DNA of 63,222 bases from positions 1-63,222 of the forward strand of contig ONYW01000005.1 in the NCBI GenBank assembly GCA_900322215.1. Direction: 5' to 3'. The notes beneath the pieces were generated by a model. The model ran no database searches. It worked only from the letters and a program-made list of their open reading frames with translations, and had not been told where the DNA came from. Positions 1-63,222 of this stretch are shown here, one piece after another. The DNA is from an uncultured Eubacteriales bacterium. GTDB taxonomy: Bacteria; Bacillota; Clostridia; Christensenellales; CAG-917. A program made the position numbers and the translations under genes. The stretch's first letter is position 1. The number at the start of each line of letters is the position of its first letter.

Positions 1-1224
1 GCGGACTTTGCGCTCGTCGCCTCTTTGGACGACGTGGCGTGGCTCTTTAATCTTCGCGGTGACGACATAAGATACAACCCCGTCAACTATGCGTACGCGC
101 TCGTGGGCGACGGACACGCAATTCTCTATATCGATTCCGCAAAACTCTCGCTTGAAATCTACAAAGCACTCGAAGCGTGCGGTGTGACGATTCGCCCGTA
201 CGACGCGGTGTACGACGACGTAAAAGCGATTCGCGGGACTATACTCGTGGACGAGGGCAAGACGAACTATGCTTTGAGCCTCTGCCTCAAAGACAAAAAG
301 GACGCGAGCGTCTTCCCGACGACCTTGAGAAAAGCGATAAAAAACAGCGTGGAAATCGAGAACAGCAAGCAGGCTCAACTTGAAGACTCCGTCGCAATGG
401 TAAAGTTTATGCGCTGGCTCAAAACGAACGTCGGCAAAATCGAAATGGACGAGATAAGCGTTTCCGACAAGTTGGAAGCCTTCCGCAAAGAGAGCCCGAA
501 GTTTGTCGAACTCTCCTTTGATACGATTTGCGGCTATATGGCAAACGGAGCGGTCATTCACTACTCCGCAACGCCCGAAACAAGCAAGAAGGTCGAGGCA
601 CGCGGGTTGCTCCTCGTGGACAGCGGTGCGCAATACCTCTACGGCACGACGGACATCACGAGAACGTTTGCGCTCGGAAAGTTGTCGGACGATATGCGCC
701 ACGACTTTACGCTCGTGCTCAAATCTCATATCGCGCTCGCCCGAGCCGTCTTCCCTACAAACACCTACGGCGTGGCTCTCGACCTCGTCGCGCGCGAACC
801 TATGATAAGAGAAGGCAAAAACTTCCGTCACGGCACGGGACACGGCGTCGGCTACCTCTTGAACGTCCACGAAGGACCGCACAACATCAGTCCGAGAGTC
901 AGTTGGGCATACCACACCTCTCCGATAAAGCCCGGAATGTTCGTCACGGACGAGCCTGGCATTTATATCGAAAACGAATACGGCATCAGACACGAGAACA
1001 TCTTGCTTTGCGTCAAAAACGGCGAGAACGAATACGGCGAGACTTTCCGTTTCGAGCCTATCACCCTCGTGCCGTTCGACCTTGACGCAATAAACGCGGA
1101 CGAACTCTCGGCAGAAGAAAGGGCGTGGCTCAACGACTACCACAAGACCGTCTTTGAAAAGGTCTCCCCGCTTCTTGACGACGAACACAAAGAGTACCTA
1201 AGACACGTCACCCGCGCTATATAA
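1..1224 (+). CDS. pepP: Xaa-Pro aminopeptidase (aminopeptidase P, M24B), 5' end outside the window
   Basis: The open frame runs from the first base, so the N-terminal domain is cut by the window edge; the TTG at 25 lies inside the protein and is not the start. The product would release an N-terminal residue that precedes proline, using a two-metal 'pita-bread' site. The metal and substrate motifs of M24B are visible: D-S-G-A-Q-Y...T-D-I-T-R-T (two Asp ligands), H-G-T-G-H-G-V-G (His ligand), H-E-G-P, and T-D-E-P-G-I-Y followed by G-I-R-H-E-N (two Glu ligands). The stretch before them, with W-L-F-N-L-R-G, is the end of the creatinase-like N-terminal domain. Cytosolic. The gene is followed by a hairpin array and a bidirectional terminator. 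Confidence 0.95.
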   Translation, partial: ADFALVASLDDVAWLFNLRGDDIRYNPVNYAYALVGDGHAILYIDSAKLSLEIYKALEACGVTIRPYDAVYDDVKAIRGTILVDEGKTNYALSLCLKDKKDASVFPTTLRKAIKNSVEIENSKQAQLEDSVAMVKFMRWLKTNVGKIEMDEISVSDKLEAFRKESPKFVELSFDTICGYMANGAVIHYSATPETSKKVEARGLLLVDSGAQYLYGTTDITRTFALGKLSDDMRHDFTLVLKSHIALARAVFPTNTYGVALDLVAREPMIREGKNFRHGTGHGVGYLLNVHEGPHNISPRVSWAYHTSPIKPGMFVTDEPGIYIENEYGIRHENILLCVKNGENEYGETFRFEPITLVPFDLDAINADELSAEERAWLNDYHKTVFEKVSPLLDDEHKEYLRHVTRAI

Positions 1225-1228
1225 GTTG

Positions 1229-1345
1229 CCATTTGCTGTGAGCAAATGGAATGATGTAGATTGCGGAGCAATCAATGATGTAGTGAACGTTGTTCACAAT
1301 GATGTAGCGGACTTCGTCCACAATGATGTTGCAAACTGCGTTTGC
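1229..1345. repeat. Hairpin array 1: constant 9-bp spacer alternating with variable hairpins
   Basis: A constant AATGATGTA (last copy AATGATGTT) occurs at 1250, 1274, 1298 and 1322, an exact 24-bp period. The 15 bp between spacers differ each time but form a 6-bp stem with a 3-nt loop: GATTGC-GGA-GCAATC, GTGAAC-GTT-GTTCAC, GCGGAC-TTC-GTCCAC (one mismatch) and GCAAAC-TGC-GTTTGC. An 8-bp stem precedes the first spacer. It lies 4 bp after the aminopeptidase stop codon. Confidence 0.8.
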
Positions 1346-1426
1346 AGTTGAGGAGTAATTTATACTTTACGCTTTTGCGAAGTAAAAACATTCAATATTT
1401 TGCAAAAACACGGTGTTTATATATGC

Positions 1427-1453
1427 AAAAACGAGCGATAAACGCTCGTTTTT
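1427..1453. terminator. Bidirectional intrinsic terminator
   Basis: A perfect 11-bp stem (1427-1437 with 1443-1453) has a 5-nt loop and is flanked by A and T runs on both strands. It sits between the convergent aminopeptidase gene and the small membrane protein gene. Confidence 0.85.
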
Positions 1454-1481
1454 GTTTTGTTTTGCTATAATGTTTCTCGTC

Positions 1482-1721
1482 TCAGGCAAGTTGATTTATG
1501 CGCTTCTTCGTGACGAAATATCTGACTTCGCCGATCAAGAAGATCAAACTTGCAACTACGAACATTGTGATGCCGATGCCTACGCCGACGCTACCCGGAA
1601 CAAGGAAATAAAACGCAAGTCCGATAGAGAAAGCAAGGAATGCAACAAGCAAAAAGATGATCATAACGTTCGTATTTGAAAGTTCCGCCATCTTCTTTCC
1701 AAGAGTTTCGTTGTTGTACAT
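1482..1721 (-). CDS. Small two-helix membrane protein
   Basis: This 79-residue protein has two hydrophobic segments (about residues 18-40 and 44-66) joined by a short Gly/Val-rich turn, with a basic C-terminus, so it is probably a two-pass inner-membrane protein. A strong ribosome site (AGGAGGTG) lies upstream of the ATG at 1721, which makes it a real gene despite its size. I do not recognise a family. It ends just before the shared terminator and appears to be transcribed alone. Confidence 0.7.
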   Translation of the reverse strand: MYNNETLGKKMAELSNTNVMIIFLLVAFLAFSIGLAFYFLVPGSVGVGIGITMFVVASLIFLIGEVRYFVTKKRINQLA

Positions 1722-1897
1722 ATTCTCTGCACCTCCTTTTCGATAGTTTGCGCAAAGAAAACAAATATATGCTCTTTTCTCGTTTTTTGAATATTGAAAA
1801 CAATTTGCAAAAAGTCCGTGTTGCTTATGCTTGCACGTCCGCGCAAGACAAATTCAAATACGGAAAATAATGCCCGCGCTCGGGCAGGAGAAGCAGT
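1722..1897. other. Intergenic spacer with a short GC hairpin
   Basis: No gene is supported. The only structure seen is GCCCG-CGCT-CGGGC at 1872-1885, which on the minus strand is followed by a weak T-rich stretch and could terminate the hydrolase gene. Confidence 0.4.
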
Positions 1898-3022
1898 TCA
1901 AAACCTTGAAAGAAAGTCGAAAATCCCCGCCATCGCGATCTTCGTGATACGGAGCGCCTGAACGACAGCGAACGCATGGACGGCGTATCTTCCCTCCGCG
2001 TGATAGTGTTCGAGGCTTACGCCGCAGTCGTAAAGTTTTTTTACGAAGTCGAAGGTGAGAACGGCGAGTTTGTCGTTTTCACCTGATATGGCAAACGTCG
2101 GCGGAAAGTCCTTTGTCACCCAGTATATCGGCGAAATTTGCTTTTTCATATCGTCGTCAAGGTCTTTCACCTCAACCCCTCCGCAGTAGGACTGAGTGTA
2201 GATGCCGATGTTCTTAAAGCCAGTCGTGGTCGCCTTTTCCATGTCGTACACGCCGCAGTTGAGCACAAGTCCCTTTATCTTTTGATGACGGGAACGCTCG
2301 TCGAGGTCAAAGAGGGCGTTGTACTCGGGATTTGTGGAGATCGCGCCCGCCATAGCCGAGAGGTGCGCGCCCGCGGATTCTCCGCCGACGTAGATTTCGT
2401 CCATGTCGATGTTGTACTCCTCAGCGTGGTCTTTCAGCCAGGCGAACGCCTTGTAGACGTTTTCTATCATCTTCGGGTGCGAATACATAGGCGCTTCGCC
2501 GTAATAGATACTCGCTACAAAAAATCCCTTCTCCGCAACGCGAGTGGTAAATCCCTCGCGGGTGCCCGGGTAGCCGCCTATCCAGCCGCCTCCGTGAATG
2601 TAGACGAAGACTTTTGCCTTTTTGCTCTTGTCTCTGTCCTTGCGCTCGTAGATGTTGAGATACATGCGCTTGTCGTTTTCGTCATAATGCACAAAGCGCG
2701 TAGTGCGCACCTTGCGCGACTTGTTTGCGTTAAATATCGTAAGCAGTCCGACGAGTTCGTTCTTCACGTGACCGCCGAAGACGTAGGCGTATTTGACGTC
2801 ATATGCCGCCCGTTTTGCCGCACGCTTTGCGCGCTTCACCATCTTGCGGGTGTTTGATTGAAGTTTTGCCTCGAACTCTTCCCTTGCGATTTTGTTTTCA
2901 AGCTCCTTGCGCCTGAGTTCGAGTTGGACGTGCTTAAAGTCGAAGAGCCTGCGCTTTTCGCTCTCCGTCATGTTCTTATTCGTGAGGAACTTCTTGCCCG
3001 TGTAATCAATTTTTCGCTTCAT
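1898..3022 (-). CDS. Alpha/beta-hydrolase, esterase/acetylhydrolase type
   Basis: The protein has the oxyanion-hole motif H-G-G-G-W (about residue 144), the nucleophile elbow G-E-S-A-G-A, a plausible acid in S-G-E-N-D-K and a late His in Y-A-V-H-A-F. This fits the BD-FAE / hormone-sensitive-lipase group of carboxylesterases. The first 70 or so residues are strongly basic and probably helical, which is longer than usual for the family. No signal peptide is seen, so a cytosolic ester hydrolase is likely; the substrate cannot be told. It is the last gene of a minus-strand run and starts 9 bp beyond the terminator that follows cysS, so it is probably expressed separately. Confidence 0.8.
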   Translation of the reverse strand: MKRKIDYTGKKFLTNKNMTESEKRRLFDFKHVQLELRRKELENKIAREEFEAKLQSNTRKMVKRAKRAAKRAAYDVKYAYVFGGHVKNELVGLLTIFNANKSRKVRTTRFVHYDENDKRMYLNIYERKDRDKSKKAKVFVYIHGGGWIGGYPGTREGFTTRVAEKGFFVASIYYGEAPMYSHPKMIENVYKAFAWLKDHAEEYNIDMDEIYVGGESAGAHLSAMAGAISTNPEYNALFDLDERSRHQKIKGLVLNCGVYDMEKATTTGFKNIGIYTQSYCGGVEVKDLDDDMKKQISPIYWVTKDFPPTFAISGENDKLAVLTFDFVKKLYDCGVSLEHYHAEGRYAVHAFAVVQALRITKIAMAGIFDFLSRF

Positions 3023-3030
3023 AACTTGAA

Positions 3031-3061
3031 AAAACCTCGCCTTGTTTTTGCGCGAGGTTTT
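3031..3061 (-). terminator. Intrinsic terminator after cysS
   Basis: A perfect 10-bp stem (3031-3040 with 3052-3061) has an 11-nt loop and a T run on the minus strand. It lies 5 bp beyond the cysS stop codon. Confidence 0.8.
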
Positions 3062-3065
3062 GATT

Positions 3066-4475
3066 TTATGCCTTTTCTATCGTGTAGCCGTCTTTGCTAT
3101 CCTTAATTGTGTATCCCTTCTCGGATATAAGCAGTCGAAGACTGTCCGCCGTGCCCCAGTCTTTGGCTTTCTTTGCAGCGAAACGCTTTTCTGCAAGGTC
3201 CTTGACTTCCTGCGGAATATCGTCTTCTTCCCCGTTTTTCTCGTTTGTCTTTGCCTCGTAGTAGGCGATAAACTCGGCGGGAGCGTGACGGAAGAGCCCG
3301 AGGAGTCCGTAGGTCTCCCTTATTTGCCTTGCATCGCTGACGCAGGACGCATCCGCCGCTTTAAGTTTTTGTTTTATACGCTTAAAGTGCCCGAACAGGT
3401 CGGCAAGAGCCTTTGCGGTGTTGAAGTCGTCGTCCATAGCGCGGTTGAATTCCGCGTCGATTTCGGGGTTTCCGCCCTCCGCGACAAGCCCGGATTTGTC
3501 CACCTCGTCAAGCACCTTATAGAAGTCGTACATGTGCTTATCCGCGTCCGGGAAGAGGTTGTCTGTTATGTTGATGTCTCCGCGGTAGTTGGTCTGCAAA
3601 AGCGCGTATTTGACAGTCTCGGGCGAATACTTGTCCAAGAGGTCGGCAAGGAGAATGCTGTTGCCGAGCGACTTGCTCATCTTTTGTCCGTTGACTTTGA
3701 TGAGTCCGTTGTGAATCCAATATTTGGCAAACGGCTTGCCCGTGAGCGCCTCCGTCTGCGCAATTTCGTTCTCGTGGTGCGGGAAGATAAGGTCTCTACC
3801 GCCGCCGTGAATGTCTATTTGCTCGCCAAAAGCCGCCCTGTTCATAGCCGAACACTCTATGTGCCAACCCGGTCTGCCCTTGCCCCAAGGAGATTCCCAG
3901 TACACTTCGCCCGGCTTCGCGGACTTCCACAGCGCAAAATCAAGAGGGGTTTTCTTGTTCTCTTCGTTCTCGATACGCACGCTTTCATAGGCGTCCTCTA
4001 AGCGTCTTCCGCTGAGTTTGCCGTAGCCTTTGAAACTCTCGACCGAGAAGTATACGTCGCCCCTCTCCGTCGCATAAGCGTTGCCGTGCTCGATGAGTTT
4101 TGACACAAAGTCGATTATGTTCTCTATATTGCAGGTGGCTTTGAGCCAAATCGTAGGATCGTCCACCTCGAACTTGCGCATAAGACGGTCTATACGCTCT
4201 ATCATCATCTCCGCATATTCGAGCGCGGGAATGCCCGTCTCGTTGGACTTGGCGATGATCTTGTCGTCTACGTCCGTATAGTTGCGGGCATAGTTGACTT
4301 TGAAACCTTGCTTTTCAAGGTATTTGCGAATGATATCGTAGATGAGCGCTTGATAGGCGTGCCCTATGTGCGCGTCACCCGACACCGTGATACCGCAGGC
4401 GTACATGTTGACGACGCCCGGATTAATCGGAACAAAGTCCTCTTTTCTTCTTGTTAACGTATTATAAATCTTCAT
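3066..4475 (-). CDS. cysS: Cysteine--tRNA ligase
   Basis: This is a class I aminoacyl-tRNA synthetase that charges tRNA-Cys in the cytosol. The 469-residue length is normal for bacterial CysRS. Visible are the N-terminal C-G-I-T-V zinc-ligand region, a HIGH signature (H-I-G-H, where most CysRS have H-I-G-N), the zinc-site residues in H-I-E-C-S and H-H-E-N-E, and K-M-S-K-S near residue 268. A DALR-like anticodon-binding helical domain follows. It lies downstream of cysE, so cysteine synthesis and its use in translation are genomic neighbours, but it has its own promoter and a hairpin over its ribosome site. Confidence 0.97.
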
Positions 4476-4493
4476 GGGGGTGTTCCACCCTTT
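4476..4493 (-). promoter_or_regulatory. Hairpin covering the cysS ribosome-binding site
   Basis: Immediately before the ATG the minus strand reads GGGTG-GAA-CACCC, a 5-bp hairpin that contains the only Shine-Dalgarno-like purine stretch. It could limit translation of cysS. It superficially resembles a T-box core with A at the tRNA-pairing position, but no Stem I is visible. Confidence 0.4.
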
Positions 4494-4522
4494 GTTATAT
4501 TATTCTTTATTTGTGTCTACAA
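4494..4522 (-). promoter_or_regulatory. Promoter for cysS
   Basis: On the minus strand TTGTAG (4517-4522), a 17-bp spacer and TATAAC (4494-4499) precede the cysS start by 18 nt, so the leader would be very short. Confidence 0.5.
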
Positions 4523-4588
4523 CTCTGTGCGCAAGTTTTTGTTAGGAGTTGCGGAAAAATGAATCCTCAAATTGCAAACCGAACAGTT

Positions 4589-4712
4589 AAGACCGTGATA
4601 TTTGGATGAGTTGCTAGGAAGGGCGCCTTTGGAGGGAGGGCGCGTACATAGACGTACGTAACCGACTGCCAAAGACGCGCTGACAACGCAAATCGCCAAA
4701 TAGCGCGGTCTT
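4589..4712 (-). ncRNA. Structured stop-codon element, copy A (after cysE)
   Basis: In cysE-sense orientation the element begins inside the TAA stop codon. Its ends form an outer stem with 15 of 17 positions paired. Inside are the blocks shared with copies B and C: TTGTCA, GTCGGTTACGTAC then GTACGCGC (a small hairpin), CGCCCTTCCT, GCA, and CTCATCC. The inner stem keeps pairing while its sequence differs from the other copies, which suggests selection on RNA structure. It has no U-run, so it is not a simple terminator. I cannot assign it to a named RNA family. Confidence 0.6.
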
Positions 4713-5388
4713 ACTCTAAAGCGTTGTCTTTGTCAATACTAAGCGAATACTGACAGCAATTTATTCCCTCTTTATCCTCTAACGCTGAAAGCCGCTTGTT
4801 TATTCTTGCAAGTTCTTCAAGGATCGGATCGGGGAGCGCCTGAGACATCTCGTCTTCGACCTTTTTGCCGTTTTGACGCACGACTCTGCCCGGCACGCCG
4901 ACTACCGTCGAGTGAGGCGGAATGTCTTTAAGAACGACACTGCCCGCGCCTATCTTTGAATGCTCGCCTATCGTGACGGGGCCCAAAATGCTTGCGCCTG
5001 CCGAGACCATAACGCCTTTTTCAAGCGTCGGGTGGCGTTTGCCGCTGTCCTTGCCCGTGCCGCCGAGAGTTACGCCTTGATATAGCACGCAGTCGTCGCC
5101 GACGACGGCTGTCTCGCCGATGACAAGCCCTACGCCGTGGTCGATGAATATGCGGTTGCCGATTTCCGCCGCCGGGTGGATGTCTATGCCGGTGCGCATC
5201 TTCACCCTATAAGAAACGTAAAACGCTAAGCGCTTGAACCCCTTTTGCCAGAGTTTGTGCGCATAGCGGTAGTGTACGAGCGCCTTGTAGCCCGTATATG
5301 TACGCTTGACGAGCCTGCGACTCGTCGCCGCAGGGTCACTTTGCATAATCTTGTCTAAATCAAGTTTTAGCGCTTCGCGTATTGTCAT
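4711..5388 (-). CDS. cysE: Serine O-acetyltransferase
   Basis: The enzyme makes O-acetylserine from serine and acetyl-CoA, the first step of cysteine synthesis. A helical N-terminal region is followed by a left-handed beta-helix of hexapeptide repeats (about residues 70-175). The signature D-I-H-P-A-A-E-I-G and the catalytic [10 protein letters not shown] region are present, as is G-G-T-G-K, typical of the short EpsC-type enzymes. The 225-residue length fits. The start lies 3 bp after the ftsH stop, so the two are probably co-transcribed. The stop codon overlaps structured element A by 2 bp. Confidence 0.95.
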
Positions 5389-5391
5389 AGT

Positions 5392-7407
5392 TTAGTCTTG
5401 TTTTTGCTCGTCGGAAGATGTTGAATCTTGTTTTTGCTCCGCCGCGCCCTGTTCTTCTGCTTTTGGCGCGCCTTGGTTTTCTTCAACCTTTTCTTCTACT
5501 TTTTCTTCCGCCTTATCTTCAGGTCTATTGAGTTTTGAAGAGAAGAGAGTCGCGTCGTCGGACGTTTCCTCGCCGAAGAGTTTGTTGATCTCGTCCTCGT
5601 AGATCGTCTCCTTGTCAAAGAGGAGTTTGACCATAGCGTCCATGATAGGACGATTCTCTTTCAATATATCGAGCGCGACCTTGTATTGTGCGTCCAAAAT
5701 CTTCTTGACTTCCTCGTCTATCTTTGCGGCGACGGCGTCACTGTAGTTGAGTTGCGTCTGATAGTCGCGGCCGAGGAAAACTTCTTCGCTTGCGCCGAGG
5801 TACATATTGCCGATTTCATCGCTCATACCCCACTCGGTGACCATCTTGCGAGCGAGTTGCGACGCGCGCTGAATATCGTTGGACGCGCCCGTGGAGATAT
5901 CCTCGATGACGAGTTCCTCCGCAGCACGGCCCGCGAGGAGCATTGCGATGTTGTCAAGGAGTTTGCCCCTTGTCATGTGGTTGTCGTCGTTGTCAGGAAG
6001 CGTAATCGTATAGCCTGCCGCCTGTCCGCGCGGAATGATGCTGACTTCGTGCACGCTGTCGCAATGCTTCATAAGTTTTGCGACGATCGCGTGACCGCTT
6101 TCATGATATGCGGTGATGCGCTTGTCGGACTCCGTGACGACGCGGCTCTTCTTTGCGGGGCCTGCCATAACCTTGTTTATCGCCTCGCTGATGTCCTTCA
6201 TGGTGATGAGTTTTCTATCCTCGCGAGCGGCGAGAATCGCTGCTTCGTTCAAGAGGTTTTCAATATCCGCGCCGGTAAATCCTGACGTGAGACGAGCAAG
6301 GCTCTTGAAGTTGACTTCGTCTGCGAGAGGTTTGTTCCTTGAATGGACTTTGAAGATCTCCTCTCTGCCCTTGACGTCCGGGACGTTAACATAGATTTGA
6401 CGGTCGAATCTGCCCGGTCTCATAAGAGCGGGGTCGAGGATATCGACGCGGTTTGTCGCCGCCATGACGATGATAGAACTCTCCGCCTCAAAGCCGTCCA
6501 TTTGAACGAGCAATTGGTTGAGGGTTTGCTCTCTTTCGTCGTTGCCGCCGCCGAGGCCCGCGCCTCTTTGTCTGCCCACTGCGTCGATTTCGTCTATAAA
6601 GATGATGCACGGCATATTCTTCTTGGCTTGATCGAAGAGGTCTCTCACGCGTGACGCGCCGACGCCGACGAACATCTCTACAAAGTCGGAACCGCTTATC
6701 GAGAAGAACGGAACGTTCGCCTCGCCTGCGACAGCCTTTGCAAACAAGGTTTTACCCGTGCCCGGAGGGCCGACGAGCAATACGCCGCGCGGAATGCGCG
6801 CGCCGATATCGGTGTATTTCTTCGGGTGTTTCAAGAAATCGACGATTTCTTGGAGTTCCTGCTTTTCTTCCTCCGCACCCGCTACGTCGGAAAAACGCAC
6901 CTTGATGTCTCGCACTTGGTTTGCGGAAGTCTTGCCAAAGTTGAGCGCTTGGTTGTTCGTGCCGTTTGCGCGACGGATGATGAGGACGATGATGACAAAG
7001 AACACCGCATACAAGAGGATCGGCAGAAGCGTCGTGAGCCACGCTCCGCGGGACGGATCGTTGTATTGGACTTTGAGCCCTGCTATCTTGTCCGCTATAT
7101 CCGCTTTGCCCGCCTCTTTTGCGTCGTTCGCCCACTTTGCGAGGTCGTCGCCGATTAGCGCGCGGGACGGAATGTATGCAACGTATTTGAAAGTCTTGTC
7201 GCCCGTCTTCTTGATGGATACGGAATAGGAGCCGTTGATGTAGAGGGTCTCTACCTCGCCGTTTTTGAGCATGGCTTCCAAACTACCCTCTGAACCGGCA
7301 TAATAAACCTCTTTCGGTCTCGTGAGTTCGTATGCAAGCACAAACGCCACGACAAGAACGATGATTATGCCGATGATAATGAAAATTCTTCTTGTGGATG
7401 GTTTCAT
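5392..7407 (-). CDS. ftsH: ATP-dependent zinc metalloprotease FtsH
   Basis: Membrane-bound AAA+ protease for quality control of membrane and regulatory proteins. From the chosen ATG at 7407 (AGGAGG 4 nt upstream) the order is a TM helix (about 7-27), an extracytoplasmic domain, a second TM helix (about 122-144), then AAA+ with Walker A G-P-P-G-T-G-K-T, Walker B I-I-F-I-D-E-I-D and a second region of homology ending R-P-G-R-F-D-R. The protease domain has H-E-S-G-H. The C-terminus is an acidic, repetitive tail rich in E-E-K-V and Q-K-Q-D. An upstream in-frame start at 7467 has no ribosome site and would add 20 residues before the TM helix. It heads the ftsH-cysE pair. Confidence 0.97.
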
Positions 7408-7491
7408 GAATCCTCCTGACAGGATTAGTCTATGCGTACCCGAGAGTTTTAACCCTTGATTCGTCATATATAATCACATTTACAATAGTTT

Positions 7492-7520
7492 ATTATAGAA
7501 ATTAAACGAAAAAAAGTCAA
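7492..7520 (-). promoter_or_regulatory. Promoter for ftsH
   Basis: Minus strand TTGACT (7515-7520), 17 bp, TATAAT (7492-7497), about 85 bp upstream of the ftsH ATG. It is close to the sigma-70/SigA consensus. Confidence 0.7.
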
Positions 7521-7617
7521 CGCAATTCGTATCTGCGCCGATTATTTTCAAGTATAGAGTAGAAGAAAAATATTAAATTATTATTAAAAATTGAAAATCT
7601 TGACAATATTAACGCAA

Positions 7618-7692
7618 AAGCGAGTTTTGATTGCATGCAATCCAAGCGAGTTGCACGCTGTGCGTGCGCTAATTTTCGGGGATAAATCCCCC
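7618..7692. repeat. Hairpin array 2b (inverted relative to array 2)
   Basis: Constant pieces read AGCGAGTTTT, AGCGAGTT and GCTAATTTTC, the reverse complement of the array 2 spacer. Between them lie GATTGC-AT-GCAATC, GCACGC-TGT-GCGTGC and GGGGA-TAAA-TCCCC. The roughly 120 bp between here and array 2 hold short repeats of ATACAAAGACACGAA and no gene. Confidence 0.6.
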
Positions 7693-7812
7693 TCACCTAA
7701 TTGACTTGAACAAGAATATACAAAGACACGAAATATACAAAGACACGAAGTGTCCGTCGCAAGTCGTTATGGAAGAATTGTATTTTTCCGCAACTGAACG
7801 AGCAAAGCGAGA

Positions 7813-7899
7813 GAAAACTCGCTGAGGTTGTTTACAACTGAAAACTCGCTGAGTGTGCTTGCGCACGAAAATTAGCTGAGATTGCCTGCAGCAGGCAAT
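7813..7899. repeat. Hairpin array 2: spacer GAAAACTCGCTGAG
   Basis: The 14-bp spacer GAAAACTCGCTGAG occurs at 7813 and 7840, and as GAAAATTAGCTGAG at 7867. Each is followed by a different hairpin: GTTGT-TT-ACAAC, a 6-bp stem around 7853-7866 with one G-T pair, and a 9-bp stem at 7881-7899. The last hairpin touches the yyaC stop codon. Confidence 0.7.
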
Positions 7900-8459
7900 C
7901 AGCTTGCCGCAAAAGTTGTTGCCGCCGCAACAACTTTTGCGGCATCTAACGCCATATTTTGCACGAAATCAAAGTTTACGCCCATGAGACCCAGCATAGA
8001 ATCGTCGTCGTTTTTTGCAACGACTCCAAGGAGTCCGACGTCTCCGACGCGCCTCTTTCTGCCCTTTATTGCGGCGGGACAAACTCCGTCTTTTCGCACG
8101 ACGAAACTTCCTATTTTGTCTCCGAGGCTTGCGTCTACCGCAAGAATAAGACTCCCCTTGTGCACGGTGTTTATAAAGTTCAGCCACTCGTCCATGTTTT
8201 TGCCGTTCACGGGCGTTTCAGTCGTGCCGTACACAAAGCAAGGAAGGTCAAATCTTTCCCTTAAAGCGTCGGCGACAAGCGGTGCGAATGCGTCGCCCGC
8301 GATAAGAGGCGTGCCGAAACATACGACAACCAAATCTTTTGAAAGCGACTTAGCGGCGTTTTCGTCCTGTCCGAAGGACTTGCGGGCGGTTGAAATGTGA
8401 AATTTTAGGGCTTCTAACGCGGTTTTTTGGCAAGAATTTTGTTTGAACGTGTTTTCCAT
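7899..8459 (-). CDS. yyaC: YyaC family sporulation protein (GPR-like, DUF1256)
   Basis: The core matches the YyaC family: V-V-V-C-F-G-T near residue 45, G-D-A-F-A-P-L-V, Y-G-T-T-E-T-P-V-N, a D-A-S-L-G segment and a Gly-rich D-V-G-L-L-G-V-V. The fold is related to the germination protease GPR and hydrogenase-maturation peptidases. YyaC genes are found in endospore-formers and are expressed during sporulation, so this hints at a sporulating lineage; the reaction is not known. The start is uncertain: I chose ATG 8459, which gives the usual N-terminal length, but upstream starts to 8498 are open and none has a clear ribosome site. Near the 3' end a 16-bp inverted repeat (about 7907-7944) is part of the coding sequence. 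Confidence 0.8.
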   Translation of the reverse strand: MENTFKQNSCQKTALEALKFHISTARKSFGQDENAAKSLSKDLVVVCFGTPLIAGDAFAPLVADALRERFDLPCFVYGTTETPVNGKNMDEWLNFINTVHKGSLILAVDASLGDKIGSFVVRKDGVCPAAIKGRKRRVGDVGLLGVVAKNDDDSMLGLMGVNFDFVQNMALDAAKVVAAATTFAAS

Positions 8460-8596
8460 ATATCTATTGTTGCCCAAAAATCGTGCGCTCATACACAAAA
8501 ATGATGTTGCATATTTATCTTTATTAAGTTATAATAAATTGAATAACTATAACGAAACACGCGCGCAGTAAGGCTGTGCACACACAAATTAGGCTT

Positions 8597-9349
8597 ATGA
8601 CAACACATATTCTTTCAGCAACTTTTTCTTATGCGGATATCGCGTTCCTCGCAATTCTTGTGCTCGGACTCGTCATCGGACTTATCCGCGGATTTTCAAA
8701 GTCCTTCAAGGGCTTCTTCCTTGCGGTCGCAATCATACTCGGCGCGCTTTTGCTCGTCGGGGCGCTCTTCCCGAAGGTGAGAACGATAGGCGTTTTTGAC
8801 CAACTCGACGCAAAGATAGTGGAAAGCTCTAACGGCTGGGGCGAAGCGTTCAACAGCCCGCTCTACAAAAACGAGGACGGCAGCTTCTACGTCGAAGTCC
8901 AAAGAGACGGCGAAATGCAAAAAGTCCCGCTCTCAAGCGTCGACGGCTTTAAGGGGTGGATCGCAAACTTCCTTGCTTCCAAATTCGTGACGGAAGAGGG
9001 CGTATCCCTCGGCAAGGTAGCGGCGGACTATATCACAAACCTTGTGGTCGCCGTGAGCACGTTTATACTGATATGCGTGGCGCTCGGGCTGATATGCTGG
9101 ATAATACGCAAGATATTCGCGGGCATGCACACGTCCGAGAGCGTAGCTCTCAAATCTATCGACAGGGTTCTCGGCGCGCTTATCGCCGCCGCCCTCACGC
9201 TCGTGTTCCTGCTCGTCGTGCTTGCTATCCTGCACATCTTCGACAGCAAGATAACCGTCGTCACGGACTATCTCAAAAATTCGTCCGTCACGGGCTATCT
9301 GTACGAACATAATCCGATTTCTACGGTTTTCTCAAAAATTTTCGGCTAA
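8597..9349 (+). CDS. CvpA-like multi-pass membrane protein
   Basis: About 250 residues with four predicted TM helices: two near the N-terminus (about 10-55), then an extracytoplasmic loop of roughly 80 residues and two more helices near 145-220. The pattern G-L-I-R-G-F after helix 1 and L-K-S-I-D-R-V-L-G-A-L before the last helix is typical of the CvpA (colicin V production) family, whose role is poorly known and is linked to envelope processes. The GTG at 8576 is an alternative start; neither has a convincing ribosome site. It lies 14 bp before the 1020-residue gene, so the two form an operon. Confidence 0.7.
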   Translation: MTTHILSATFSYADIAFLAILVLGLVIGLIRGFSKSFKGFFLAVAIILGALLLVGALFPKVRTIGVFDQLDAKIVESSNGWGEAFNSPLYKNEDGSFYVEVQRDGEMQKVPLSSVDGFKGWIANFLASKFVTEEGVSLGKVAADYITNLVVAVSTFILICVALGLICWIIRKIFAGMHTSESVALKSIDRVLGALIAAALTLVFLLVVLAILHIFDSKITVVTDYLKNSSVTGYLYEHNPISTVFSKIFG

Positions 9350-9363
9350 TAGTGAGGTGAGAT

Positions 9364-12300
9364 ATGAAAGTTTTAAGAGGCACTTTAACTTTTGTTCTCG
9401 GTATGATAATCGGTATCATACTCTTCGTTCTTGCCATAGGCGGTACGGTTGTTGCGCTCGGTATGGCGGTTAAAGTCGGCGATTTGCAGTCAAAAGTCAC
9501 GGATCAGGAGATCATCTCTTCCGAGAGCAACCTCTACGGCGAGACTATACTTGACGCGGTCAAATCCGTCATCGACGACGTGAAAGGCTTTGATACGCTC
9601 ACACTCTCCACCCTCTACAACCACTACGGCATCTCCGTGCTTAACGGCGTCGGCGGAATAGACTTTACGAACAAAGATTTTTACTCCACTCCGCTCAAAA
9701 CGATAATGAACGACTTTTCCGTCGTCGTCAACAGCTTTACGCTTCGCGACGTCAGTTCCCTCACGGGCAACGACTTTGAAGAATATAATCTCCCTATTCT
9801 CACGGACAACCTCGACAACAACGTGCGTACGGCACTCGACAACATTTTGGGCTCTATCAAAGGCGACCTCACCGTCCGCACGATAAAGACAAAACTCATC
9901 CCGGATTTCAACGTTGAAAACGACCTTATCGGCGCACTCCAAGACATTCCTTTCTCGCGTTTCGGCAGCGCAATAAACGCTTTCAAACTTTGCACATTCC
10001 TCACCGTCAACACGGACACGTTCGTGCCTTACGGCGAAGTGCGAGTGTTTGTTAAAGCGGACAGATACGAACAAGTCTCGAAGGAAGACCTCAAAAACGC
10101 GTCGTACGTCGTACCCCACGGAGTCGAGACGTTCAACGCGGACGCCGTCGCCTCTACCGAGGGCGGCAAAGAGGACACCTTGATTCAAAAGGAACTCCGC
10201 TTTGTAAAGAAAGAAAAGGACGGCGCGACGTCCTACGTCGTGGACAACTCCTGCTACGGGGAAGACTTTGACGCGGACAAGACCGAACTCACGTTCTTCC
10301 GCCACGTCGAATACGAGCCGTATAAGGCGGGAGAGACGTATCCTGCGGATACGGAGTTCTTTGTAAAATCCTACGCAAACCGCGTGACGAAGTTTGACAA
10401 CACTCTCCCCGGCACGTACGAACTCTATTTCAAGGGCTTCCTCTCTCTCAAAGACCTGTATGTGAACGACGGCGGCACTATGGTGGAACTGAATTCTAAG
10501 GTCTTAGCCCCAACAATCAACGCATACGCCTGCGCCTACAAGGACGCGGACGGGAACTTCGTTCCTGCGACATCTTATTCCGTCACGGACGAAACGATAA
10601 AGAAGGAGAGCAAACTCAAGCGCACGGACGCGCCGACGCGCGAAGTGTACTTCAAGGTGCATGACGGCACTTTCAAGCCTCTTCTTCAGTCCTTTGCGTA
10701 TCTCTCCATTGCGGAATTGCAAGATATGGACGACTTTGTCGACGGTATCACAATAGGCGACGTCGTCGAAGTCAGCGAATCTTCTCCGAAGATTTTGCAG
10801 GCGCTCAAAGACACGTCTCTTAACAAGATGTCGGACAGAGTCGACGAGCTGCGCCTTGACGAAGTCATCGAAATCAACGACGAATCTTCTCTCATTCTCA
10901 AATCCTTCAAGAAGAAGGGCACGCGTATAAACGGACTCGGCGACGCCGTGAAAGAACTTAAAATCGACGAAGTCGTGGAAATCGACGACGACTCCCCTCG
11001 CCTCATGCAGTCTCTCAAAAAGCGCGAATGCAAGATAGACGAACTCGGCGACGTTATAGATACGCTCACGATGGCGGAGATCATCGACATATATGAGTAT
11101 CACCAAGTGGAAACCTCCGATTCTTTGTCAGACAATAAATTCCTTGTCTGGCAACATGGCGCCGACACACAAGTCGGGTATGTAAAATATGACGAGACAA
11201 GGCACGCAGACGAACCCGTCAGATACAACTATGACGGCACCGAATACGTCGAAGTCTTAGACGGAAAATATGTCTACACAGACACTCCGACGACGTTTGT
11301 GAAAGATTCAAGCGGTAAGTATATCAAGAGCCCTATCGCATTTGAGCCTGTAAACAGAAGCCTTGCAACAATAGAAGCGGCATATAAATACACCTGGGTA
11401 AAAGGCAATCTTGATCCGTCGACTCCGGCTGACGTGGACACCTTCACAGCTCTCGCTGAAAGCGGCAACATATACTACTTTGACGACTCGGACTATCTAA
11501 ACAACGTCACACTCTGCACGTACTTGTTCTCACAAGGCGCAACCGACAGTTCAAAACTCGACAATCTCTATTATAGAGAAAACAGCGCGCTTGGCACGGG
11601 CAACTCATACTATCAATTCAGCGAACCGAATCTCTTTGTGAATGTGCTTGGTGTGTTTATCCCGTATGAAGCGACAAACCCGGCGCATTATGATATGACG
11701 GTTTATGCCCTGCAAACGTCTCCGTACGTTGCCGGCGACGAAAGCGACTATAAGTACTACGTGCGCTATGACGAATACAAGGACGTGGCTGTGAGCAACG
11801 ACGGCACAAACTACACCTACGACCTTGGTGGAACGAAACTCGGCGCGGCAAACAAATATTCAAGACAATACTGCGAAAGCGTATATCTTAAATGCGACGA
11901 TTTGACGCTTTACCCTATCGACCAATACTTTGTGTTCATCGACGGCAAATACGTCAAGTATGACGCGGAAAAACACGAAGGACTGGATACGTTCGTTATC
12001 GTTCAAGCGTTCCTTGCAGACGAATCGCAGGTTGAAACTCTTGACGCAAGCGATTATACAAGAGTACACGTCATTCACGAAAAGAGCGCGCCTGTGCTCA
12101 GAATGATGCGCGAACACAACATCAACGATATGAGCTCCGTTGTCGGAGACGCGGTAATCGACGATCTCATGGACATCTCCCCTGACAATCTGTTCGGCAC
12201 GGACAAGATCAAAAACTCAAAGATCAGCGATCTCGGCAGCGCAATGAGCGGTTTGATGAACGAAATGACAATCAACAAGCTTCTCGATTGGGCAAACGTC

Positions 12301-12426
12301 ACGACCATTGATCCAAAAGTCAAGTCCGCTATCGGAGACGCAACGCTTACGTCCTTCTTCAACAGTTTGACATATCAAAACGGCTCGATCACCGTCAATA
12401 TGCTCGAACTCTATGGACTTGAATAA
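9364..12426 (+). CDS. Large membrane-anchored repeat protein, unknown function
   Basis: This 1020-residue protein has one N-terminal TM helix (about 8-32) after a short basic start, so most of it is predicted outside the cytoplasm. About residues 455-580 hold at least three repeats of roughly 31-35 residues, each with the pattern L-x-x-D-E-V-(I/V)-E-I-(N/D)-(D/E)-(E/D)-S followed by (I/L)-L-x-(S/A)-(F/L)-K-K. A related unit recurs near the C-terminus (I-N-D-M-S...D-L-M-D-I-S-P). The regions between are rich in Asp, Tyr and Thr. Ribosome site GAGGTG precedes the ATG. I do not recognise a family. Co-transcription with the CvpA-like protein suggests an envelope role. Confidence 0.75.
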   Translation: MKVLRGTLTFVLGMIIGIILFVLAIGGTVVALGMAVKVGDLQSKVTDQEIISSESNLYGETILDAVKSVIDDVKGFDTLTLSTLYNHYGISVLNGVGGIDFTNKDFYSTPLKTIMNDFSVVVNSFTLRDVSSLTGNDFEEYNLPILTDNLDNNVRTALDNILGSIKGDLTVRTIKTKLIPDFNVENDLIGALQDIPFSRFGSAINAFKLCTFLTVNTDTFVPYGEVRVFVKADRYEQVSKEDLKNASYVVPHGVETFNADAVASTEGGKEDTLIQKELRFVKKEKDGATSYVVDNSCYGEDFDADKTELTFFRHVEYEPYKAGETYPADTEFFVKSYANRVTKFDNTLPGTYELYFKGFLSLKDLYVNDGGTMVELNSKVLAPTINAYACAYKDADGNFVPATSYSVTDETIKKESKLKRTDAPTREVYFKVHDGTFKPLLQSFAYLSIAELQDMDDFVDGITIGDVVEVSESSPKILQALKDTSLNKMSDRVDELRLDEVIEINDESSLILKSFKKKGTRINGLGDAVKELKIDEVVEIDDDSPRLMQSLKKRECKIDELGDVIDTLTMAEIIDIYEYHQVETSDSLSDNKFLVWQHGADTQVGYVKYDETRHADEPVRYNYDGTEYVEVLDGKYVYTDTPTTFVKDSSGKYIKSPIAFEPVNRSLATIEAAYKYTWVKGNLDPSTPADVDTFTALAESGNIYYFDDSDYLNNVTLCTYLFSQGATDSSKLDNLYYRENSALGTGNSYYQFSEPNLFVNVLGVFIPYEATNPAHYDMTVYALQTSPYVAGDESDYKYYVRYDEYKDVAVSNDGTNYTYDLGGTKLGAANKYSRQYCESVYLKCDDLTLYPIDQYFVFIDGKYVKYDAEKHEGLDTFVIVQAFLADESQVETLDASDYTRVHVIHEKSAPVLRMMREHNINDMSSVVGDAVIDDLMDISPDNLFGTDKIKNSKISDLGSAMSGLMNEMTINKLLDWANVTTIDPKVKSAIGDATLTSFFNSLTYQNGSITVNMLELYGLE

Positions 12427-12524
12427 CACACACTTCGTGTGGTTAATAAACGAGCATTGAACGAACAAATAAACGTGGTTCCGCATCTCTTCTTTATGTA
12501 CGGCGACAAAACCGCACGGTTTTT

Positions 12525-13076
12525 ATGATTAGACAATATTCGCAAGAAGATAACAAGGCAGTCAGATACACCTGTCACGCCTCATCCAAGAACCCTGCAC
12601 ACAAGGCATCTTTGCGCCTTGTGTGTATGCTATACTGCGACTACTACCTTGCGACGGACAAGAGCCATGCGTTCGTGGCTACGGATGAATTTGACAAACC
12701 GGTCGGCTACGTGCTGTGCGATACGGATTTCAAAAAATATTCGCAAATTTATCCGACCTACATTGCGGACGCAAAAAAGGAGAGCAGGAAAGACTTTGCA
12801 AACAGCAAACTCATTTTGAAAAGTTGCGAAGAGATAGCCTCGGACTACCCCGCGCATCTGCAAATCAACGTCTTGCCCGCCTTTCAAGGACGCGGAATAG
12901 GCAGAGCGCTCGTGGAGACCGAACTCGCCCGCCTTAGAGGCGAGGGAGTGCGCGGAGTACACGTCGTCATAAAGCAGACCAACAAGGACGCAATAGCCTT
13001 TTTTGAGCGGTTGGGATTTGCCAAAATCCTGCGGATAAAGAGAATGTTCTTCGTGCTTGGCATCACCCTGCTTTAA
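12525..13076 (+). CDS. GNAT family N-acetyltransferase
   Basis: 183 residues with the GNAT acetyl-CoA loop Q-G-R-G-I-G (about residue 124) after a beta-4-like L-Q-I-N-V-L-P, and a C-terminal N-K-D-A-I-A-F-F-E-R-L-G-F. The N-terminal half contains a 40-residue segment between beta-2 and beta-4 that is longer than in the smallest family members. The substrate cannot be deduced. A single TTC-loop hairpin (CACAC-TTC-GTGTG) lies just after the preceding gene's stop. The start ATG has no clear ribosome site. Confidence 0.85.
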   Translation: MIRQYSQEDNKAVRYTCHASSKNPAHKASLRLVCMLYCDYYLATDKSHAFVATDEFDKPVGYVLCDTDFKKYSQIYPTYIADAKKESRKDFANSKLILKSCEEIASDYPAHLQINVLPAFQGRGIGRALVETELARLRGEGVRGVHVVIKQTNKDAIAFFERLGFAKILRIKRMFFVLGITLL

Positions 13077-13091
13077 TGCTTGCTACAAATG

Positions 13092-13119
13092 AAAAAGCCA
13101 TCTTGATAGATGGCTTTTT
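13092..13119. terminator. Bidirectional intrinsic terminator
   Basis: An 11-bp perfect stem (13092-13102 with 13109-13119) has a 6-nt loop and T runs on both sides. It lies between the convergent GNAT gene and the lipoprotein nucleosidase gene. Confidence 0.85.
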
Positions 13120-13152
13120 GTTTTTCTTTTTTGCTCTGTTGTATTGACAAAC

Positions 13153-13992
13153 TTAGTTCTTGTTTGCCTCTGCGCCGAGTGCGTCGAGGATCTCGAAGAC
13201 AATATTGCAGGAGTTCTCTGCCGCGATATCGCCGAAGTTCGCATAACTCTCGTGCGCCTTGCCGTCCGCCTTGTCCGAAAGCGCGCGAATGACGACAAAA
13301 GGAACGCCGTATCTTATGCAAATCTTTGCGACGGACGCACCCTCCATTTCGCAGGCTACGGCGTTGTATTTTGTTTGAAGCATAGCGACGTAATCTTCCG
13401 ATGCGATAAACTGATCTCCCGTGGCGATAGTGCCCTTGTGCACGAACTCCGCGCCGAGCACTTTCACCGCCGCGTTGTAGGCGATGTCGACGAGCGCCTT
13501 GTCGCACTCATAATACTCGCCCGGCTTGTTGCCGAACCCGGGATCGCCGGATCTCCACTCGAAGCCATCGTTGGTGATGATGCCGTAGTCGTGCTCTACA
13601 AGGCTTGTTGCGACGATCTCGTCAAGGACGTCCGTTCCGTCCGCGACTCCGCCCGCAATACCCGTAAAAATCAATTTTTCGATGTTGTAGTTGTCAAGCA
13701 AAATCGTTGCACCCGAGGAGGCGAACACCTTGCCTATTCCCGACTTTGTGATGACGACGTTTTGTCCGTGCAGGGTGCCGATATAGTATTTCTCTCCGCC
13801 AATCGTCTCCTCGCGCTCGATACTTGCGTCTCTAACAAGCGCGGCAATTTCGTTGTCCATAGCCGAGATTATGCCGATATACTGCTTGTCGGACGCAGGA
13901 TTTTTCTCCGCCTTTTTGTCGCAAGCGACAAAACTTACGGCTGAGACAAGCAGCACGATTGTCAAAATCAAAACTACTGAAATCTTTTTCAT
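13153..13992 (-). CDS. Lipoprotein 5'-methylthioadenosine/S-adenosylhomocysteine nucleosidase
   Basis: From the ATG at 13992 (GGAG upstream) the protein begins M-K-K, a hydrophobic segment and a lipobox ending V-A-C (about residue 24), then a charged linker. The rest is a complete PNP/UDP phosphorylase-fold nucleosidase: I-G-I-I-S-A-M-D-N-E-I at the start, the substrate-site A-C-E-M-E-G-A-S and the catalytic-Asp region R-A-L-S-D-K-A-D. Such enzymes cleave adenine from MTA or SAH. They are normally cytosolic; here the signal predicts anchoring on the outer face of the membrane. A second, unanchored copy is at 56831. luxS lies next upstream on the same strand, 120 bp away, so the two steps of AI-2 formation are neighbours. 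Confidence 0.88.
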   Translation of the reverse strand: MKKISVVLILTIVLLVSAVSFVACDKKAEKNPASDKQYIGIISAMDNEIAALVRDASIEREETIGGEKYYIGTLHGQNVVITKSGIGKVFASSGATILLDNYNIEKLIFTGIAGGVADGTDVLDEIVATSLVEHDYGIITNDGFEWRSGDPGFGNKPGEYYECDKALVDIAYNAAVKVLGAEFVHKGTIATGDQFIASEDYVAMLQTKYNAVACEMEGASVAKICIRYGVPFVVIRALSDKADGKAHESYANFGDIAAENSCNIVFEILDALGAEANKN

Positions 13993-14112
13993 TTGCAAAC
14001 TCCAAACGAACACGCGTGGCGCCGATATTTTGCAAAATCGCTACTTTATGACGTCGTTTTATGTGCATAACCTATATTTTTGGCAATTTTTTGTTTTCTT
14101 TGTCCTTTGCCG

Positions 14113-14637
14113 TCAGGAATCGAAGAAATTGTTTCCGTCGTCCGTCACAAGGCGCTCGGTGTGCGGGTACTCGAATATCGCGGGGTTTGCCTCGTTGGCT
14201 TCGAGGTAGGAGACGAACTCGTTTGCATACCACTTTGCCATCTCGAGGTTGTGCATGCGGAAGTAGCCGCAGTTGACTGCCGTTGCGCCCGGGACTTCGG
14301 TCGCGTCGTCCACCGCCTTGAATGCGGCGAGCAAGAGCGGATAGAGGTCTTGCGGTGCGCGGTCGCCTTTCAAGATGAGGTAGAAGCCGGTGAGACAGCC
14401 CATAGGCCCCCAATAGACGACCTCGTCCTTCCAGTCCTTGTCGTTGCGCAAATACGTCGCGATGATATGCTCGAGCGAGTGCATAGCCGCCACGTCGATG
14501 ACGGGCTCTCTGTTCGGGCGTTTGAGCCTTATATCGTAAGTCGTGACCGAATATTCGCCAAGTCGGTCCACCCTGCTCGTGAATATGCCGGGGACGATGC
14601 GCGTATGGTCAACCGAAAAACTTTGAATGAGTTCCAT
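14113..14637 (-). CDS. luxS: S-ribosylhomocysteine lyase (autoinducer-2 synthesis)
   Basis: LuxS converts S-ribosylhomocysteine to homocysteine and DPD, the precursor of AI-2. The 174-residue length is slightly above the usual 150-170. The metal-binding H-S-L-E-H (about residue 54) and the conserved G-P-M-G-C-L-T-G-F-Y region, with the catalytic Cys and the third metal ligand nearby, are intact. Ribosome site AAAGGAG. It has its own promoter and precedes the lipoprotein nucleosidase gene. Confidence 0.97.
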   Translation of the reverse strand: MELIQSFSVDHTRIVPGIFTSRVDRLGEYSVTTYDIRLKRPNREPVIDVAAMHSLEHIIATYLRNDKDWKDEVVYWGPMGCLTGFYLILKGDRAPQDLYPLLLAAFKAVDDATEVPGATAVNCGYFRMHNLEMAKWYANEFVSYLEANEANPAIFEYPHTERLVTDDGNNFFDS

Positions 14638-14666
14638 AACTTTCTCCTTTGCTCGTTTCTTTCCTT

Positions 14667-14695
14667 ATTATACAAAAACAAGAGAAAAAAGTCGA
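14667..14695 (-). promoter_or_regulatory. Promoter for luxS
   Basis: Minus strand TCGACT (14690-14695), 17 bp, TATAAT (14667-14672), 30 bp upstream of the luxS ATG. The -35 box overlaps the terminator of the upstream gene. Confidence 0.55.
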
Positions 14696-14712
14696 CAAAA
14701 TCGCCGACTTTT
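14687..14712 (-). terminator. Intrinsic terminator after the first giant gene
   Basis: An 8-bp stem AAAAGTCG/CGACTTTT with a 10-nt loop, followed on the minus strand by a T run; it lies 28 bp past the stop codon at 14740. Confidence 0.65.
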
Positions 14713-14739
14713 CTTGAATGTGAGTATTTGAAGCGATGA

Positions 14740-17700
14740 TTAGACCTTCAACTGGTCTTTGTCGAGCTTCTTTTCGTTGCCGCCGAAGTTCAAGATGTCG
14801 TTGTTCAACTCTTCCGCTTCGTCGTCGAGATCGAGATCGAAGCGTTCGCCGCCTTTATCTGCGGCTTTTTCTTCCACTTCCACCTCGCCTTTGTTTTCGA
14901 CCTTTTGTTCCGCTTTGTTTTGGATTTGCGGTTCGTCTTCGAGATCGATGTCGATGTTTTCAACCTGTGGCTCGTCTTGTTTGACCTGTGGCTCGTCGAC
15001 TTTTTTGTTTGCTGCGGTGTTACCTTTGATCGGTGCCTCACCAAGTCTTGTGAGTCTTGCGTCTTCCGCCGCTATACGCTCCGCCATAGTCTGTTGCGGG
15101 ATATCGCTGGTCAGATCCTCGCTTTGCATATACTTGTTGGCAATAAATTGCTCTTTGGAGCGCTTTGCGTTTTCGACGTAGCGATCATACAGCTCGTTCT
15201 TCTCTTCCTTGCTCAGTTCGTTAAGGTCAAAGTCTGCGCCCGGATTCTTTTCGTTGAATTTCTTCGCGTAGTCTCTGAGGTAGTCGTTTTTGGACATGAG
15301 TTGATCCGCTTCGAACATCTTTGGCGGATTGTCGCCAAACTTTCTGCCGTCCAACTGCTCGTTGCGTCTGTTGAGGTAGTCCTCGGTGATTTTTCCGTGA
15401 CGGAACGCTTGAAGGAGTTCATCCTTGCGTTCTTTGACAGCATCGTCCAGTTCCTTCTTAGCGTCGTCAAGCTGTTGTTGCGCTCCTGCAGCGCCTTTGC
15501 GGACGGCCTTTTGCGCTCTCTCGATATTGGCTTGAAGAGTTTTGAGATCTTTGTTGAGGTCTTTGTCATCTTCGCGAACGCTGTCGCCAAAGTACTTCAC
15601 CGCGTCCGACTTCTTGTAATCTGCGAAGCTCTGTTGCACGTGGTATTTTTCCATCTCGTCAAGCTCAAGCTCGTCGACGTTAAGGCTGATCTGTCCCTTG
15701 CTCACCTGTTCGGTCAGCATATTTTTGACGAAACTCGGGGCGTCCGAGGCAAGACTATTGAGAGTCCTGTACACTTCACTCGATTTGTCGAGGTCAGGAC
15801 GTGCCGTAAGGAACTTGATCGCCGCTCTCTGCATTGCTCTCACGCAGCGAATAGGCTGCAATTCGCTGACAGACAAACGCTCTTTTTCTGGTTTTGGCAG
15901 ATCCTTGGCGATCATCTCCATAAATTTGCCGCCTTCTCTCATGACGCGATCCGCAAACTCTTTCGGGTCCTCGGGGTTGTTCATGAGGTACTCCATTTCG
16001 TCGAAGTACTTTGGCGGAATGATCGTCCTCGTATTAAAGTCCATCGTATGTGCGCCCAAGAGAGAAGCGTCCTGTTGCGGGTCTTTGACAAACAAAAACC
16101 GCTCGATGTGCTTTGTCGCAGTCCGCCATAACTCATTGCGAACTTCGGATAATTCGCTGACAACCTTTTGACCGGACAAAATATGCGAATATTCAGCCGC
16201 GAGATTCTTCTCCCTAAGCGCAGGATCTTTTTCCACTTCGCTGAGGTTCTCCGCCAATCTGCTTGTCTCATAGAGGTCTAAGTTGCCGTTCTGTACGGGA
16301 ACGAAAGCCTCGTACATCGCCTCGGCGCCCGACTTACCTTTTATTGTAAGGTTGATGTCGTCTTTTTTGACGTGTTTTTCGACTTGATAATTCAAAAACG
16401 CTCGAGGATCTTCAAGGAATTTGTCATAGTCGTAGTTTTGCTCTTTAAGTTCGCGATATACCAAATAGATACCGCTGAGCGCGGACGTGCCTTTCGTGTC
16501 GGCGCGGAACTCGGGCGGTAAAGCTCCCGTACGCTCCAAATCCATGTTGCCCGGGAAGAATCCGCCATCCTCTACGCCGTACAGTTTGCTCGCCATGCCA
16601 ATAAGTTCTTTGGCACGGTCGTATTCTTGGATCATCTTGTCGGCGAGTCCAACCGCTTGCAACTTGTCCACAGGATCGTCGCTGTGGATCTTCGCCCAAA
16701 ATTCGTCATGCGCTTTGCCATACTTGTGCAATGCGTAGACCTTGTTTTCGCCTTCTTCCACACTGAATGGCGCATCGTCCAAGCCGTATTCGTCAAATTT
16801 GGCAAAGATATCTTTGATCGCCTTCTTCGTCTCGGGATGATACTCGAATTTTTGCTCTTTGAATCTCTGATACTCTTCTTGCGCTTCAGGTTTGACGATT
16901 TCCCATCGTTCTTTCCCGCTTTCCGTCTTAAATTCTTCTTTTATTTCACCCGCCCAGGTCATTTCCATGTTGCCGCGAGGGGCGACGTCGAATCCTTGCG
17001 CCTTTAGCCCCTGTAAACCATAGGCCCGACGCGTGTTATTAATGCCGTACTTTTCTTGTTCTCTATCTAAGCGGAGAGATCCGACTTCTTTGATATATTC
17101 CTTATCTATGTCGGACATCATATCCTGAACGCGGTCGAGTTTTGCCATGACCTCCGCTTTGCGCTCGTTGGTCAACGGTTTTCCGTCCAAGAACGACATT
17201 TGACCGAACATGGTCTTGACGGAGTCAAACTCTTTTTCGTAGCGAGTAACCTTGGCTTCGTCGAGCGTCATTCTTTCCAACGCGGTCTGTTTTGCGTCCG
17301 CTTTGAGAGCGACGGATCTCACTTGGTCCTCAGGGATGGCTTTGATGAGCGGCTCCCATATCGCAGGGTTTCTTTCGATTTGAAGTCGACTGAGGCTCTT
17401 GGATTTCATCGCGGATTCTTTTGAGTCTGCGTCCATAACGTCGTATACTTTCTGCTTGTCGTTGTCCGAGAGCGTCTTCCACGCTTCGTCAACTAAAACG
17501 AACATACGCTCTTCGTCACGTTCTCTTTGTTCGAATTCTTCGCGATTTTTCAGCCAGTTGTCGCCTACGATAGGTGTGGTCAAAGCCGTTCTCAGTTCGT
17601 TTACTTTTGCAAGAAGAACGTCATTGGTGACTTGTTGACCGGGCTTAAACCACTTGCCGCTGAAATCGACAGGCTCCGGCTCTTTTTCCTCTTGTTTTTC

Positions 17701-20523
17701 GGCTTCGACCGCCTTTTCTTCCGCTTTGACTTCGGGCACCGTCGTCACAAAGCCGAGTACTTCGGCGTTTTGTTTGAGCACATACTGTGCCATATCCCTT
17801 TGACGCTCGGCTTTTTGTTCTTCCGTCATGTCGTCGGACTGCGGGAATAAATCGGGGAGTTCGTCATATTCATATTTAGGATCGTTAAGCTGTTTCTCGC
17901 GCGCTCTCTTGTAGCCCTCGGAAATACGCCCTGATTTCACGTCTTCGCCGAGTTGCTTGATGTAGGCTTGTTTGGCTTCGTCGAGTTTTTGATTTCTCGT
18001 TATATTGAGGACTTGTATTATTTCATCGGTGGCGACGTTTTGAATGCCGATCTCATCAACTCGAGCGGCAATACGCGAGTTTATCTCCGCAAGTTCTCCG
18101 TCTTTCAACTTCAACATCGACTTGTTGAACTCTTCGTCAGGCTCGAGGTCTCCTACTACCTGATACGTTGGGTGGAACCCGGCGACCTTCTGTTCAAACG
18201 TCTCAAACTTCTTCGCATACTTATCCGTCGTTTCGGTGACTATATCATCGTGTTCGTCGACGTATTTTTGCAAGCGGGCGATCTCCGCCGTGTTGCCGTC
18301 TTTTTGGGCTTGTGCAAGTTGCTTTTGAGCATCTACGAGTTTCTGCCTTTCCTCTTCCGGCATTACAAGGTCTAAGAGATAATCTTTTCCGTTGGTCAAA
18401 AGTCCTTTGAGCGCTTGGTAAGACGGATCGTCTTTTTCGGCGTGCTTTGCCATCAAAACCTTGCTCGCGGCTTCTTGAGCGAGCTCCAAGAGTCTGTTGC
18501 CGGCAAACGCCGGTTGCTCATATAGCCGCCCGTTAGAGCCGAGGACCTTTTGTGTTTTTGAGAGATGATAGAATTCTTTGATGCTGTTGTCCAAGAATTC
18601 TTTCATCTCGCCGACAGACTTGCCGTTCGTTTGCAAATATTCCAACTCGTTAAACGCTTCGGGTTCTTTGTAACTAAACGTCTTTGGGTCATAAACCTTT
18701 ACACCGAGCAAAGATGCGTCTTCACGCGGCTCGGTCACAAAAAGCAAGCGGTCAAGATGCCCCTTGGTGTAGGCGACAACACGGCGTCTACAGTCGCTCA
18801 GTTCTGCGTTTTGAATGACGTTTTCATACAAAAACTTGTTCAAGCCTGCGTTGTGAGCGCGAATCTCAGGGTCGGAGTCGTAGAACAAAAGCCCCTCGAA
18901 GGCGCGCGCCGCACCGTACGAATTGGCGGTCACCAAAACTCTTTCATCCCGTCTGCTTGCCTCAAACAGCGCCGCACCGCCCGCTTTTCCTTTCATTCCT
19001 TTGTCGATTCCCAAAGCGTTTTCCCCATAGTAGGAATCGCGCAATGCCTGTGACGGATGATCCAAAAACTCCTCCATGGTCATTCCGTTCGCTTGGGCGT
19101 AGTTCATTGCAATAAATACCGAGTTGAACACCGTGACGGCTTCGTCATAGCGATATTCAGGAGGAAAAGTGCCGTTTCTTACGACGTCAATGTTGCCCGG
19201 TTTTGCAAAATTGTCGGAGGTGCGATCAACAGGGAAATTTTCTCGGACGAAATCGAGCATCTCATTGACGTGTTCCTTTTCTTGGAGCATAGCCTTGGAC
19301 GCTTCGGCGATTTTGGTCGCGTCGCCCGATTCGACTGCTTTTTTATAATCCTTAATGGTTTTTGCAAGCATGGAAAGTCCATATTCTTTTTCGCCCTGTT
19401 CTTTGATGACGCCTTTGCCACCGTAACCGAACTCTTGCATCTTGGAGACCAACGTCAGAATGGACTCTTTGGTCTTTGGCGAAATCTTGTATTCTTGCTC
19501 GTTCCACTTGTCGAATTCTTCTCTCTTATCCTCGTTCAGAATAGGATCGACCGACATTGTGGCCATGTTGAATTCTTGGTTCATTACGTTATAATCGAAC
19601 CCTTGTTCTTTCATCATGGCTTCGCCGGCTTTTTCACCGTCTGTCAGCGCGGCGTGTTCGTATGCCGTGGACAGCGCGAAATACGTGCTCTGAGGATCTT
19701 CTCCTGCAAGAGGCCGACGCAAAAAGTCGTTGGCGGCGTCAATGTCCGCCTTCATCTCATCTTTCTGCTCTTGTGAGAGATCTTTCCTTGCGTCTATATC
19801 CGCTTTTGCCTTGTCGCTCTCGGCGGTATATGCCTTTTCACCCATCTCTTCCGGCGTTCTTTCCCACGGCACGATATAATTGTCTGCCGTGGCTTTAAGC
19901 TCGTTCATCTGCTCGGGCGTGAGCATCTCCGCCAGTTTGCCTTGTACGTACTCGCGGTTGTCAGTGATGAACTTGGGCGTTATGTTGTTGGCAGGGTCCG
20001 CAACCTCGGCAATCTGTTCAGGCGTGAGCAAATCCTTGACCGCCTCTTTCGCCTCCTCGATGCTGATGTGCTCATTCAAAATGTTACCGGCAACGTCGAG
20101 CGCCTTCACTTCGGCTATATATTTCGCTTGATCCGGACCCTCGACTTTTGACAAATCTACTTTCTTTTGATAGTCCGAATCCGGGCCTTTTAATATTCTT
20201 GTGAACTTTCCTCTGACGCTACGAGGTATGTATTCTTTGTCGGGAGCGTCTTGATAGATTTGCATCTTTTGCTCGTGCGTCAACATCCCGACAATCTTGT
20301 TTATGACGGCATCGGCGCACAATCTGGCTGCCGTTCTCGTCTCGGTTACACGTTGCGTATAATGCAGTTCTGTCTCGTCTTTTTCTCGCGGAGCGCCTTT
20401 TGCGTACGATGCATTACAAAAATTCAAAAAAGCCGTGCCGAAAGTCTCTTTGTTCAGCGTCTCGTTTTCTTTTCCGAACGGAATGCGCCACTCATATTTT
20501 GACGGTTGTCTGTCTTTAGGCAT
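14740..20523 (-). CDS. Giant cytoplasmic coiled-coil protein 1 (1927 aa), unknown
   Basis: A very large, highly charged protein with no signal peptide and no TM segment. It is a paralogue of the next gene (21018-27059). A module of about 166 residues occurs twice: near 442-607 and near 1324-1490. Both copies keep P-G-N-(I/M)-D-x-x-R-x-G-x-x-P-P-E-x-R, then K-G-K-(A/S)-G, and end H-(L/I)-(D/E)-R-x-L-F-V-x-x-P and D-A-S-L-L-G. After each module come predicted coiled coils and a basic G-(R/K)-I-(S/T)-E-x-Y block. The C-terminus is a Gln/Glu/Pro linker with two acidic patches (I-D-I-D-L-E-D-E and F-D-L-D-L-D-D-E). Codon use matches the core genome. No known domain was recognised, and the function is unknown. 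Confidence 0.85.
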   Translation of the reverse strand: MPKDRQPSKYEWRIPFGKENETLNKETFGTAFLNFCNASYAKGAPREKDETELHYTQRVTETRTAARLCADAVINKIVGMLTHEQKMQIYQDAPDKEYIPRSVRGKFTRILKGPDSDYQKKVDLSKVEGPDQAKYIAEVKALDVAGNILNEHISIEEAKEAVKDLLTPEQIAEVADPANNITPKFITDNREYVQGKLAEMLTPEQMNELKATADNYIVPWERTPEEMGEKAYTAESDKAKADIDARKDLSQEQKDEMKADIDAANDFLRRPLAGEDPQSTYFALSTAYEHAALTDGEKAGEAMMKEQGFDYNVMNQEFNMATMSVDPILNEDKREEFDKWNEQEYKISPKTKESILTLVSKMQEFGYGGKGVIKEQGEKEYGLSMLAKTIKDYKKAVESGDATKIAEASKAMLQEKEHVNEMLDFVRENFPVDRTSDNFAKPGNIDVVRNGTFPPEYRYDEAVTVFNSVFIAMNYAQANGMTMEEFLDHPSQALRDSYYGENALGIDKGMKGKAGGAALFEASRRDERVLVTANSYGAARAFEGLLFYDSDPEIRAHNAGLNKFLYENVIQNAELSDCRRRVVAYTKGHLDRLLFVTEPREDASLLGVKVYDPKTFSYKEPEAFNELEYLQTNGKSVGEMKEFLDNSIKEFYHLSKTQKVLGSNGRLYEQPAFAGNRLLELAQEAASKVLMAKHAEKDDPSYQALKGLLTNGKDYLLDLVMPEEERQKLVDAQKQLAQAQKDGNTAEIARLQKYVDEHDDIVTETTDKYAKKFETFEQKVAGFHPTYQVVGDLEPDEEFNKSMLKLKDGELAEINSRIAARVDEIGIQNVATDEIIQVLNITRNQKLDEAKQAYIKQLGEDVKSGRISEGYKRAREKQLNDPKYEYDELPDLFPQSDDMTEEQKAERQRDMAQYVLKQNAEVLGFVTTVPEVKAEEKAVEAEKQEEKEPEPVDFSGKWFKPGQQVTNDVLLAKVNELRTALTTPIVGDNWLKNREEFEQRERDEERMFVLVDEAWKTLSDNDKQKVYDVMDADSKESAMKSKSLSRLQIERNPAIWEPLIKAIPEDQVRSVALKADAKQTALERMTLDEAKVTRYEKEFDSVKTMFGQMSFLDGKPLTNERKAEVMAKLDRVQDMMSDIDKEYIKEVGSLRLDREQEKYGINNTRRAYGLQGLKAQGFDVAPRGNMEMTWAGEIKEEFKTESGKERWEIVKPEAQEEYQRFKEQKFEYHPETKKAIKDIFAKFDEYGLDDAPFSVEEGENKVYALHKYGKAHDEFWAKIHSDDPVDKLQAVGLADKMIQEYDRAKELIGMASKLYGVEDGGFFPGNMDLERTGALPPEFRADTKGTSALSGIYLVYRELKEQNYDYDKFLEDPRAFLNYQVEKHVKKDDINLTIKGKSGAEAMYEAFVPVQNGNLDLYETSRLAENLSEVEKDPALREKNLAAEYSHILSGQKVVSELSEVRNELWRTATKHIERFLFVKDPQQDASLLGAHTMDFNTRTIIPPKYFDEMEYLMNNPEDPKEFADRVMREGGKFMEMIAKDLPKPEKERLSVSELQPIRCVRAMQRAAIKFLTARPDLDKSSEVYRTLNSLASDAPSFVKNMLTEQVSKGQISLNVDELELDEMEKYHVQQSFADYKKSDAVKYFGDSVREDDKDLNKDLKTLQANIERAQKAVRKGAAGAQQQLDDAKKELDDAVKERKDELLQAFRHGKITEDYLNRRNEQLDGRKFGDNPPKMFEADQLMSKNDYLRDYAKKFNEKNPGADFDLNELSKEEKNELYDRYVENAKRSKEQFIANKYMQSEDLTSDIPQQTMAERIAAEDARLTRLGEAPIKGNTAANKKVDEPQVKQDEPQVENIDIDLEDEPQIQNKAEQKVENKGEVEVEEKAADKGGERFDLDLDDEAEELNNDILNFGGNEKKLDKDQLKV

Positions 20524-21017
20524 AAATATATACTCCTAGTATTGTTTTCTTTTTTCAAGTTCATTATAAACTATGAAACATGACGAATCTATTACAAATC
20601 GCACCTTTTCGGCAAATTTTTTGTAATCTTTTATTCGATAATAACAATTATATGTATTATATAGAGAAAAGTCAATTTGATATCTTTTAAGGATAGAAGA
20701 AAAAGCTTTTTGAAAATCCCCGTCAAAGTTAAAAACCCGCGTCACCCGACATCGCACCTGCCTGTGCTACATTTTTTTGGCAACTTTTTGGCGCGAAAAA
20801 CTGCCGCTTGTTTGGACAAAAAAACAATTACTTCGCTTTTTGCAATCGTGGCAATCCCCTTGCTCAAAAAAATTGCAAAATCCGCTATAACCCTGCATCT
20901 AACCGCTCCAAAATGAAAGAGCGGCATAGCGGTTGTGCCGTGCCACTCTCCCTTTTAGAGGTAAGAACCTATGATGACACCGTGTGCGGTGTGTTTCGTT
21001 TTTTGTATCAATAGAGC
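20524..21017. other. Intergenic region between the two giant genes
   Basis: About 490 bp with no supported gene. It holds the leader of the 1927-aa gene: a TAGGAGTATATATTT ribosome region identical to that of its paralogue, a TATAAT at 20563-20568 (minus), and a GT(C/T)AT(G/A)TTTCAT box shared with the paralogue's leader. Further left are CCGCTC/GAGCGG (about 20900-20925) and ACACCG-TGTG-CGGTGT (about 20980-20995) hairpins near the end of the 2013-aa gene. Confidence 0.5.
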
Positions 21018-24000
21018 CTATTTCTTGAGGGGATCGAGTTCCACCTTCTTTTGGTTGCCGATGGCGAGGATGTCATAGTTTCGCTCTTCGGCGTCGTCGT
21101 CGAGGTTGAGATCGATGCGTTCTCCGCCGTTGTCTACAACTTTTTCTTCCCCTTTCACTTCGACTTTTTCTTCTTTTTCTGCAACGTCTTGCTGTTGCTG
21201 AGGCTCGTCGTCGAGATCGATATGGATGTTTTGAACGTTCGGCTGTTCTTGTTGCACGCCTTCCTGCTTTGCTTGCGGTTCGGCTTTTTGCGCCTCTTGC
21301 GCCTTCTCTTGCATAGCGAGTTGCGCGTTCTTCTCCTCGATGCGCTCCGCCATAGTCTTTTGCTCGAACTTTTGTCTGAGTCCTAAGAATTCAAGATATT
21401 TCTTGGCGACAAATTGGTCTTTTGCAAGCTTTGCGTTGTCGACGTAGTGCTTGTATATCTCGTCTTTTTCGGTCTTGCTGAACGACGCAAAGTCACCTGG
21501 ATATTTTTTGCGCAAGTAGTCGTTTTTGGACATCAATTCATCCGCCTCGAACATCTTTGGCAGGTTGTCGCGGAACTTTCCGCCGTCCAGTTGCTCGTTG
21601 CGCTTGTTCAGATACTGCTCGGTGATACGGCCGTCGCGGAAGTCCTTCATCAACTGCTCTTTGCGGTCTGCGATCGCCTGTTCCAATTTCTCTTCAAGTT
21701 CGAGTTTCTTTTGCGACGCCTTATCGATCGCAAAGGCGCTTGTGGCGCGTTCGAGTTCGTGGTTGGCGCGTTCGAGTTCCGCTTGCAGGTTGCTAAACTC
21801 ACGATTTGCGTTTTTGTCCGCCGTGCGAACGTCCTCGCCGAAGTTTCTCATCTCTCTCGATTTTGCATATTGAGAGAGCGTCATACTCGGGTAGACAGAA
21901 TCCATCGATTCAAAATCCAACCTATCCAAATCGAGACCTTCGAGTTCGTCCGCAAACTCGCCATCCTTCATTGCTTGGAGACGTTCTCCTATCACCGAAG
22001 GACCTTTTTCGATGAAGTCATTCATCGTTTTGTAAGCGTCGCTTCTCTTGTCGAGTTCGGGGTGCGCCACGAGATATTTGAGAGACGCCTTTTGGATCAT
22101 TTGAACGACCGTGTCGTTGGTGATACCCAAAGCCGGTTGGTTCTTTTGCATCCACGCCAGCGTTTTCCCGCCTTCCTTCAAAATACGGTTGAGGTATTCG
22201 TCAGGCGTTTCTTGCAAATTCCAAAGGTAGTCTATTTCGTCGAAATCCACTCTCGGGCGGGCTTTCATCGTATCGAAATCGTAGGTTGGGAAACCGAGGA
22301 GCGAAGCGTCTTGTTGCGGTTCTTTGACGATCAAATAATTGTCCAAGAAACCATTGCCCAAGCGCGGGAGTTCATCTCTGTACCCGATCACTTGCAATTG
22401 GAATTGTCCGCTGACCGAATAGGCATATTCGGAAGCCATATTGTTGCGCGCCATCTCGGGGTCGGTTTCGAGCTTCGACATCGTCTCCACCGCTCTGCCT
22501 ATACGATAAAACTCTTTTGTTCCACGGTTTTGATACGGAGTGATAATATCCGTGATGGCGGCGGCACCGGTTTTTCCTTTTATGGTGTTGTTGACGTCCG
22601 TCTCATCGACGACCTTTCGAGTCTCCTTGTTCATATACGCTCTCGGATCGTCAAGGAACTCGTCCAAATTAACATTTTGTTGTTTGAGCGTGCGGTACAT
22701 AACGTACAAGCCGTTGAGCATGGATACGCCGGATATGTCCTTGCGCCATTCAGGCGGGAACGCGCCGTTTCTTTCAACGTCCATATTGCCCGAATAGAAT
22801 CCGCCCTTGTCCAAATTGAATGCGTCTTTTGCGATGCCGATGATCTCTTGCACGTGGTTATACTCGGTGATCATCTTCTCCGCCGCCTCGACCGATTTGA
22901 TTTTTTCCACAGGATCGTTGCTGAAACACGTCGCTTCAAACTCGCCTCTTGCTGTGGCGTAGCGGTGCAATCCGTATATCTTGCCGTCTTCTTCAGGGTT
23001 GAACTCGCCTTGATCGAAGCCGTATTCGTCGAATTTGGCGAAAATGTTCTTGACGGCGTCCTTAGTCTCTTGGCGCATTTGGATCTTGCGGTTTTGCAGT
23101 TTTTGATACTGCTCCTCATATCCTTCCTGCACCTGGTCCATCTCGACGTCGCCTTCTGAACTCATATAACCGGTCTTTTGACCTTTGACGCCGTCAAAGA
23201 CGACCGTGGTCTCGTTGTTGCCCTCGATGTGGACTTCGATACCTTCCGATTTGAGTATCTCCTCGGCTGTGTGCGAACGTACGTCGTTCATGCCGTGTTT
23301 GTACTCTTCACGGCTCATACGCATGTTCCCGAGCGCGCTGTCATAATCTTTGTCAAGTGCCGACATCAAGTCTTGCGCTTTGTCAAGTTTGCCTTCGATC
23401 TCGGCTCTCTTGGCTTCGGTCAACTCTTCGCCCTTGTAATACTTCATTCCTTGCAGAATGCCTTTGACTTCCCCAAACTCTTTGCCGTATAGAGGCACTT
23501 TTACTTCATCGATCGAGCGTTCGATTTGCGCTTTGTGCGCTTCGGTTCTATACGCCAAATCTTTGAAGTCCTCTTCGGGAAGGTTGTCGACAATTGCTTT
23601 CCAAACTTTGGGATTGCCGAGAGCAGACGTATTGTAATTCTCGATATTGTTGTGCGGGGTAAGCTGCGGATCTTTTTTCTCTTCCGCAGAGAGGAAGGGC
23701 TCCGACGCTTTTTTCACGTCGGCCAAAGACATATTCTTGAACGTTTTTGACAGTTCTTTCGCTTGGGCGGACTTGTTGCTTATAAGTTCGGCATAGCGAT
23801 TTTTCGCTTCTCTTTCCGCCATTTCACGAATTCCGTTCTCCAGAGTTTCGAATACGGCTTGCTTGCCTTCGGGAGATAATTTCTGCATGGATTCTTCATA
23901 GAAGAATCTGAGCCGATCCACCTCGCTGGTCGCCGCTTCGATGGACTGTCTCATTTCAAGCCAGTTGTTGCCTTTAACTTCCGGCTCCTTGCGCTGTTTT

Positions 24001-27000
24001 TCAATGAGTTCCAACTTTGCGACGAACGCTTCCTTGGAAGGTTGTGTGCCCGGCTCGAACCATCTTCCCGTAAAGTCTGTGACTTTTTCCTCCTCGACAA
24101 CAGGCTTCTCCTCTTTGACTTCGGGGGCTTGTTTTATCTCCTCTTCTTGTGCGACGCCGGTGTTGCTGAATCCGAACGCTTCGGCTTCGTTTTTGGCGAC
24201 GTACTCTGCAACGTCCCTTTCTCTCAACGCGTTCTGAGCCTGTACGTATACGTCGTACAACGCGTCGCGGTCCGCTTGATCGTAACCGTCGAGTTTTTCT
24301 CCCGCCGCTATGAGGCTATTGATATATTCCTCTTTGGACATAGTTTGCGGCACTTGGAAGAAAGGCGGCAAAGTGTCGAACTTATAGTCGGGATCGTTGA
24401 TTTGTTTGAGGCGCGCGTCTTTGAAAGATTCGACTATGCGCCCCTCCTTTACGTCTTTGTCAAGTTGCGCGGTATAGGCTTCTTTGAGCTTATGAATTTC
24501 GTCGCGTTTTTGGTTTATCAAACCGGAGAGTATTTGCGCTTCGTCGTCTTGATCGACTTTTAGCTGCCCGACTTCCTCTCTTCTTGCGTTGAGCCTTTGG
24601 TAGAGTTTTGCCTGTTCGTCCAAAAGTTGCTTCATTGACTTGTTGTAGTCTTCGTCAGGCTTCAAATTGCCGCCTTTGGCGAGCGTTTGCGGGTCGATTT
24701 GGGCGATCTTATTCTCAAACGCTTCGAGGTTTTGCGCATATTGGGTTTGCGGTTGCGTGACCTTGACCGTGATGTCCTTGAACGCTTTGTTGGCGTCGAT
24801 ATATGCCTTTAGACGCTCGATTTCTTTTTGATTTCCGTCTTTTTCGGCCTGCTCCAGCGCGGTTTCCGCTTGGATGACCTTGTTCTTTTCCTCTTGCAAG
24901 AGGGCGTTAACATAGCCTTCTCCGTCCGTCAAAACGCTCTTGAGCGCGTCGTACGAACCGTTGCCCTTCTCGTTGTATTTTGCAATAAGAATCTTGCTTG
25001 CGGCTTGTTGAACGAGTGCCACAAACGAGTTGTCCTTGTATGCCGACTGCTCGCACACTTGCCCTTTCAAGTCCAAAAACGTTTGCGTTTTCTTGAGCAA
25101 CAAATATTTTTTGATGCTTTCGTCAAGAAATTCTTTCATCTCGGCGACAGATTTGCCGTTGTTGTGCAAATAGGCCGCCTCATTGAAAACTTCCGGTTGG
25201 TCGTAAGACAAGGTTTTGGAATTGTAGAGCGGCAAGCCTAAAATGGTAGCGGGGGCCATCTCCTCGTGTACGAAGAGATAGCGGTCCATGTGTCCTTGTC
25301 GGTACGCAATGCTACGCCTGTTGATATCCATCGACGCATTCTCGAAAACGTATTTTTCGAGCTGGTTGCCAAACCCGTGATTGTGTGCGCGTATCGCGGG
25401 ATCCATATCCAAAAAGTACATCGCCTCATACGCACGCCCCGCTCCCGATGACGAAAGCACTCGAACGGCGGTGTCGGTTCTGCTCGCTTCAAAGAACGCA
25501 TCTCCGCCCGTCTTGCCGACAAGGTTAGGTTGCAATCCAGTGCGACCCTTGCCTTCATAGACATATTTGCGTATGCCCTCGGAGGGGTGTTCCAAAAACT
25601 CCTCGGGAGACATACCGTTTGCCTCGGCAAAGTTCATCATAATGAAAATTGAGTTGAATGCCGAAACGGCGTCGTTGTAGCGATAGTCCGGCGGGAACGT
25701 TGCGTTGCGCACAACGTCGATGTTGCCCGCTTTTGCAAAGTTGTCGCTATGGCGATCGATAGGGAAATTTTGCTTGACGTAATCGAGCATTTCGTCGAGG
25801 TGCTCTTTTTCCGTCACCATCGCCTTGGACGCTTTTGCGATCTCGACGGGATCGCCCGCCGCGATGGCTTTTTTGTAGGCGCGTATGGCGCCGGCAAGCG
25901 GGGACAGACCGTACTGTTTCGTACCCTCTTCTCCGATGACGCCTTTTCCGCCGTATCCGTACTTTTGCATCATGCCGAACACGTGCTTAATGGATTCTTT
26001 GGTCTTGGGCGAAAACTTGAATTCCTGCTTTTCCCACTCTTGGAACTCTTTTTCCTTGCCCTCTTTTAACGTTATATCTGAGGTAACGGTCTTCTCATTG
26101 ACGACAGTATCGAATATATCGGGGTCCAGTCCCTCTTTTTCGATTTGTTTTTGTGCGGCAGCGTTGCCGTCGCGCAATGCGGCTTTTTCGTAGTCCGTTG
26201 ACAATTGCATATAGGCGGACTCGGGATCTTCTCCTATTGGCTGACGCAAAAAGTCGTTGGCGGCGTCTATATCCTCCTTCATCTCGGCCTTTTGTTCGGG
26301 AGAAAGATTTTCCATCGCGTCGATTGCCGCCTTTGCGGTTTCGCTCTCGGCGGTATAGACCTTTTCGCCCAACTCTTCGTGGGTTCTATCCCATGGGAGT
26401 TTGTAGTTTTCCACCGATTTTTGCAATTCTTGCATCTGTTCGGGCTCCAACATTTCGGCAACGTTTTCCGCAACGTACCCCACCAAATCACGTATAAACA
26501 CTCCGTTTACATACGTTTCGGGTTTGAAGACGGGACCGTTCATCTGCTCTTCCGTAAAGAAGGGCTTGACGATCTGTTTCATCTGTTCTATGGTACATTT
26601 TTTGTCGCTTACTTGATTGATGACATTCTCAACTTTTTGGATCTCCGCTTCCAACCGCGCTTTTTCGGGACCGCCCTCGAGGTTTTGAGCCCTGCGATAA
26701 TTCTCCTTGTACTTTTCGTCTCTAAGCATCGACGCCAAGGTGTGGGCGGTCAAATTCCTGACGAAATCCTGTCCTTTTTGTGGAGCATTTTGCACCAATT
26801 TACGCCTTTGTGCGGGCGTCAATAATTTGCATAATTTATCAAGGCAGGCGTCGGCGCACAAAGCGTTGCTCTTGTTCACTTCATCCACGTTTTGTGCGTA
26901 GTGAAGATACGTTTCGTCAGGCTCCTTTTCCCTTGCCGGAGCGTATGATTGCTCAACAAAACGAATAAAAATCGCCGCAAAAGTCTCTTTGCCCAGCGTC

Positions 27001-27059
27001 TCTCCTTCGCGGACGAACGGGACACGTCCCTCTTTCAAGTTCACTTGATCATTAGGCAT
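21018..27059 (-). CDS. Giant cytoplasmic coiled-coil protein 2 (2013 aa), unknown
   Basis: Paralogue of the 1927-aa protein along its full length. The N-terminal blocks align (V-P-F...E-T-L-G-K-E-T-F), as do both copies of the internal module (about 440-620 and 1420-1590), the K-R-N-E-Q-L-D-G block and the acidic tail (I-H-I-D-L-D-D-E; I-D-L-N-L-D-D-D). In this copy the first module has lost the D-A-S-L-L-G ending (it reads A-P-A-T-I-L-G), while the second keeps it. The midpoint has F-T-G-R-W-F-E-P-G, matching F-S-G-K-W-F-K-P-G of the paralogue, which marks the junction of the two halves. No signal peptide, TM helix or catalytic motif is recognised. The gene has its own leader. Confidence 0.85.
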   Translation of the reverse strand: MPNDQVNLKEGRVPFVREGETLGKETFAAIFIRFVEQSYAPAREKEPDETYLHYAQNVDEVNKSNALCADACLDKLCKLLTPAQRRKLVQNAPQKGQDFVRNLTAHTLASMLRDEKYKENYRRAQNLEGGPEKARLEAEIQKVENVINQVSDKKCTIEQMKQIVKPFFTEEQMNGPVFKPETYVNGVFIRDLVGYVAENVAEMLEPEQMQELQKSVENYKLPWDRTHEELGEKVYTAESETAKAAIDAMENLSPEQKAEMKEDIDAANDFLRQPIGEDPESAYMQLSTDYEKAALRDGNAAAQKQIEKEGLDPDIFDTVVNEKTVTSDITLKEGKEKEFQEWEKQEFKFSPKTKESIKHVFGMMQKYGYGGKGVIGEEGTKQYGLSPLAGAIRAYKKAIAAGDPVEIAKASKAMVTEKEHLDEMLDYVKQNFPIDRHSDNFAKAGNIDVVRNATFPPDYRYNDAVSAFNSIFIMMNFAEANGMSPEEFLEHPSEGIRKYVYEGKGRTGLQPNLVGKTGGDAFFEASRTDTAVRVLSSSGAGRAYEAMYFLDMDPAIRAHNHGFGNQLEKYVFENASMDINRRSIAYRQGHMDRYLFVHEEMAPATILGLPLYNSKTLSYDQPEVFNEAAYLHNNGKSVAEMKEFLDESIKKYLLLKKTQTFLDLKGQVCEQSAYKDNSFVALVQQAASKILIAKYNEKGNGSYDALKSVLTDGEGYVNALLQEEKNKVIQAETALEQAEKDGNQKEIERLKAYIDANKAFKDITVKVTQPQTQYAQNLEAFENKIAQIDPQTLAKGGNLKPDEDYNKSMKQLLDEQAKLYQRLNARREEVGQLKVDQDDEAQILSGLINQKRDEIHKLKEAYTAQLDKDVKEGRIVESFKDARLKQINDPDYKFDTLPPFFQVPQTMSKEEYINSLIAAGEKLDGYDQADRDALYDVYVQAQNALRERDVAEYVAKNEAEAFGFSNTGVAQEEEIKQAPEVKEEKPVVEEEKVTDFTGRWFEPGTQPSKEAFVAKLELIEKQRKEPEVKGNNWLEMRQSIEAATSEVDRLRFFYEESMQKLSPEGKQAVFETLENGIREMAEREAKNRYAELISNKSAQAKELSKTFKNMSLADVKKASEPFLSAEEKKDPQLTPHNNIENYNTSALGNPKVWKAIVDNLPEEDFKDLAYRTEAHKAQIERSIDEVKVPLYGKEFGEVKGILQGMKYYKGEELTEAKRAEIEGKLDKAQDLMSALDKDYDSALGNMRMSREEYKHGMNDVRSHTAEEILKSEGIEVHIEGNNETTVVFDGVKGQKTGYMSSEGDVEMDQVQEGYEEQYQKLQNRKIQMRQETKDAVKNIFAKFDEYGFDQGEFNPEEDGKIYGLHRYATARGEFEATCFSNDPVEKIKSVEAAEKMITEYNHVQEIIGIAKDAFNLDKGGFYSGNMDVERNGAFPPEWRKDISGVSMLNGLYVMYRTLKQQNVNLDEFLDDPRAYMNKETRKVVDETDVNNTIKGKTGAAAITDIITPYQNRGTKEFYRIGRAVETMSKLETDPEMARNNMASEYAYSVSGQFQLQVIGYRDELPRLGNGFLDNYLIVKEPQQDASLLGFPTYDFDTMKARPRVDFDEIDYLWNLQETPDEYLNRILKEGGKTLAWMQKNQPALGITNDTVVQMIQKASLKYLVAHPELDKRSDAYKTMNDFIEKGPSVIGERLQAMKDGEFADELEGLDLDRLDFESMDSVYPSMTLSQYAKSREMRNFGEDVRTADKNANREFSNLQAELERANHELERATSAFAIDKASQKKLELEEKLEQAIADRKEQLMKDFRDGRITEQYLNKRNEQLDGGKFRDNLPKMFEADELMSKNDYLRKKYPGDFASFSKTEKDEIYKHYVDNAKLAKDQFVAKKYLEFLGLRQKFEQKTMAERIEEKNAQLAMQEKAQEAQKAEPQAKQEGVQQEQPNVQNIHIDLDDEPQQQQDVAEKEEKVEVKGEEKVVDNGGERIDLNLDDDAEERNYDILAIGNQKKVELDPLKK

Positions 27060-27209
27060 AAATATATACTCCTAAATTTATTTTCTACAACCATAATAGC
27101 AAATGAAATATAACTAATTTATGACAAATTGCTGTATTTTACACACTTTTATTCTATGACAAAACCATTCTAAAGGGGCAAAGCCCCTCACCAAGCACAA
27201 GAATGTTGC

Positions 27210-27313
27210 GGACACTTCGTGTCTTTAATTATTGAGAATTACTCAAATAAGTTTTTCATCAATAAACATCTATCAAACGGGACGAAGTCCCCACCAAGCA
27301 CAAGATTGTTGCA
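27210..27313 (+). repeat. 104-bp direct repeat, copy 1
   Basis: Nearly identical, with only a few mismatches, to 27503-27606. It contains a TTC-loop hairpin at its left end and a GGGAC-GAA-GTCCC hairpin near its right end. Confidence 0.85.
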
Positions 27314-27502
27314 GACACTTCGTGCCTGTATTGGGAAATATTAAATCGCTACTACATTATCAAAAGGGACGAAGTCCCCACCAAGCGCATTTCATGTGTT
27401 TGTTCTTGCAAAACCTCGTTTGAATTATTATTATTTTCGGACCCCCGTGTAGTAGCGAAGAGATGTGTGCTTGCACACAAATAATCTCGAAGCGTCCACT
27501 TC

Positions 27503-27606
27503 GGACACTCCGTGTCTTTAATTATTGAGAATTATTCAAATATGTTTTTCATCAATAAACATCTATCAAACGGGACGAAGTCCCCACCAAGCACAAGATT
27601 GTTGCA
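27503..27606 (+). repeat. 104-bp direct repeat, copy 2
   Basis: Second copy of the unit at 27210-27313, in the same orientation and of the same length, 293 bp away. Confidence 0.85.
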
Positions 27607-27673
27607 AAATACCGGCATGACAACAAATCTCTCTTGCGGTTTAGCAAACAATCTTGCGCGCGGTAGCACGAAA

Positions 27674-27698
27674 AAAGCGCACCAAATTGGTACGCTTT
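27674..27698 (-). terminator. Hairpin just outside the island's left end
   Basis: AAAGCG...CGCTTT stem with an inner CCAA/TTGG and an A run that becomes a T run on the minus strand. It lies 5 bp from the tRNA-Asn 3'-end copy, so it may be the original tRNA-Asn terminator, now separated from its gene by the island. Confidence 0.45.
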
Positions 27699-27703
27699 CC
27701 CTG

Positions 27704-27815
27704 TGGCGCCTGTTGAGGGCGCGACGCGTTAAGCGGACAGTCCTGTGAACTGTCCGTAGCTAAAGCGAACGAGGTGGATGCCTTTGGCAACATCGAAGTC
27801 GGACTCGGACCCCCG
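27704..27815 (-). repeat. Split copy of the tRNA-Asn 3' end (putative attL)
   Basis: 27704-27719 is identical to 44009-44024 (CCA end and acceptor strand of tRNA-Asn). 27801-27815 is identical to 44023-44037 (T-arm). Together they give 29 nt of the tRNA 3' part, interrupted by an 81-bp insertion. The orientation is the same as in the intact tRNA, as expected for the distal attachment site of an island integrated into tRNA-Asn. Confidence 0.6.
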
Positions 27816-27936
27816 TGTAGTAGCGTCAGCGTCCACTTCGGAAGAAGTGTCGCACACATAGTGTGGCGGCGTTTTACACCGCAGGGGTGAGTTCCTCAAC
27901 AGGCAATGTTTTTTATCAAAAACATAATAAAAAACG

Positions 27937-27964
27937 AAAACCTTAATCTTGCGACTAAGGTTTT
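27937..27964. terminator. Intrinsic terminator-like hairpin
   Basis: 12-bp stem AAAACCTTAaTC/GAcTAAGGTTTT with a 4-nt loop (one mismatch), flanked by A- and T-rich sequence; it lies about 65 bp beyond the sirtuin remnant on the minus strand. Confidence 0.6.
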
Positions 27965-28028
27965 CTGTGGCTAACCCTTCCATTTTAGCTAACACTTTGC
28001 CCGTAATTATTTTCCCAAAATCAATATT

Positions 28029-28315
28029 TCACCTCTTTATGCTTTGTAAAAATTCGGCTATATCTGCATCTATACAAATAGATCTCTCTTGAATTTGGTC
28101 GGGGCAAATAGCCTCGCCGTAGTTGATGCAAATATAGGTTGCATTCTCATTGGCATAGGTCATGCGCCAAAACGGGTACTTGATAATAGCCGGAGTGTTT
28201 CCACCTACGCCAAGTTCGAGAAGGACAATCTTTTTATCGGCGTATTTATTCACAAAACCATAGTATCGTTCGCTTGCCTTGTGCCAACCTTCATCTTCGA
28301 CAAAGGTATGAGCAA
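28029..28315 (-). pseudogene. Sirtuin (SirTM-like) C-terminal remnant
   Basis: The frame encodes F-V-E-D-E-G-W-H, L-E-L-G-V-G-G-N-T-P, I-I-K-Y-P-F-W-R-M-T and C-I-D-A-D-I-A-E-F-L. These are the C-terminal third of class M (macrodomain-linked) Sir2 proteins that move ADP-ribose or acetyl groups using NAD. The NAD-binding Rossmann start, the G-A-G motif and the catalytic His are missing. The upstream in-frame residues to 28391 are unrelated, so this is a truncated remnant. No macrodomain partner is nearby. It sits at the left of the island and looks like debris from earlier insertions. Confidence 0.75.
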
Positions 28316-28426
28316 ATGTCAATAATTTTAAATAAAAGCAACAAAATGAAAGATAATGCTTATCTGGGATAATGAAATACAACCACATCATGTTCGCACT
28401 TCCCGACTTTTTGATTTGCCGCTATT

Positions 28427-28942
28427 TTATTCCTTTGTTTCCTCGTCTTTCGTCTTTTTCTCCGTCAACAGTTTCTCGATTTGTGACTGCTTGGCAAGGA
28501 TTGAGTTCACCTTATCGTAAAGATCCTCAATCATGATCTCGGTTTTCAGGTTGACCTTATAATCGTTTTCCGCACGACGACGATCTTTTTCCTCCTGACG
28601 GTTCTGACTCATCATAATCAGCGGAGCCTGAATGGCTGCAACACAGGACAAGACAAGATTCAGAAGAATAAATGGATAGGGGTCAAATGCTTTTGTCGCA
28701 AGAATTGCGTTGATGACCATCCACAGAACCAGCACACCTGCAAACGAAAATATAAACGCCCAGCTGCCCGCAAATTTCGCAATGGTGTCAGCTGCCCGTT
28801 GCCCGAGTGTGTATTTTTCCTTTTCCTTTTCGGGACTGACGGAAATTTTACTGTCCGACAAAAGATTCAGAACCTCCTCATCTGTCATATCTTGTCGGAT
28901 CTCATTCAGTACTTCCTGTAATAACTTTCTGTTTTCCTTCAT
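28427..28942 (-). CDS. DUF1003 family membrane protein
   Basis: 171 residues: a soluble N-terminal part, two TM helices (about 58-80 and 88-110, with the conserved W-A-F-I...L-V-L-W-M-V-I-N and F-D-P-Y-P-F-I-L-L-N-L-V-L-S), Q-A-P-L-I-M-M-S-Q-N-R, then a charged coiled-coil tail. This matches DUF1003, a small cytoplasmic-membrane family of unknown role. Ribosome site AAGGGGAAG. Base composition resembles other Firmicutes accessory genes rather than the host core. Confidence 0.85.
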   Translation of the reverse strand: MKENRKLLQEVLNEIRQDMTDEEVLNLLSDSKISVSPEKEKEKYTLGQRAADTIAKFAGSWAFIFSFAGVLVLWMVINAILATKAFDPYPFILLNLVLSCVAAIQAPLIMMSQNRQEEKDRRRAENDYKVNLKTEIMIEDLYDKVNSILAKQSQIEKLLTEKKTKDEETKE

Positions 28943-29050
28943 AATTTCTTCCCCTTATTTAATAAATTATTGCTGTTTTCCGCCATGGTTGCTCCTCCTT
29001 CTGTCGGGCATAAAAATACGTATACATTATAACATATTTTAGCGTGAAAA

Positions 29051-29412
29051 TCAAGTATTGAACGTGACAAAATTGTCCGTTTCATACACCTTTTCACGTG
29101 TTTCGGGGTTCAAATCCTTCCAACCCGTACTTTTTTGGTGTTCTTTGCAGAGCAAAGAAACGCAAAAAGTATACCAGCATTTTCGACCGTTTTCGCGTTC
29201 TGATAACAAAAAATCGGGCTCCGCTGCAGCCGGTTGACCGCATTGGAGCCCGAAAATGCCTGTTTTTGCCCGTTTTTTGCCTGAAATGCTAAAAGAAACG
29301 CCCTTTGTCTTGGTAGACAAAAGACGTTTCTTTTATGTCTTTCTTTCACAAAATAGCTGTCATCGTTTTGGGCTTATTCGGCATTCTATTTTCCCAAAAT
29401 AATGATGAATGC
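29051..29412. other. Non-coding segment with hairpins
   Basis: No credible gene. It contains a long GGGCTCC...GGAGCCC inverted repeat (about 29216-29255) and a fragment resembling a tRNA T-arm and 3' acceptor strand near 29107-29130. Confidence 0.4.
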
Positions 29413-29805
29413 TCACGCATTGCTTCTATCGCACCAACTCGGCGTTGTTTTGCCAAACGCTCTTCTCAAATATCTAAACAGAGAAAGCACGAATGGTTTT
29501 ATCTTTTCGGGTAAATCATTTATGTTCAATAGATATACTTCATTGTTATTTTCCCAATGATTTACATCTATCTCGTTCGTGTCATACCTATATCTAATCC
29601 TATATCCTTTATCCTCAACTAATACGCCACATTCAAGACTACAAGGCAAATTGTTTTGAGATATTATTTTGAATGTAAACCAATCTTTATAGTTTTTGGA
29701 AAAATTTTGGGAAAAACAGAAAAAAGTTACAAGAAAAGACGATAAGTCGTCAGTTCGAGTCTTGCGAGTTCGGTGAAAAGTCAAAATGACAGCTATAAAA
29801 TGCAA
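29413..29805 (-). CDS. Hypothetical protein, possibly a degraded gene
   Basis: An open frame of 130 codons whose C-terminal 85 residues look protein-like (W-F-T-F-K-I-I-S...I-R-Y-R-Y-D-T-N...F-V-L-S-L-F-R-Y-L-R-R-A-F-G). The first 40 residues are low-quality sequence and there is no ribosome site for the TTG start, so the gene has probably lost its 5' end. No family is recognised. It lies between the recombinase terminator and the DUF1003 gene. Confidence 0.25.
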   Translation of the reverse strand: MHFIAVILTFHRTRKTRTDDLSSFLVTFFCFSQNFSKNYKDWFTFKIISQNNLPCSLECGVLVEDKGYRIRYRYDTNEIDVNHWENNNEVYLLNINDLPEKIKPFVLSLFRYLRRAFGKTTPSWCDRSNA

Positions 29806-29875
29806 TCATTTTGTCCAAGTGTAAAAACGAATAAATATTGAAAACATATATTAGATTATACGAAAAAATTGCAAT

Positions 29876-29910
29876 AAAAAAGGCGGATTTGCATAAAATC
29901 CGTCTTTTTT
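29876..29910 (-). terminator. Intrinsic terminator of the recombinase gene
   Basis: 15-bp stem (29876-29890 with 29896-29910, one G-T pair) with a 5-nt loop and a T run on the minus strand, 27 bp past the recombinase stop. Confidence 0.8.
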
Positions 29911-29936
29911 ATTCGTGACAGCTATTTCGTCACTAA

Positions 29937-31463
29937 TCATGGCGCCCCATTGGTGAAATTAGACAACTCATTTATAATAAATGAAAAAGCAGAGTCAGAC
30001 TGGCTCTGCCTTTCAATAGATTTTGTTGTCTTTACATCAAACGATACTGGCTCGCTATGATCAGAGAAATTGTATGTAATAATGAGTTTATCTTCAAAGA
30101 AGATAATTTCTCGAATAAATGTATTCACAATCATCTTTCTGAACTCAAACGAATTTGATTGATTTTGTATCTTTGATTTGATGTATTCTTTGACTTGCTC
30201 TTTTGTCAAATACATTTGGTTACGTGCTTTTTCTTTTGCAATTTCATACTCCAGTTGATTCAATTCTTTTTCAAGCTCTTGCAATCTGATTTTTGTTTGC
30301 TCCGTGATGATGCCTTGTTCAAGTGCTGAAATGAGGTTGTTCGCGGCATTTTGGGCTTTGGTTTTTCTACTCTCCAGTGCTTTGAGTTGAGAGTTGTCTT
30401 TTGCTGTTTTCTCCAATGTGCTGTAAACGGAGTTTGCGATTTTATCAATAACAGAGTCGTTCGTTAAGAACCCTAACGTCGTATTGATAACAAGATTTTC
30501 AAGATAATCTTTTTGGACTGATGTTGTCGTGCAATTGCCGCCGTGCTTATGAGATGTGCAAACATAATAATAGTGAACGCGTTTTGCCCTACAAGAACCG
30601 CTTGCGCCACTCATTTTCTTGTGGCATACACCACAAACCAATTTGCCTGTGAGAATATACTCATAAACAGCTTTTCTGCTACTTGGGTTGATTTTATTAT
30701 CTTCGTGAATCATTTTTATCTTTTGCCATAGTTCGTCCGAGATAATCTGCGGATATACTTTGTCATAAGCAATGCCGTTGTGAATAACTTTGCCCGTATA
30801 TTTCAATTTATGCAACAATTTAAATACCGTTTTGTGATCCATAAACTTGTCATTGTTATATCTGAGTCCGCGTTCTTTCAAAGACTCTGCAATTTCAATT
30901 GCCGTGAATCCTTGGGAGTATTTTGTAAATATCTCTTGAATTATGGTTGCCTCCCTTTCGTTTATTACATATTTTTTATTGATAATGTCGTATCCAAATA
31001 CTTTTGGACCGCCTGTTGCGTTGCCTTTGAGCCAACTCTCATTGAGACCACGGCGGACTTTTTGTGTGAGTTCTTCAGAAAAATATTGGTTCATTCCTTC
31101 AAGGAAGCACTCCATCATTCTGCCCTCGGGGGAATCCGTGATGTTTTCCATTGCGGAGACAAGTTTGACTCCATTGTCTTGCAAACGCTTTTTGTTGATG
31201 ACGGATTCGTATTTGTTTCGTGCGAATCTGTCTAACTTATAAACAATGACATACGTCCATTTTTGTTTTTCACTGTCATGAATCATTTTTTGAAATGCCG
31301 GACGATTGTCATTGGTGCCGGACATGGCTCGGTCTATGTATGCGTCAACTACCAAAATGTCGTTTTGTTTTGCATAGTCTTGGCACACTCTAAGCTGCCC
31401 TTCAATAGATTGCTCTGTTTGGCTGTCGCTGGAATATCTTGCGTAGATAACTGCTGTTTTCAT
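29937..31463 (-). CDS. Large serine recombinase
   Basis: 508 residues with the order expected for TnpX/TndX- or phage-type integrases. A resolvase catalytic domain (residues 1-145) has Y-A-R-Y-S-S-D (catalytic Ser near residue 11) and Y-K-L-D-R-F-A-R-N. A recombinase domain follows (about 160-270), then a zinc ribbon near 283-325 (C-G-V-C...C-T-S...C) and a coiled coil (about 365-425) that controls integration direction in this family. Ribosome site AGGAGG. It should catalyse site-specific insertion and excision of a mobile element through short att sites. Which part of the island it moves is not clear from the sequence. Confidence 0.93.
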   Translation of the reverse strand: MKTAVIYARYSSDSQTEQSIEGQLRVCQDYAKQNDILVVDAYIDRAMSGTNDNRPAFQKMIHDSEKQKWTYVIVYKLDRFARNKYESVINKKRLQDNGVKLVSAMENITDSPEGRMMECFLEGMNQYFSEELTQKVRRGLNESWLKGNATGGPKVFGYDIINKKYVINEREATIIQEIFTKYSQGFTAIEIAESLKERGLRYNNDKFMDHKTVFKLLHKLKYTGKVIHNGIAYDKVYPQIISDELWQKIKMIHEDNKINPSSRKAVYEYILTGKLVCGVCHKKMSGASGSCRAKRVHYYYVCTSHKHGGNCTTTSVQKDYLENLVINTTLGFLTNDSVIDKIANSVYSTLEKTAKDNSQLKALESRKTKAQNAANNLISALEQGIITEQTKIRLQELEKELNQLEYEIAKEKARNQMYLTKEQVKEYIKSKIQNQSNSFEFRKMIVNTFIREIIFFEDKLIITYNFSDHSEPVSFDVKTTKSIERQSQSDSAFSFIINELSNFTNGAP

Positions 31464-31806
31464 TTGGGTTTACCTCCTTTGATTTGTCTTTCGACGGGAA
31501 CCAGAGGTATCGGGAAAACCGCAGTCGGTCAAGGAACCCCAGAAAAAGAATGATTATGGTCAATTCTCAATCAGTCCAGCACATTGTTTTTCTCCTTTAC
31601 CGCAAGGTTTTCTCGATAAACTTTCCCCAAAGAAAGATAAATCGTATTTTGTTTTATTTATGAAAACAAGGTTATCAACAATTTTTGCTTTTGAAAAGGT
31701 ACTCAAAGTGTAATAAAAGTATACCAATGTTTTTTCTAACGTATACACGCTTGGGACGATAATGGGACATGGCGTATACCGTAGGTATAAACATTCAAAA
31801 ATACTA
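31464..31806. other. Spacer upstream of the recombinase and the Rep operon
   Basis: About 340 bp with no supported gene, between the divergent recombinase and Rep operons. The first 20 bp carry the recombinase ribosome site. I see no clear recombinase promoter. Confidence 0.5.
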
Positions 31807-31835
31807 TTGACAAATGCTTATGCACAGCATATAAT
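31807..31835 (+). promoter_or_regulatory. Promoter of the Rep operon
   Basis: Exact consensus boxes TTGACA (31807-31812), 17 bp, TATAAT (31830-31835), followed by a leader of about 240 nt. Confidence 0.85.
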
Positions 31836-31841
31836 TGCAGC

Positions 31842-32081
31842 ACAATTGATCACGGTGAGACCAGATCTGATAGTGGAAATAGATACATCCCGAGAAGTGT
31901 TGAATTGTGCATGGTATTAAGAGTGAGATGCGCCGGTTTACGGGCCCGCCGCCATGAAAGAAAGGGAGTTGACCGTGGCTATCAGGATAATTTTCGAGAG
32001 AATCGAAATTTTTCCTGCTAGCCGCGGTTTTTATATTCTCGATCCTCTCGAATCGAAATAAACGACAAAGGAGGTGAGAAT
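31842..32081 (+). promoter_or_regulatory. Long structured leader with internal terminator
   Basis: The leader contains a long hairpin at 31971-32028 (ACCG...CGGT outer stem, CAGGA/TCCTG and TTTCGA/TCGAAA inner stems) followed directly by TTTTT, so it looks like an intrinsic terminator ahead of the operon. The segment CTCTCGAA (about 32045-32052) can pair with TTCGAGAG in the terminator's upper stem. This fits attenuation by an unknown signal. Confidence 0.5.
31971..32033 (+). terminator. Attenuator-like terminator in the Rep operon leader
   Basis: A long imperfect hairpin with a U run at 32029-32033, located between the promoter and the first gene of the operon. Confidence 0.6.
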
Positions 32082-32375
32082 ATGACGATTCAAGCAGTGC
32101 GAGAGGATTTGAGAGAAATCCGCTATTATTTCATGTGCAAAAGACGTTTGGAAGATCATGCAGAACTTGCCGGAAGCACTTATGTTGTTGAGCTTGTTGA
32201 AAGATACAACTCGGCAATGCAAAAAGCTCCTATAAGGCTCTATGACCTCTATGCGTCTTTGTATCTTGAAAACAACACGCAAGAAGGTTTGGCGGAAAAG
32301 TGGTGCTACTCAAACGAGTATATCAAAGTGTTGTGCAAAAAATTGCATCGGTATTTGGCGTCTGCCATAGTGTAG
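32082..32375 (+). CDS. Small helical protein, sigma-region-4-like
   Basis: 97 residues with strong ribosome site AAAGGAGGTG. The C-terminal half (L-Y-L-E-N-N-T-Q-E-G-L-A-E-K-W-C-Y-S-N-E-Y-I split around a turn) has the spacing of a helix-turn-helix resembling sigma-70 region 4 or phage-type regulators. Such small proteins often open replication or excision operons of integrative elements. It probably regulates the operon, but no specific family can be named. Confidence 0.6.
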   Translation: MTIQAVREDLREIRYYFMCKRRLEDHAELAGSTYVVELVERYNSAMQKAPIRLYDLYASLYLENNTQEGLAEKWCYSNEYIKVLCKKLHRYLASAIV

Positions 32376-32406
32376 GGTTTGCATTGTCTCGAAGGAGGTG
32401 ATGTAT

Positions 32407-32601
32407 ATGGAGAACTGCAAAACTACCAAGAGCAGAACACGCCGAGAGTTAGCCGTTGTAGTTGTTAGCCCTCCGAACATCAAGAATATGTCCAAGAAGG
32501 ACTATGACATCTTCATTTCAACTTTGGCGCAGATGATAAGTGATGACCAGACGAAACAGCCATCCCCCTTTTTAGCAGAGGAGGACGACAGCCATGATTG
32601 A
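32407..32601 (+). CDS. Small accessory protein of the Rep operon
   Basis: 64 residues from the ATG at 32407, which has the ribosome site AAGGAGGTG; an upstream ATG at 32398 overlaps that site and is unlikely. The sequence is basic at the N-terminus and acidic at the C-terminus. No family is recognised. It overlaps the start of the Rep gene by 8 bp, which suggests translational coupling. Confidence 0.6.
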   Translation: MENCKTTKSRTRRELAVVVVSPPNIKNMSKKDYDIFISTLAQMISDDQTKQPSPFLAEEDDSHD

Positions 32602-33358
32602 GAAAGCAAAAATATATAATGACGGAAATCATTTCATAGCAATACCAAAAACAGCTGCACCAAATAGACGACGTAAACACGGTGACAAAAAAGAACACAC
32701 AGAGGAAGAACAAAGAGAACTAGACAGGCGAAGTCTCCTTGTGAGGAAGATTCGGTTTATACGAAAGGCGTATCTCAATAGGTTTAACTATTTTGCGACT
32801 TTCACTTATGATGACAAACTTCATATGGAGGCATCGTTCAAGAAAAAGTTATTGTCTGCACTTTCAAAGCTACACACCAGAAGGGGTTGGAAATATATGG
32901 GTGTATGGGAGCGTGGTTCAAAAGGAAGGTTGCACTTCCACTCGCTGATTTATGTGCCAAACGGCGCAATGATAGGCGAACTATTTGAGAAGAGGGATTA
33001 TGATACAAAAAACCATAAAATGCGTTTAACCATACAAAACACATACTTTAACTCCCGTTTTGGGAGAAGCGACTTTGTGAGCATAGACCGTGAGATACCG
33101 ATACTTTACAACGGAGTTCTGCGATATTTGTTGAAGTATATAACAAAGACAGACGAGAGGATAACCTATTCTCGAGGACTGCCGACATATCTTGTTGCGG
33201 ATATTGCAGAACGCGATGTAATTGCTGAAATGGGGATATGGGCGCAAAAGCTACTTCTCTTTGATGACGCAGTTTTGTATGATGAAGGAGAGATGCTTGG
33301 GCAACTTGATGATGAAGAACTACTGGCAACTTTAACGCAAAGCAAACGGCAACCATAA
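32594..33358 (+). CDS. HUH-type rolling-circle replication initiator (Rep)
   Basis: 254 residues with the motifs of single-Tyr HUH endonucleases: F-A-T-F-T-Y-D-D (motif I, about 74-81), L-H-F-H-S-L-I-Y (HUH motif, about 117) and Y-L-L-K-Y-I-T-K (motif III with the catalytic Tyr). It would nick the element's origin and start rolling-circle replication. The gene context (serine recombinase, small regulator, Rep) resembles a small integrative or mobilisable element. A strong terminator follows. Confidence 0.8.
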   Translation: MIEKAKIYNDGNHFIAIPKTAAPNRRRKHGDKKEHTEEEQRELDRRSLLVRKIRFIRKAYLNRFNYFATFTYDDKLHMEASFKKKLLSALSKLHTRRGWKYMGVWERGSKGRLHFHSLIYVPNGAMIGELFEKRDYDTKNHKMRLTIQNTYFNSRFGRSDFVSIDREIPILYNGVLRYLLKYITKTDERITYSRGLPTYLVADIAERDVIAEMGIWAQKLLLFDDAVLYDEGEMLGQLDDEELLATLTQSKRQP

Positions 33359-33370
33359 AGGCGAAGGCAT

Positions 33371-33447
33371 CCGAGAGCAAAAACAAAAAGAATGGGGCCT
33401 GCTCCGCAAGCGGTTTAGCGCGGACAGCCCCATTTTGTTTTTCTCGG
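33371..33447. terminator. Long inverted repeat / terminator after rep
   Basis: Outer CCGAGA...TCTCGG, AAAAACAAAA/TTTTGTTTTT and inner AATGGGGC/GCCCCATT pair to form an extended stem with T- and A-runs on both strands; it separates the Rep operon from the convergent RloAB operon. Confidence 0.7.
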
Positions 33448-33540
33448 ATTTCGCCGTGTGGATGCCGCTTTGCGTGTCCTTGTCTCGGCGCGACGCAGTC
33501 GCGACGACTTGTTCAAGACAAGGACACATCTTATGGACAA

Positions 33541-34206
33541 TTACATCAATTCTTTAAGATATTCTTGATAGTATTCAAAGAACTCAACTACATTTGTGGC
33601 GGGCTTACATTGTGACGGTGTTTTGCCTGTATGTATATCCAGTAATTTATTTGCATTTTTGATTGCACTACCTATTGTGCCGTTGCCAACAACTAGTTTT
33701 ACGGCAATATTCTTATCGTTTTTTTCGTAAGATTCCCCAAGATATTTGCCGAGTTTATCAAAGTATTGCTCTCGAGATATGTCTGTATTCATATACTCAA
33801 AATGTAGTAAAAACCATAGTTCAATACATTCATTAGACCACAACGCATGATATCTTGCCTCGCCTTTCTTTTTATTAAAAGCGCGAACCTTTTGAACCGC
33901 ATTGTCAAAATTATCTTTTTCAAAATCGTCTTTATCAAAGACAATCCATATGTGTTGATAACTCTCCAAATCCGACCTGTCTTCCAAATGTTTTATCATT
34001 TTTTGTGGATCAACCGGATCTGACTCGACGTCAAAATTGACACCTGTTTGTTTTGGATAATTGTCTTTAATAATCTTCGCGATACTATCAAAATAATTCT
34101 TCTCTGTTCGCACTCCGCAACAAATTATTAAATTGTTCAAACCAATAGGAATTGAACCGCCACGCCGTGCTTTTATGTTCCAATCATGTGAATTAGGGCG
34201 CGTCAT
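33541..34206 (-). CDS. rloB: RloB-like TOPRIM protein (AbiL-type defence)
   Basis: 221 residues from ATG 34206 (GGGAGG upstream, 2 bp after the rloA stop). It has the RloB signature: an N-terminal L-I-I-C-C-G-V-R-T-E-K-N-Y-F-D strand-helix with the TOPRIM-type Glu, I-V-F-D-K-D-D-F (Asp cluster), and W-S-N-E-C-I-E-L-W-F-L-L-H-F. RloB is the predicted nuclease of RloAB/AbiL pairs, in which an AAA ATPase senses infection and the TOPRIM partner damages nucleic acid, stopping phage growth. It is translated with rloA from one operon. Confidence 0.85.
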   Translation of the reverse strand: MTRPNSHDWNIKARRGGSIPIGLNNLIICCGVRTEKNYFDSIAKIIKDNYPKQTGVNFDVESDPVDPQKMIKHLEDRSDLESYQHIWIVFDKDDFEKDNFDNAVQKVRAFNKKKGEARYHALWSNECIELWFLLHFEYMNTDISREQYFDKLGKYLGESYEKNDKNIAVKLVVGNGTIGSAIKNANKLLDIHTGKTPSQCKPATNVVEFFEYYQEYLKELM

Positions 34207-34208
34207 AA

Positions 34209-35435
34209 TTATGCCTCCCACTTTTGTATTTTTTCAAAATATGGGTCCGCACCATATCGCCCTGCCAAGTATTGTTTACTATAAGACGCATCAGTGCGCA
34301 CAAGCTCGCCGCTTTCATCTCGTATATCGGACAAAGAATACAACATTGTGTTTTCGCTTTGATCTTTTGCTGCAAACCATATTTCGTCTCTTCTAAACAC
34401 CTTATTGTTCATTGTTGATAAGTCGTGTGAAGTAAACAATAATTGAGCGCCGTTTTTATTGTGCTTTTTATCCGTATAAAGAGAAATAACACGCTCTAAC
34501 ATTTTTGGATGTAATTTGGCGTCTAATTCGTCTATCATAAGAACTCCGCCCCTGCTTAAGCTGTCTATAATATATGGCAACAAATTGAATAGTTTTTGTG
34601 TACCCATAGACTCTTGCTGTAAGAACAAATTATATCGCTTATTGTTTACATTATGATATGTGACAATTTGGAGTTGTTGATTTGCATTGTTGTTAATAAC
34701 ATTCATATCAAAATCATCTATATCCAAATTAAGATATTTCAACATGTTTTTCATGGTTGCCTTTAATTGCGGATTTTGAGCATGCAATAATAGTGTTGCT
34801 TTAAGCATTTCTTCCATAGCAGGCGTTCCATAGTCAATAGTCGGTGACGCTATCATCCAATCGGTTATTTCTTTTATTGGCGAAATACCATATAGTTGTC
34901 TCAAAAAAGACAATGCGGGCATATCGGCGGCAATAACTGCTGTTTTAGGGACAGAAACTTTTAGCTTTTCCCCAACTGTAAGTGTTGTATTATTGCGTTC
35001 ATAAAGTGTAATAATCCTACCTGCTGCCTTTTTTTCTTGAAGGCACTCATAGATGATTAAAGCTCCTTGACATTCCATATAAAGTTTATAGTCAGATTCT
35101 CCAAGGTGAACTACCAATTCAAAAACGGTTGGCTTATTTCTTGAATCGTCATCCAACAAAAATGGAATCGGCACGGGCTTTTGGATTATGCCGACAAATG
35201 GCAAATTTAATGTGCCCATTTGAAATAATGGAGCAGTTATCATTGCGCAAAACATATTAAGCGCTTGCAAAACAGTGGATTTGCCTCCACCATTTGGACC
35301 ATATATAACCGAGACTGGTAAATATTCGTTTTGAATTAGTGAATCTTTGTGCTCGTTTATATTGACACGTCTCATGTCAAGACAAACTTTTTCTCTAATA
35401 CTCTGAAAATTTTCTACGCTAAATTGAACTAACAT
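34209..35435 (-). CDS. rloA: RloA-like AAA ATPase (AbiL-type defence)
   Basis: 408 residues from ATG 35435 (GAGGTG upstream). It is an ABC/SMC-like AAA_15 ATPase: F-S-V-E-N-F-Q-S-I-R-E at the start, Walker A Y-G-P-N-G-G-G-K-S (about residue 46), a helical insertion, a signature-like region, Walker B L-M-I-D-E-L-D with H-P near residue 310, and the switch T-S-H-D-L. It is the sensor/ATPase half of an abortive-infection pair with RloB. Strong own promoter; AT-rich codon use differs from the host core, as for most of the island. Confidence 0.87.
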   Translation of the reverse strand: MLVQFSVENFQSIREKVCLDMRRVNINEHKDSLIQNEYLPVSVIYGPNGGGKSTVLQALNMFCAMITAPLFQMGTLNLPFVGIIQKPVPIPFLLDDDSRNKPTVFELVVHLGESDYKLYMECQGALIIYECLQEKKAAGRIITLYERNNTTLTVGEKLKVSVPKTAVIAADMPALSFLRQLYGISPIKEITDWMIASPTIDYGTPAMEEMLKATLLLHAQNPQLKATMKNMLKYLNLDIDDFDMNVINNNANQQLQIVTYHNVNNKRYNLFLQQESMGTQKLFNLLPYIIDSLSRGGVLMIDELDAKLHPKMLERVISLYTDKKHNKNGAQLLFTSHDLSTMNNKVFRRDEIWFAAKDQSENTMLYSLSDIRDESGELVRTDASYSKQYLAGRYGADPYFEKIQKWEA

Positions 35436-35511
35436 TTTGCACCTCTTTTCTAATATTATATGCAAAATCGCGAATTTCTACGCATTTTGCGAGATTTTTT
35501 CTCGTAGAATT

Positions 35512-35540
35512 AGTATAAATCATAAAATTGGGGATGTCAA
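35512..35540 (-). promoter_or_regulatory. Promoter of rloAB
   Basis: Minus strand TTGACA (35535-35540), 17 bp, TATACT (35512-35517). The leader (35436-35505) has a CGAGA/TCTCG hairpin inside a CTACG/CGTAG stem. Confidence 0.8.
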
Positions 35541-35614
35541 TATAATTTTAGTATTTTCATATTATTTGTTTGTTGATTGCTTGTAAAACGAGATAATCCC
35601 ATAATAAGCGAACA

Positions 35615-35643
35615 TTGACACATGTATGGTGTTATGTTATAAT
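35615..35643 (+). promoter_or_regulatory. Promoter of the nuclease-like gene
   Basis: TTGACA (35615-35620), 17 bp, TATAAT (35638-35643): exact consensus, 29 bp before the ATG at 35673. Confidence 0.85.
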
Positions 35644-35672
35644 TTTTTTAATCAAATATATAAGGATAAAAT

Positions 35673-37169
35673 ATGTATTTTTCTGAATACTTTAAGGTTA
35701 ATAAACAAAAGGTTCGCGAATACGGTGCGATTGATATTAATTTGGTGTGCGATTTACCATTGTTTATTGATCCAATGTTAATTTTTAACAGCGAAAAACC
35801 GGAATATAAAGAGCTCCACGAACAAATAATTAAATATTTTCATTTTTTAGCACAAAAATCAGTATCTGGTTTTACAGATGGGGAGCTTCGCACATATTTT
35901 AATTTTAGCGAAATCAAAAATAATTGGCTTGGATATTCTAAAACAGGTAATGCGGGAAACGGGAACGGGAAAGCATTTTCAGTGTTTTTTGCACAAAATA
36001 TACGGTTTGCACTACAAACTCACAATATAAGCGCAGGCATACACTTTGAAAAAGCATTATTATTGTTTGATGGTAATGGGCGCGACAAAATCAGTGATTT
36101 AACCACACATTTAATTTTGGATTATTTGGCCCAATATACACAAGCATTTGCTATTAAAAATATTGATGATAAATATCTTGGGAAGTTCTTTTTGGAATCC
36201 AATTTCAACTATCAAACCGAAAGTTTTGTAAGCACAGAATACATCTTACCATATATAATCAATGACAAAGGGAACCCTGAATTTATTCTTTTAACCCCTA
36301 AAGATATATTGCGCAAAGAAGAGCCTACAATCAATAAGAAAGATTTTGAAAGGCGCTATGATGATATTCGAAATATCATAGACAATTCTGCCATTCGAAG
36401 TCAATTGAACAATTATATTGCAAAAGCCGTTTCAGAATATGAAAAAGCTTGTCAAGCCGAACAGAAAAAGCCAAAAGCTTCTGAAATAACAAAAATCGAA
36501 AAGCGCTCATTTATGGAGGCTTTAAGCTTTATTCCTGAATTATATGATTATTATGTAAAATTAAAAGAAGCGGAGAAGACTTTTGTAATAGATGAGGCAT
36601 TTAACGAGACCATTGAACAACTAGACAAATTTTATACTGCGTCACAGTCTTTAATTCACTTGTTTCACTCACATATTCATGAGAGAGCGACAGGATTATC
36701 AGCTCGAGAAGAGTCAAAACAAAGAATAAAATGGTATAAGCATATTATTGAAGATTGTGATGGCTATAAAAATCTATATTATAATAACCTACCGATAGCA
36801 ACAGAAGATGATTTGCAAAGGTTGTTCCGATTTGTTTGGTATGGTACGGACTTTGATGTAAATTACGAAACAAATAATGGACGAGGCGAATCAGATATAA
36901 AAGTATCGTTTGGGGCAAAAGACAAAAATATCATAGAATTTAAATTAGCCAGCAATCCGAGACTATCTCATATCTTTGATCAAGTAAAAGTATATGAAAA
37001 TGCCAACCAATGTAGCGATAGTCTTTATGTGATATTCTATTTTTCACAAGAAGAATATTTTAAGGTAAAAAAAATGATTGCCGACACGCACATGGGCTCT
37101 AAAATAGATGATAGCATTTTTCTTGTTGATTGCAGAGAAGACAACAAAACATCGGCGTCTCGCATATAG
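35673..37169 (+). CDS. Unassigned protein with C-terminal PD-(D/E)xK-like nuclease motif
   Basis: 498 residues, very AT-rich, with its own consensus promoter and GGATAAA ribosome site. Near residues 405-425 the sequence G-R-G-E-S-D-I-K-V-S-F-G-A followed by I-I-E-F-K-L-A has the E/D...D...E-x-K pattern of PD-(D/E)xK nucleases, with a following helix and V-K-V-Y-E. The N-terminal 200 residues (G-A-I-D-I-N-L-V-C-D-L-P-L-F-I-D-P) and the helical middle match no family I know. It lies between RloAB and a restriction-modification locus, so an anti-phage role is a reasonable inference. No partner gene is co-transcribed, so it may act alone. Confidence 0.6.
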   Translation: MYFSEYFKVNKQKVREYGAIDINLVCDLPLFIDPMLIFNSEKPEYKELHEQIIKYFHFLAQKSVSGFTDGELRTYFNFSEIKNNWLGYSKTGNAGNGNGKAFSVFFAQNIRFALQTHNISAGIHFEKALLLFDGNGRDKISDLTTHLILDYLAQYTQAFAIKNIDDKYLGKFFLESNFNYQTESFVSTEYILPYIINDKGNPEFILLTPKDILRKEEPTINKKDFERRYDDIRNIIDNSAIRSQLNNYIAKAVSEYEKACQAEQKKPKASEITKIEKRSFMEALSFIPELYDYYVKLKEAEKTFVIDEAFNETIEQLDKFYTASQSLIHLFHSHIHERATGLSAREESKQRIKWYKHIIEDCDGYKNLYYNNLPIATEDDLQRLFRFVWYGTDFDVNYETNNGRGESDIKVSFGAKDKNIIEFKLASNPRLSHIFDQVKVYENANQCSDSLYVIFYFSQEEYFKVKKMIADTHMGSKIDDSIFLVDCREDNKTSASRI

Positions 37170-37205
37170 CAACATTATATGTGAAATTTTTTGTGTTGTA
37201 TAATA

Positions 37206-37496
37206 TTATAAACTGTTCAAGAAGTCGTTGAGGAGAGAAAGTTGAGTGGGAGAAAGGTCTTCCACTCTATTTTTTTGTTGGGGTGGAAGGTCTTGGGGAC
37301 CGAAGAATTGCTCGAGAGTGATGCCGAGGGCGTCGCAGATGTAGGCAAGATATTCGACCGTCGGAGACTTCTCCCCGCGTTCAAGTTGATAGATATACGT
37401 CGGAGACACGCCGGCAAGATTGGCAAGCGCATTTTGAGACCAGCCCTTTCTTTCGCGTAGCATTTTTATACGCAATCCAAGTTCTCTTTTTTCCAT
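37206..37496 (-). CDS. XRE-family control protein of the restriction-modification locus
   Basis: 96 residues: a lambda-repressor-like helix-turn-helix (about 8-62, with W-S-Q-N-A-L-A-N-L-A-G-V-S-P-T-Y-I in three parts) and a short C-terminal tail. It is divergent from the methyltransferase genes, and the 136 bp between them carry repeated operator-like sites that overlap a promoter. This arrangement is that of C-proteins or repressors that time restriction-modification expression. Composition is host-like, unlike the gene to its left. Confidence 0.85.
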   Translation of the reverse strand: MEKRELGLRIKMLRERKGWSQNALANLAGVSPTYIYQLERGEKSPTVEYLAYICDALGITLEQFFGPQDLPPQQKNRVEDLSPTQLSLLNDFLNSL

Positions 37497-37518
37497 AAAA
37501 CCACGACCTCCGAGATAG

Positions 37519-37615
37519 AACTATAGTTATAGTTTATGCTCAAAAGTGCGATGATATTAAAACTATGGTGTTGTATTATTCAAACTATTGTGTTATAATT
37601 TGAAAACAATAGTTT
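37519..37615. promoter_or_regulatory. Operator cluster between the XRE gene and the methyltransferase
   Basis: Related sites: AACTATAGTT (37519-37528) running into TATAGTTT (37528-37535), AAACTATGGTGTT (37560-37572), AAACTATTGTGTT (37582-37594) and the inverted AACAATAGTTT (37605-37615). One copy lies inside the -35/-10 spacer of the methyltransferase promoter. Confidence 0.6.
37571..37599 (+). promoter_or_regulatory. Promoter of the methyltransferase operon
   Basis: TTGTAT (37571-37576), 17 bp, TATAAT (37594-37599), 33 bp before the ATG; it overlaps the operator-like repeats. Confidence 0.65.
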
Positions 37616-37632
37616 AATTTCGGACAATTTTT

Positions 37633-38286
37633 ATGAACGATAGTAAAAACTCACAAATCAAGTCAAAAGAGCGCGTAGCGGAGCGCGGCGAAGTGTTTAC
37701 AAACGAGCGCGAAGTTAAGGCTATGTGCGACCTAGTCAAAGACGAGACGGAGCGCATAGACAGCAGATTTTTGGAGCCTGCGTGCGGAAACGGCAACTTT
37801 CTTGCGGAGATACTCACGAGAAAACTCGCGGTTGTGGAAAAGTCGTACGGCAAGAACCTCGCGGACTATGAAAAATACAGCCTTGTCGCCGTGTCCAGCA
37901 TATACGGCGTGGACATAATGGCGGACAACGCCGAAGAGTGCCGCGAAAGGATGCTGTCTATTTGGGAGACCGCATACAAAAAAATGTTTAAGTCTTCCCC
38001 GACCTTTGACGAGTGCAAAAAAGCCGCCACTTTCATACTCTCTCGCAACATACTGTGCGGAGACGCTTTGACGCTCCTTGACGACAAGGGCGAGCCGATA
38101 GTCTTTTCGGAGTGGTCGCTTGTGGGCAACAACGTAAAGCGCAGAGATTTCACTCTTGCAAACCTCTTGCAAACGCAATCGTATTATGAACTCCCGCTCT
38201 TTGAAGACGTAGAGGACGTCGCAATCCCGCGTCCTGTAAAAGAGTTTGCCCCAATACATTTCAGGAAGGTATATCAAGATGAGTGA
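37633..38286 (+). CDS. DNA methyltransferase polypeptide 1 (SAM-binding half)
   Basis: 217 residues. The N-terminus has G-E-V-F-T-N-E-R-E-V and motif I F-L-E-P-A-C-G-N-G-N-F-L, the SAM-binding signature of N6-adenine methyltransferases of the Eco57I/type I group. A D-I-M-A-D-N acidic loop follows. No N-P-P-Y catalytic motif is present, so it is incomplete alone. It overlaps the next gene by 8 bp and probably acts with it. Host-like codon use. No clear ribosome site before the ATG. Confidence 0.75.
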   Translation: MNDSKNSQIKSKERVAERGEVFTNEREVKAMCDLVKDETERIDSRFLEPACGNGNFLAEILTRKLAVVEKSYGKNLADYEKYSLVAVSSIYGVDIMADNAEECRERMLSIWETAYKKMFKSSPTFDECKKAATFILSRNILCGDALTLLDDKGEPIVFSEWSLVGNNVKRRDFTLANLLQTQSYYELPLFEDVEDVAIPRPVKEFAPIHFRKVYQDE

Positions 38287-39781
38287 CGTTTTCAACAACT
38301 TATACAAACCGGACGTCCTAAGTTGCCTTGCGGACCTTTCAAACGACGAGGTCTTCACTCCTCCGAGCATAGCAAACGATATGCTCGATCTCCTACCGCA
38401 AGAGCTCTTTGAAGATCCAAACACAACCTTCCTCGACCCTTTCACAAAGTCGGGCGTGTTTCTCCGTGAAATCGCAAAGCGACTAATAATAGGCTTGGAA
38501 AGCAAAATCCCAAACCTCGAAGAGCGTATAGACCATATCTTCAAAAAGCAACTATACGGCATTGCAATCACCGAACTCACAAGCCTGCTCTCCCGCAGAA
38601 GCGTGTATTGTTCTAAATATCCAAACAGCAAATTCTCCGTTGCGCAATTTGAAAACGTACAAGGCAATATAAGATACAAAAACACACAGCACGAATGGGT
38701 GAAAGGCAAATGTTGTTTTTGCGGAGCAACCGAGAGCGAATACGGCGGCAAAAAGCGCGAAGGGCTTGAAACTCACGCTTATGAGTTCATCCACACCACA
38801 AAACCACAGGAGATTTTCAATATGAAATTTGACGTAATCATAGGCAACCCACCTTATCAAATGAGTGACGGGGCCGGCGGCAACGGAACAAGTGCCGTTC
38901 CTATTTATGATATGTTCGTCCAACAAGCAAAAAAACTCAAACCTAAATATCTTACGATGATAATTCCCGCTCGTTGGTTCTCTGGTGGACGAAATCTCGA
39001 TGAATTTAGAGAAGAAATGCTACAAGATAGTCACGTACGAGTTATTTGCGACTTTTTTAAGTCGGAAGATTGCTTCCCTGGCGTTGACCTATCGGGCGGC
39101 GTTTGTTATTTTTTATGGGATAGAGATAATGCAGGAGATTGTACAATTAAAAATATTAGTGGCAATGTTTCCAATGAAATGATTCGCCCGTTGTTGGAAC
39201 CTAATTCATCAACATTTATTAGATTTAACAAAGGCGTTAAAATATTGCGCAAAATTAGGGACAATCAGTTTAAAAGCTTTTCAGACATAGTTCAAACATA
39301 TATGCCTTTTGGAATACGTGCAAATATTAAGCCAGAACAGACAGGTGAATATGTGTTATATGCTTATCCAAATAAAGGATATTGCAATAAAAATTGGTCG
39401 CTATCGCATCGCGAGTGGATTGATAAATGGAAAATATTTATATCAAAAGCATATGGTGAGCGCGGTGAGTTTCCTTATTTAGTCATTGGTAAACCATTCA
39501 TTGGCGTCCCACAATCATTGTGTACAGAAACATATTTATTAATTGGACCTTTTGAAAACGAAACAATTACAAAAAATGTTGTTTCATACATGAAAACCAA
39601 GTTTTTCAGGTTCCTTGTGCTACTAAAGAAAAACACTCAAAATGCAGTAAGAGGTGTCTATGAATTTGTCCCTACGCAAGATTTTTCAAAACCGTGGACA
39701 GATGAAGAATTGTATGAAAAATACCATCTCACTCAAGAAGAAATCAACTTTATCGAGTCGATGATTCGTCCAATGGAGTGA
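38279..39781 (+). CDS. DNA adenine methyltransferase polypeptide 2 (Eco57I-like)
   Basis: 500 residues from ATG 38279 (AGGAAGG upstream). It has V-F-T-P-P-S-I-A, a motif-I-like F-L-D-P-F-T-K-S-G-V-F-L, a Cys pair resembling a zinc site (C-C-F-C near 145), and the catalytic motif IV I-I-G-N-P-P-Y-Q (about 190). The C-terminal part (about 240-490) should hold target recognition. Codons before about 38900 are GC-rich and host-like, while those after are AT-rich, so the target-recognition half appears to have a different origin. It probably protects host DNA from the restriction protein encoded 1.2 kb downstream. Confidence 0.85.
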   Translation: MSDVFNNLYKPDVLSCLADLSNDEVFTPPSIANDMLDLLPQELFEDPNTTFLDPFTKSGVFLREIAKRLIIGLESKIPNLEERIDHIFKKQLYGIAITELTSLLSRRSVYCSKYPNSKFSVAQFENVQGNIRYKNTQHEWVKGKCCFCGATESEYGGKKREGLETHAYEFIHTTKPQEIFNMKFDVIIGNPPYQMSDGAGGNGTSAVPIYDMFVQQAKKLKPKYLTMIIPARWFSGGRNLDEFREEMLQDSHVRVICDFFKSEDCFPGVDLSGGVCYFLWDRDNAGDCTIKNISGNVSNEMIRPLLEPNSSTFIRFNKGVKILRKIRDNQFKSFSDIVQTYMPFGIRANIKPEQTGEYVLYAYPNKGYCNKNWSLSHREWIDKWKIFISKAYGERGEFPYLVIGKPFIGVPQSLCTETYLLIGPFENETITKNVVSYMKTKFFRFLVLLKKNTQNAVRGVYEFVPTQDFSKPWTDEELYEKYHLTQEEINFIESMIRPME

Positions 39782-39844
39782 TTTTAAATAGCAAAACTGA
39801 AAATGCTCACAAAATGCTACCCCAAAAGTTAAATTGCCCACATT

Positions 39845-39873
39845 TTGTCACCTTGTTTTCTAAAAATTATATG
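39845..39873 (+). promoter_or_regulatory. Internal promoter in the restriction-modification locus
   Basis: TTGTCA (39845-39850), 17 bp, TATATG (39868-39873), 52 bp before the small gene at 39926. It could express the accessory and restriction genes independently of methylation. Confidence 0.5.
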
Positions 39874-39925
39874 TTAAAATAGCATTATCCTGATAGGAAA
39901 TACAAATGACAAAGGAGAAAACTAT

Positions 39926-40165
39926 ATGACACATGAAGAAAAGAAAAAACAAGCAAAGGAAGCGCTGTCTTATTTTGCAGATATAGTTGGAGAGTTCACC
40001 CCCGAAGAGCGTGGCGAGTTTTTGCGTGAATGCGCCTATGATTTAGTTCAAAAGATTTTTTTGAAAAACTACATGGGGGACAAAGCAGTGCTTGCAAAAG
40101 AGATCTGCGACAATATGGCAGATTTTATAAGACATAGTATATATGGATGTCCAAAGGAGCAATAA
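39926..40165 (+). CDS. Small helical protein, unknown
   Basis: 79 residues, acidic and probably all-helical, with strong ribosome site AAAGGAG. No family is recognised. It ends 2 bp before the DUF2971 gene, so the two are co-translated. AT-rich codons match the flanking cassette and not the host-like restriction gene. Confidence 0.6.
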   Translation: MTHEEKKKQAKEALSYFADIVGEFTPEERGEFLRECAYDLVQKIFLKNYMGDKAVLAKEICDNMADFIRHSIYGCPKEQ

Positions 40166-40167
40166 AG

Positions 40168-40998
40168 ATGATTCCAAATATTATAATGCCGTTGGGCGAC
40201 CCTGATAAAATCACTGAAACCAATCCTTATCTTTATCATTATACAACAATTCCAGCATTGCATAATATGTTTCAAACCAATCAAATTTGGTTTGGCAATA
40301 CAAAAAATATGAATGATAAAGCGGAGGTTATAGGCTTTTTTAGAACTCTTTCAAAACTAATAAATGATTCATTCCCTGATGATACTCCACAAAAACAAAG
40401 AGTATTAGATTTAATAAACCATAAAAAAGAACTAGCGCATTCCTTTGTTATGTGTTTTTCCATATTAGAAGATGATGCCGCGCAATGGGAAAGGTATAGC
40501 GATAATGCATATGGCGTGTGTCTAAAATTTAACACAAAAACGCTTGTAAAAATATGTGATTCAAATAAATATTGGATGAAAAAAGTCGTATATTCACTTA
40601 AAGAAAAGAATAATCATAATTATAATAGATTATCTTGCTATATCAATACTGGACTGTTGTTAGACTCATCATCAATAAAAGAATTGATTATGGAATTAAG
40701 TTTAATAAGTTTATATCACAAACACCCCTCTTTTCAATCAGAACAAGAAGTTAGAATTATACAATTAGCTGAAGCAGAAAGGGACTCTTATCAATACAAA
40801 GAAATAAACAACACAATAAAAAGGATGTTCGTTTTTGATTTAAAACAACATGGTGTCACTTTTGAGGACTTGATTGACGGAATAATTATTGCTCCGCGTT
40901 CTCAACAATCTGTTGAAGAACTCAAAACGTATATTGATTCTTTGGGATTTCATAAATTAAGCAAAAAAATAAGAAAATCCGATTGCCCACTAAGGTAA
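40168..40998 (+). CDS. DUF2971 family protein
   Basis: 276 residues from ATG 40168 (AAAGGAG upstream). The family pattern is present: Y-L-Y-H-Y-T-T near residue 21, I-W-F-G-N-T-K-N-M-N-D, a central F-V-M-C-F-S and Q-W-E-R-Y-S-D-N-A-Y-G-V-C-L, E-Q-E-V-R-I-I, and I-I-I-A-P-R. The role of DUF2971 is not established; members are often found in accessory and defence regions. Its position between methyltransferase and restriction genes suggests a link to that system. AT-rich; gap of 4 bp to the restriction gene. Confidence 0.8.
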   Translation: MIPNIIMPLGDPDKITETNPYLYHYTTIPALHNMFQTNQIWFGNTKNMNDKAEVIGFFRTLSKLINDSFPDDTPQKQRVLDLINHKKELAHSFVMCFSILEDDAAQWERYSDNAYGVCLKFNTKTLVKICDSNKYWMKKVVYSLKEKNNHNYNRLSCYINTGLLLDSSSIKELIMELSLISLYHKHPSFQSEQEVRIIQLAEAERDSYQYKEINNTIKRMFVFDLKQHGVTFEDLIDGIIIAPRSQQSVEELKTYIDSLGFHKLSKKIRKSDCPLR

Positions 40999-41002
40999 AG
41001 TT

Positions 41003-43897
41003 ATGAACTTCTTCCCTAAAAGACCAAACTCCAATCCAACGATATATGCGTATCAAGACACCAATCCGCAATATGACGGACTGCTTAAAGTCGGGTACAC
41101 GGAGAAAGACGCGGCAAAGCGCGTGGCTCAACAATACCCTACAAAACGCCCGGACGGAAGTGTGCCATACCGCATAGTGTTCACCGAATCCGCTATGTTT
41201 GAAGACGGTACGTCTTTCACAGACCACGAAGTGCATCGTGTACTCAAAAAGAAAGGATTTGAAGCCGTTGGCGGAGAGTGGTTCAAATGCACAGTAGACG
41301 ACGTGAGAGCGGCGGTGCTTGCAATCAAGACGCACACGAGCAACGTGGAAAACCGCACGCGCAGTTTTGGTATGCGCCCGGAACAGATTGAAGCGGTTGA
41401 AAAGACTATGGCGTATTTCAAGTCTTTGAAGACAGGCGAGTTTCCGCGCTTCCTTTGGAATGCAAAAATGCGCTTTGGCAAGACATTTGCCACATACGAG
41501 CTTGCAAAGAAGATGGGGTTCAAGCGTATTCTCATTCTCACCTTCAAACCTGCTGTGCAAAGTGCCTGGCAAGAAGACCTGCTCACACACATTGATTTTG
41601 AGGGGTGGCAATTCGTTTGTCGTCCGAAGACTTCAAGCGAGCCGAACATTGCAGAGCAATATGAGGCGGCGGACAAGACAAAGCCTATCGTGTGCTTTGG
41701 CTCCTTCCAAGATTTTCTCGGCGTAGACAAATCTACGGGGACAATAAAAGAACAGCACAAGTGGGTGCGAGAGCTCAACTGGGACTTGGTCGTCTTTGAC
41801 GAATATCACTTTGGCGCATGGCGCGACAATGCCAAAAAGTTGTTCGACACAAAAGATGACGACGACTCCTACGACACATTTGACGCGGAAGAATATGCAA
41901 AGAGCGAGATGAACAACGCTCTTGATGAGACGTGGCTCCCTATCACGGCAAGATATTATCTCTACCTTTCCGGCACACCGTTTAGGGCTCTCAACAACGG
42001 CGAGTTTGTCGAAGACCAAATCTACAGTTGGACGTATAGCGACGAACAGCGCGCAAAAGAAGCATGGGACGGCGACGACAATCCCTACTCCGCTCTTCCG
42101 CGCATGGTTATGATGACGTACAAAATCCCGGACAGCATAACCGAGATTGCAAAACAGGGAGAATTTGACGAGTTTGACCTAAACGTCTTCTTCTCCGCAG
42201 AAGGTAGTGGCAAGAACGCACAATTCAAATATAAGGACTACGTACAAAAGTGGCTTGACCTCATCCGCGGTTCATATCTTGGCACGACGACGGACGAACT
42301 TAAACTCGGCGCAAAGAAACCCGATATGCCTTATGGCAATACGGTGTTGCTCTCCATTCTCACGCACACGCTTTGGCTGTTGCCAAACGTCGCGAGTTGC
42401 TATGCCATGTCAAACTTGCTATCCGAAAAACAAAACGCATTTTATCATGACTACAACATAGTCGTTTGCGCAGGCGCACAGGCAGGTATCGGCGTTGAAG
42501 CATTGCCGCCCGTCTACAAAGCAATGGGCGATCCTTTGAAAACAAAGACTATAACTCTCTCTTGCGGCAAACTCACGACAGGCGTCACGATACGCCCTTG
42601 GACGGGCATCTTTATGCTCCGCAATCTCAAGAGCCCGGAGACATATTTTCAAGCGGCATTCCGCGTCCAATCTCCTTGGGAAGTTGACGCCGACGGTGGC
42701 AAAAAAGAGATACTCAAACAGGAATGCTACATATTCGACTTTGCGCTGAATCGGGCTTTAATGCAGATAAAAGAGTATGCTAAAGGTCTGAATGTGAACG
42801 GAGAGAGTCTTGAAACAAACGTCGCAGAGTTCACAAGTTTCTTGCCCGTTCTCGCCTATGACGGCAGCGCAATGAAACAAATAAGCGCCGCAGAAATCCT
42901 TGATATCACAATGTCCGGCACTTCCGCAACCCTGCTTGCTCGTAGGTGGCAAAGCGCTCTCCTTGTCAACGTCACAAACGACGTTCTCAACAAACTCTTG
43001 AACAACAAAGAGGCATTAGACGCCTTGATGAAAATTGAAGGTTTTAGAAATCTCAACAAAGATATCGAGACAATAATTATCAAGTCCGAACACGTCAAGG
43101 ACGCAAAGAAAGATCCGTCTCCAAAATCCGAGCACGAGAAAAAGGCTATTTCAGAAGAAGAAAAGGAATACAAATCAAAACGCAAAGAGATTCAAGAAAA
43201 ACTCATCAAGTTTGCAACTCGTGTGCCTATATTTATGTATCTTACGGACTACCGCGAGCAATGTCTCAAAGACGTCATCACTCAACTCGAACCGAGTCTT
43301 TTCAAAAAAGTCACAGGCCTTGAAGTCAAGGATTTCAATTTGCTCGTTTCGCTTGGTGTATTCAATGGGGCGGTTATGAACGACGCTGTTTGGAATTTCC
43401 GCCGCTATGAAGATTCAAGTTTGACCTATACGGGTATTGACCGTCATCAAAGCGAGAACATCGGTTTGTGGGACACATCTCTCAGTTATTATGAAGCAAT
43501 GGCAAAACTCCTTGGAGAGTCCGAAATCGCGCCAAAACGCTCAAAAACCGACCGTCCGACAATTCTCTACAAAGAATATGCAAAAGAAGATGACGCCGAA
43601 CCTGTGCTTATTGTAAAGCGTGAAGCCGAGGAAGAACACAAAGTCCCGACAGCCAAAACAACAACCGTGGCTCCAATCAAACCCGTTCCCAAGCCGATTC
43701 CTTCCCCACAAGAAAAGCCGAAGACCAAAGTCCTCGACTTGTCAGGGGTTAAAGTGGGCGCGATTGTCACACACAAAGCATTTGGCAAAGGCACAATCAT
43801 CTCACTTTCCGGCGAATATGTGACAGTTGATTTTGAAAACGTTCAAAAATCGTTCCAGTTTCCGAACGCATTTATTCAAGGATTCCTGTCAATCTAA
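41003..43897 (+). CDS. Restriction protein: GIY-YIG-like domain fused to SF2 helicase
   Basis: 964 residues, ribosome site AAGGTAAAG. The N-terminus (about 12-110) looks like a GIY-YIG/T5orf172 nuclease (I-Y-A-Y...L-L-K-V-G-Y-T-E, later G-G-E-W-F). Next is an SF2 helicase/translocase with a variant Walker A (K-M-R-F-G-K-T), a DEAD-box variant D-E-Y-H, S-G-T-P motif III and a C-terminal helicase region with Q-A-A-F-R-V-Q-S. A charged linker and a final domain G-A-I-V-T-H-K-A-F-G-K-G-T (UvrD-C/DUF3553-like fold) follow. It probably cuts unmodified DNA after ATP-driven translocation. Codon use is host-like. Confidence 0.85.
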   Translation: MNFFPKRPNSNPTIYAYQDTNPQYDGLLKVGYTEKDAAKRVAQQYPTKRPDGSVPYRIVFTESAMFEDGTSFTDHEVHRVLKKKGFEAVGGEWFKCTVDDVRAAVLAIKTHTSNVENRTRSFGMRPEQIEAVEKTMAYFKSLKTGEFPRFLWNAKMRFGKTFATYELAKKMGFKRILILTFKPAVQSAWQEDLLTHIDFEGWQFVCRPKTSSEPNIAEQYEAADKTKPIVCFGSFQDFLGVDKSTGTIKEQHKWVRELNWDLVVFDEYHFGAWRDNAKKLFDTKDDDDSYDTFDAEEYAKSEMNNALDETWLPITARYYLYLSGTPFRALNNGEFVEDQIYSWTYSDEQRAKEAWDGDDNPYSALPRMVMMTYKIPDSITEIAKQGEFDEFDLNVFFSAEGSGKNAQFKYKDYVQKWLDLIRGSYLGTTTDELKLGAKKPDMPYGNTVLLSILTHTLWLLPNVASCYAMSNLLSEKQNAFYHDYNIVVCAGAQAGIGVEALPPVYKAMGDPLKTKTITLSCGKLTTGVTIRPWTGIFMLRNLKSPETYFQAAFRVQSPWEVDADGGKKEILKQECYIFDFALNRALMQIKEYAKGLNVNGESLETNVAEFTSFLPVLAYDGSAMKQISAAEILDITMSGTSATLLARRWQSALLVNVTNDVLNKLLNNKEALDALMKIEGFRNLNKDIETIIIKSEHVKDAKKDPSPKSEHEKKAISEEEKEYKSKRKEIQEKLIKFATRVPIFMYLTDYREQCLKDVITQLEPSLFKKVTGLEVKDFNLLVSLGVFNGAVMNDAVWNFRRYEDSSLTYTGIDRHQSENIGLWDTSLSYYEAMAKLLGESEIAPKRSKTDRPTILYKEYAKEDDAEPVLIVKREAEEEHKVPTAKTTTVAPIKPVPKPIPSPQEKPKTKVLDLSGVKVGAIVTHKAFGKGTIISLSGEYVTVDFENVQKSFQFPNAFIQGFLSI

Positions 43898-43957
43898 AAT
43901 ATGATAGAATGGCGGGGTGTGCCCAAACGCAATCCCAAAATAGTTTCGAGTAAAGAA

Positions 43958-43999
43958 AAAACGAACACCGTTTGCATAATTGCATAAAGTGTTCGTTTT
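43958..43999. terminator. Terminator at the right end of the island
   Basis: Perfect 11-bp stem AAAACGAACAC/GTGTTCGTTTT with a 20-nt loop that is itself partly palindromic. It serves the restriction gene and, on the minus strand, tRNA-Asn, whose 3' end is 10 bp away. Confidence 0.75.
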
Positions 44000-44008
44000 A
44001 TTCTCTAA

Positions 44009-44084
44009 TGGCGCCTGTTGAGGGACTCGGACCCCCGACACTTCGGTTAACAGCCGAATGCTCTACCGACTGAGCTAAACAGGC
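44009..44084 (-). tRNA. tRNA-Asn(GTT)
   Basis: A full cloverleaf can be drawn on the minus strand: 7-bp acceptor GCCTGTT/AACAGGC, D-arm GCTC/GAGC, anticodon stem TTCGG/CCGAA with loop C-T-G-T-T-A-A (anticodon GTT), variable region, and T-arm with loop TCCGAGT. The discriminator is G and the CCA end is encoded at 44009-44011. Its 3' end faces the island, and its 3' part is repeated at 27704-27815. Confidence 0.95.
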
Positions 44085-44112
44085 AGGTCATTGCGCCAGC
44101 AATGTCTGAGTG
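44080..44112. repeat. 33-bp repeat copy 1 at the tRNA-Asn 5' end
   Basis: Matches 44118-44150 with one mismatch (38-bp period). It contains an ATTGC-GCCA-GCAAT hairpin and overlaps the first 5 nt of the tRNA. Confidence 0.8.
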
Positions 44113-44117
44113 GATTA

Positions 44118-44150
44118 CAGGCAGGTCATTGCGCCAGCAATGTCTGAATG
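44118..44150. repeat. 33-bp repeat copy 2 upstream of tRNA-Asn
   Basis: Second copy of the 33-bp unit; it includes a second CAGGC identical to the tRNA 5' end, so it may have arisen by slippage or by an attachment-site event. Confidence 0.8.
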
Positions 44151-44231
44151 ATTCAGGCATATTGGAATATTGTTGCGTCGCGACGTATAAAATTGCTGTT
44201 CCGTGCAAACTTTGTCGCTGAATGCTTGTTT

Positions 44232-44260
44232 ATAATAATATTATTGACGGCGTTTGTCAA
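44232..44260 (-). promoter_or_regulatory. Promoter of tRNA-Asn
   Basis: Minus strand TTGACA (44255-44260), 17 bp, TATTAT (44232-44237), about 150 bp upstream of the tRNA 5' end; the precursor would include both 33-bp repeats. Confidence 0.6.
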
Positions 44261-44436
44261 CTCTATTTGAAAAAATTTCTTCTTATTTGTTTTCTTTTCG
44301 CTTTTTGGTATAGTTTGACGGCGGCGTTTGAACGGTATTTGGCAAAAAATTGAGAAAAACACATAGTGTTTATTTGACAATTCGGGGTTTTGGGGTTAAT
44401 CTATTATCATTAAACACTTTAATGGAGTAAAGAGAC

Positions 44437-46977
44437 ATGAAAACAAAAAAATTTATAGTTGTAATGATGGCGATTTTGTTGATCGTTACCGTTGCTCTAA
44501 CGTCTGTGGCTTGCAATAAAAAAGATAGCCCGTCGTCGGAGCCTTCGGCGGACACGGCGACAAAATACACCGTCACATTCGATCCGAGAAACGGTTCTAC
44601 CCCGACGACCGTATCGGTCAACGAAGGCGGAACGGTTGCGCTTCCTGAGTCTCCGACTCTAAACGGCGCGGACTTTTTGGGCTGGTACACGGCAAAGACT
44701 GTCAAGGGCACAAAGTGGACGCCTGAAACCGCTGTCACTGAGAACACATATCTTTATGGCGTATGGAAAGCAAAAGACGGAACGGAGACGATAGATCTTG
44801 AGTTGTCTTATATTGCGGGCGCTTCAAACGACAAGTTGTTCTCATATTCATTGGCGGTTGTTCCAGGAACGATGGCAGCGTTTCCGACGATTGAAAGAAA
44901 GTGCTTTGATTTTGCAGGCTGGTATAAAGACGCAGACGGACAAAATCAGTTTGACGAATCCACTATCATTTCGGAACCTCTCTCTTTGTACGGATTGTGG
45001 TCTCTTAAATCCGGACACGAACTCACGCAATCGTCGGTACTGAACGCAACTTGCACGGAATACGGTTATACCAATTATACGTGTTCATGCGGTGCAAAGC
45101 ACAAAGACAACTTTACTCTTCCGCTCGGTCATGAATTTGATTTTTCAAATGCGACGTACAACGGCGAAGACGACTATTTTGTGATGGTCGGCTGTATCCA
45201 TGACGGCTGCGACGTCGGTTTGAGAAGAGAAAGCGAAAGAGAATTTGACGAAGCTTTCAAATATACGTATTCCGAAGAGATTAAGGCTTCTATCGAACAA
45301 CATATAGCGGATCTTTCAGAACAAATCGACGCGGCTCCGAGATATGACGAGACAAATCCGGAGCATAAAAACACGGATACGTACGATGAAGCAACTCAAA
45401 CTTGGACGCATAATAATCTTGCTCTTTACAATGCAAACAAGCAATTTGAAGAGACATATTATGACAAGTTTATCGAAGATTTAAACTATGTTGTCGAACA
45501 ATATCAAATCGGCTACGTTTATTATTGCGTTTACGATCCGGACGCAGAGTGGGAAGCAAAGTATAACAACGTTCAAAAAGCATACAACGATATGATTTCT
45601 ACGTATTATTCTTTGTTCGGCGAAGTTTACGACACATATTACCGCGAATATTTCTTCTCGGAAGAAGACGGCTGGACAGAGGAAGAAATCGAGAAGGTAT
45701 TGATTCTTTCAGCGGCGTATGGCGGAGAAGAATATAAATCAATAAACGACAGTATTGACGAAATAGAAGTTAATTTCCGTTCTCTTTCGGATCAAATCGT
45801 TTCCGATTCATCGGGTACAAACGGTAGTATTGTTCCTAATATGTATGGCGAATACGTAAATTATAAAAATCAACTCGCTCAACTTTCGGGCTATGAAAAC
45901 TACGTCGAGTATGCCTACGTAAACGAATACGACAGAGACTACTCCCCTGCGGACGTCGCTCAGCTTCGCGCGTACGCAAAAGAATATATAGTTCCTATAT
46001 TCCACAAAATAAACAATTCTTATCAACAGTCGTCTGCATACAAGTTCAACGAAAAACAAAAAAAATATGTTGACGCACTTTTGAACGATTCTATCTTTAA
46101 ATCAAAGCTTACGTCCGATCTCGTCGGCTCATACCTTAAAGAGATGAAAATCGAAGATTGCGATCGTCCGATGGACTATTATAGCAATTTGAATGAATTG
46201 TTCACCGTAAGAAATTATTTTACAGGAAATTATAGCGGCGCATTCAATTATTGGATAGAAGCACAACAAAAATCCGCACTCTATTTCGGACCGGGCTCAT
46301 ACAGCGGCGCATTCACATTTATTCACGAATTCGGCCACTACAACAACTCATATTACAACCACGGTACAAGCATGTCGTACGACCTCGACGAAACACACTC
46401 TCAAGGCAACGAAATGATGTTCCTCGCATATCTCAAAAACGTTATACCTGAAGACTGCAATAAGGTTTATACAACTGTAAAAGACGATCAATTGTACAAT
46501 ATGCTTGCAATCTCTTTGCTTGCTATGTGCGTTGATGAGTTTGAACAAGCGGTATATACAAACACTTATACGGGAGCCTTGTATGAAGACGGTATTTCAC
46601 CATCCGAATATGACAGTTTATTTGCTACTATTATGAATGAATACGGACTCACCGGTTCTCTCAATCCTGCTTATTGGAGATACGTAGTTATCGAGTCGGC
46701 GTGCTATTATATCTCATACTCCACGTCGGCAATGGCAAGTATTCAACTTTATGCAATGGCGATGCAAGATCTCGAAGAAAACGGAAATCTTGACGCTACG
46801 AGAGAAAAGTATTACAAACTCATCACTTTCACGGATGATGAAAACAATGCTCATACGGATTTCGTCGGAGACAGAGTCGTTGATATCGGCTTTGCGGACA
46901 CTCTGAAATTCGCAGGACTTTACAGCCCGTTTGAAGAGAACTTCTACGAATATCTGTACAATTATTTTATGAATTAA
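44437..46977 (+). CDS. Lipoprotein zinc peptidase (M3-like) with InlB-type repeats
   Basis: 846 residues. The start M-K-T-K-K, a hydrophobic core and lipobox S-V-A-C (about residue 26) predict a membrane-anchored exported protein. Two InlB B-repeat/Flg_new domains follow (T-V-T-F-D-P-R-N-G...F-L-G-W-Y; F-D-F-A-G-W-Y), then a Cys-containing segment. The helical catalytic part has F-I-H-E-F-G-H (about residue 630) and a downstream E in H-S-Q-G-N-E that fits the third zinc ligand of M3 oligoendopeptidases. It probably cleaves peptides outside the cell. Ribosome site TGGAG. A terminator follows directly. Confidence 0.82.
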   Translation: MKTKKFIVVMMAILLIVTVALTSVACNKKDSPSSEPSADTATKYTVTFDPRNGSTPTTVSVNEGGTVALPESPTLNGADFLGWYTAKTVKGTKWTPETAVTENTYLYGVWKAKDGTETIDLELSYIAGASNDKLFSYSLAVVPGTMAAFPTIERKCFDFAGWYKDADGQNQFDESTIISEPLSLYGLWSLKSGHELTQSSVLNATCTEYGYTNYTCSCGAKHKDNFTLPLGHEFDFSNATYNGEDDYFVMVGCIHDGCDVGLRRESEREFDEAFKYTYSEEIKASIEQHIADLSEQIDAAPRYDETNPEHKNTDTYDEATQTWTHNNLALYNANKQFEETYYDKFIEDLNYVVEQYQIGYVYYCVYDPDAEWEAKYNNVQKAYNDMISTYYSLFGEVYDTYYREYFFSEEDGWTEEEIEKVLILSAAYGGEEYKSINDSIDEIEVNFRSLSDQIVSDSSGTNGSIVPNMYGEYVNYKNQLAQLSGYENYVEYAYVNEYDRDYSPADVAQLRAYAKEYIVPIFHKINNSYQQSSAYKFNEKQKKYVDALLNDSIFKSKLTSDLVGSYLKEMKIEDCDRPMDYYSNLNELFTVRNYFTGNYSGAFNYWIEAQQKSALYFGPGSYSGAFTFIHEFGHYNNSYYNHGTSMSYDLDETHSQGNEMMFLAYLKNVIPEDCNKVYTTVKDDQLYNMLAISLLAMCVDEFEQAVYTNTYTGALYEDGISPSEYDSLFATIMNEYGLTGSLNPAYWRYVVIESACYYISYSTSAMASIQLYAMAMQDLEENGNLDATREKYYKLITFTDDENNAHTDFVGDRVVDIGFADTLKFAGLYSPFEENFYEYLYNYFMN

Positions 46978-46988
46978 TTAAAGTCAAA

Positions 46989-47013
46989 AACACCCTGCTT
47001 CGTGCAGGGTGTT
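46989..47013. terminator. Intrinsic terminator after the lipoprotein gene
   Basis: 10-bp stem AACACCCTGC/GCAGGGTGTT with a TTCGT loop and an 8-T run. Confidence 0.9.
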
Positions 47014-47053
47014 TTTTTTGTGCTAAATTTTAATTTTTAACACAAAACACACT

Positions 47054-47317
47054 TTATTTTTTCGTTTTGAACGCAAAAACTATCGTTTCTTTCGCTTTGT
47101 GTGATAGTTTTTTCAGTTCATACTCTCTTTTGAGAGCCTCGCTTTTTGATGAAAATTCTTCAAAATAGACGACCTTTACAGGCAGGCGGGAGCGGGTATA
47201 CTTTGCGCCTTTTCCTGAATTGTGAGTCTTCTCTCTTCTCATTAAATCCGTCGTGTAGCCCGAATAATATGTGCCGTCAGCGCAGGACAATATGTAGGCA
47301 TAATATTTCTTTTCCAT
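47054..47317 (-). CDS. GIY-YIG nuclease family protein (YhbQ/UPF0213-like)
   Basis: 87 residues from ATG 47317. The pattern [19 protein letters not shown] is the GIY-YIG core; R-R and the later E[11 protein letters not shown] complete the family. These single-domain proteins are widespread, with a possible DNA-repair role that is not proven. There is no ribosome site, but a TATAAT lies 6 nt before the ATG, so the mRNA may be leaderless. Confidence 0.85.
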
Positions 47318-47323
47318 ACATCT

Positions 47324-47329
47324 ATTATA
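47324..47329 (-). promoter_or_regulatory. -10 box 6 nt before the GIY-YIG gene
   Basis: Minus strand TATAAT with only 6 nt to the ATG at 47317; the -35 region is weak. Confidence 0.5.
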
Positions 47330-47485
47330 CAATAAATATCAATTTTAATATAGAAATATTGAAAATTTTTCTTGCCAAACAAAAAAAGTATGTTAATATG
47401 TTTATACTTATCTAAGTATTTTTGAGTTTGATAAAAATCGCTTATTCAAAAATATTTTATTAGAAAAAAACAAAAAGGACGCGAA

Positions 47486-48607
47486 GTGTCTATGTGGGAA
47501 GCAATTCTTGACGCGCTGATTGACAGTTTGAAGATTTTGGGAGTTCTCGTCGTCTTCAACATAATCATCGCGCTCATAGAACCGAAAGTTTCAAAGAGCG
47601 TAAAAATGAGAGGAGCACTTGCCCCTCTTATCGGCGTTAGTTTGTCTCTTATCCCTCAATGCGGACTCTCCGTCGTTGCGACGGACCTCTATAAAAAACG
47701 TCATATAACTGTTGGCACACTCATAGGCGTATACCTTGCATGCAGCGACGAGGCACTTCCAATCTTTCTCGGATATCCGGATAGAGCGCTTGACGTACTC
47801 CCTCTCATCGCCCTTAAATTCGCGCTTGGTTTGATCTTCGGATACTCGATAGATCTTATTTACACAAAGAGCAAAAAGACAGTCTCACACCACTTATCTC
47901 ACTGTGACGACAGGTATCAAATTCTTCTCACTCACTGCGAAGGAGCCGAACTCGTAAAAAACGAGCAAACGGTTGAACAAGTCGAAGACGTAAAAATCAT
48001 TACGGAAACTCCAGTCATTCACGAGCATGAACACTTCGATCCCGCTCACCCTTATTGCATACACGAATCTCACGAAGTATGTCACTGTGAAGAATGCGAA
48101 AATAGTTCTTGCCCGCACGTTCACAAAGACGAACAGTACTCTATAAAGGCGGAAGAAAAGCAAGCCCCTACCACCCTTCAAAAGTGGCAAAAATACTGCT
48201 TTAAGCCAGTGCTTCATTCGCTTGAAATCTTTGCTTACGTGCTTGTAGTAAACATTATTTTCGGAATTATAGTATACTATGTCGGCGAAGACAAATTTGT
48301 AGATTTCCTTTTGACGAACAAATATATTGCTCCTCTCTTTTCCGTACTTGTAGGAGCGATTCCAAACTGCGTCTCCTCAGTCGTTATAAGTGAACTATAC
48401 ATTATGGGCGGTCTCGGATTCGGTGCAACTCTCGGCGGACTTTGCATGAACGCAGGACTCGGATTTCTCTTTCTTTTCAAAGACAGGGATAAAAAGCATA
48501 TAAAGGGCAATTTGCTTATTCTTCTCACGATGTTTTTAATAAGCGTCGCGGTATCTTATATCTTCTCCCTTGCTTTCAATTGGGGAACTTTAAACTTAGT
48601 AAAATAA
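47486..48607 (+). CDS. ArsP_2-type heavy-metal (probably manganese) exporter
   Basis: 373 residues in two halves of about four to five TM helices each. Each half carries I-P-(Q/N)-C-G/V motifs (L-I-P-Q-C-G-L-S and A-I-P-N-C-V-S-S). The halves are joined by a long cytosolic loop (about 135-235) dense in His, Cys and acidic residues, which suits metal binding. This is the layout of the ArsP_2 'putative 10-TM heavy-metal exporter' family. The GTG at 47486 has AAGGA at a suitable distance; ATG 47492 is an alternative. No metal riboswitch is seen upstream. Confidence 0.82.
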   Translation: MSMWEAILDALIDSLKILGVLVVFNIIIALIEPKVSKSVKMRGALAPLIGVSLSLIPQCGLSVVATDLYKKRHITVGTLIGVYLACSDEALPIFLGYPDRALDVLPLIALKFALGLIFGYSIDLIYTKSKKTVSHHLSHCDDRYQILLTHCEGAELVKNEQTVEQVEDVKIITETPVIHEHEHFDPAHPYCIHESHEVCHCEECENSSCPHVHKDEQYSIKAEEKQAPTTLQKWQKYCFKPVLHSLEIFAYVLVVNIIFGIIVYYVGEDKFVDFLLTNKYIAPLFSVLVGAIPNCVSSVVISELYIMGGLGFGATLGGLCMNAGLGFLFLFKDRDKKHIKGNLLILLTMFLISVAVSYIFSLAFNWGTLNLVK

Positions 48608-48898
48608 AAACACTAATTAAAATCTTTATTTTTTTTTTATTATATAAAAAATAAAACTCTCAAAACAAAGATTGTTGACAACTTTTGCTTTTATAAACAC
48701 AAAAAAGCCTGCGTATAAACAAAAATAACACAGTTTGTTCACACAAAACCATACACAAATTTGCAATATTTAGTAACTTTGAAGGGACGAATTCCCCAAG
48801 GTATTGTGGAGTTTGTGTGTTTTTCCACTTGTCAACACTCTTTATTTGTGTTATCATTATTAAAGATATAAAAGAAATAATAAATAGAAGGGTTATAT
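48608..48898. promoter_or_regulatory. dnaN upstream region with promoter
   Basis: AT-rich 290 bp. Promoter TTGTCA (48829-48834), 17 bp, TATCAT (48852-48857), then a 41-nt leader with AGAAGGG. TTGTTCACA (about 48737) and TTTTCCACTTGTC (48821) resemble weak DnaA boxes; the latter recurs at 61297. Confidence 0.6.
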
Positions 48899-49999
48899 AT
48901 GAAATTAATTTGCCAAGGATCAGAACTCAGTGACGCATTATCAAAAGTTGTGAAAGCGCTTCCCGTCAAGCGTACGAATCCTATTCTTGATGGTATTCGC
49001 CTTACGGCGAGCGGTGATACGCTCACCCTTTTTGCAACGGATCTTGAACTTGCGATAGAAAAGAAAATCAACGCTCAAGTTTTGCTTGAAGGAGAGATAG
49101 TCGTTCCGGGCAAACTTTTTGCTGACTATGCAAAGAAGATAGAAGAAGAGGAGATAGAACTTGACGGTACGGACGAGACAAAACTCACTATCCGCTACCT
49201 CGATAGCGCGGTGAACATTCGTTGTCTCAACAAGGATGAATATCCTCTCTTCAAAGAAGTCTCAACCGAGCATTCGTTTGTAATCCTCAAAAAGGATTTC
49301 AAGGAAGTTATTTCAAAGGTTATATTCAACGTGGCGGCGGATGACGCAAGACCTTCCCTTCGCGGTGTATGCCTCAACATACGCCCTGACGAACTCGAAG
49401 CAGTCGCGTCGGACGGCTATCGCTTGGCACTTGCAAAAGCCACGATTCAAAACAACGGCATTGTAGAAAAAATAGTTGTTCCCGCAAAGTCTATGAACGA
49501 ACTCAACCGCCTCGTGGACGACGGAGAGGAGACTGTTGCAGTCTATATTGAAAAGAACTATATCATGGTGGATCTCTTCCACACAAAGATAGTTACCCGC
49601 CTTATCAGCGAGGATTATATCAACTACGAAAAGATCATTCCAGGCGTCTTCACAACCGAAGTTACGGTTGACAAAAACATCTTTGAAAAATCTATCGACC
49701 GCGTCGCGCTTATGAACAGACTTGAAAAGAAGTCATACGTCAAGATGGAAATCAAAGAGGACAGCATGACTCTCGGAGCGCACTCCGAAGAAGGCGACGT
49801 CAACGAGAAAGTGACTATCGGTCTCAAAGGAAAAGACCTCACTATCGGTTTCAACTCAAAATATATCATCGACGCAATGCACGCAATAGACGAACCGTTT
49901 GTGACTCTCAACTTCACAACCTCCACTGCCCCTGGAATTATTAAGGGGTCAACGGAGAATTGGTTGTATTTGATTTTGCCGCTTAGAGTTATAGGATAA
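48899..49999 (+). CDS. dnaN: DNA polymerase III subunit beta (sliding clamp)
   Basis: 366 residues, the normal length. Three successive clamp domains are recognisable: M-K-L-I-C...L-P-V-K-R-T-N-P-I-L-D-G-I in domain 1, D-D-A-R-P-S-L-R-G-V-C-L and S-D-G-Y-R-L-A in domain 2, and the closing L-I-L-P-L-R-V at the C-terminus. It forms the ring that tethers polymerase to DNA. Own promoter and ribosome site AGAAGGG. It is followed by a terminator, so it is not co-transcribed with dnaA, which is inverted. Confidence 0.97.
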   Translation: MKLICQGSELSDALSKVVKALPVKRTNPILDGIRLTASGDTLTLFATDLELAIEKKINAQVLLEGEIVVPGKLFADYAKKIEEEEIELDGTDETKLTIRYLDSAVNIRCLNKDEYPLFKEVSTEHSFVILKKDFKEVISKVIFNVAADDARPSLRGVCLNIRPDELEAVASDGYRLALAKATIQNNGIVEKIVVPAKSMNELNRLVDDGEETVAVYIEKNYIMVDLFHTKIVTRLISEDYINYEKIIPGVFTTEVTVDKNIFEKSIDRVALMNRLEKKSYVKMEIKEDSMTLGAHSEEGDVNEKVTIGLKGKDLTIGFNSKYIIDAMHAIDEPFVTLNFTTSTAPGIIKGSTENWLYLILPLRVIG

Positions 50000-50043
50000 A
50001 ACAGTGCTATTTGGCGATTGACTGTGTCAGACTTATAAAAATA

Positions 50044-50070
50044 AAAACACCGCATAAGCGGTGTTTTTTT
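50044..50070 (+). terminator. Intrinsic terminator of dnaN
   Basis: 10-bp stem AAAACACCGC/GCGGTGTTTT with loop ATAA and a T run, 45 bp past the stop. Confidence 0.85.
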
Positions 50071-50079
50071 ATAATATTT

Positions 50080-50157
50080 GTTATATCACTATGTGGTTAT
50101 ATTCGCTACGCGAGTTATATGCAACTTTGTTGCGTTATATTCTTTGCCCTGCAAAGA
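50080..50157. repeat. Hairpin array 3: spacer GTTATAT
   Basis: GTTATAT occurs at 50080, 50096, 50114 and 50134. Each is followed by a different hairpin with a 3-nt loop: CAC-TAT-GTG, TCGC-TAC-GCGA, GCAAC-TTT-GTTGC and TCTTTGC-CCT-GCAAAGA. Confidence 0.8.
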
Positions 50158-50189
50158 GTTGTGGAAGAATATAATTGTTTTCCTCAACT

Positions 50190-50250
50190 CACGGTATAGC
50201 CGTGGACTTCACTCGCACTTGCGAACTTCACTCCCAAAGGGAACTTCACT
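50190..50250. repeat. Hairpin array 4: spacer (A/G)ACTTCACT
   Basis: The spacer occurs at 50205, 50224 and 50242, interleaved with CACGG-TATAG-CCGTG, TCGC-ACTT-GCGA and TCCC-AAA-GGGA. It lies only 32 bp beyond array 3. The stretch from here to 50395 holds no gene beyond a weak ACCTC/GAGGT hairpin near 50322. Confidence 0.75.
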
Positions 50251-50395
50251 CATATTGATGTATACGGCAATCCGTGATATAGAAAAAAGTTAGTATAATT
50301 TATACGATTAAATAAAAAAACACCTCGTTGAGGTACTTTTTCAATGATGTGTGCCTACGACACGTTATGGCTGTATTAAAACGCATCGAAGATGC

Positions 50396-50599
50396 TTAGT
50401 AGTGTATGCGCCCTATAAGTGCATCAACCGAGACGTCGAAGATGTCTGCGAGTTTGCATAGTGTCGCTATGTTTGGCTCGCCTGTGCCTTTTTCGTAGCG
50501 ACTGTAGGATTGCTGCTTTATGTCTAGCATCTGGGCAAGTTGCGCTTGTGTATAACCGAACTGTATTCTTAAATTTTTTAGATTAGTCGAAAAGTCCAT
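50396..50599 (-). CDS. Small XRE-family transcriptional regulator
   Basis: 67 residues, essentially one helix-turn-helix domain (L-R-I-Q-F-G-Y-T-Q-A-Q-L-A then Q-Q-S-Y-S-R-Y-E-K-G). Targets are unknown. It lies between dnaN and dnaA. There is no ribosome site; TATCAT is 7 nt before the ATG with ATGACA 18 bp further up, so a leaderless mRNA is likely. Confidence 0.85.
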   Translation of the reverse strand: MDFSTNLKNLRIQFGYTQAQLAQMLDIKQQSYSRYEKGTGEPNIATLCKLADIFDVSVDALIGRIHY

Positions 50600-50606
50600 A
50601 TTCCAA

Positions 50607-50636
50607 ATGATACAACTCTCTCAAAATCTATGTCAT
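50607..50636 (-). promoter_or_regulatory. Promoter abutting the XRE gene start
   Basis: Minus strand ATGACA (50631-50636), 18 bp, TATCAT (50607-50612), 7 nt to ATG 50599. Confidence 0.55.
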
Positions 50637-50685
50637 TATACAACAAATTATTGTTTTTTTTTACTTATTTTTTATAAAAAAAATA

Positions 50686-50706
50686 AAACACCGCAAAACG
50701 GTGTTT
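50686..50706. terminator. Hairpin AAACACCG/CGGTGTTT
   Basis: 8-bp stem with loop CAAAA between dnaA and the XRE gene, flanked by A/T-rich sequence; probably an end point for dnaA transcription (minus strand). Confidence 0.5.
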
Positions 50707-50721
50707 CGTTCTCTCTTGAAA

Positions 50722-50745
50722 AACTGTGATATTTGGATGAAGAGC
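50722..50745 (-). ncRNA. Remnant of the stop-codon element (3' arm only)
   Basis: Plus-strand CTGTGATATTTGGATGA nearly repeats the outer arm of copy A (CCGTGATATTTGGATGA). The rest of the element is missing, so this is a relic next to the complete copy B. Confidence 0.45.
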
Positions 50746-50784
50746 CAGGTCAAACAAACAAAATATAACAAAATATAATAAATT

Positions 50785-50908
50785 AAAAATGCGTGAGCAA
50801 GATGAGATGCGAGGAAGGGCGGTTTTTTTTGGAGCGCGCGTACTGATGGTACGTAACCGACAAAAAAAGTGACCTGACAAAGCAGGTCGCTTGCTCACGC
50901 ATTTTTTA
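50785..50908 (-). ncRNA. Structured stop-codon element, copy B (after dnaA)
   Basis: In dnaA-sense orientation the element starts within the TAA stop. The outer stem is a perfect 17 bp (50785-50801 with 50890-50906). Inside are TTGTCA, GTCGGTTACGTAC, GTACGCGC, CTCC, CGCCCTTCCT and GCATCTCATC, as in copy A. Outer-stem sequence is unrelated to A or C, yet fully paired. Confidence 0.65.
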
Positions 50909-52273
50909 ACGTTGGAGGAGCATATTGCGTAGGTCATACACAATAATTTTTATTCTCGGATTGTTTTTGATGTCCTCGCTTATCTTGTCTCTTGCGTGAA
51001 TGATCGTCGTATGGTCGCGCCCGCCGAACATCTCGCCTATTTGCACGAGCGGGATAGAAAGCAGTTCCGTGATGAGGTAGATAGCGATCATTCTCGGTTC
51101 TACGACGTTTTTCGTCTTCTTCTTTGAGAAGATATCCGCCGTTGAAATTTTGAAATATTTGCAAACGGTGTCAATTATATCGCTTGCGTCTATCGTGTCC
51201 TTTCTGTCGTCGATGAAGTCCGCGAGCGCGTCGTGCGCAAGTTCGCGGGTGTTGATGACGGTGTTTGAAAGAGAACTGAAAAAGATAATTTTGTTGAGAA
51301 GCCCTTCCATTTCCCTTATGTTTGAAGTGGAATTCTCCGCGATAAACTCCGCGACGTCGTCGGACAAATCGAATTTTGACTGTGCCGCCTTGTTTTTGAG
51401 AATGGCGACGCGAGTCTCCATATCCGGCGTTTGAATGTCGACGGTGAGTCCCCAACTGAAACGCGTAGAGAGCCTGTCGGCGAGTTTTTCCATCTCCTTT
51501 GGCGCGCGGTCGGAAGTGAGAATGATTTGCTTTCCCGACTGGTACAAGTCATTGAAGATGTTGAAGAAGGCGTTTTGAGTGGCGTCTTTGCCGTTTATCG
51601 CCTGAATATCGTCTATCATGAGTACGTCGCAGGAGCGATACTTTTCTCTGAACTTATTGTTTTCCTCGTTTGAACCGCTGCGTATGACTTGAATGATCTC
51701 CGTGACAAGGTCGTCCGCCGTGACGTAAAGCACGTTCGCGTTCTTGTTCTTTTTGAAGATATGATTTCCTATCGCGTGGAGCAAGTGCGTTTTGCCAAGT
51801 CCGACGCCCGAATAGATAAAGAGAGGATTGAATTTTGTGCCGGGTTCTTCCGCAACCGTCTTGCTTGCGGCAAGCGCGTATGCGTTGGATTTGCCCTCCA
51901 CAAAGGTGTCAAAAGTGTATTTTGGAAGAAACGGATTCTTCTTCTTGCTTTGTACGACGGGTGTTGAGACGACAAAGCCCGCATTTTCGACAAAATCCGA
52001 CTGATTTTTGAGATAATCGTCTTTTTTGTCCGCCGTCGTGATGACAACGTCTTTGACGGAGGAGTTTATGGCGGAAGCGACTTCCTTTATCGTATCGAGA
52101 TACTTTGAGTCGATGGTCTTTTTTGCGGTTGCCGAAATCGTCGACAGCACGAGCGCGCCCCCGACAAAGCAAACGGGTTCGAGTTTTTCGATCCACACTT
52201 CATAGCTTATCGCCTGAATGGAGATGGACAACTCTTCCTTGCAATTTTCCCAAAATTCCTCGATATTTATCAT
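50906..52273 (-). CDS. dnaA: Chromosomal replication initiator protein
   Basis: 455 residues from ATG 52273. Domain I is near 1-80, followed by a linker, then AAA+ domain III with Walker A G-V-G-L-G-K-T-H and Walker B V-L-M-I-D-D-I-Q. Domain IV carries the DnaA-box signature G-G-R-D-H-T-T-I-I-H-A. It binds oriC and opens the duplex. The gene is inverted relative to dnaN and recF, unlike the usual dnaA-dnaN-recF order of Bacillota. There is no ribosome site; a TATAAT sits 7 nt before the ATG. The stop codon overlaps structured element B. Confidence 0.97.
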   Translation of the reverse strand: MINIEEFWENCKEELSISIQAISYEVWIEKLEPVCFVGGALVLSTISATAKKTIDSKYLDTIKEVASAINSSVKDVVITTADKKDDYLKNQSDFVENAGFVVSTPVVQSKKKNPFLPKYTFDTFVEGKSNAYALAASKTVAEEPGTKFNPLFIYSGVGLGKTHLLHAIGNHIFKKNKNANVLYVTADDLVTEIIQVIRSGSNEENNKFREKYRSCDVLMIDDIQAINGKDATQNAFFNIFNDLYQSGKQIILTSDRAPKEMEKLADRLSTRFSWGLTVDIQTPDMETRVAILKNKAAQSKFDLSDDVAEFIAENSTSNIREMEGLLNKIIFFSSLSNTVINTRELAHDALADFIDDRKDTIDASDIIDTVCKYFKISTADIFSKKKTKNVVEPRMIAIYLITELLSIPLVQIGEMFGGRDHTTIIHARDKISEDIKNNPRIKIIVYDLRNMLLQR

Positions 52274-52280
52274 ACCGACA

Positions 52281-52308
52281 ATTATAGCAAACCGAAAAAA
52301 TTTTTCAA
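52281..52308 (-). promoter_or_regulatory. Promoter of dnaA, leaderless type
   Basis: Minus strand TTGAAA (52303-52308), 16 bp, TATAAT (52281-52286), then 7 nt to ATG 52273. Confidence 0.65.
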
Positions 52309-52343
52309 GCAAAAAATAAAAAAATAAAACTAAATACAAGATG

Positions 52344-52372
52344 TTGAAAAAAATTCGCTCATAAGTTATACT
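52344..52372 (+). promoter_or_regulatory. Promoter of recF, leaderless type
   Basis: TTGAAA (52344-52349), 17 bp, TATACT (52367-52372), then 6 nt to ATG 52379. Divergent from the dnaA promoter within 105 bp. Confidence 0.65.
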
Positions 52373-52378
52373 TCTAGT

Positions 52379-53503
52379 ATGAAAATCTTGTCGCTTACCC
52401 TTTCAAACTTCCGCAATTACGCCCACGCGTCTGTGAATTTCACAGACGGTCTCAACGTACTCTACGGCGAAAACGCGAGCGGCAAGACGAATATGCTCGA
52501 GAGCGTATACTTCGCGTCCGTCTTCTCTTCCCCCCGCACGACGAAGGACAAAGAGATGGTTATGCTCGGAGCGGAGTTCGCGACTTTGAAGCTCGTCATA
52601 GAGAAGAAATACCGAAAGCATACGATAAACATATTGATAGATTCCGCAGGCAAAAAAAAGGTCGCCGTGGACGGCGTGCCCGTAAATCGCGCGGCGGAAC
52701 TGCTTGGTATACTCGGCGTCGTCTTCTTCTCCCCCGATGAGATGAAACTCGTCAAGGAATCCCCCGCCGAGAGAAGACGCTTTTTAGACATCGGGCTCAG
52801 CCAACAACAAAAGGCGTATTTTACGGATCTTAGTCGCTACAACCACACGTTAAAGCAAAAGAACAACCTGCTCAAAGAGTATAAGCACTCGACGAATGTT
52901 GACGATATGCTCGACGTATGGGACGCAGGACTTGCAAAAGAGGGCGCGACGATCATCGCCCGCCGTATGGAATATATCGACACGCTCAACGACGCCGCAA
53001 GGAAGTTTCACTTCATCTTATCAGGCGAGAAAGAGACGCTGACTTTGTCGTACGAGAGCGGAGCAAAGACGGACTGCCCGCAGGAGGAACTTGAACAAAA
53101 CCTCCTCACCGCCCTCCGCGCCGCGCGTGAAAAGGACAAGGAACTCGGCTTTTCCACGGTCGGTCCGCACCGCGACGATATAAAGATAGAAATCAACGGC
53201 AAGGATTCTCGCCGTTTTGCTTCGCAAGGTCAACAGCGCACGATTGCGCTTGCCATGAAAATAGGACAGGTCGTCATCTACCGCGACGAGATAGGCGAAT
53301 CCCCCGTGCTTCTCCTCGACGACGTTCTCTCCGAACTCGATGAGAACCGTCAGCACGTCCTGCTCGATCTTGTCAACGGCTTTCAAACTCTCCTCACCTG
53401 CACGGAGTATAAACTTGACAATCCCGCAACTTTGTTTTGCGTTTCAAACGGAAACATAAACAAAAATAAACAGCTCTCAAAGGGTGCCGTTGTGCAACCC
53501 TAA
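52379..53503 (+). CDS. recF: DNA replication and repair protein RecF
   Basis: 374 residues. SMC-like ATPase with L-S-N-F-R-N-Y at the start, Walker A G-E-N-A-S-G-K-T-N (about 31-39), signature S-Q-G-Q-Q-R-T-I-A-L-A and Walker B L-L-L-D-D-V-L-S-E-L-D. It loads RecA at single-strand gaps. The last 20 or so residues (N-K-N-K-Q-L-S-K-G) extend past the usual end. The TAA stop is the start of a diverged repeat also found at 62903. No ribosome site; promoter abuts the ATG. Confidence 0.95.
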   Translation: MKILSLTLSNFRNYAHASVNFTDGLNVLYGENASGKTNMLESVYFASVFSSPRTTKDKEMVMLGAEFATLKLVIEKKYRKHTINILIDSAGKKKVAVDGVPVNRAAELLGILGVVFFSPDEMKLVKESPAERRRFLDIGLSQQQKAYFTDLSRYNHTLKQKNNLLKEYKHSTNVDDMLDVWDAGLAKEGATIIARRMEYIDTLNDAARKFHFILSGEKETLTLSYESGAKTDCPQEELEQNLLTALRAAREKDKELGFSTVGPHRDDIKIEINGKDSRRFASQGQQRTIALAMKIGQVVIYRDEIGESPVLLLDDVLSELDENRQHVLLDLVNGFQTLLTCTEYKLDNPATLFCVSNGNINKNKQLSKGAVVQP

Positions 53504-53660
53504 ATAAAGTTTTCCCATCTCCTTCGTATGGTTCTTCCCACCGCGCCTAAACCGAACACAAGTCAAAATGCTTAGTTTATGGAAAACGATATGGTCGCAT
53601 TTTGACCTTGCTATTCTCTACAAGGCTTTATACCCGCTCCGGGAAGCACCGTCGGTGCCC
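53499..53660 (+). repeat. Diverged intergenic repeat R1 (partner at 62903)
   Basis: Three collinear blocks match 62903-63108: 53499-53531 (one mismatch over 33 bp), 53541-53563 (AAACCGAACACAAGT) and 53605-53655 (ACCTTGCTATTC...CTACAAG...CGCTCCGGG). The spacing differs. Confidence 0.7.
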
Positions 53661-54066
53661 TCGCTCAAAAGCTGTGTCAATTTATATTGCCTTTGCAAGC
53701 AAACGCAATAATGATAGTCACACCTTTTTCGCCACTTCGCACACAATGTTGTTTGCTAAACGGAACAAGAGATTGCTTGCTCAATCCAGTATTTCGCAAC
53801 AACCTTGTGTTTGATAATAACCACACGAAGTGTGTGCCACGCCTCTTTGGGCGAAATAGAACGGAGCCTCGCCGTCGAGGCGTACAAAGTATCAGTCGGG
53901 ACACACTCACGCGGTCGTCGCCACTGCGACTCCAATTCCGTCTTCGAACAGCTGGCGCAAGAGAATCATTTCACAAATCCACACTTAAACAATCAAAAAC
54001 AGCACGATAAAGTGCCGTTTTTGCAAATAATTATAAAAACCGTTAACATCAAAAAACAAACATAAT
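53661..54066. other. Non-coding region between recF and parB
   Basis: About 400 bp without a supported gene. A CACAC-GAA-GTGTG hairpin is near 53822 and a TTTTCGCCACTTCGC block near 53727 also resembles the 62.9-63.2 kb repeat. Confidence 0.5.
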
Positions 54067-54186
54067 AAACCGCTCGGTTCGGATGAAGAGCGCGAAAAAG
54101 CCCGCTTGCGAGAGATGAGCGTACCGACGTACGTGACCCTCGAACAAACGGGCTTTGACAATGCTATTCGCCAAACTGTGCGGTTT
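54067..54186 (-). ncRNA. Structured stop-codon element, copy C (after parB)
   Basis: Starts within the parB TAA. The outer stem pairs 14 of 16 positions. The inner stem AAAGCCCG/CGGGCTTT is fully different from A and B yet paired. Shared blocks: GGCGAATAGC, TTGTCA, CACGTACGTC then GTACGC, GCTCTTCATCC. Confidence 0.6.
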
Positions 54187-55084
54187 ATAATTTATCGTTG
54201 TATTTCAGGATTTGAATCAGCGCATGAATACGCTCAAGATCGTCCGCATTGAAATAGTCTATAGTGATTCTTCCCTTTTGGTCGTTGCCGACGAGTTTGA
54301 CCTTTGTTGCAAAGATACGCTTCATATCGCCGACAAACTCTTTGAGTTCAAGCGACATAACTTTGTTCTCTCTCGGACCTGTCGGAATAGTCTTTCTCGT
54401 GAAGTAGAGGCGAACTCTGTTTTCGAGATCTCTGACGGAGAGTTTGTTGTCGCAGGCTTGCTTTGCAAGGGCGATGAGGTATTCTTTGTCGTCGATGGAG
54501 ATGAGCGTTCTTGCGTGGCCCGGGGCGAGTTTGCCTTCTCTCACGAGTTCGGTCACTTCGTCGGGGAGTTGCAAAAGTCTAAGAGTGTTTGTGACGTACG
54601 GGCGGGATTTGCCGATTCTTATCGCCACTTCCTCTTGAGTGAGACCGTGGTTTTCCATAAGTTCGCGCATACCTTCCGCCGCCTCGACAGCGTTCAAGTC
54701 TTCGCGGTGCAAGTTCTCTATAAGCGAGATTTCTTGGATTTGTTGCGGAGAGAATTCTCTTACGATCGCGGGGACTTTTTTGAGTCCCGCCATGTGGCAT
54801 GCGCGGAAACGGCGTTCGCCTGCGATGATGAGATATCTTCCGCCCTCGCTACGCACAAGAATGAGAGGTTGAAGGACGCCGTACGTCGTGATAGACGCCG
54901 CCATTTCTCTCAAACTGTCCTCGTTGAACGTCTTTCTCGGTTGGTTCGGGTTCCTGTCAATGAGAGTGATGTCGATTTCCTGCGTTTGGATGTCGTCGGA
55001 AAGATCCACTTTGACGTTTTCAGGATTATCGTTGAAGAGTGCGTTCAAGCCTTTCATGCCAAGGCCGCCTTTTGCGTTTGCCAT
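54185..55084 (-). CDS. parB: Chromosome partitioning protein ParB/Spo0J
   Basis: 299 residues from ATG 55084 (AAGGAG upstream). Box I/II of ParB: I-A-G-E-R-R-F-R-A and S-L-I-E-N-L-H-R-E-D-L-N, the CTPase and clamp-closing region. A helix-turn-helix follows (L-T-Q-E-E-V-A-I-R-I-G-K-S-R-P-Y-V in parts) for parS binding, then a dimerisation C-terminus. It lies 11 bp after parA, forming the parAB operon. Five candidate parS sites lie 4-6 kb away at 59003-61294. Confidence 0.97.
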   Translation of the reverse strand: MANAKGGLGMKGLNALFNDNPENVKVDLSDDIQTQEIDITLIDRNPNQPRKTFNEDSLREMAASITTYGVLQPLILVRSEGGRYLIIAGERRFRACHMAGLKKVPAIVREFSPQQIQEISLIENLHREDLNAVEAAEGMRELMENHGLTQEEVAIRIGKSRPYVTNTLRLLQLPDEVTELVREGKLAPGHARTLISIDDKEYLIALAKQACDNKLSVRDLENRVRLYFTRKTIPTGPRENKVMSLELKEFVGDMKRIFATKVKLVGNDQKGRITIDYFNADDLERIHALIQILKYNDKL

Positions 55085-55095
55085 AACAAAACTCC

Positions 55096-55860
55096 TTAGA
55101 TTTTTTGTATAAATTCTTTTGCGAGCGCCTCGTATGCGAGTGCTCCCGCGCATTTTTTGTCGTATAGTACCACCGGCTTGCCAAAACTCGGCGACTCCGC
55201 CAGGCGTACGTTCTTCGGGATCGTGGTCTCAAACACCTTGTCGCCAAAGAGTTTTTCGATCTCCGCCCTCACTTCCCTCGTGAGTTTGCTCCTGCCGTCG
55301 TACATGGTGAGCGCAACGCCCGCGATATTGACGGACGGATTCAAAAACTTCCGTACGAGTTTCACGGTGTTCATCATCTGCGCCAGTCCTTCGAGCGCGA
55401 AGTATTCACACACGATAGGCACGACGATGCCGTTTGACGCGGTGAGTGCGTTGACGGTGAGCAGCCCGAGCGACGGACCGCAGTCTATAAAGATATAGTC
55501 AAAATTGTCCTTTACCGCCTCGAGTTTCTCTTCGAGCACGCGCTCGCGCCCGATGACGATTTGCCCGAGTTCGAGTTCCGCCCCCGCAAGGTCGTTGGAC
55601 GCGGGTAGGATTTTCAATCCCTTTATCTCGGTATCCACGATGCAAGACTTTATGTCAGCGCCGCCGCAAATAACGTCGTATATAGAGTTTTTGGTGCGTT
55701 TGTCAAATATGCCGAGCGATGAAGAGGCGTTTCCCTGCGCGTCGAAGTCCACAACAAGGACTCTTTTGCCCGCTTCCGCTATATATGCCGCAAGATTGAC
55801 GCAGGTCGTCGTCTTGCCAACCCCGCCTTTCTGATTTGAAAATGCAATAATTTTTGCCAT
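55096..55860 (-). CDS. parA: Chromosome partitioning ATPase ParA/Soj
   Basis: 254 residues from ATG 55860. Deviant Walker A K-G-G-V-G-K-T-T (residues 10-17), V-D-F-D-A-Q-G-N, and I-D-C-G-P-S-L-G-L-L. It moves or regulates the origin region together with ParB and, in B. subtilis, also controls DnaA. No ribosome site; the promoter TAGACT box is 7 nt before the ATG. Confidence 0.97.
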   Translation of the reverse strand: MAKIIAFSNQKGGVGKTTTCVNLAAYIAEAGKRVLVVDFDAQGNASSSLGIFDKRTKNSIYDVICGGADIKSCIVDTEIKGLKILPASNDLAGAELELGQIVIGRERVLEEKLEAVKDNFDYIFIDCGPSLGLLTVNALTASNGIVVPIVCEYFALEGLAQMMNTVKLVRKFLNPSVNIAGVALTMYDGRSKLTREVRAEIEKLFGDKVFETTIPKNVRLAESPSFGKPVVLYDKKCAGALAYEALAKEFIQKI

Positions 55861-55867
55861 ATAATAA

Positions 55868-55896
55868 AGTCTATCACAGATTAAAAATTTTGGCAA
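55868..55896 (-). promoter_or_regulatory. Promoter of parAB, leaderless type
   Basis: Minus strand TTGCCA (55891-55896), 17 bp, TAGACT (55868-55873), 7 nt to ATG 55860. Confidence 0.55.
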
Positions 55897-56001
55897 CAGG
55901 GTTTTGGCATGGATTTGAGCATATTTTTCTCAATTTGATTTTATAAAAATCAACAAACGGCAAAAATTTCAATAAGACTATGCAAAATCACGAAACGGTG
56001 G

Positions 56002-56007
56002 TATAAT
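56002..56007 (+). promoter_or_regulatory. Extended -10 promoter of rsmG, leaderless type
   Basis: TGGTATAAT (extended -10), 6 nt before ATG 56014; no clear -35 box is needed for this class. Confidence 0.6.
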
Positions 56008-56013
56008 GCAAAT

Positions 56014-56706
56014 ATGCAAAATACAAACAAGCTAAAATCCGTTTTGAACGGCATAGACGTGTTTCCGACAAGCGAGCAGCTTTCAAAGTTGTCCGCCTAT
56101 TTCGATATGGTTGTCGAAAAGAACAAGCAGTTCAATTTGACCGCTATCCTTTCCGAGGACGACTTCGTCTCCAAGCACTACGAAGACAGCCTGTTTGGCG
56201 CAAGCGAGTTCCCTGTCAGCGCGCGTGTGCTGGACATAGGTTGCGGAGGAGGCTTCCCGTCCGTGCCGATAGCAATAATGCGAGAGGATTTGAGCGTCGT
56301 CGGCATAGACTCTACGGCAAAGAAGACTGTGTTTGTTGACGATTCGGCTCGCGAACTCGGGCTTTCAAATCTCACGACAGTCGCGGGCAGAGCGGAAGAC
56401 CAAAAGAACCTCTTCGGCACGTTTGACGCAGTCACGGCAAGGGCGGTGTCGTCACTTCCCATTCTTCTTGAACTGTCCGCTCCGATGCTCAAAGTCGGCG
56501 GGACATTCATCGCCTACAAAACTGACGAATCCGAACTTGAACCAGCAAAAAACGCACTTAAAGTCTTGAATATGCAATTTGACCACTCAAAATGCGGGAT
56601 GCTTTCATGCGGCGAAAAGCGAGCGATCCTCGTCTTTAAGAAGGTCGGCAAGACGCCAAGCAATTATCCCCGTCAATATGGAACAATCAAGAAAAAACCT
56701 CTCTAA
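56014..56706 (+). CDS. rsmG: 16S rRNA (guanine-527-N7) methyltransferase
   Basis: 230 residues. An N-terminal helical region with N-K-Q-F-N-L-T-A-I is followed by R-H/K-H-Y-E-D-S-L, SAM-binding D-I-G-C-G-G-G-F-P-S-V-P and T-A-R-A-V-S-S-L-P; all are RsmG signatures. It modifies G527 of 16S rRNA. In Bacillota it is usually next to parAB, as here, though divergent. Leaderless-type promoter. The TAA stop overlaps the deleted element copy D. Confidence 0.96.
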   Translation: MQNTNKLKSVLNGIDVFPTSEQLSKLSAYFDMVVEKNKQFNLTAILSEDDFVSKHYEDSLFGASEFPVSARVLDIGCGGGFPSVPIAIMREDLSVVGIDSTAKKTVFVDDSARELGLSNLTTVAGRAEDQKNLFGTFDAVTARAVSSLPILLELSAPMLKVGGTFIAYKTDESELEPAKNALKVLNMQFDHSKCGMLSCGEKRAILVFKKVGKTPSNYPRQYGTIKKKPL

Positions 56707-56771
56707 AACCGTTCGGCTTGGCGAATAGCCGCGTTATCACGTCTTGCTCTTCATTCAACCCGAGCAGTTTT
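56705..56771 (+). ncRNA. Stop-codon element, internally deleted copy D (after rsmG)
   Basis: Starts within the rsmG TAA and keeps both ends of copy C (GGCGAATAGC and GCTCTTCATTC) and a paired outer stem, but the whole inner hairpin region is replaced by 13 nt. Same orientation relative to the gene as A, B and C. Confidence 0.55.
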
Positions 56772-56830
56772 GCAAACCACATAGACTTATTTTTTCAAAA
56801 CAAAATACTATCACAATAAGAAGGCGAAAT

Positions 56831-57556
56831 ATGAGAATAGCAATTATCACCGCTATGGCGGAAGAAACAATGCCGATATTTGAAAGTCTCGGCAGTCACG
56901 TTGTCGACGAGAGTACGATTTCCGGCGTGCAAGTCAGGGAGTTCGAACTCGGGAACGACACCGTCTATCTCGCGACCTCGGGCGTAGGAGAGGTCAAGGC
57001 GGCGCTCGCCGTCCAACTTCTCAAAGACTTGTTCGACGTCGAAGCCGTGCTCAACTTTGGCTTTGTCGGCGCAGTCAGCCCGTCTTTGTCTATTGCCGAA
57101 CTCGTCGTCGCAGACAAGGTGTGTCACTACCAATTCGACATCTCCGCGTTAAACGGTATCGAGTCGGGCAGATATTCCGATCACCCGGACAGGTATTTCT
57201 ATTTTGACAAAAACCTCATCGCCCGCACGCTCGCGAACATAGGAAGACCTATTCGCGTCGTGACGTGCGCGAGCGGAGACAAGTTTGTGTCCTCGTCAGG
57301 CGACAAGAATATGCTCCGCGATGAATTCAGAGCGGACATCTGCGAGATGGAACTTGCAGGCATCGCAATAGCCTGCGAGCGCAACAACTTACCGCTCTTG
57401 TCTCTCAAAGTCGTTTCCGACAAAGCGGATGAGGCGGCAACCGTAGACTTCGGCGAAATCGTCGCAACCGGCATGCACAAGCTTGCAAGCGTCCTCCCCG
57501 CGGTCATCTCCGCCTTAGATGGCACAACGACCACCCTGCCCCCTATCAAAAAATAG
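56831..57556 (+). CDS. mtnN: 5'-methylthioadenosine/S-adenosylhomocysteine nucleosidase (cytosolic)
   Basis: 241 residues from ATG 56831 (AGAAGG upstream; the longer frame from 56744 has no ribosome site and begins in element D). I-A-I-I-T-A-M-A-E-E at the N-terminus, F-G-F-V-G-A-V, the E-M-E-L-A-G-I-A loop and V-S-D-K-A-D-E with the catalytic Asp. It removes adenine from MTA/SAH in the cytosol and feeds LuxS. It is a diverged homologue of the lipoprotein enzyme at 13153. Followed after 6 bp by a GNAT gene. Confidence 0.93.
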   Translation: MRIAIITAMAEETMPIFESLGSHVVDESTISGVQVREFELGNDTVYLATSGVGEVKAALAVQLLKDLFDVEAVLNFGFVGAVSPSLSIAELVVADKVCHYQFDISALNGIESGRYSDHPDRYFYFDKNLIARTLANIGRPIRVVTCASGDKFVSSSGDKNMLRDEFRADICEMELAGIAIACERNNLPLLSLKVVSDKADEAATVDFGEIVATGMHKLASVLPAVISALDGTTTTLPPIKK

Positions 57557-57562
57557 TCCGAG

Positions 57563-58108
57563 ATGCAACAGGTCGTTCTTCGCGATATGATTCAAAGCGA
57601 CATAGAAGACTACGTCAAATGGTTTTCGACTCGCATGGAGTGGCAAAAGTTTGATGCTCCGTGGGAGCCGGTGTCGCTATGCGAGGAAGAAGAACGAAAA
57701 ACTTGGACGGAATATTTCAACCAAACGAAAGACCTTGACAAAGACAGGACAAGATATAAATTTGAAATCGAATGGCAAGGCAAACACGTCGGCTGGGTGT
57801 CCCGCTACAACGAGTTGTCTTATGTTCCGTATGACGACAAGACGTGTGCCGTCGGCATCGATATTGCGGACGACGCGAGCAGAGGCAAAGGCGTGGGGAC
57901 TGCCGCTCTCAAAACGTTTATAGACTATATTCACCGCCAAGGAAGCCACCCTATATATTTAGAAACATGGTCGGGCAATACCGCCATGCTGCGAGTGGCG
58001 GAAAAACTCGGGTTTCAAGAGATACACAGGCAGCGCGGCGCGCGTTTTATTGACGGCAGAGCCTACGACGCTATTACACTGTGTTTGAACCTTTTGAATA
58101 AAAAATAG
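57563..58108 (+). CDS. GNAT family N-acetyltransferase (RimJ/RimL type)
   Basis: 181 residues. The pattern R-D-M...D-I-E-D-Y-V-K-W near the N-terminus, a V-G-I-D-I-A strand, and the acetyl-CoA loop R-G-K-G-V-G-T-A-A-L-K are typical of RimJ/L-type GNATs, with N-T-A-M-L-R-V-A-E-K-L-G-F afterwards. Probably acetylates a small molecule or N-terminus; target unknown. Tightly follows mtnN, so they are co-transcribed. Confidence 0.88.
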   Translation: MQQVVLRDMIQSDIEDYVKWFSTRMEWQKFDAPWEPVSLCEEEERKTWTEYFNQTKDLDKDRTRYKFEIEWQGKHVGWVSRYNELSYVPYDDKTCAVGIDIADDASRGKGVGTAALKTFIDYIHRQGSHPIYLETWSGNTAMLRVAEKLGFQEIHRQRGARFIDGRAYDAITLCLNLLNKK

Positions 58109-58185
58109 TAGACAAGTAAACTATCTTGCACAAGTGTTTTTGTGAACGTGCTCGTCAAGTTTGCCTTTGAAATCTCTACAATTTT

Positions 58186-58809
58186 ATGTTTGAAGAACTC
58201 ATTACAAGTAGATGCAAAATTCGCAAATTCAAACCGTCCGACGCGGACGATTTATTTGCGGTTTTGTCAGATGTTCAGGTGATGAAGTTCGTCGAACAGC
58301 CGTTTACGCATGCACAAACCTGCGACTTTGTATTGAAATACGGGCTTTGCGAAAATCCGAAAATTTTTGCTCTTATCATAGATAAGAGCAAATTTACAAA
58401 TATCGCGTCTCATTGCCCGAAAAACAGCGATGCAAGGCAAGAAAACTCACACGCGCCCTGCAGTCCGCATCTCACACAAAGCACGTGCGTTGTCGGAGCG
58501 CCTGCAAACGAGCAACTCATCGGGCATGTGATATTTCATCCGTTCCATGACGAGAACTTGGAGAAGGAATACGGCAAAGACGGCATATACGAACTAGGGT
58601 TTGTGATCGCAAAACCATATTGGAATATGGGAATAGCGACCGAAGTCGCGACAAGCCTTGTCGGATATGCGCGCCAAGCGGGAGTTTCCGCTCTTGTCAT
58701 CGAGTGCGCCACGCAAAACGTTGCCTCGATACACATAGCGAAAAGATTGGGGTTTTGCGAGGTGACGACCACCGCTAGCCTAAAAACATTCGTCCTGTCT
58801 CTTCGCTGA
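58186..58809 (+). CDS. GNAT family N-acetyltransferase with an insertion
   Basis: 207 residues. Normal RimJ/L-type ends: C-K-I-R-K-F-K-P-S-D-A at the start and W-N-M-G-I-A-T-E-V-A with A-S-I-H-I-A-K-R-L-G-F near the C-terminus. Between them (about residues 70-105) is a 35-residue Ser/His/Asn-rich insert not usual for the family. The acetyl-CoA loop reads W-N-M-G-I-A instead of the common R-G-x-G, so activity may be altered. Weak start signal. Confidence 0.8.
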   Translation: MFEELITSRCKIRKFKPSDADDLFAVLSDVQVMKFVEQPFTHAQTCDFVLKYGLCENPKIFALIIDKSKFTNIASHCPKNSDARQENSHAPCSPHLTQSTCVVGAPANEQLIGHVIFHPFHDENLEKEYGKDGIYELGFVIAKPYWNMGIATEVATSLVGYARQAGVSALVIECATQNVASIHIAKRLGFCEVTTTASLKTFVLSLR

Positions 58810-59002
58810 CCCGCAACCGACGATCTAAACACACCTCGTTATAACAAAATTTTATTAATATATAGTTGCAGTTCAATTCGTGTTAGACACGCTTATATAA
58901 AGCGACGCCACGAGAAAATCATATTCAAAGCGCAAAATAAGGCTAAATTTATGAAAATCCGTCAAAATTATAGAAAACGGATTTTTCATTTTCTATAATT
59001 TG

Positions 59003-59018
59003 GGTTTCACGTGAAACA
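59003..59018. promoter_or_regulatory. parS site 1
   Basis: GGTTTCACGTGAAACA, containing the perfect 14-bp parS palindrome. Confidence 0.85.
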
Positions 59019-60575
59019 AATTCAGCATGCCAAGCGAATAACAAAGCCATATTTGTGCGTTATGTGGCATAACAATGTTATAGTATTTCTTGTCTTTTTC
59101 ATTTCAAAACCAATAGATTGCTCGATGCGCGCTATATTGGAGCGCTCTGTTGCCATGCGTAATGCGGCACAAACCGCTCATAGAGCCCATTGAACCTCGC
59201 TTCTCGCGTATTTACCTTAAATGTAAGCAAATTTGAGGCTCAAGCGCACAAAGCGCATCTGATTATGCAACAGCATGCATACTAACCTTTGATCCTAAAC
59301 CGCCGCTTGTAAACGTTCAAAGGCATAATTGGCAAAAATCGCGCCAACATTCATTCAAAAGCGTGAAAAATATAGAAAATGAAAAATTCATTTTCTATAT
59401 TTTTCATTAAATTACTGTAAAACCGCCGAATTTCGAGCGAAACACCCATTTTGCTGCCGTTGCTGCTTTTGCAAAAATCGGACTAGCAACTTATTATTCA
59501 TCGCGCAACTCTGACAAGAGTTCGGGTGTGTTTTTGCAAAAACTGCTATTGTGCCGTGGCGGCGTGCGATGATTCGATTTGGCGCTTTGAGATGTACATA
59601 TGCGGATTTTCTATTGTATCAATGCTTACAATATTCGCGCAATTTCCCGAGCCGTTCCAATAGAAACTCCACTTTTCAATACCATAATTAAAGCGTGGCC
59701 TGAGCGATTTTCAGGTTGTCTTTGCGCCTGTGTGGCGAGTCGTTTCCTGCCCCAATCGACTCTTTGCGCTCCCGTGTTAATCGTGACTTCGTTCCGGCTG
59801 TCGCTCCGACATTCTACCATATTTACACAGCCAAAAGACCGACAAACGAGGCAATGCCATGAGCGACACTTTCCCATCGGCTTGGCTCTGTCGTGCATTT
59901 TGCACGTGTGGTTGAGCTTTTAGGCTCTAATCCGCTGTTGCTCCGTTTTGTATAGTGTGAAGTGACGGTGTGATGCCGCACAAGGAGTATGAAGTGAACA
60001 AAATACGGCTATCGCTTTTGTCATCGCCATATAAACGGTTTCTATCGTCATTTGTTCGTCGAGCCACTTTGTTGCGATAGAAAAAGCCTAATTTGCGCGT
60101 GAAATATACAAAAATGAAGTAAATTGCGTGGTTTTCTATCATCGCATCGCGCATCGTCGCAAAAATTACGATAGAAAATCGCTCCGTATGGTTGTCACAG
60201 CGCGCCAAACCGACGCATACATTACATGTCAACCTCGCATAGTCAGATTTACGTGCAAAGAAGCATCGGATGTTCGGTCAATATTCGGACTGCCGCTCCG
60301 CTACGGCGCATTATGAGCATGGCATTGCTCAATTGTGGCTCACGCTCATAGGCGATGACGGTGATTTTGCATATTGTGATGTTCCATTATGCGATCGGCT
60401 TGTTCAATGCTTCTTTTGGGGCTGTATTTCGCCAAAGGCATGGCAATAGAGAAATTGTAAGTACCATACATACGCCCGATGATCTCAATGAGTTAAGAGA
60501 AGGATTCTCGGGTTATAGGGCTAATTTGTGCCAAAAGCGCATGAAAGCGCAATATTACGCTCATATTGGCACAAG

Positions 60576-60591
60576 TGTTTCACGTTAAACA
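60576..60591. promoter_or_regulatory. parS site 2
   Basis: TGTTTCACGTTAAACA, one change from the Bacillota parS consensus. Confidence 0.75.
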
Positions 60592-60622
60592 TTAAAGATA
60601 GAAAATTTGAAAAATTAGTCTA

Positions 60623-60638
60623 TGTTTCACGTGGAACA
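60623..60638. promoter_or_regulatory. parS site 3
   Basis: TGTTTCACGTGGAACA, a common natural variant of parS. Confidence 0.8.
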
Positions 60639-60655
60639 ATTTTTCTTTGACGGCG

Positions 60656-60671
60656 CGTTTCACGTGAAACG
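60656..60671. promoter_or_regulatory. parS site 4
   Basis: CGTTTCACGTGAAACG, a perfect palindrome. Confidence 0.85.
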
Positions 60672-61278
60672 AAAATCCTCTAAAACCTACTGTTTAGTAG
60701 AGTTTTTGCGTATTTTAGGCGGTCAAAAAATAATTTTTGACCTTTCTCCGTGTTTATTTTTATAGAAAAATTTTTTTCTTTCAACCAAATTTTTTTGCCT
60801 GTTTTTGTTTCGCAGTTTTTCTATCAAAATTTTGTGGTTTCACGAATTTTTTATAGTTATAGTGTTATAACTTTGCGTAACATCGTCAAGTGGTGCTGAT
60901 TTTTCTATATTTTTGCTATAGATATAGATTTTATTGCTGCATTTTGCTGCAAATCGGGCAGTTTTCCGCTATCTTTTACAGGGAAATGTCGGGATGCCTG
61001 ATATTTCGGTCGTGTGTTTTTGAGTGTTTTGTTTGATGAAAACAGGCTAATGGCAGGAAAACCGGCGTATTTTGTGCGTTTTTCATTGTGAAAAGACTCA
61101 ATCGAATGGCTGTTTTTCGTGCAAAGTTTGTTAAATTTATGTTTTTGATTGTATTTAGTGCGTGTCGTTCGAATCGGGCGGATCTCGTTGGGGCATTCTC
61201 GTTTTATTTTGCTTTTATTTGCCGATGACTATCATTTTATATCCCTATGGCATGCAGTTATTATGCTCAAAAAATTGT

Positions 61279-61294
61279 CGTTTCACGTAAAACA
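61279..61294. promoter_or_regulatory. parS site 5
   Basis: CGTTTCACGTAAAACA, a degenerate parS-like site. Confidence 0.65.
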
Positions 61295-61575
61295 AATTTT
61301 CCACTTGTCCACAGCAAAATTGTGTGATTTTTTGATGATTACTTCAAATAATAGAAAAACAGCCTGTAAAATGGTTTATAAGTTAACCAACTGTTTTTAT
61401 TGTATTTTATTTATGACTTTATATCTATGGATTTTTTAAGTAGATTTTTATTTGCGATTTAAGCGATACTGTGTTTATTGTCAAATTGTGTGCCAAAAGG
61501 ACATTCCTTAAAAGCCGGAGAATTGTTGTATGCCATACAGTTGTTGCATTTGGCATTACTTGTACAATCTATATC

Positions 61576-61611
61576 GTTGTAGATATAGATAATGTTGTAG
61601 ATATAGATAAT
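61576..61611 (+). repeat. 18-bp tandem repeat
   Basis: GTTGTAGATATAGATAAT twice in tandem (61576-61593, 61594-61611). ATCTATATC just upstream can pair with GATATAGAT in the first copy. The sequence is AT-rich and repetitive, as in some origin unwinding regions. Confidence 0.75.
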
Positions 61612-61692
61612 GTTTTTGTGGGATTGAAATATTTTTTGTTCTCGTTTATAATTGTGACTATAAGACTTATGTGATGCTGTGAGGATATAACG

Positions 61693-62234
61693 GTGTTTGT
61701 CTATAAAAAATATTTCGAGAGATACTGTGAGACTAATAAATTGGAGTTGTCTTTATCTTTTGAGATGCCCTGTGGGTATGAAACCGCTTATGGGACTTTT
61801 GACGTCGGGTCGAAAACGGTGTTCATAAATGCGGAATATCTGAAAGATGCACCGGACTGTGAAAAAGCTTTTATCTTTTTCATGAGTTGAGACACGCCTC
61901 TCAATATCTTTGCCCTGACCTGTTTAGCTGTGAAGTAAATCGTAGCTTGCAATACGTAATAATGTTTGACGGCACTTGTTTTAAAATCATTAACGGCAAA
62001 TACTATGAATGTAAATTGGAAGGCGGCGAAGATTTTTTTTCAAATATCTACCTTGGCCAGCCGTATGAAGTTGACGCCAATAAGTACGCGTATGAGCAGG
62101 CAAAAAGGATGTTCGGGGAGACAAATGATCTTCGTAAATTGTATGAATTTTGGACGCCTTGTCCACCTGTGCCGAATGACGTTTATGAGTCTGTATGTGC
62201 TTTGATTGACGAAAAAATTCAAACGAATGAATAA
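61693..62234 (+). pseudogene. HExxH metallopeptidase-like gene broken by a frameshift
   Basis: The first frame (GTG 61693, GAGGATAT upstream) ends at 61890 in the middle of the conserved motif. In the -1 frame the text continues F-F-H-E-L-R-H-A-S-Q-Y, a zinc-peptidase H-E-x-x-H helix, and runs to 62234. The break lies in a run of five T (61876-61880); one extra T would restore a protein of about 180 residues. It could be a real pseudogene, a sequencing or assembly error in the homopolymer, or less likely a programmed shift. Family unclear; small domains of this sort occur in phage and toxin-linked regulators. Confidence 0.65.
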
Positions 62235-62334
62235 AGGTGATACCGATTTTAACGCTACTGATTGCCTGTGAATGTTGTTCGCTTTGCTTAAACTTGAGAG
62301 TGTTGTTGTGCTTATGTGTGGTTTTTGAGGCGAC

Positions 62335-62832
62335 TTAGTTGTAGCGCTCGCGCAGTTGTGCGCAGTAAGCCTCGATTTGGGCGAGGTTGTCCTCGGACTG
62401 TTTGGCGTATGGATCGACAAGGGAGAGAGTGGGAAAGAGGGAGTCGCGCTTTAAGAGGGCTTTCAGTTTGTCGAAAGATTTTTCGGCATGTCCTCCGCTC
62501 GAACAGGCAAAGGCGGAAATTTGGAGTTTTTCAAGTCCGCCGACGTTTTGCTCTACGAACGTGCGTATTGGCGGTGCAAACGTGCCTGCCCACACGGGGT
62601 AGCCGATGATGACGAGGTCGTATTTGTTTGCGTCAAACTCGTAGGGAACAAGCGCAGGGGATTCGCCCATAACTGCGCTTTTGCCGCCCCAAAAGAACTT
62701 TTTGAAACCTTTTGACGGGTACGCCTTTTCCGGTTCAAGCCGTATTAGGTCCGCGGACAGCTGTTTTGCAAGTTCCGTTGCGACGTATTCGCAGTTTCCG
62801 GATTGGGAATAGTAAATTATTGCGATTTTCAT
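62335..62832 (-). CDS. Flavodoxin family protein
   Basis: 165 residues from ATG 62832 (AAAGGAA upstream). N-terminal I-I-Y-Y-S-Q-S-G-N-C-E-Y (phosphate-binding loop), Y-D-L-V-I-I-G-Y-P-V-W-A-G-T-F-A-P-P (FMN loop around the isoalloxazine ring) and a C-S-S-G-G-H segment. This is the flavodoxin_4/long-type fold, an electron carrier or NAD(P)H-dependent reductase-like protein. Its partner is unknown. It is a single gene with no operon neighbours in view. Confidence 0.9.
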   Translation of the reverse strand: MKIAIIYYSQSGNCEYVATELAKQLSADLIRLEPEKAYPSKGFKKFFWGGKSAVMGESPALVPYEFDANKYDLVIIGYPVWAGTFAPPIRTFVEQNVGGLEKLQISAFACSSGGHAEKSFDKLKALLKRDSLFPTLSLVDPYAKQSEDNLAQIEAYCAQLRERYN

Positions 62833-62902
62833 ATTTTTCCTTTCAACCGTGCTATCCCACGAATAGCTGTGGTTTTGAAGTGGGTTTATTTGCGTTGTAT
62901 AT

Positions 62903-63108
62903 CCTAAATAAAGTTTTCCCATCTCTTTCGTATGGGCTGACGTCGTTTAACCCTAAATGCAATACCCCTTCCTGCTCCGCCAGGTTTCCCGCACCGCGGA
63001 ACAAACCGAACACAAGTTGCTCACTTCTAAGGAAATAAACAAAACTATCGTTCGCAACCTTGCTATTCCCTACAAGAGTGTACTACTCGCTCCGGGGACA
63101 CCAAGTCG
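62903..63108 (+). repeat. Diverged intergenic repeat R2 (partner at 53499)
   Basis: Blocks 62903-62935, about 62994-63016 and 63057-63108 match R1 in the same order and orientation, with about 70 bp of extra sequence between blocks 1 and 2. The rest of 62833-63222 has no supported gene. Confidence 0.7.
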
Positions 63109-63222
63109 GCGCTCTAAAATCAAGTTTCCTCTATTCTTTGCCACTTCGCCTTTGGGACGCTTCGCAACAGAATGTCCCAAAGTCTCGTACTGAGTGCAGA
63201 CCGAGGCACTCCGGGGACTCCG

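Follow-up and report, generated by a model that had tools for sequence, protein, structure and literature searches.

The window analysed here, a stretch of 63,222 nucleotides from an uncultured Eubacteriales bacterium, carries full copies of a dispersed palindromic element that begins in the stop codons of genes and runs in the direction of the gene. The element is real and not a product of chance, and it is to be classed as ERIC-like, not as a proven regulatory RNA. In our preferred reading, to which we give a probability of about 0.55, it is an ERIC-like miniature element located at gene ends, the arms of which are renewed mainly by template switching on DNA, with some copies co-opted as terminators. 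Its unusual parts are the strict anchoring at stop codons and the arms, which are matched within a copy and sometimes track the host sequence.

Three full copies lie in the window, all on the minus strand and at the places where they had been predicted. Copy A was matched by the covariance model at 4590..4711 with 129.5 bits, at the stop codon of a gene with a hexapeptide repeat (4711..5388, minus strand). Copy B (50786..50905, 116 bits) is located at the stop codon of dnaA (50906..52339, minus strand) and copy C (54067..54186, 111.9 bits) at that of parB (54185..55153, minus strand). Each copy starts in the TAA of its gene and on the gene's strand, as had been claimed. The name cysE given to the first gene is plausible, the only domain found being the hexapeptide repeat. 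Two partial copies had been missed. A truncated copy, consisting of the left half only, starts in the stop codon of dnaN (48899..49999, plus strand) and covers 49997..50030 on the plus strand, and a stray right half was found downstream of copy B at 50720..50750 on the minus strand; both blast matches are weak when taken alone (E 0.007 and 0.19, respectively). The dnaN half copy is absent from the 132 covariance-model matches described below, and behind it comes an ordinary terminator-like hairpin.

Other features of the window were recorded as well. Five parS-like sites of the GTTTCACGTGAAAC type occur between 59004 and 61293 (expected 0.02); two of them match exactly and the other three have a single mismatch. 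All lie no more than about 7 kb from parB, as they would close to a chromosome origin. On the minus strand, two giant adjoining open frames of 1927 and 2013 amino acids (14740-20523 and 21018-27059) have several DNA blocks that are 71-77% identical, apparently the result of a tandem duplication. Small repeats with several copies of ACACTTCGTGT-type hairpins occupy 27168-27623, and similar sequence was found at 7732, 12427 and 53815.

The three copies belong to a dispersed repeat family. From 52 printed copies, 48 could be trimmed and aligned as two subtypes, subtype I (alignment A1, 30 copies) and subtype II (alignment A2, 18 copies), and the covariance model for the family search was made from A1. 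Applied to 1,589,682 bases of the source genome (94.3% complete, 65 contigs), this model gave at least 132 matches at E ≤ 0.1, a lower bound with 150 of the 676 first-look candidates scored. The density of these matches is about one per 12 kb, and flanking DNA was retrieved for all 132. When copy A served as the query, 50 places in the same genome were found at E ≤ 10. The check proposed along with the original prediction, a covariance model and a whole-genome search, thus revealed a dispersed family, and the element shares these features with MITEs: it is short, has terminal inverted repeats and is present in many dispersed copies. A comparison with Rfam, which had been proposed as well, gave no family that matches the copies. 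At gathering scores the window yielded one tRNA and nothing else, and at E ≤ 1 ten element loci yielded ten matches, none of them overlapping a copy. An Rfam RNA family as the identity of the element was rejected on these grounds. Three copies are unusually long, exceeding the model by 44 to 71 bases with inserts inside (L202 at the dnaA end of genome G006, L258:1346-1511 and G000:C44:27652-27840).

The position of the copies relative to genes was determined with a simple codon-usage gene caller, and a copy was counted as anchored when a co-directional stop codon fell between positions -25 and +6 relative to the model start. Anchoring was observed for 92 of the 132 copies, compared with a fraction of 0.037 among 4000 random intergenic windows drawn from the same stretches, the copies themselves included. 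A further 15 copies follow another same-strand copy at a distance of no more than 45 bases, and 25 are neither anchored nor behind another copy. The stop codon of an opposing gene was found at the 3' end of three of the 132 copies (chance 0.026). The stop codon at the boundary is TAA in 69 cases and TGA in four, and a further 18 genes extend 5-25 bases into the copy before they end.

As a control that does not depend on the gene caller, we counted the copies at whose 5' boundary an open frame of 100 codons or more ends, and did the same for the mirrored 3' boundary. This resulted in 77 versus 10 of 113 copies in the source genome (19 copies with short flanks dropped), 26 versus 4 of 28 in genome G002 (one of 29 dropped) and 19 versus 2 of 26 in genome G036. 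At a threshold of 60 codons the numbers were 88/24, 27/7 and 21/6, respectively. G036 belongs to another genus of the same family and was represented by 20 stretches picked for high-scoring matches (57% G+C). Its copies mostly start with TGA and end with TCA; many copies of the source genome abut TA(A). The gene caller found 5 of the 26 G036 copies anchored and none opposing, and a regular expression found only 5 copies there. Since the gene caller is taken to fail at this base composition, the frame test was used for G036. Stop-codon overlap and consistent orientation, both predicted from the copies in the window, are therefore far above chance (92/132 versus 3.7%, with opposing stops at 3/132 versus 2.6%), and G002 and G036 agree. 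Neither random positions nor random orientations were seen in the genome-wide counts, and the orientation counts of three genomes bear out a dispersed element at gene 3' ends that is co-directional and starts at the stop codon. That the element is an ordinary neutral palindromic repeat, which inserts at random and is tolerated at 3' ends only, is very improbable with opposing stops at chance level and co-directional stops at 70%, although the ERIC copies of Enterobacterales are found at stop codons in both orientations.

Read on its own strand, the element forms a single long and imperfect palindrome of DNA, about 122 bp in length, in which a strand-specific core is conserved while the stems vary freely. 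An outer stem of about 16 pairs encloses the neck GCGAnnnGC / GC..NCATC. A middle stem is also present, and TTGTCA on the left and CCTTCC on the right are conserved single strands. The two subtypes are distinguished by the apex, which reads GTYACGTAC-loop-GTACGCKCC in subtype I and CAACCRTGTAC-loop-GTACAYTGGGTTG in most copies of subtype II. Folding of copies A, B and C gave z values of -6.1, -7.3 and -6.5, and each copy beat 200 of 200 dinucleotide shuffles. The antisense strand of copy A folds more strongly than the sense strand (-62 versus -48.5 kcal/mol).

It had been noticed that the stems differ between copies yet stay paired, and this was found in both subtypes. Paired cells make up 94.7% in A1 (76.5% in shuffles) and 95.4% in A2 (79.6% in shuffles). 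Changes are mostly two-sided, with 189 two-sided versus 5 one-sided cells in A1 and 101 versus 14 in A2. To take such compensatory change as proof of an RNA fold under selection was not supported by the analysis. In the outer stems of 128 copies, 1452 cells are Watson-Crick, 37 G-T, 62 A-C and 113 other, so that G-T does not exceed A-C (A-C over G-T, p 0.015), and one-sided changes are few. Selection on an RNA should favour G-U over A-C on the transcribed strand. This excess was absent from the outer stems and from A1 (12 G-T versus 21 A-C mispairs over all stems) and was seen only in A2, where it is slight and in the opposite direction to A1 (15 versus 9 in 18 copies). Selection on an antisense transcript is possible and would fit both the antisense fold of copy A and the outer-stem bias towards A-C. 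What stands of the proposed "mobile or regulatory RNA element" is a dispersed, co-directional element at 3' ends.

The arms vary in concert within a copy. Among 16 orthologous pairs shared with G002 (15 distinct copies of the source genome, one tandem pair compared out of register), the two arms of a copy matched at 252/352 in the source genome and at 241/352 in G002, versus 203/352 and 203/352 between orthologous arms, the within-copy values being somewhat inflated because the covariance model used to find and align the copies prefers paired arms. Sixteen of the 29 G002 copies in the fetched stretches lie at gene ends that also hold a copy in the source genome. The dnaA stop codon carries a copy in the source genome, G002 and G006, each with different stems; the genus yielded 16 further dnaA loci, all of them free of a copy. 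At the parB end of G002 a full copy is absent, and a remnant may be present.

Some arms follow the host gene. The right arm of the copy at C18:20889 is an inverted copy of the coding end of its gene, and the right arm of the G002 orthologue follows the G002 gene. Arms continue into the flanks with a score of at least 6 in 10 of 131 copies (1.5 expected) and with a score of at least 7 in seven of 131 (0.8 expected). Nine of the ten copies are stop-anchored, and two of the ten come from one tandem pair. Over all copies, extension of the palindrome into the flanks is not general, with a clear excess only at the two positions that adjoin the model. The base that immediately precedes the stop codon is mirrored at a rate of 0.44 versus 0.25 in the source genome (z 3.9) and 0.90 versus 0.66 in G036 (z 4.2). 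G002 showed no clear mirroring of this base (0.32 versus 0.25, z 0.7), and its mirrored coding bases were not above chance (37/114 versus 32.7).

The scarcity of one-sided changes, the co-variation of arms within copies and the right arms that follow gene ends are what copying of DNA between the arms would leave, and the paired changes look mostly DNA-made. Template switching is reported to create and to repair hairpin stems (PMC8794818), and we infer from these traces, rather than from an observed event, that it acts on the arms of the element. In the proposed mechanism, the element would be a non-autonomous, ERIC-like miniature repeat that overlaps the stop codon in the gene's own orientation. 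Once its hairpin is extruded, the replication machinery may switch template between the arms (quasipalindrome correction) and thereby renew their complementarity. The left arm, which includes the stop codon and in some cases the final codons as well, would be held by coding selection, so that the right arm would be rewritten to match it and each copy would acquire its own matched arms. Some copies, read in sense, carry a short terminator in the left half as well.

The observations on the arms also bear on a cis-acting RNA of the 3' UTR, involved in stability, processing or ribosome release, with stems kept by selection through ordinary compensatory mutation. We regard such an RNA as doubtful. 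It would account for the sense orientation and the start at the stop codon, for the strong folds with conserved, strand-specific loop letters and for the slight G-T excess in subtype II, and ERIC is reported to affect transcript levels in Yersinia (PMC2229807); the lack of a G-U excess in A1 and in the outer stems (128 copies), the few one-sided changes, the unrelated stems of orthologous copies and the arms that track host coding sequence in some copies argue against it. The G-T excess of subtype II, together with the bias of the model for paired arms, makes the reading as an element with template-switched arms somewhat less likely and the RNA somewhat more so.

Template switching alone leaves the orientation bias unexplained. 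A mobile element whose insertion is itself aimed at stop codons in one orientation, with the right arm copied from the target on insertion, is possible but on balance unlikely. The cues could be, for example, the termination of transcription or of translation, or DNA that is single-stranded where genes end. Anchoring is one-way in three genomes, and the stop codon of dnaA is occupied by a different copy in each of three species, as directed insertion would produce; 16 of the 29 G002 copies, however, lie at ends also occupied in the source genome, and old shared insertions fit equally. The G002 orthologue of the copy at C47:9478 consists of a copy followed by a right-half remnant that resembles the copy of the source genome. 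Stray right halves on the same strand were found behind nine of 92 anchored copies (opposite strand 0) versus three of 111 copy-free ends, and stray left halves, for comparison, behind 2/92 versus 4/111. A target duplication was looked for at G002 gene ends without a full copy. The sequences agree up to the stop codon, and the right junction could not be aligned. The lack of an enzyme among the three families sought counts against directed insertion and also against the preferred reading. These families, Y1_Tnp, RVT_1 and DDE_3, were absent from the source genome (94.3% complete, 65 contigs) and from G001, G002 and G006. They occur in 13, 13 and 2 of 61 genomes, respectively, and Y1_Tnp is also present in the copy-rich G033 and G036.

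Among these 61 genomes of relatives (source genome included), 31 have matches at E ≤ 1e-6, with 1 to 57 each and at most 58 candidates scored. Across the class, matches were found in nine of 291 genomes, again including the source genome, and seven of the other eight have a single match. The distribution is patchy, and the element appears to have been mobile in the past.

Termination had been suggested as one role of the element, and this is plausible for some copies. In the 150 bases downstream, terminator-like hairpins follow 16 of the 89 anchored copies. Among gene ends that have neither a copy nor, over the next 150 bases, a gene on the same strand, 32 of 62 have such a hairpin (Fisher p 1.7e-5); the two groups are unmatched for stop distance or next gene. 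A short internal terminator occurs in 17 of 131 copies in sense and in three in antisense, compared with 2 of 132 shuffled sequences. One type, with GACCTG..CAGGTC and a T-run in the left half, accounts for ten of the 17, which are therefore not independent of one another. Copy B is among them, with the hairpin and T-run, a consensus match of putative function, in its left half (50871..50888, minus strand). The T-rich outer foot is not sense-specific (21 sense versus 36 antisense of 131). Because ordinary terminators are rarer behind copies and short terminators occur in left halves, the element probably acts as its gene's 3' end, and termination would then be its function. If the left-half terminators work, the sense transcript of these ten copies would end before the right half, so that the two halves would not pair in RNA and the full hairpin would not be transcribed, a further point against a 3' UTR RNA.

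The relation to ERIC was analysed with a pattern built from the subtype I letters of the source genome, written with ERIC already in view, and scanned over GTDB species genomes. It matched 95 stretches. Of the 80 that are named, 74 are from Enterobacterales, five from Clostridia or Clostridiales MAGs (four MAGs) and one from a Deltaproteobacteria MAG. Among the remaining 15, 13 have all three of the ERIC letter groups sought outside the pattern, L128 has two, and L137, which is cut by its locus end, has one. In the Deltaproteobacteria MAG (L117:1332-1385), a similar element with its own arms stands directly behind a TAG stop codon in the same direction. A core score from four blocks derived from our element gave 29.5 for an E. 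coli ERIC, the one behind cusC, which had been retrieved independently with ERIC primer letters. In enterobacterial sequence amounting to 1.42 Mb with both strands counted, the highest score of a site not recognised as ERIC by eye was 18.8. Among the best background sites is a further motif, CTCACGTACnnnGTGTACGCTCCGG with flanking arms, in Enterobacterales (L081:3346, L087, L054 and L103; scores 16.1-17.9), possibly another relative of the core hairpin.

The central core hairpin and the CCTTCC block of ERIC are present in the element. Beyond the core, similarity to the 127-bp ERIC consensus was not detected: the alignment z was 2.0, nhmmer gave no hits and the flanks were no better than shuffled sequence. 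The covariance model gave a top match to ERIC with E 0.0084 and with shifted arms. Conserved terminal inverted repeats with TA ends, as in ERIC, were not found, the arms varying among copies. Homology with ERIC over the whole length was rejected, the core alone being common. The two thus have a core in common, probably by descent, but are different elements.

Searching titles and abstracts, with most subscription papers outside the scope, we found no ERIC-like elements in Clostridia and no such stop-codon-anchored palindromes. According to a review of 2024, ERIC occurs in Enterobacteriaceae and Vibrionaceae (PMC10969869), and the mode of ERIC movement is described as still open (PMC2229807, PMC2759123). 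A related family with strict stop-codon anchoring and varying but matched arms is thus a natural experiment on the range and the movement of ERIC. It might be suggested, tentatively and against the odds, that the palindrome is targeted one-way to stop codons with its second arm copied from the end of the host gene, and that ERIC is a frozen branch of a wider superfamily. If the second arm is so copied, each gene would have a hairpin made to measure, with the gene's own stop codon inside it. The element also carries a warning, as covariation is normally read as the mark of a structured RNA but can come from template switching on DNA. A covariance model alone would have labelled it a regulatory RNA.

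Compared with known systems, the element shares features with several and is identical to none of those considered here. Like intrinsic (Rho-independent) terminators it forms a hairpin after the stop codon, and some copies have a short hairpin and T-run in sense, but it is a 122-bp structure with conserved core letters and a T-rich foot without sense specificity. Integron attC sites also follow stop codons; an attC-like site was set aside, the copies being dispersed behind core genes. With REP/RAYT systems the element shares dispersed extragenic palindromes. REPs are reported to span 20-40 bp (PMC3733652), whereas the element is much longer, and a Y1 transposase match is absent from the source genome, G001, G002 and G006. 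As in template-switch or quasipalindrome correction (PMC8794818, PMC7202029), where such traces are described, there are two-sided multi-base changes, homogenised arms and reverse-complement copies of neighbouring sequence. However, that is a mutation process and not an element, and in the present case it would work across an entire dispersed family and take gene 3' ends as its template.

The closest likeness is to ERIC (IRU, RU-1; 127 bp). Both have about this length, a single long imperfect hairpin and frequent contact with stop codons, and both have the core GTYAC-K-TAC..GTA-M-GCKCC followed by CCTTCC and GC.NCTC at similar spacing. A TA duplication is reported for ERIC (PMC2759123); for our element none has been demonstrated. 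In 89 ERIC copies, which were selected by pattern and include orthologous loci, 15 co-directional stops (within -1 to 5) and 20 opposing stops (within -2 to 7) were counted, and the frame test gave 10 versus 16 of 70 (19 dropped), hence no orientation bias. In contrast, our element is mostly co-directional with its genes, and its arms vary freely and remain matched, whereas those of the ERIC sample are largely fixed.
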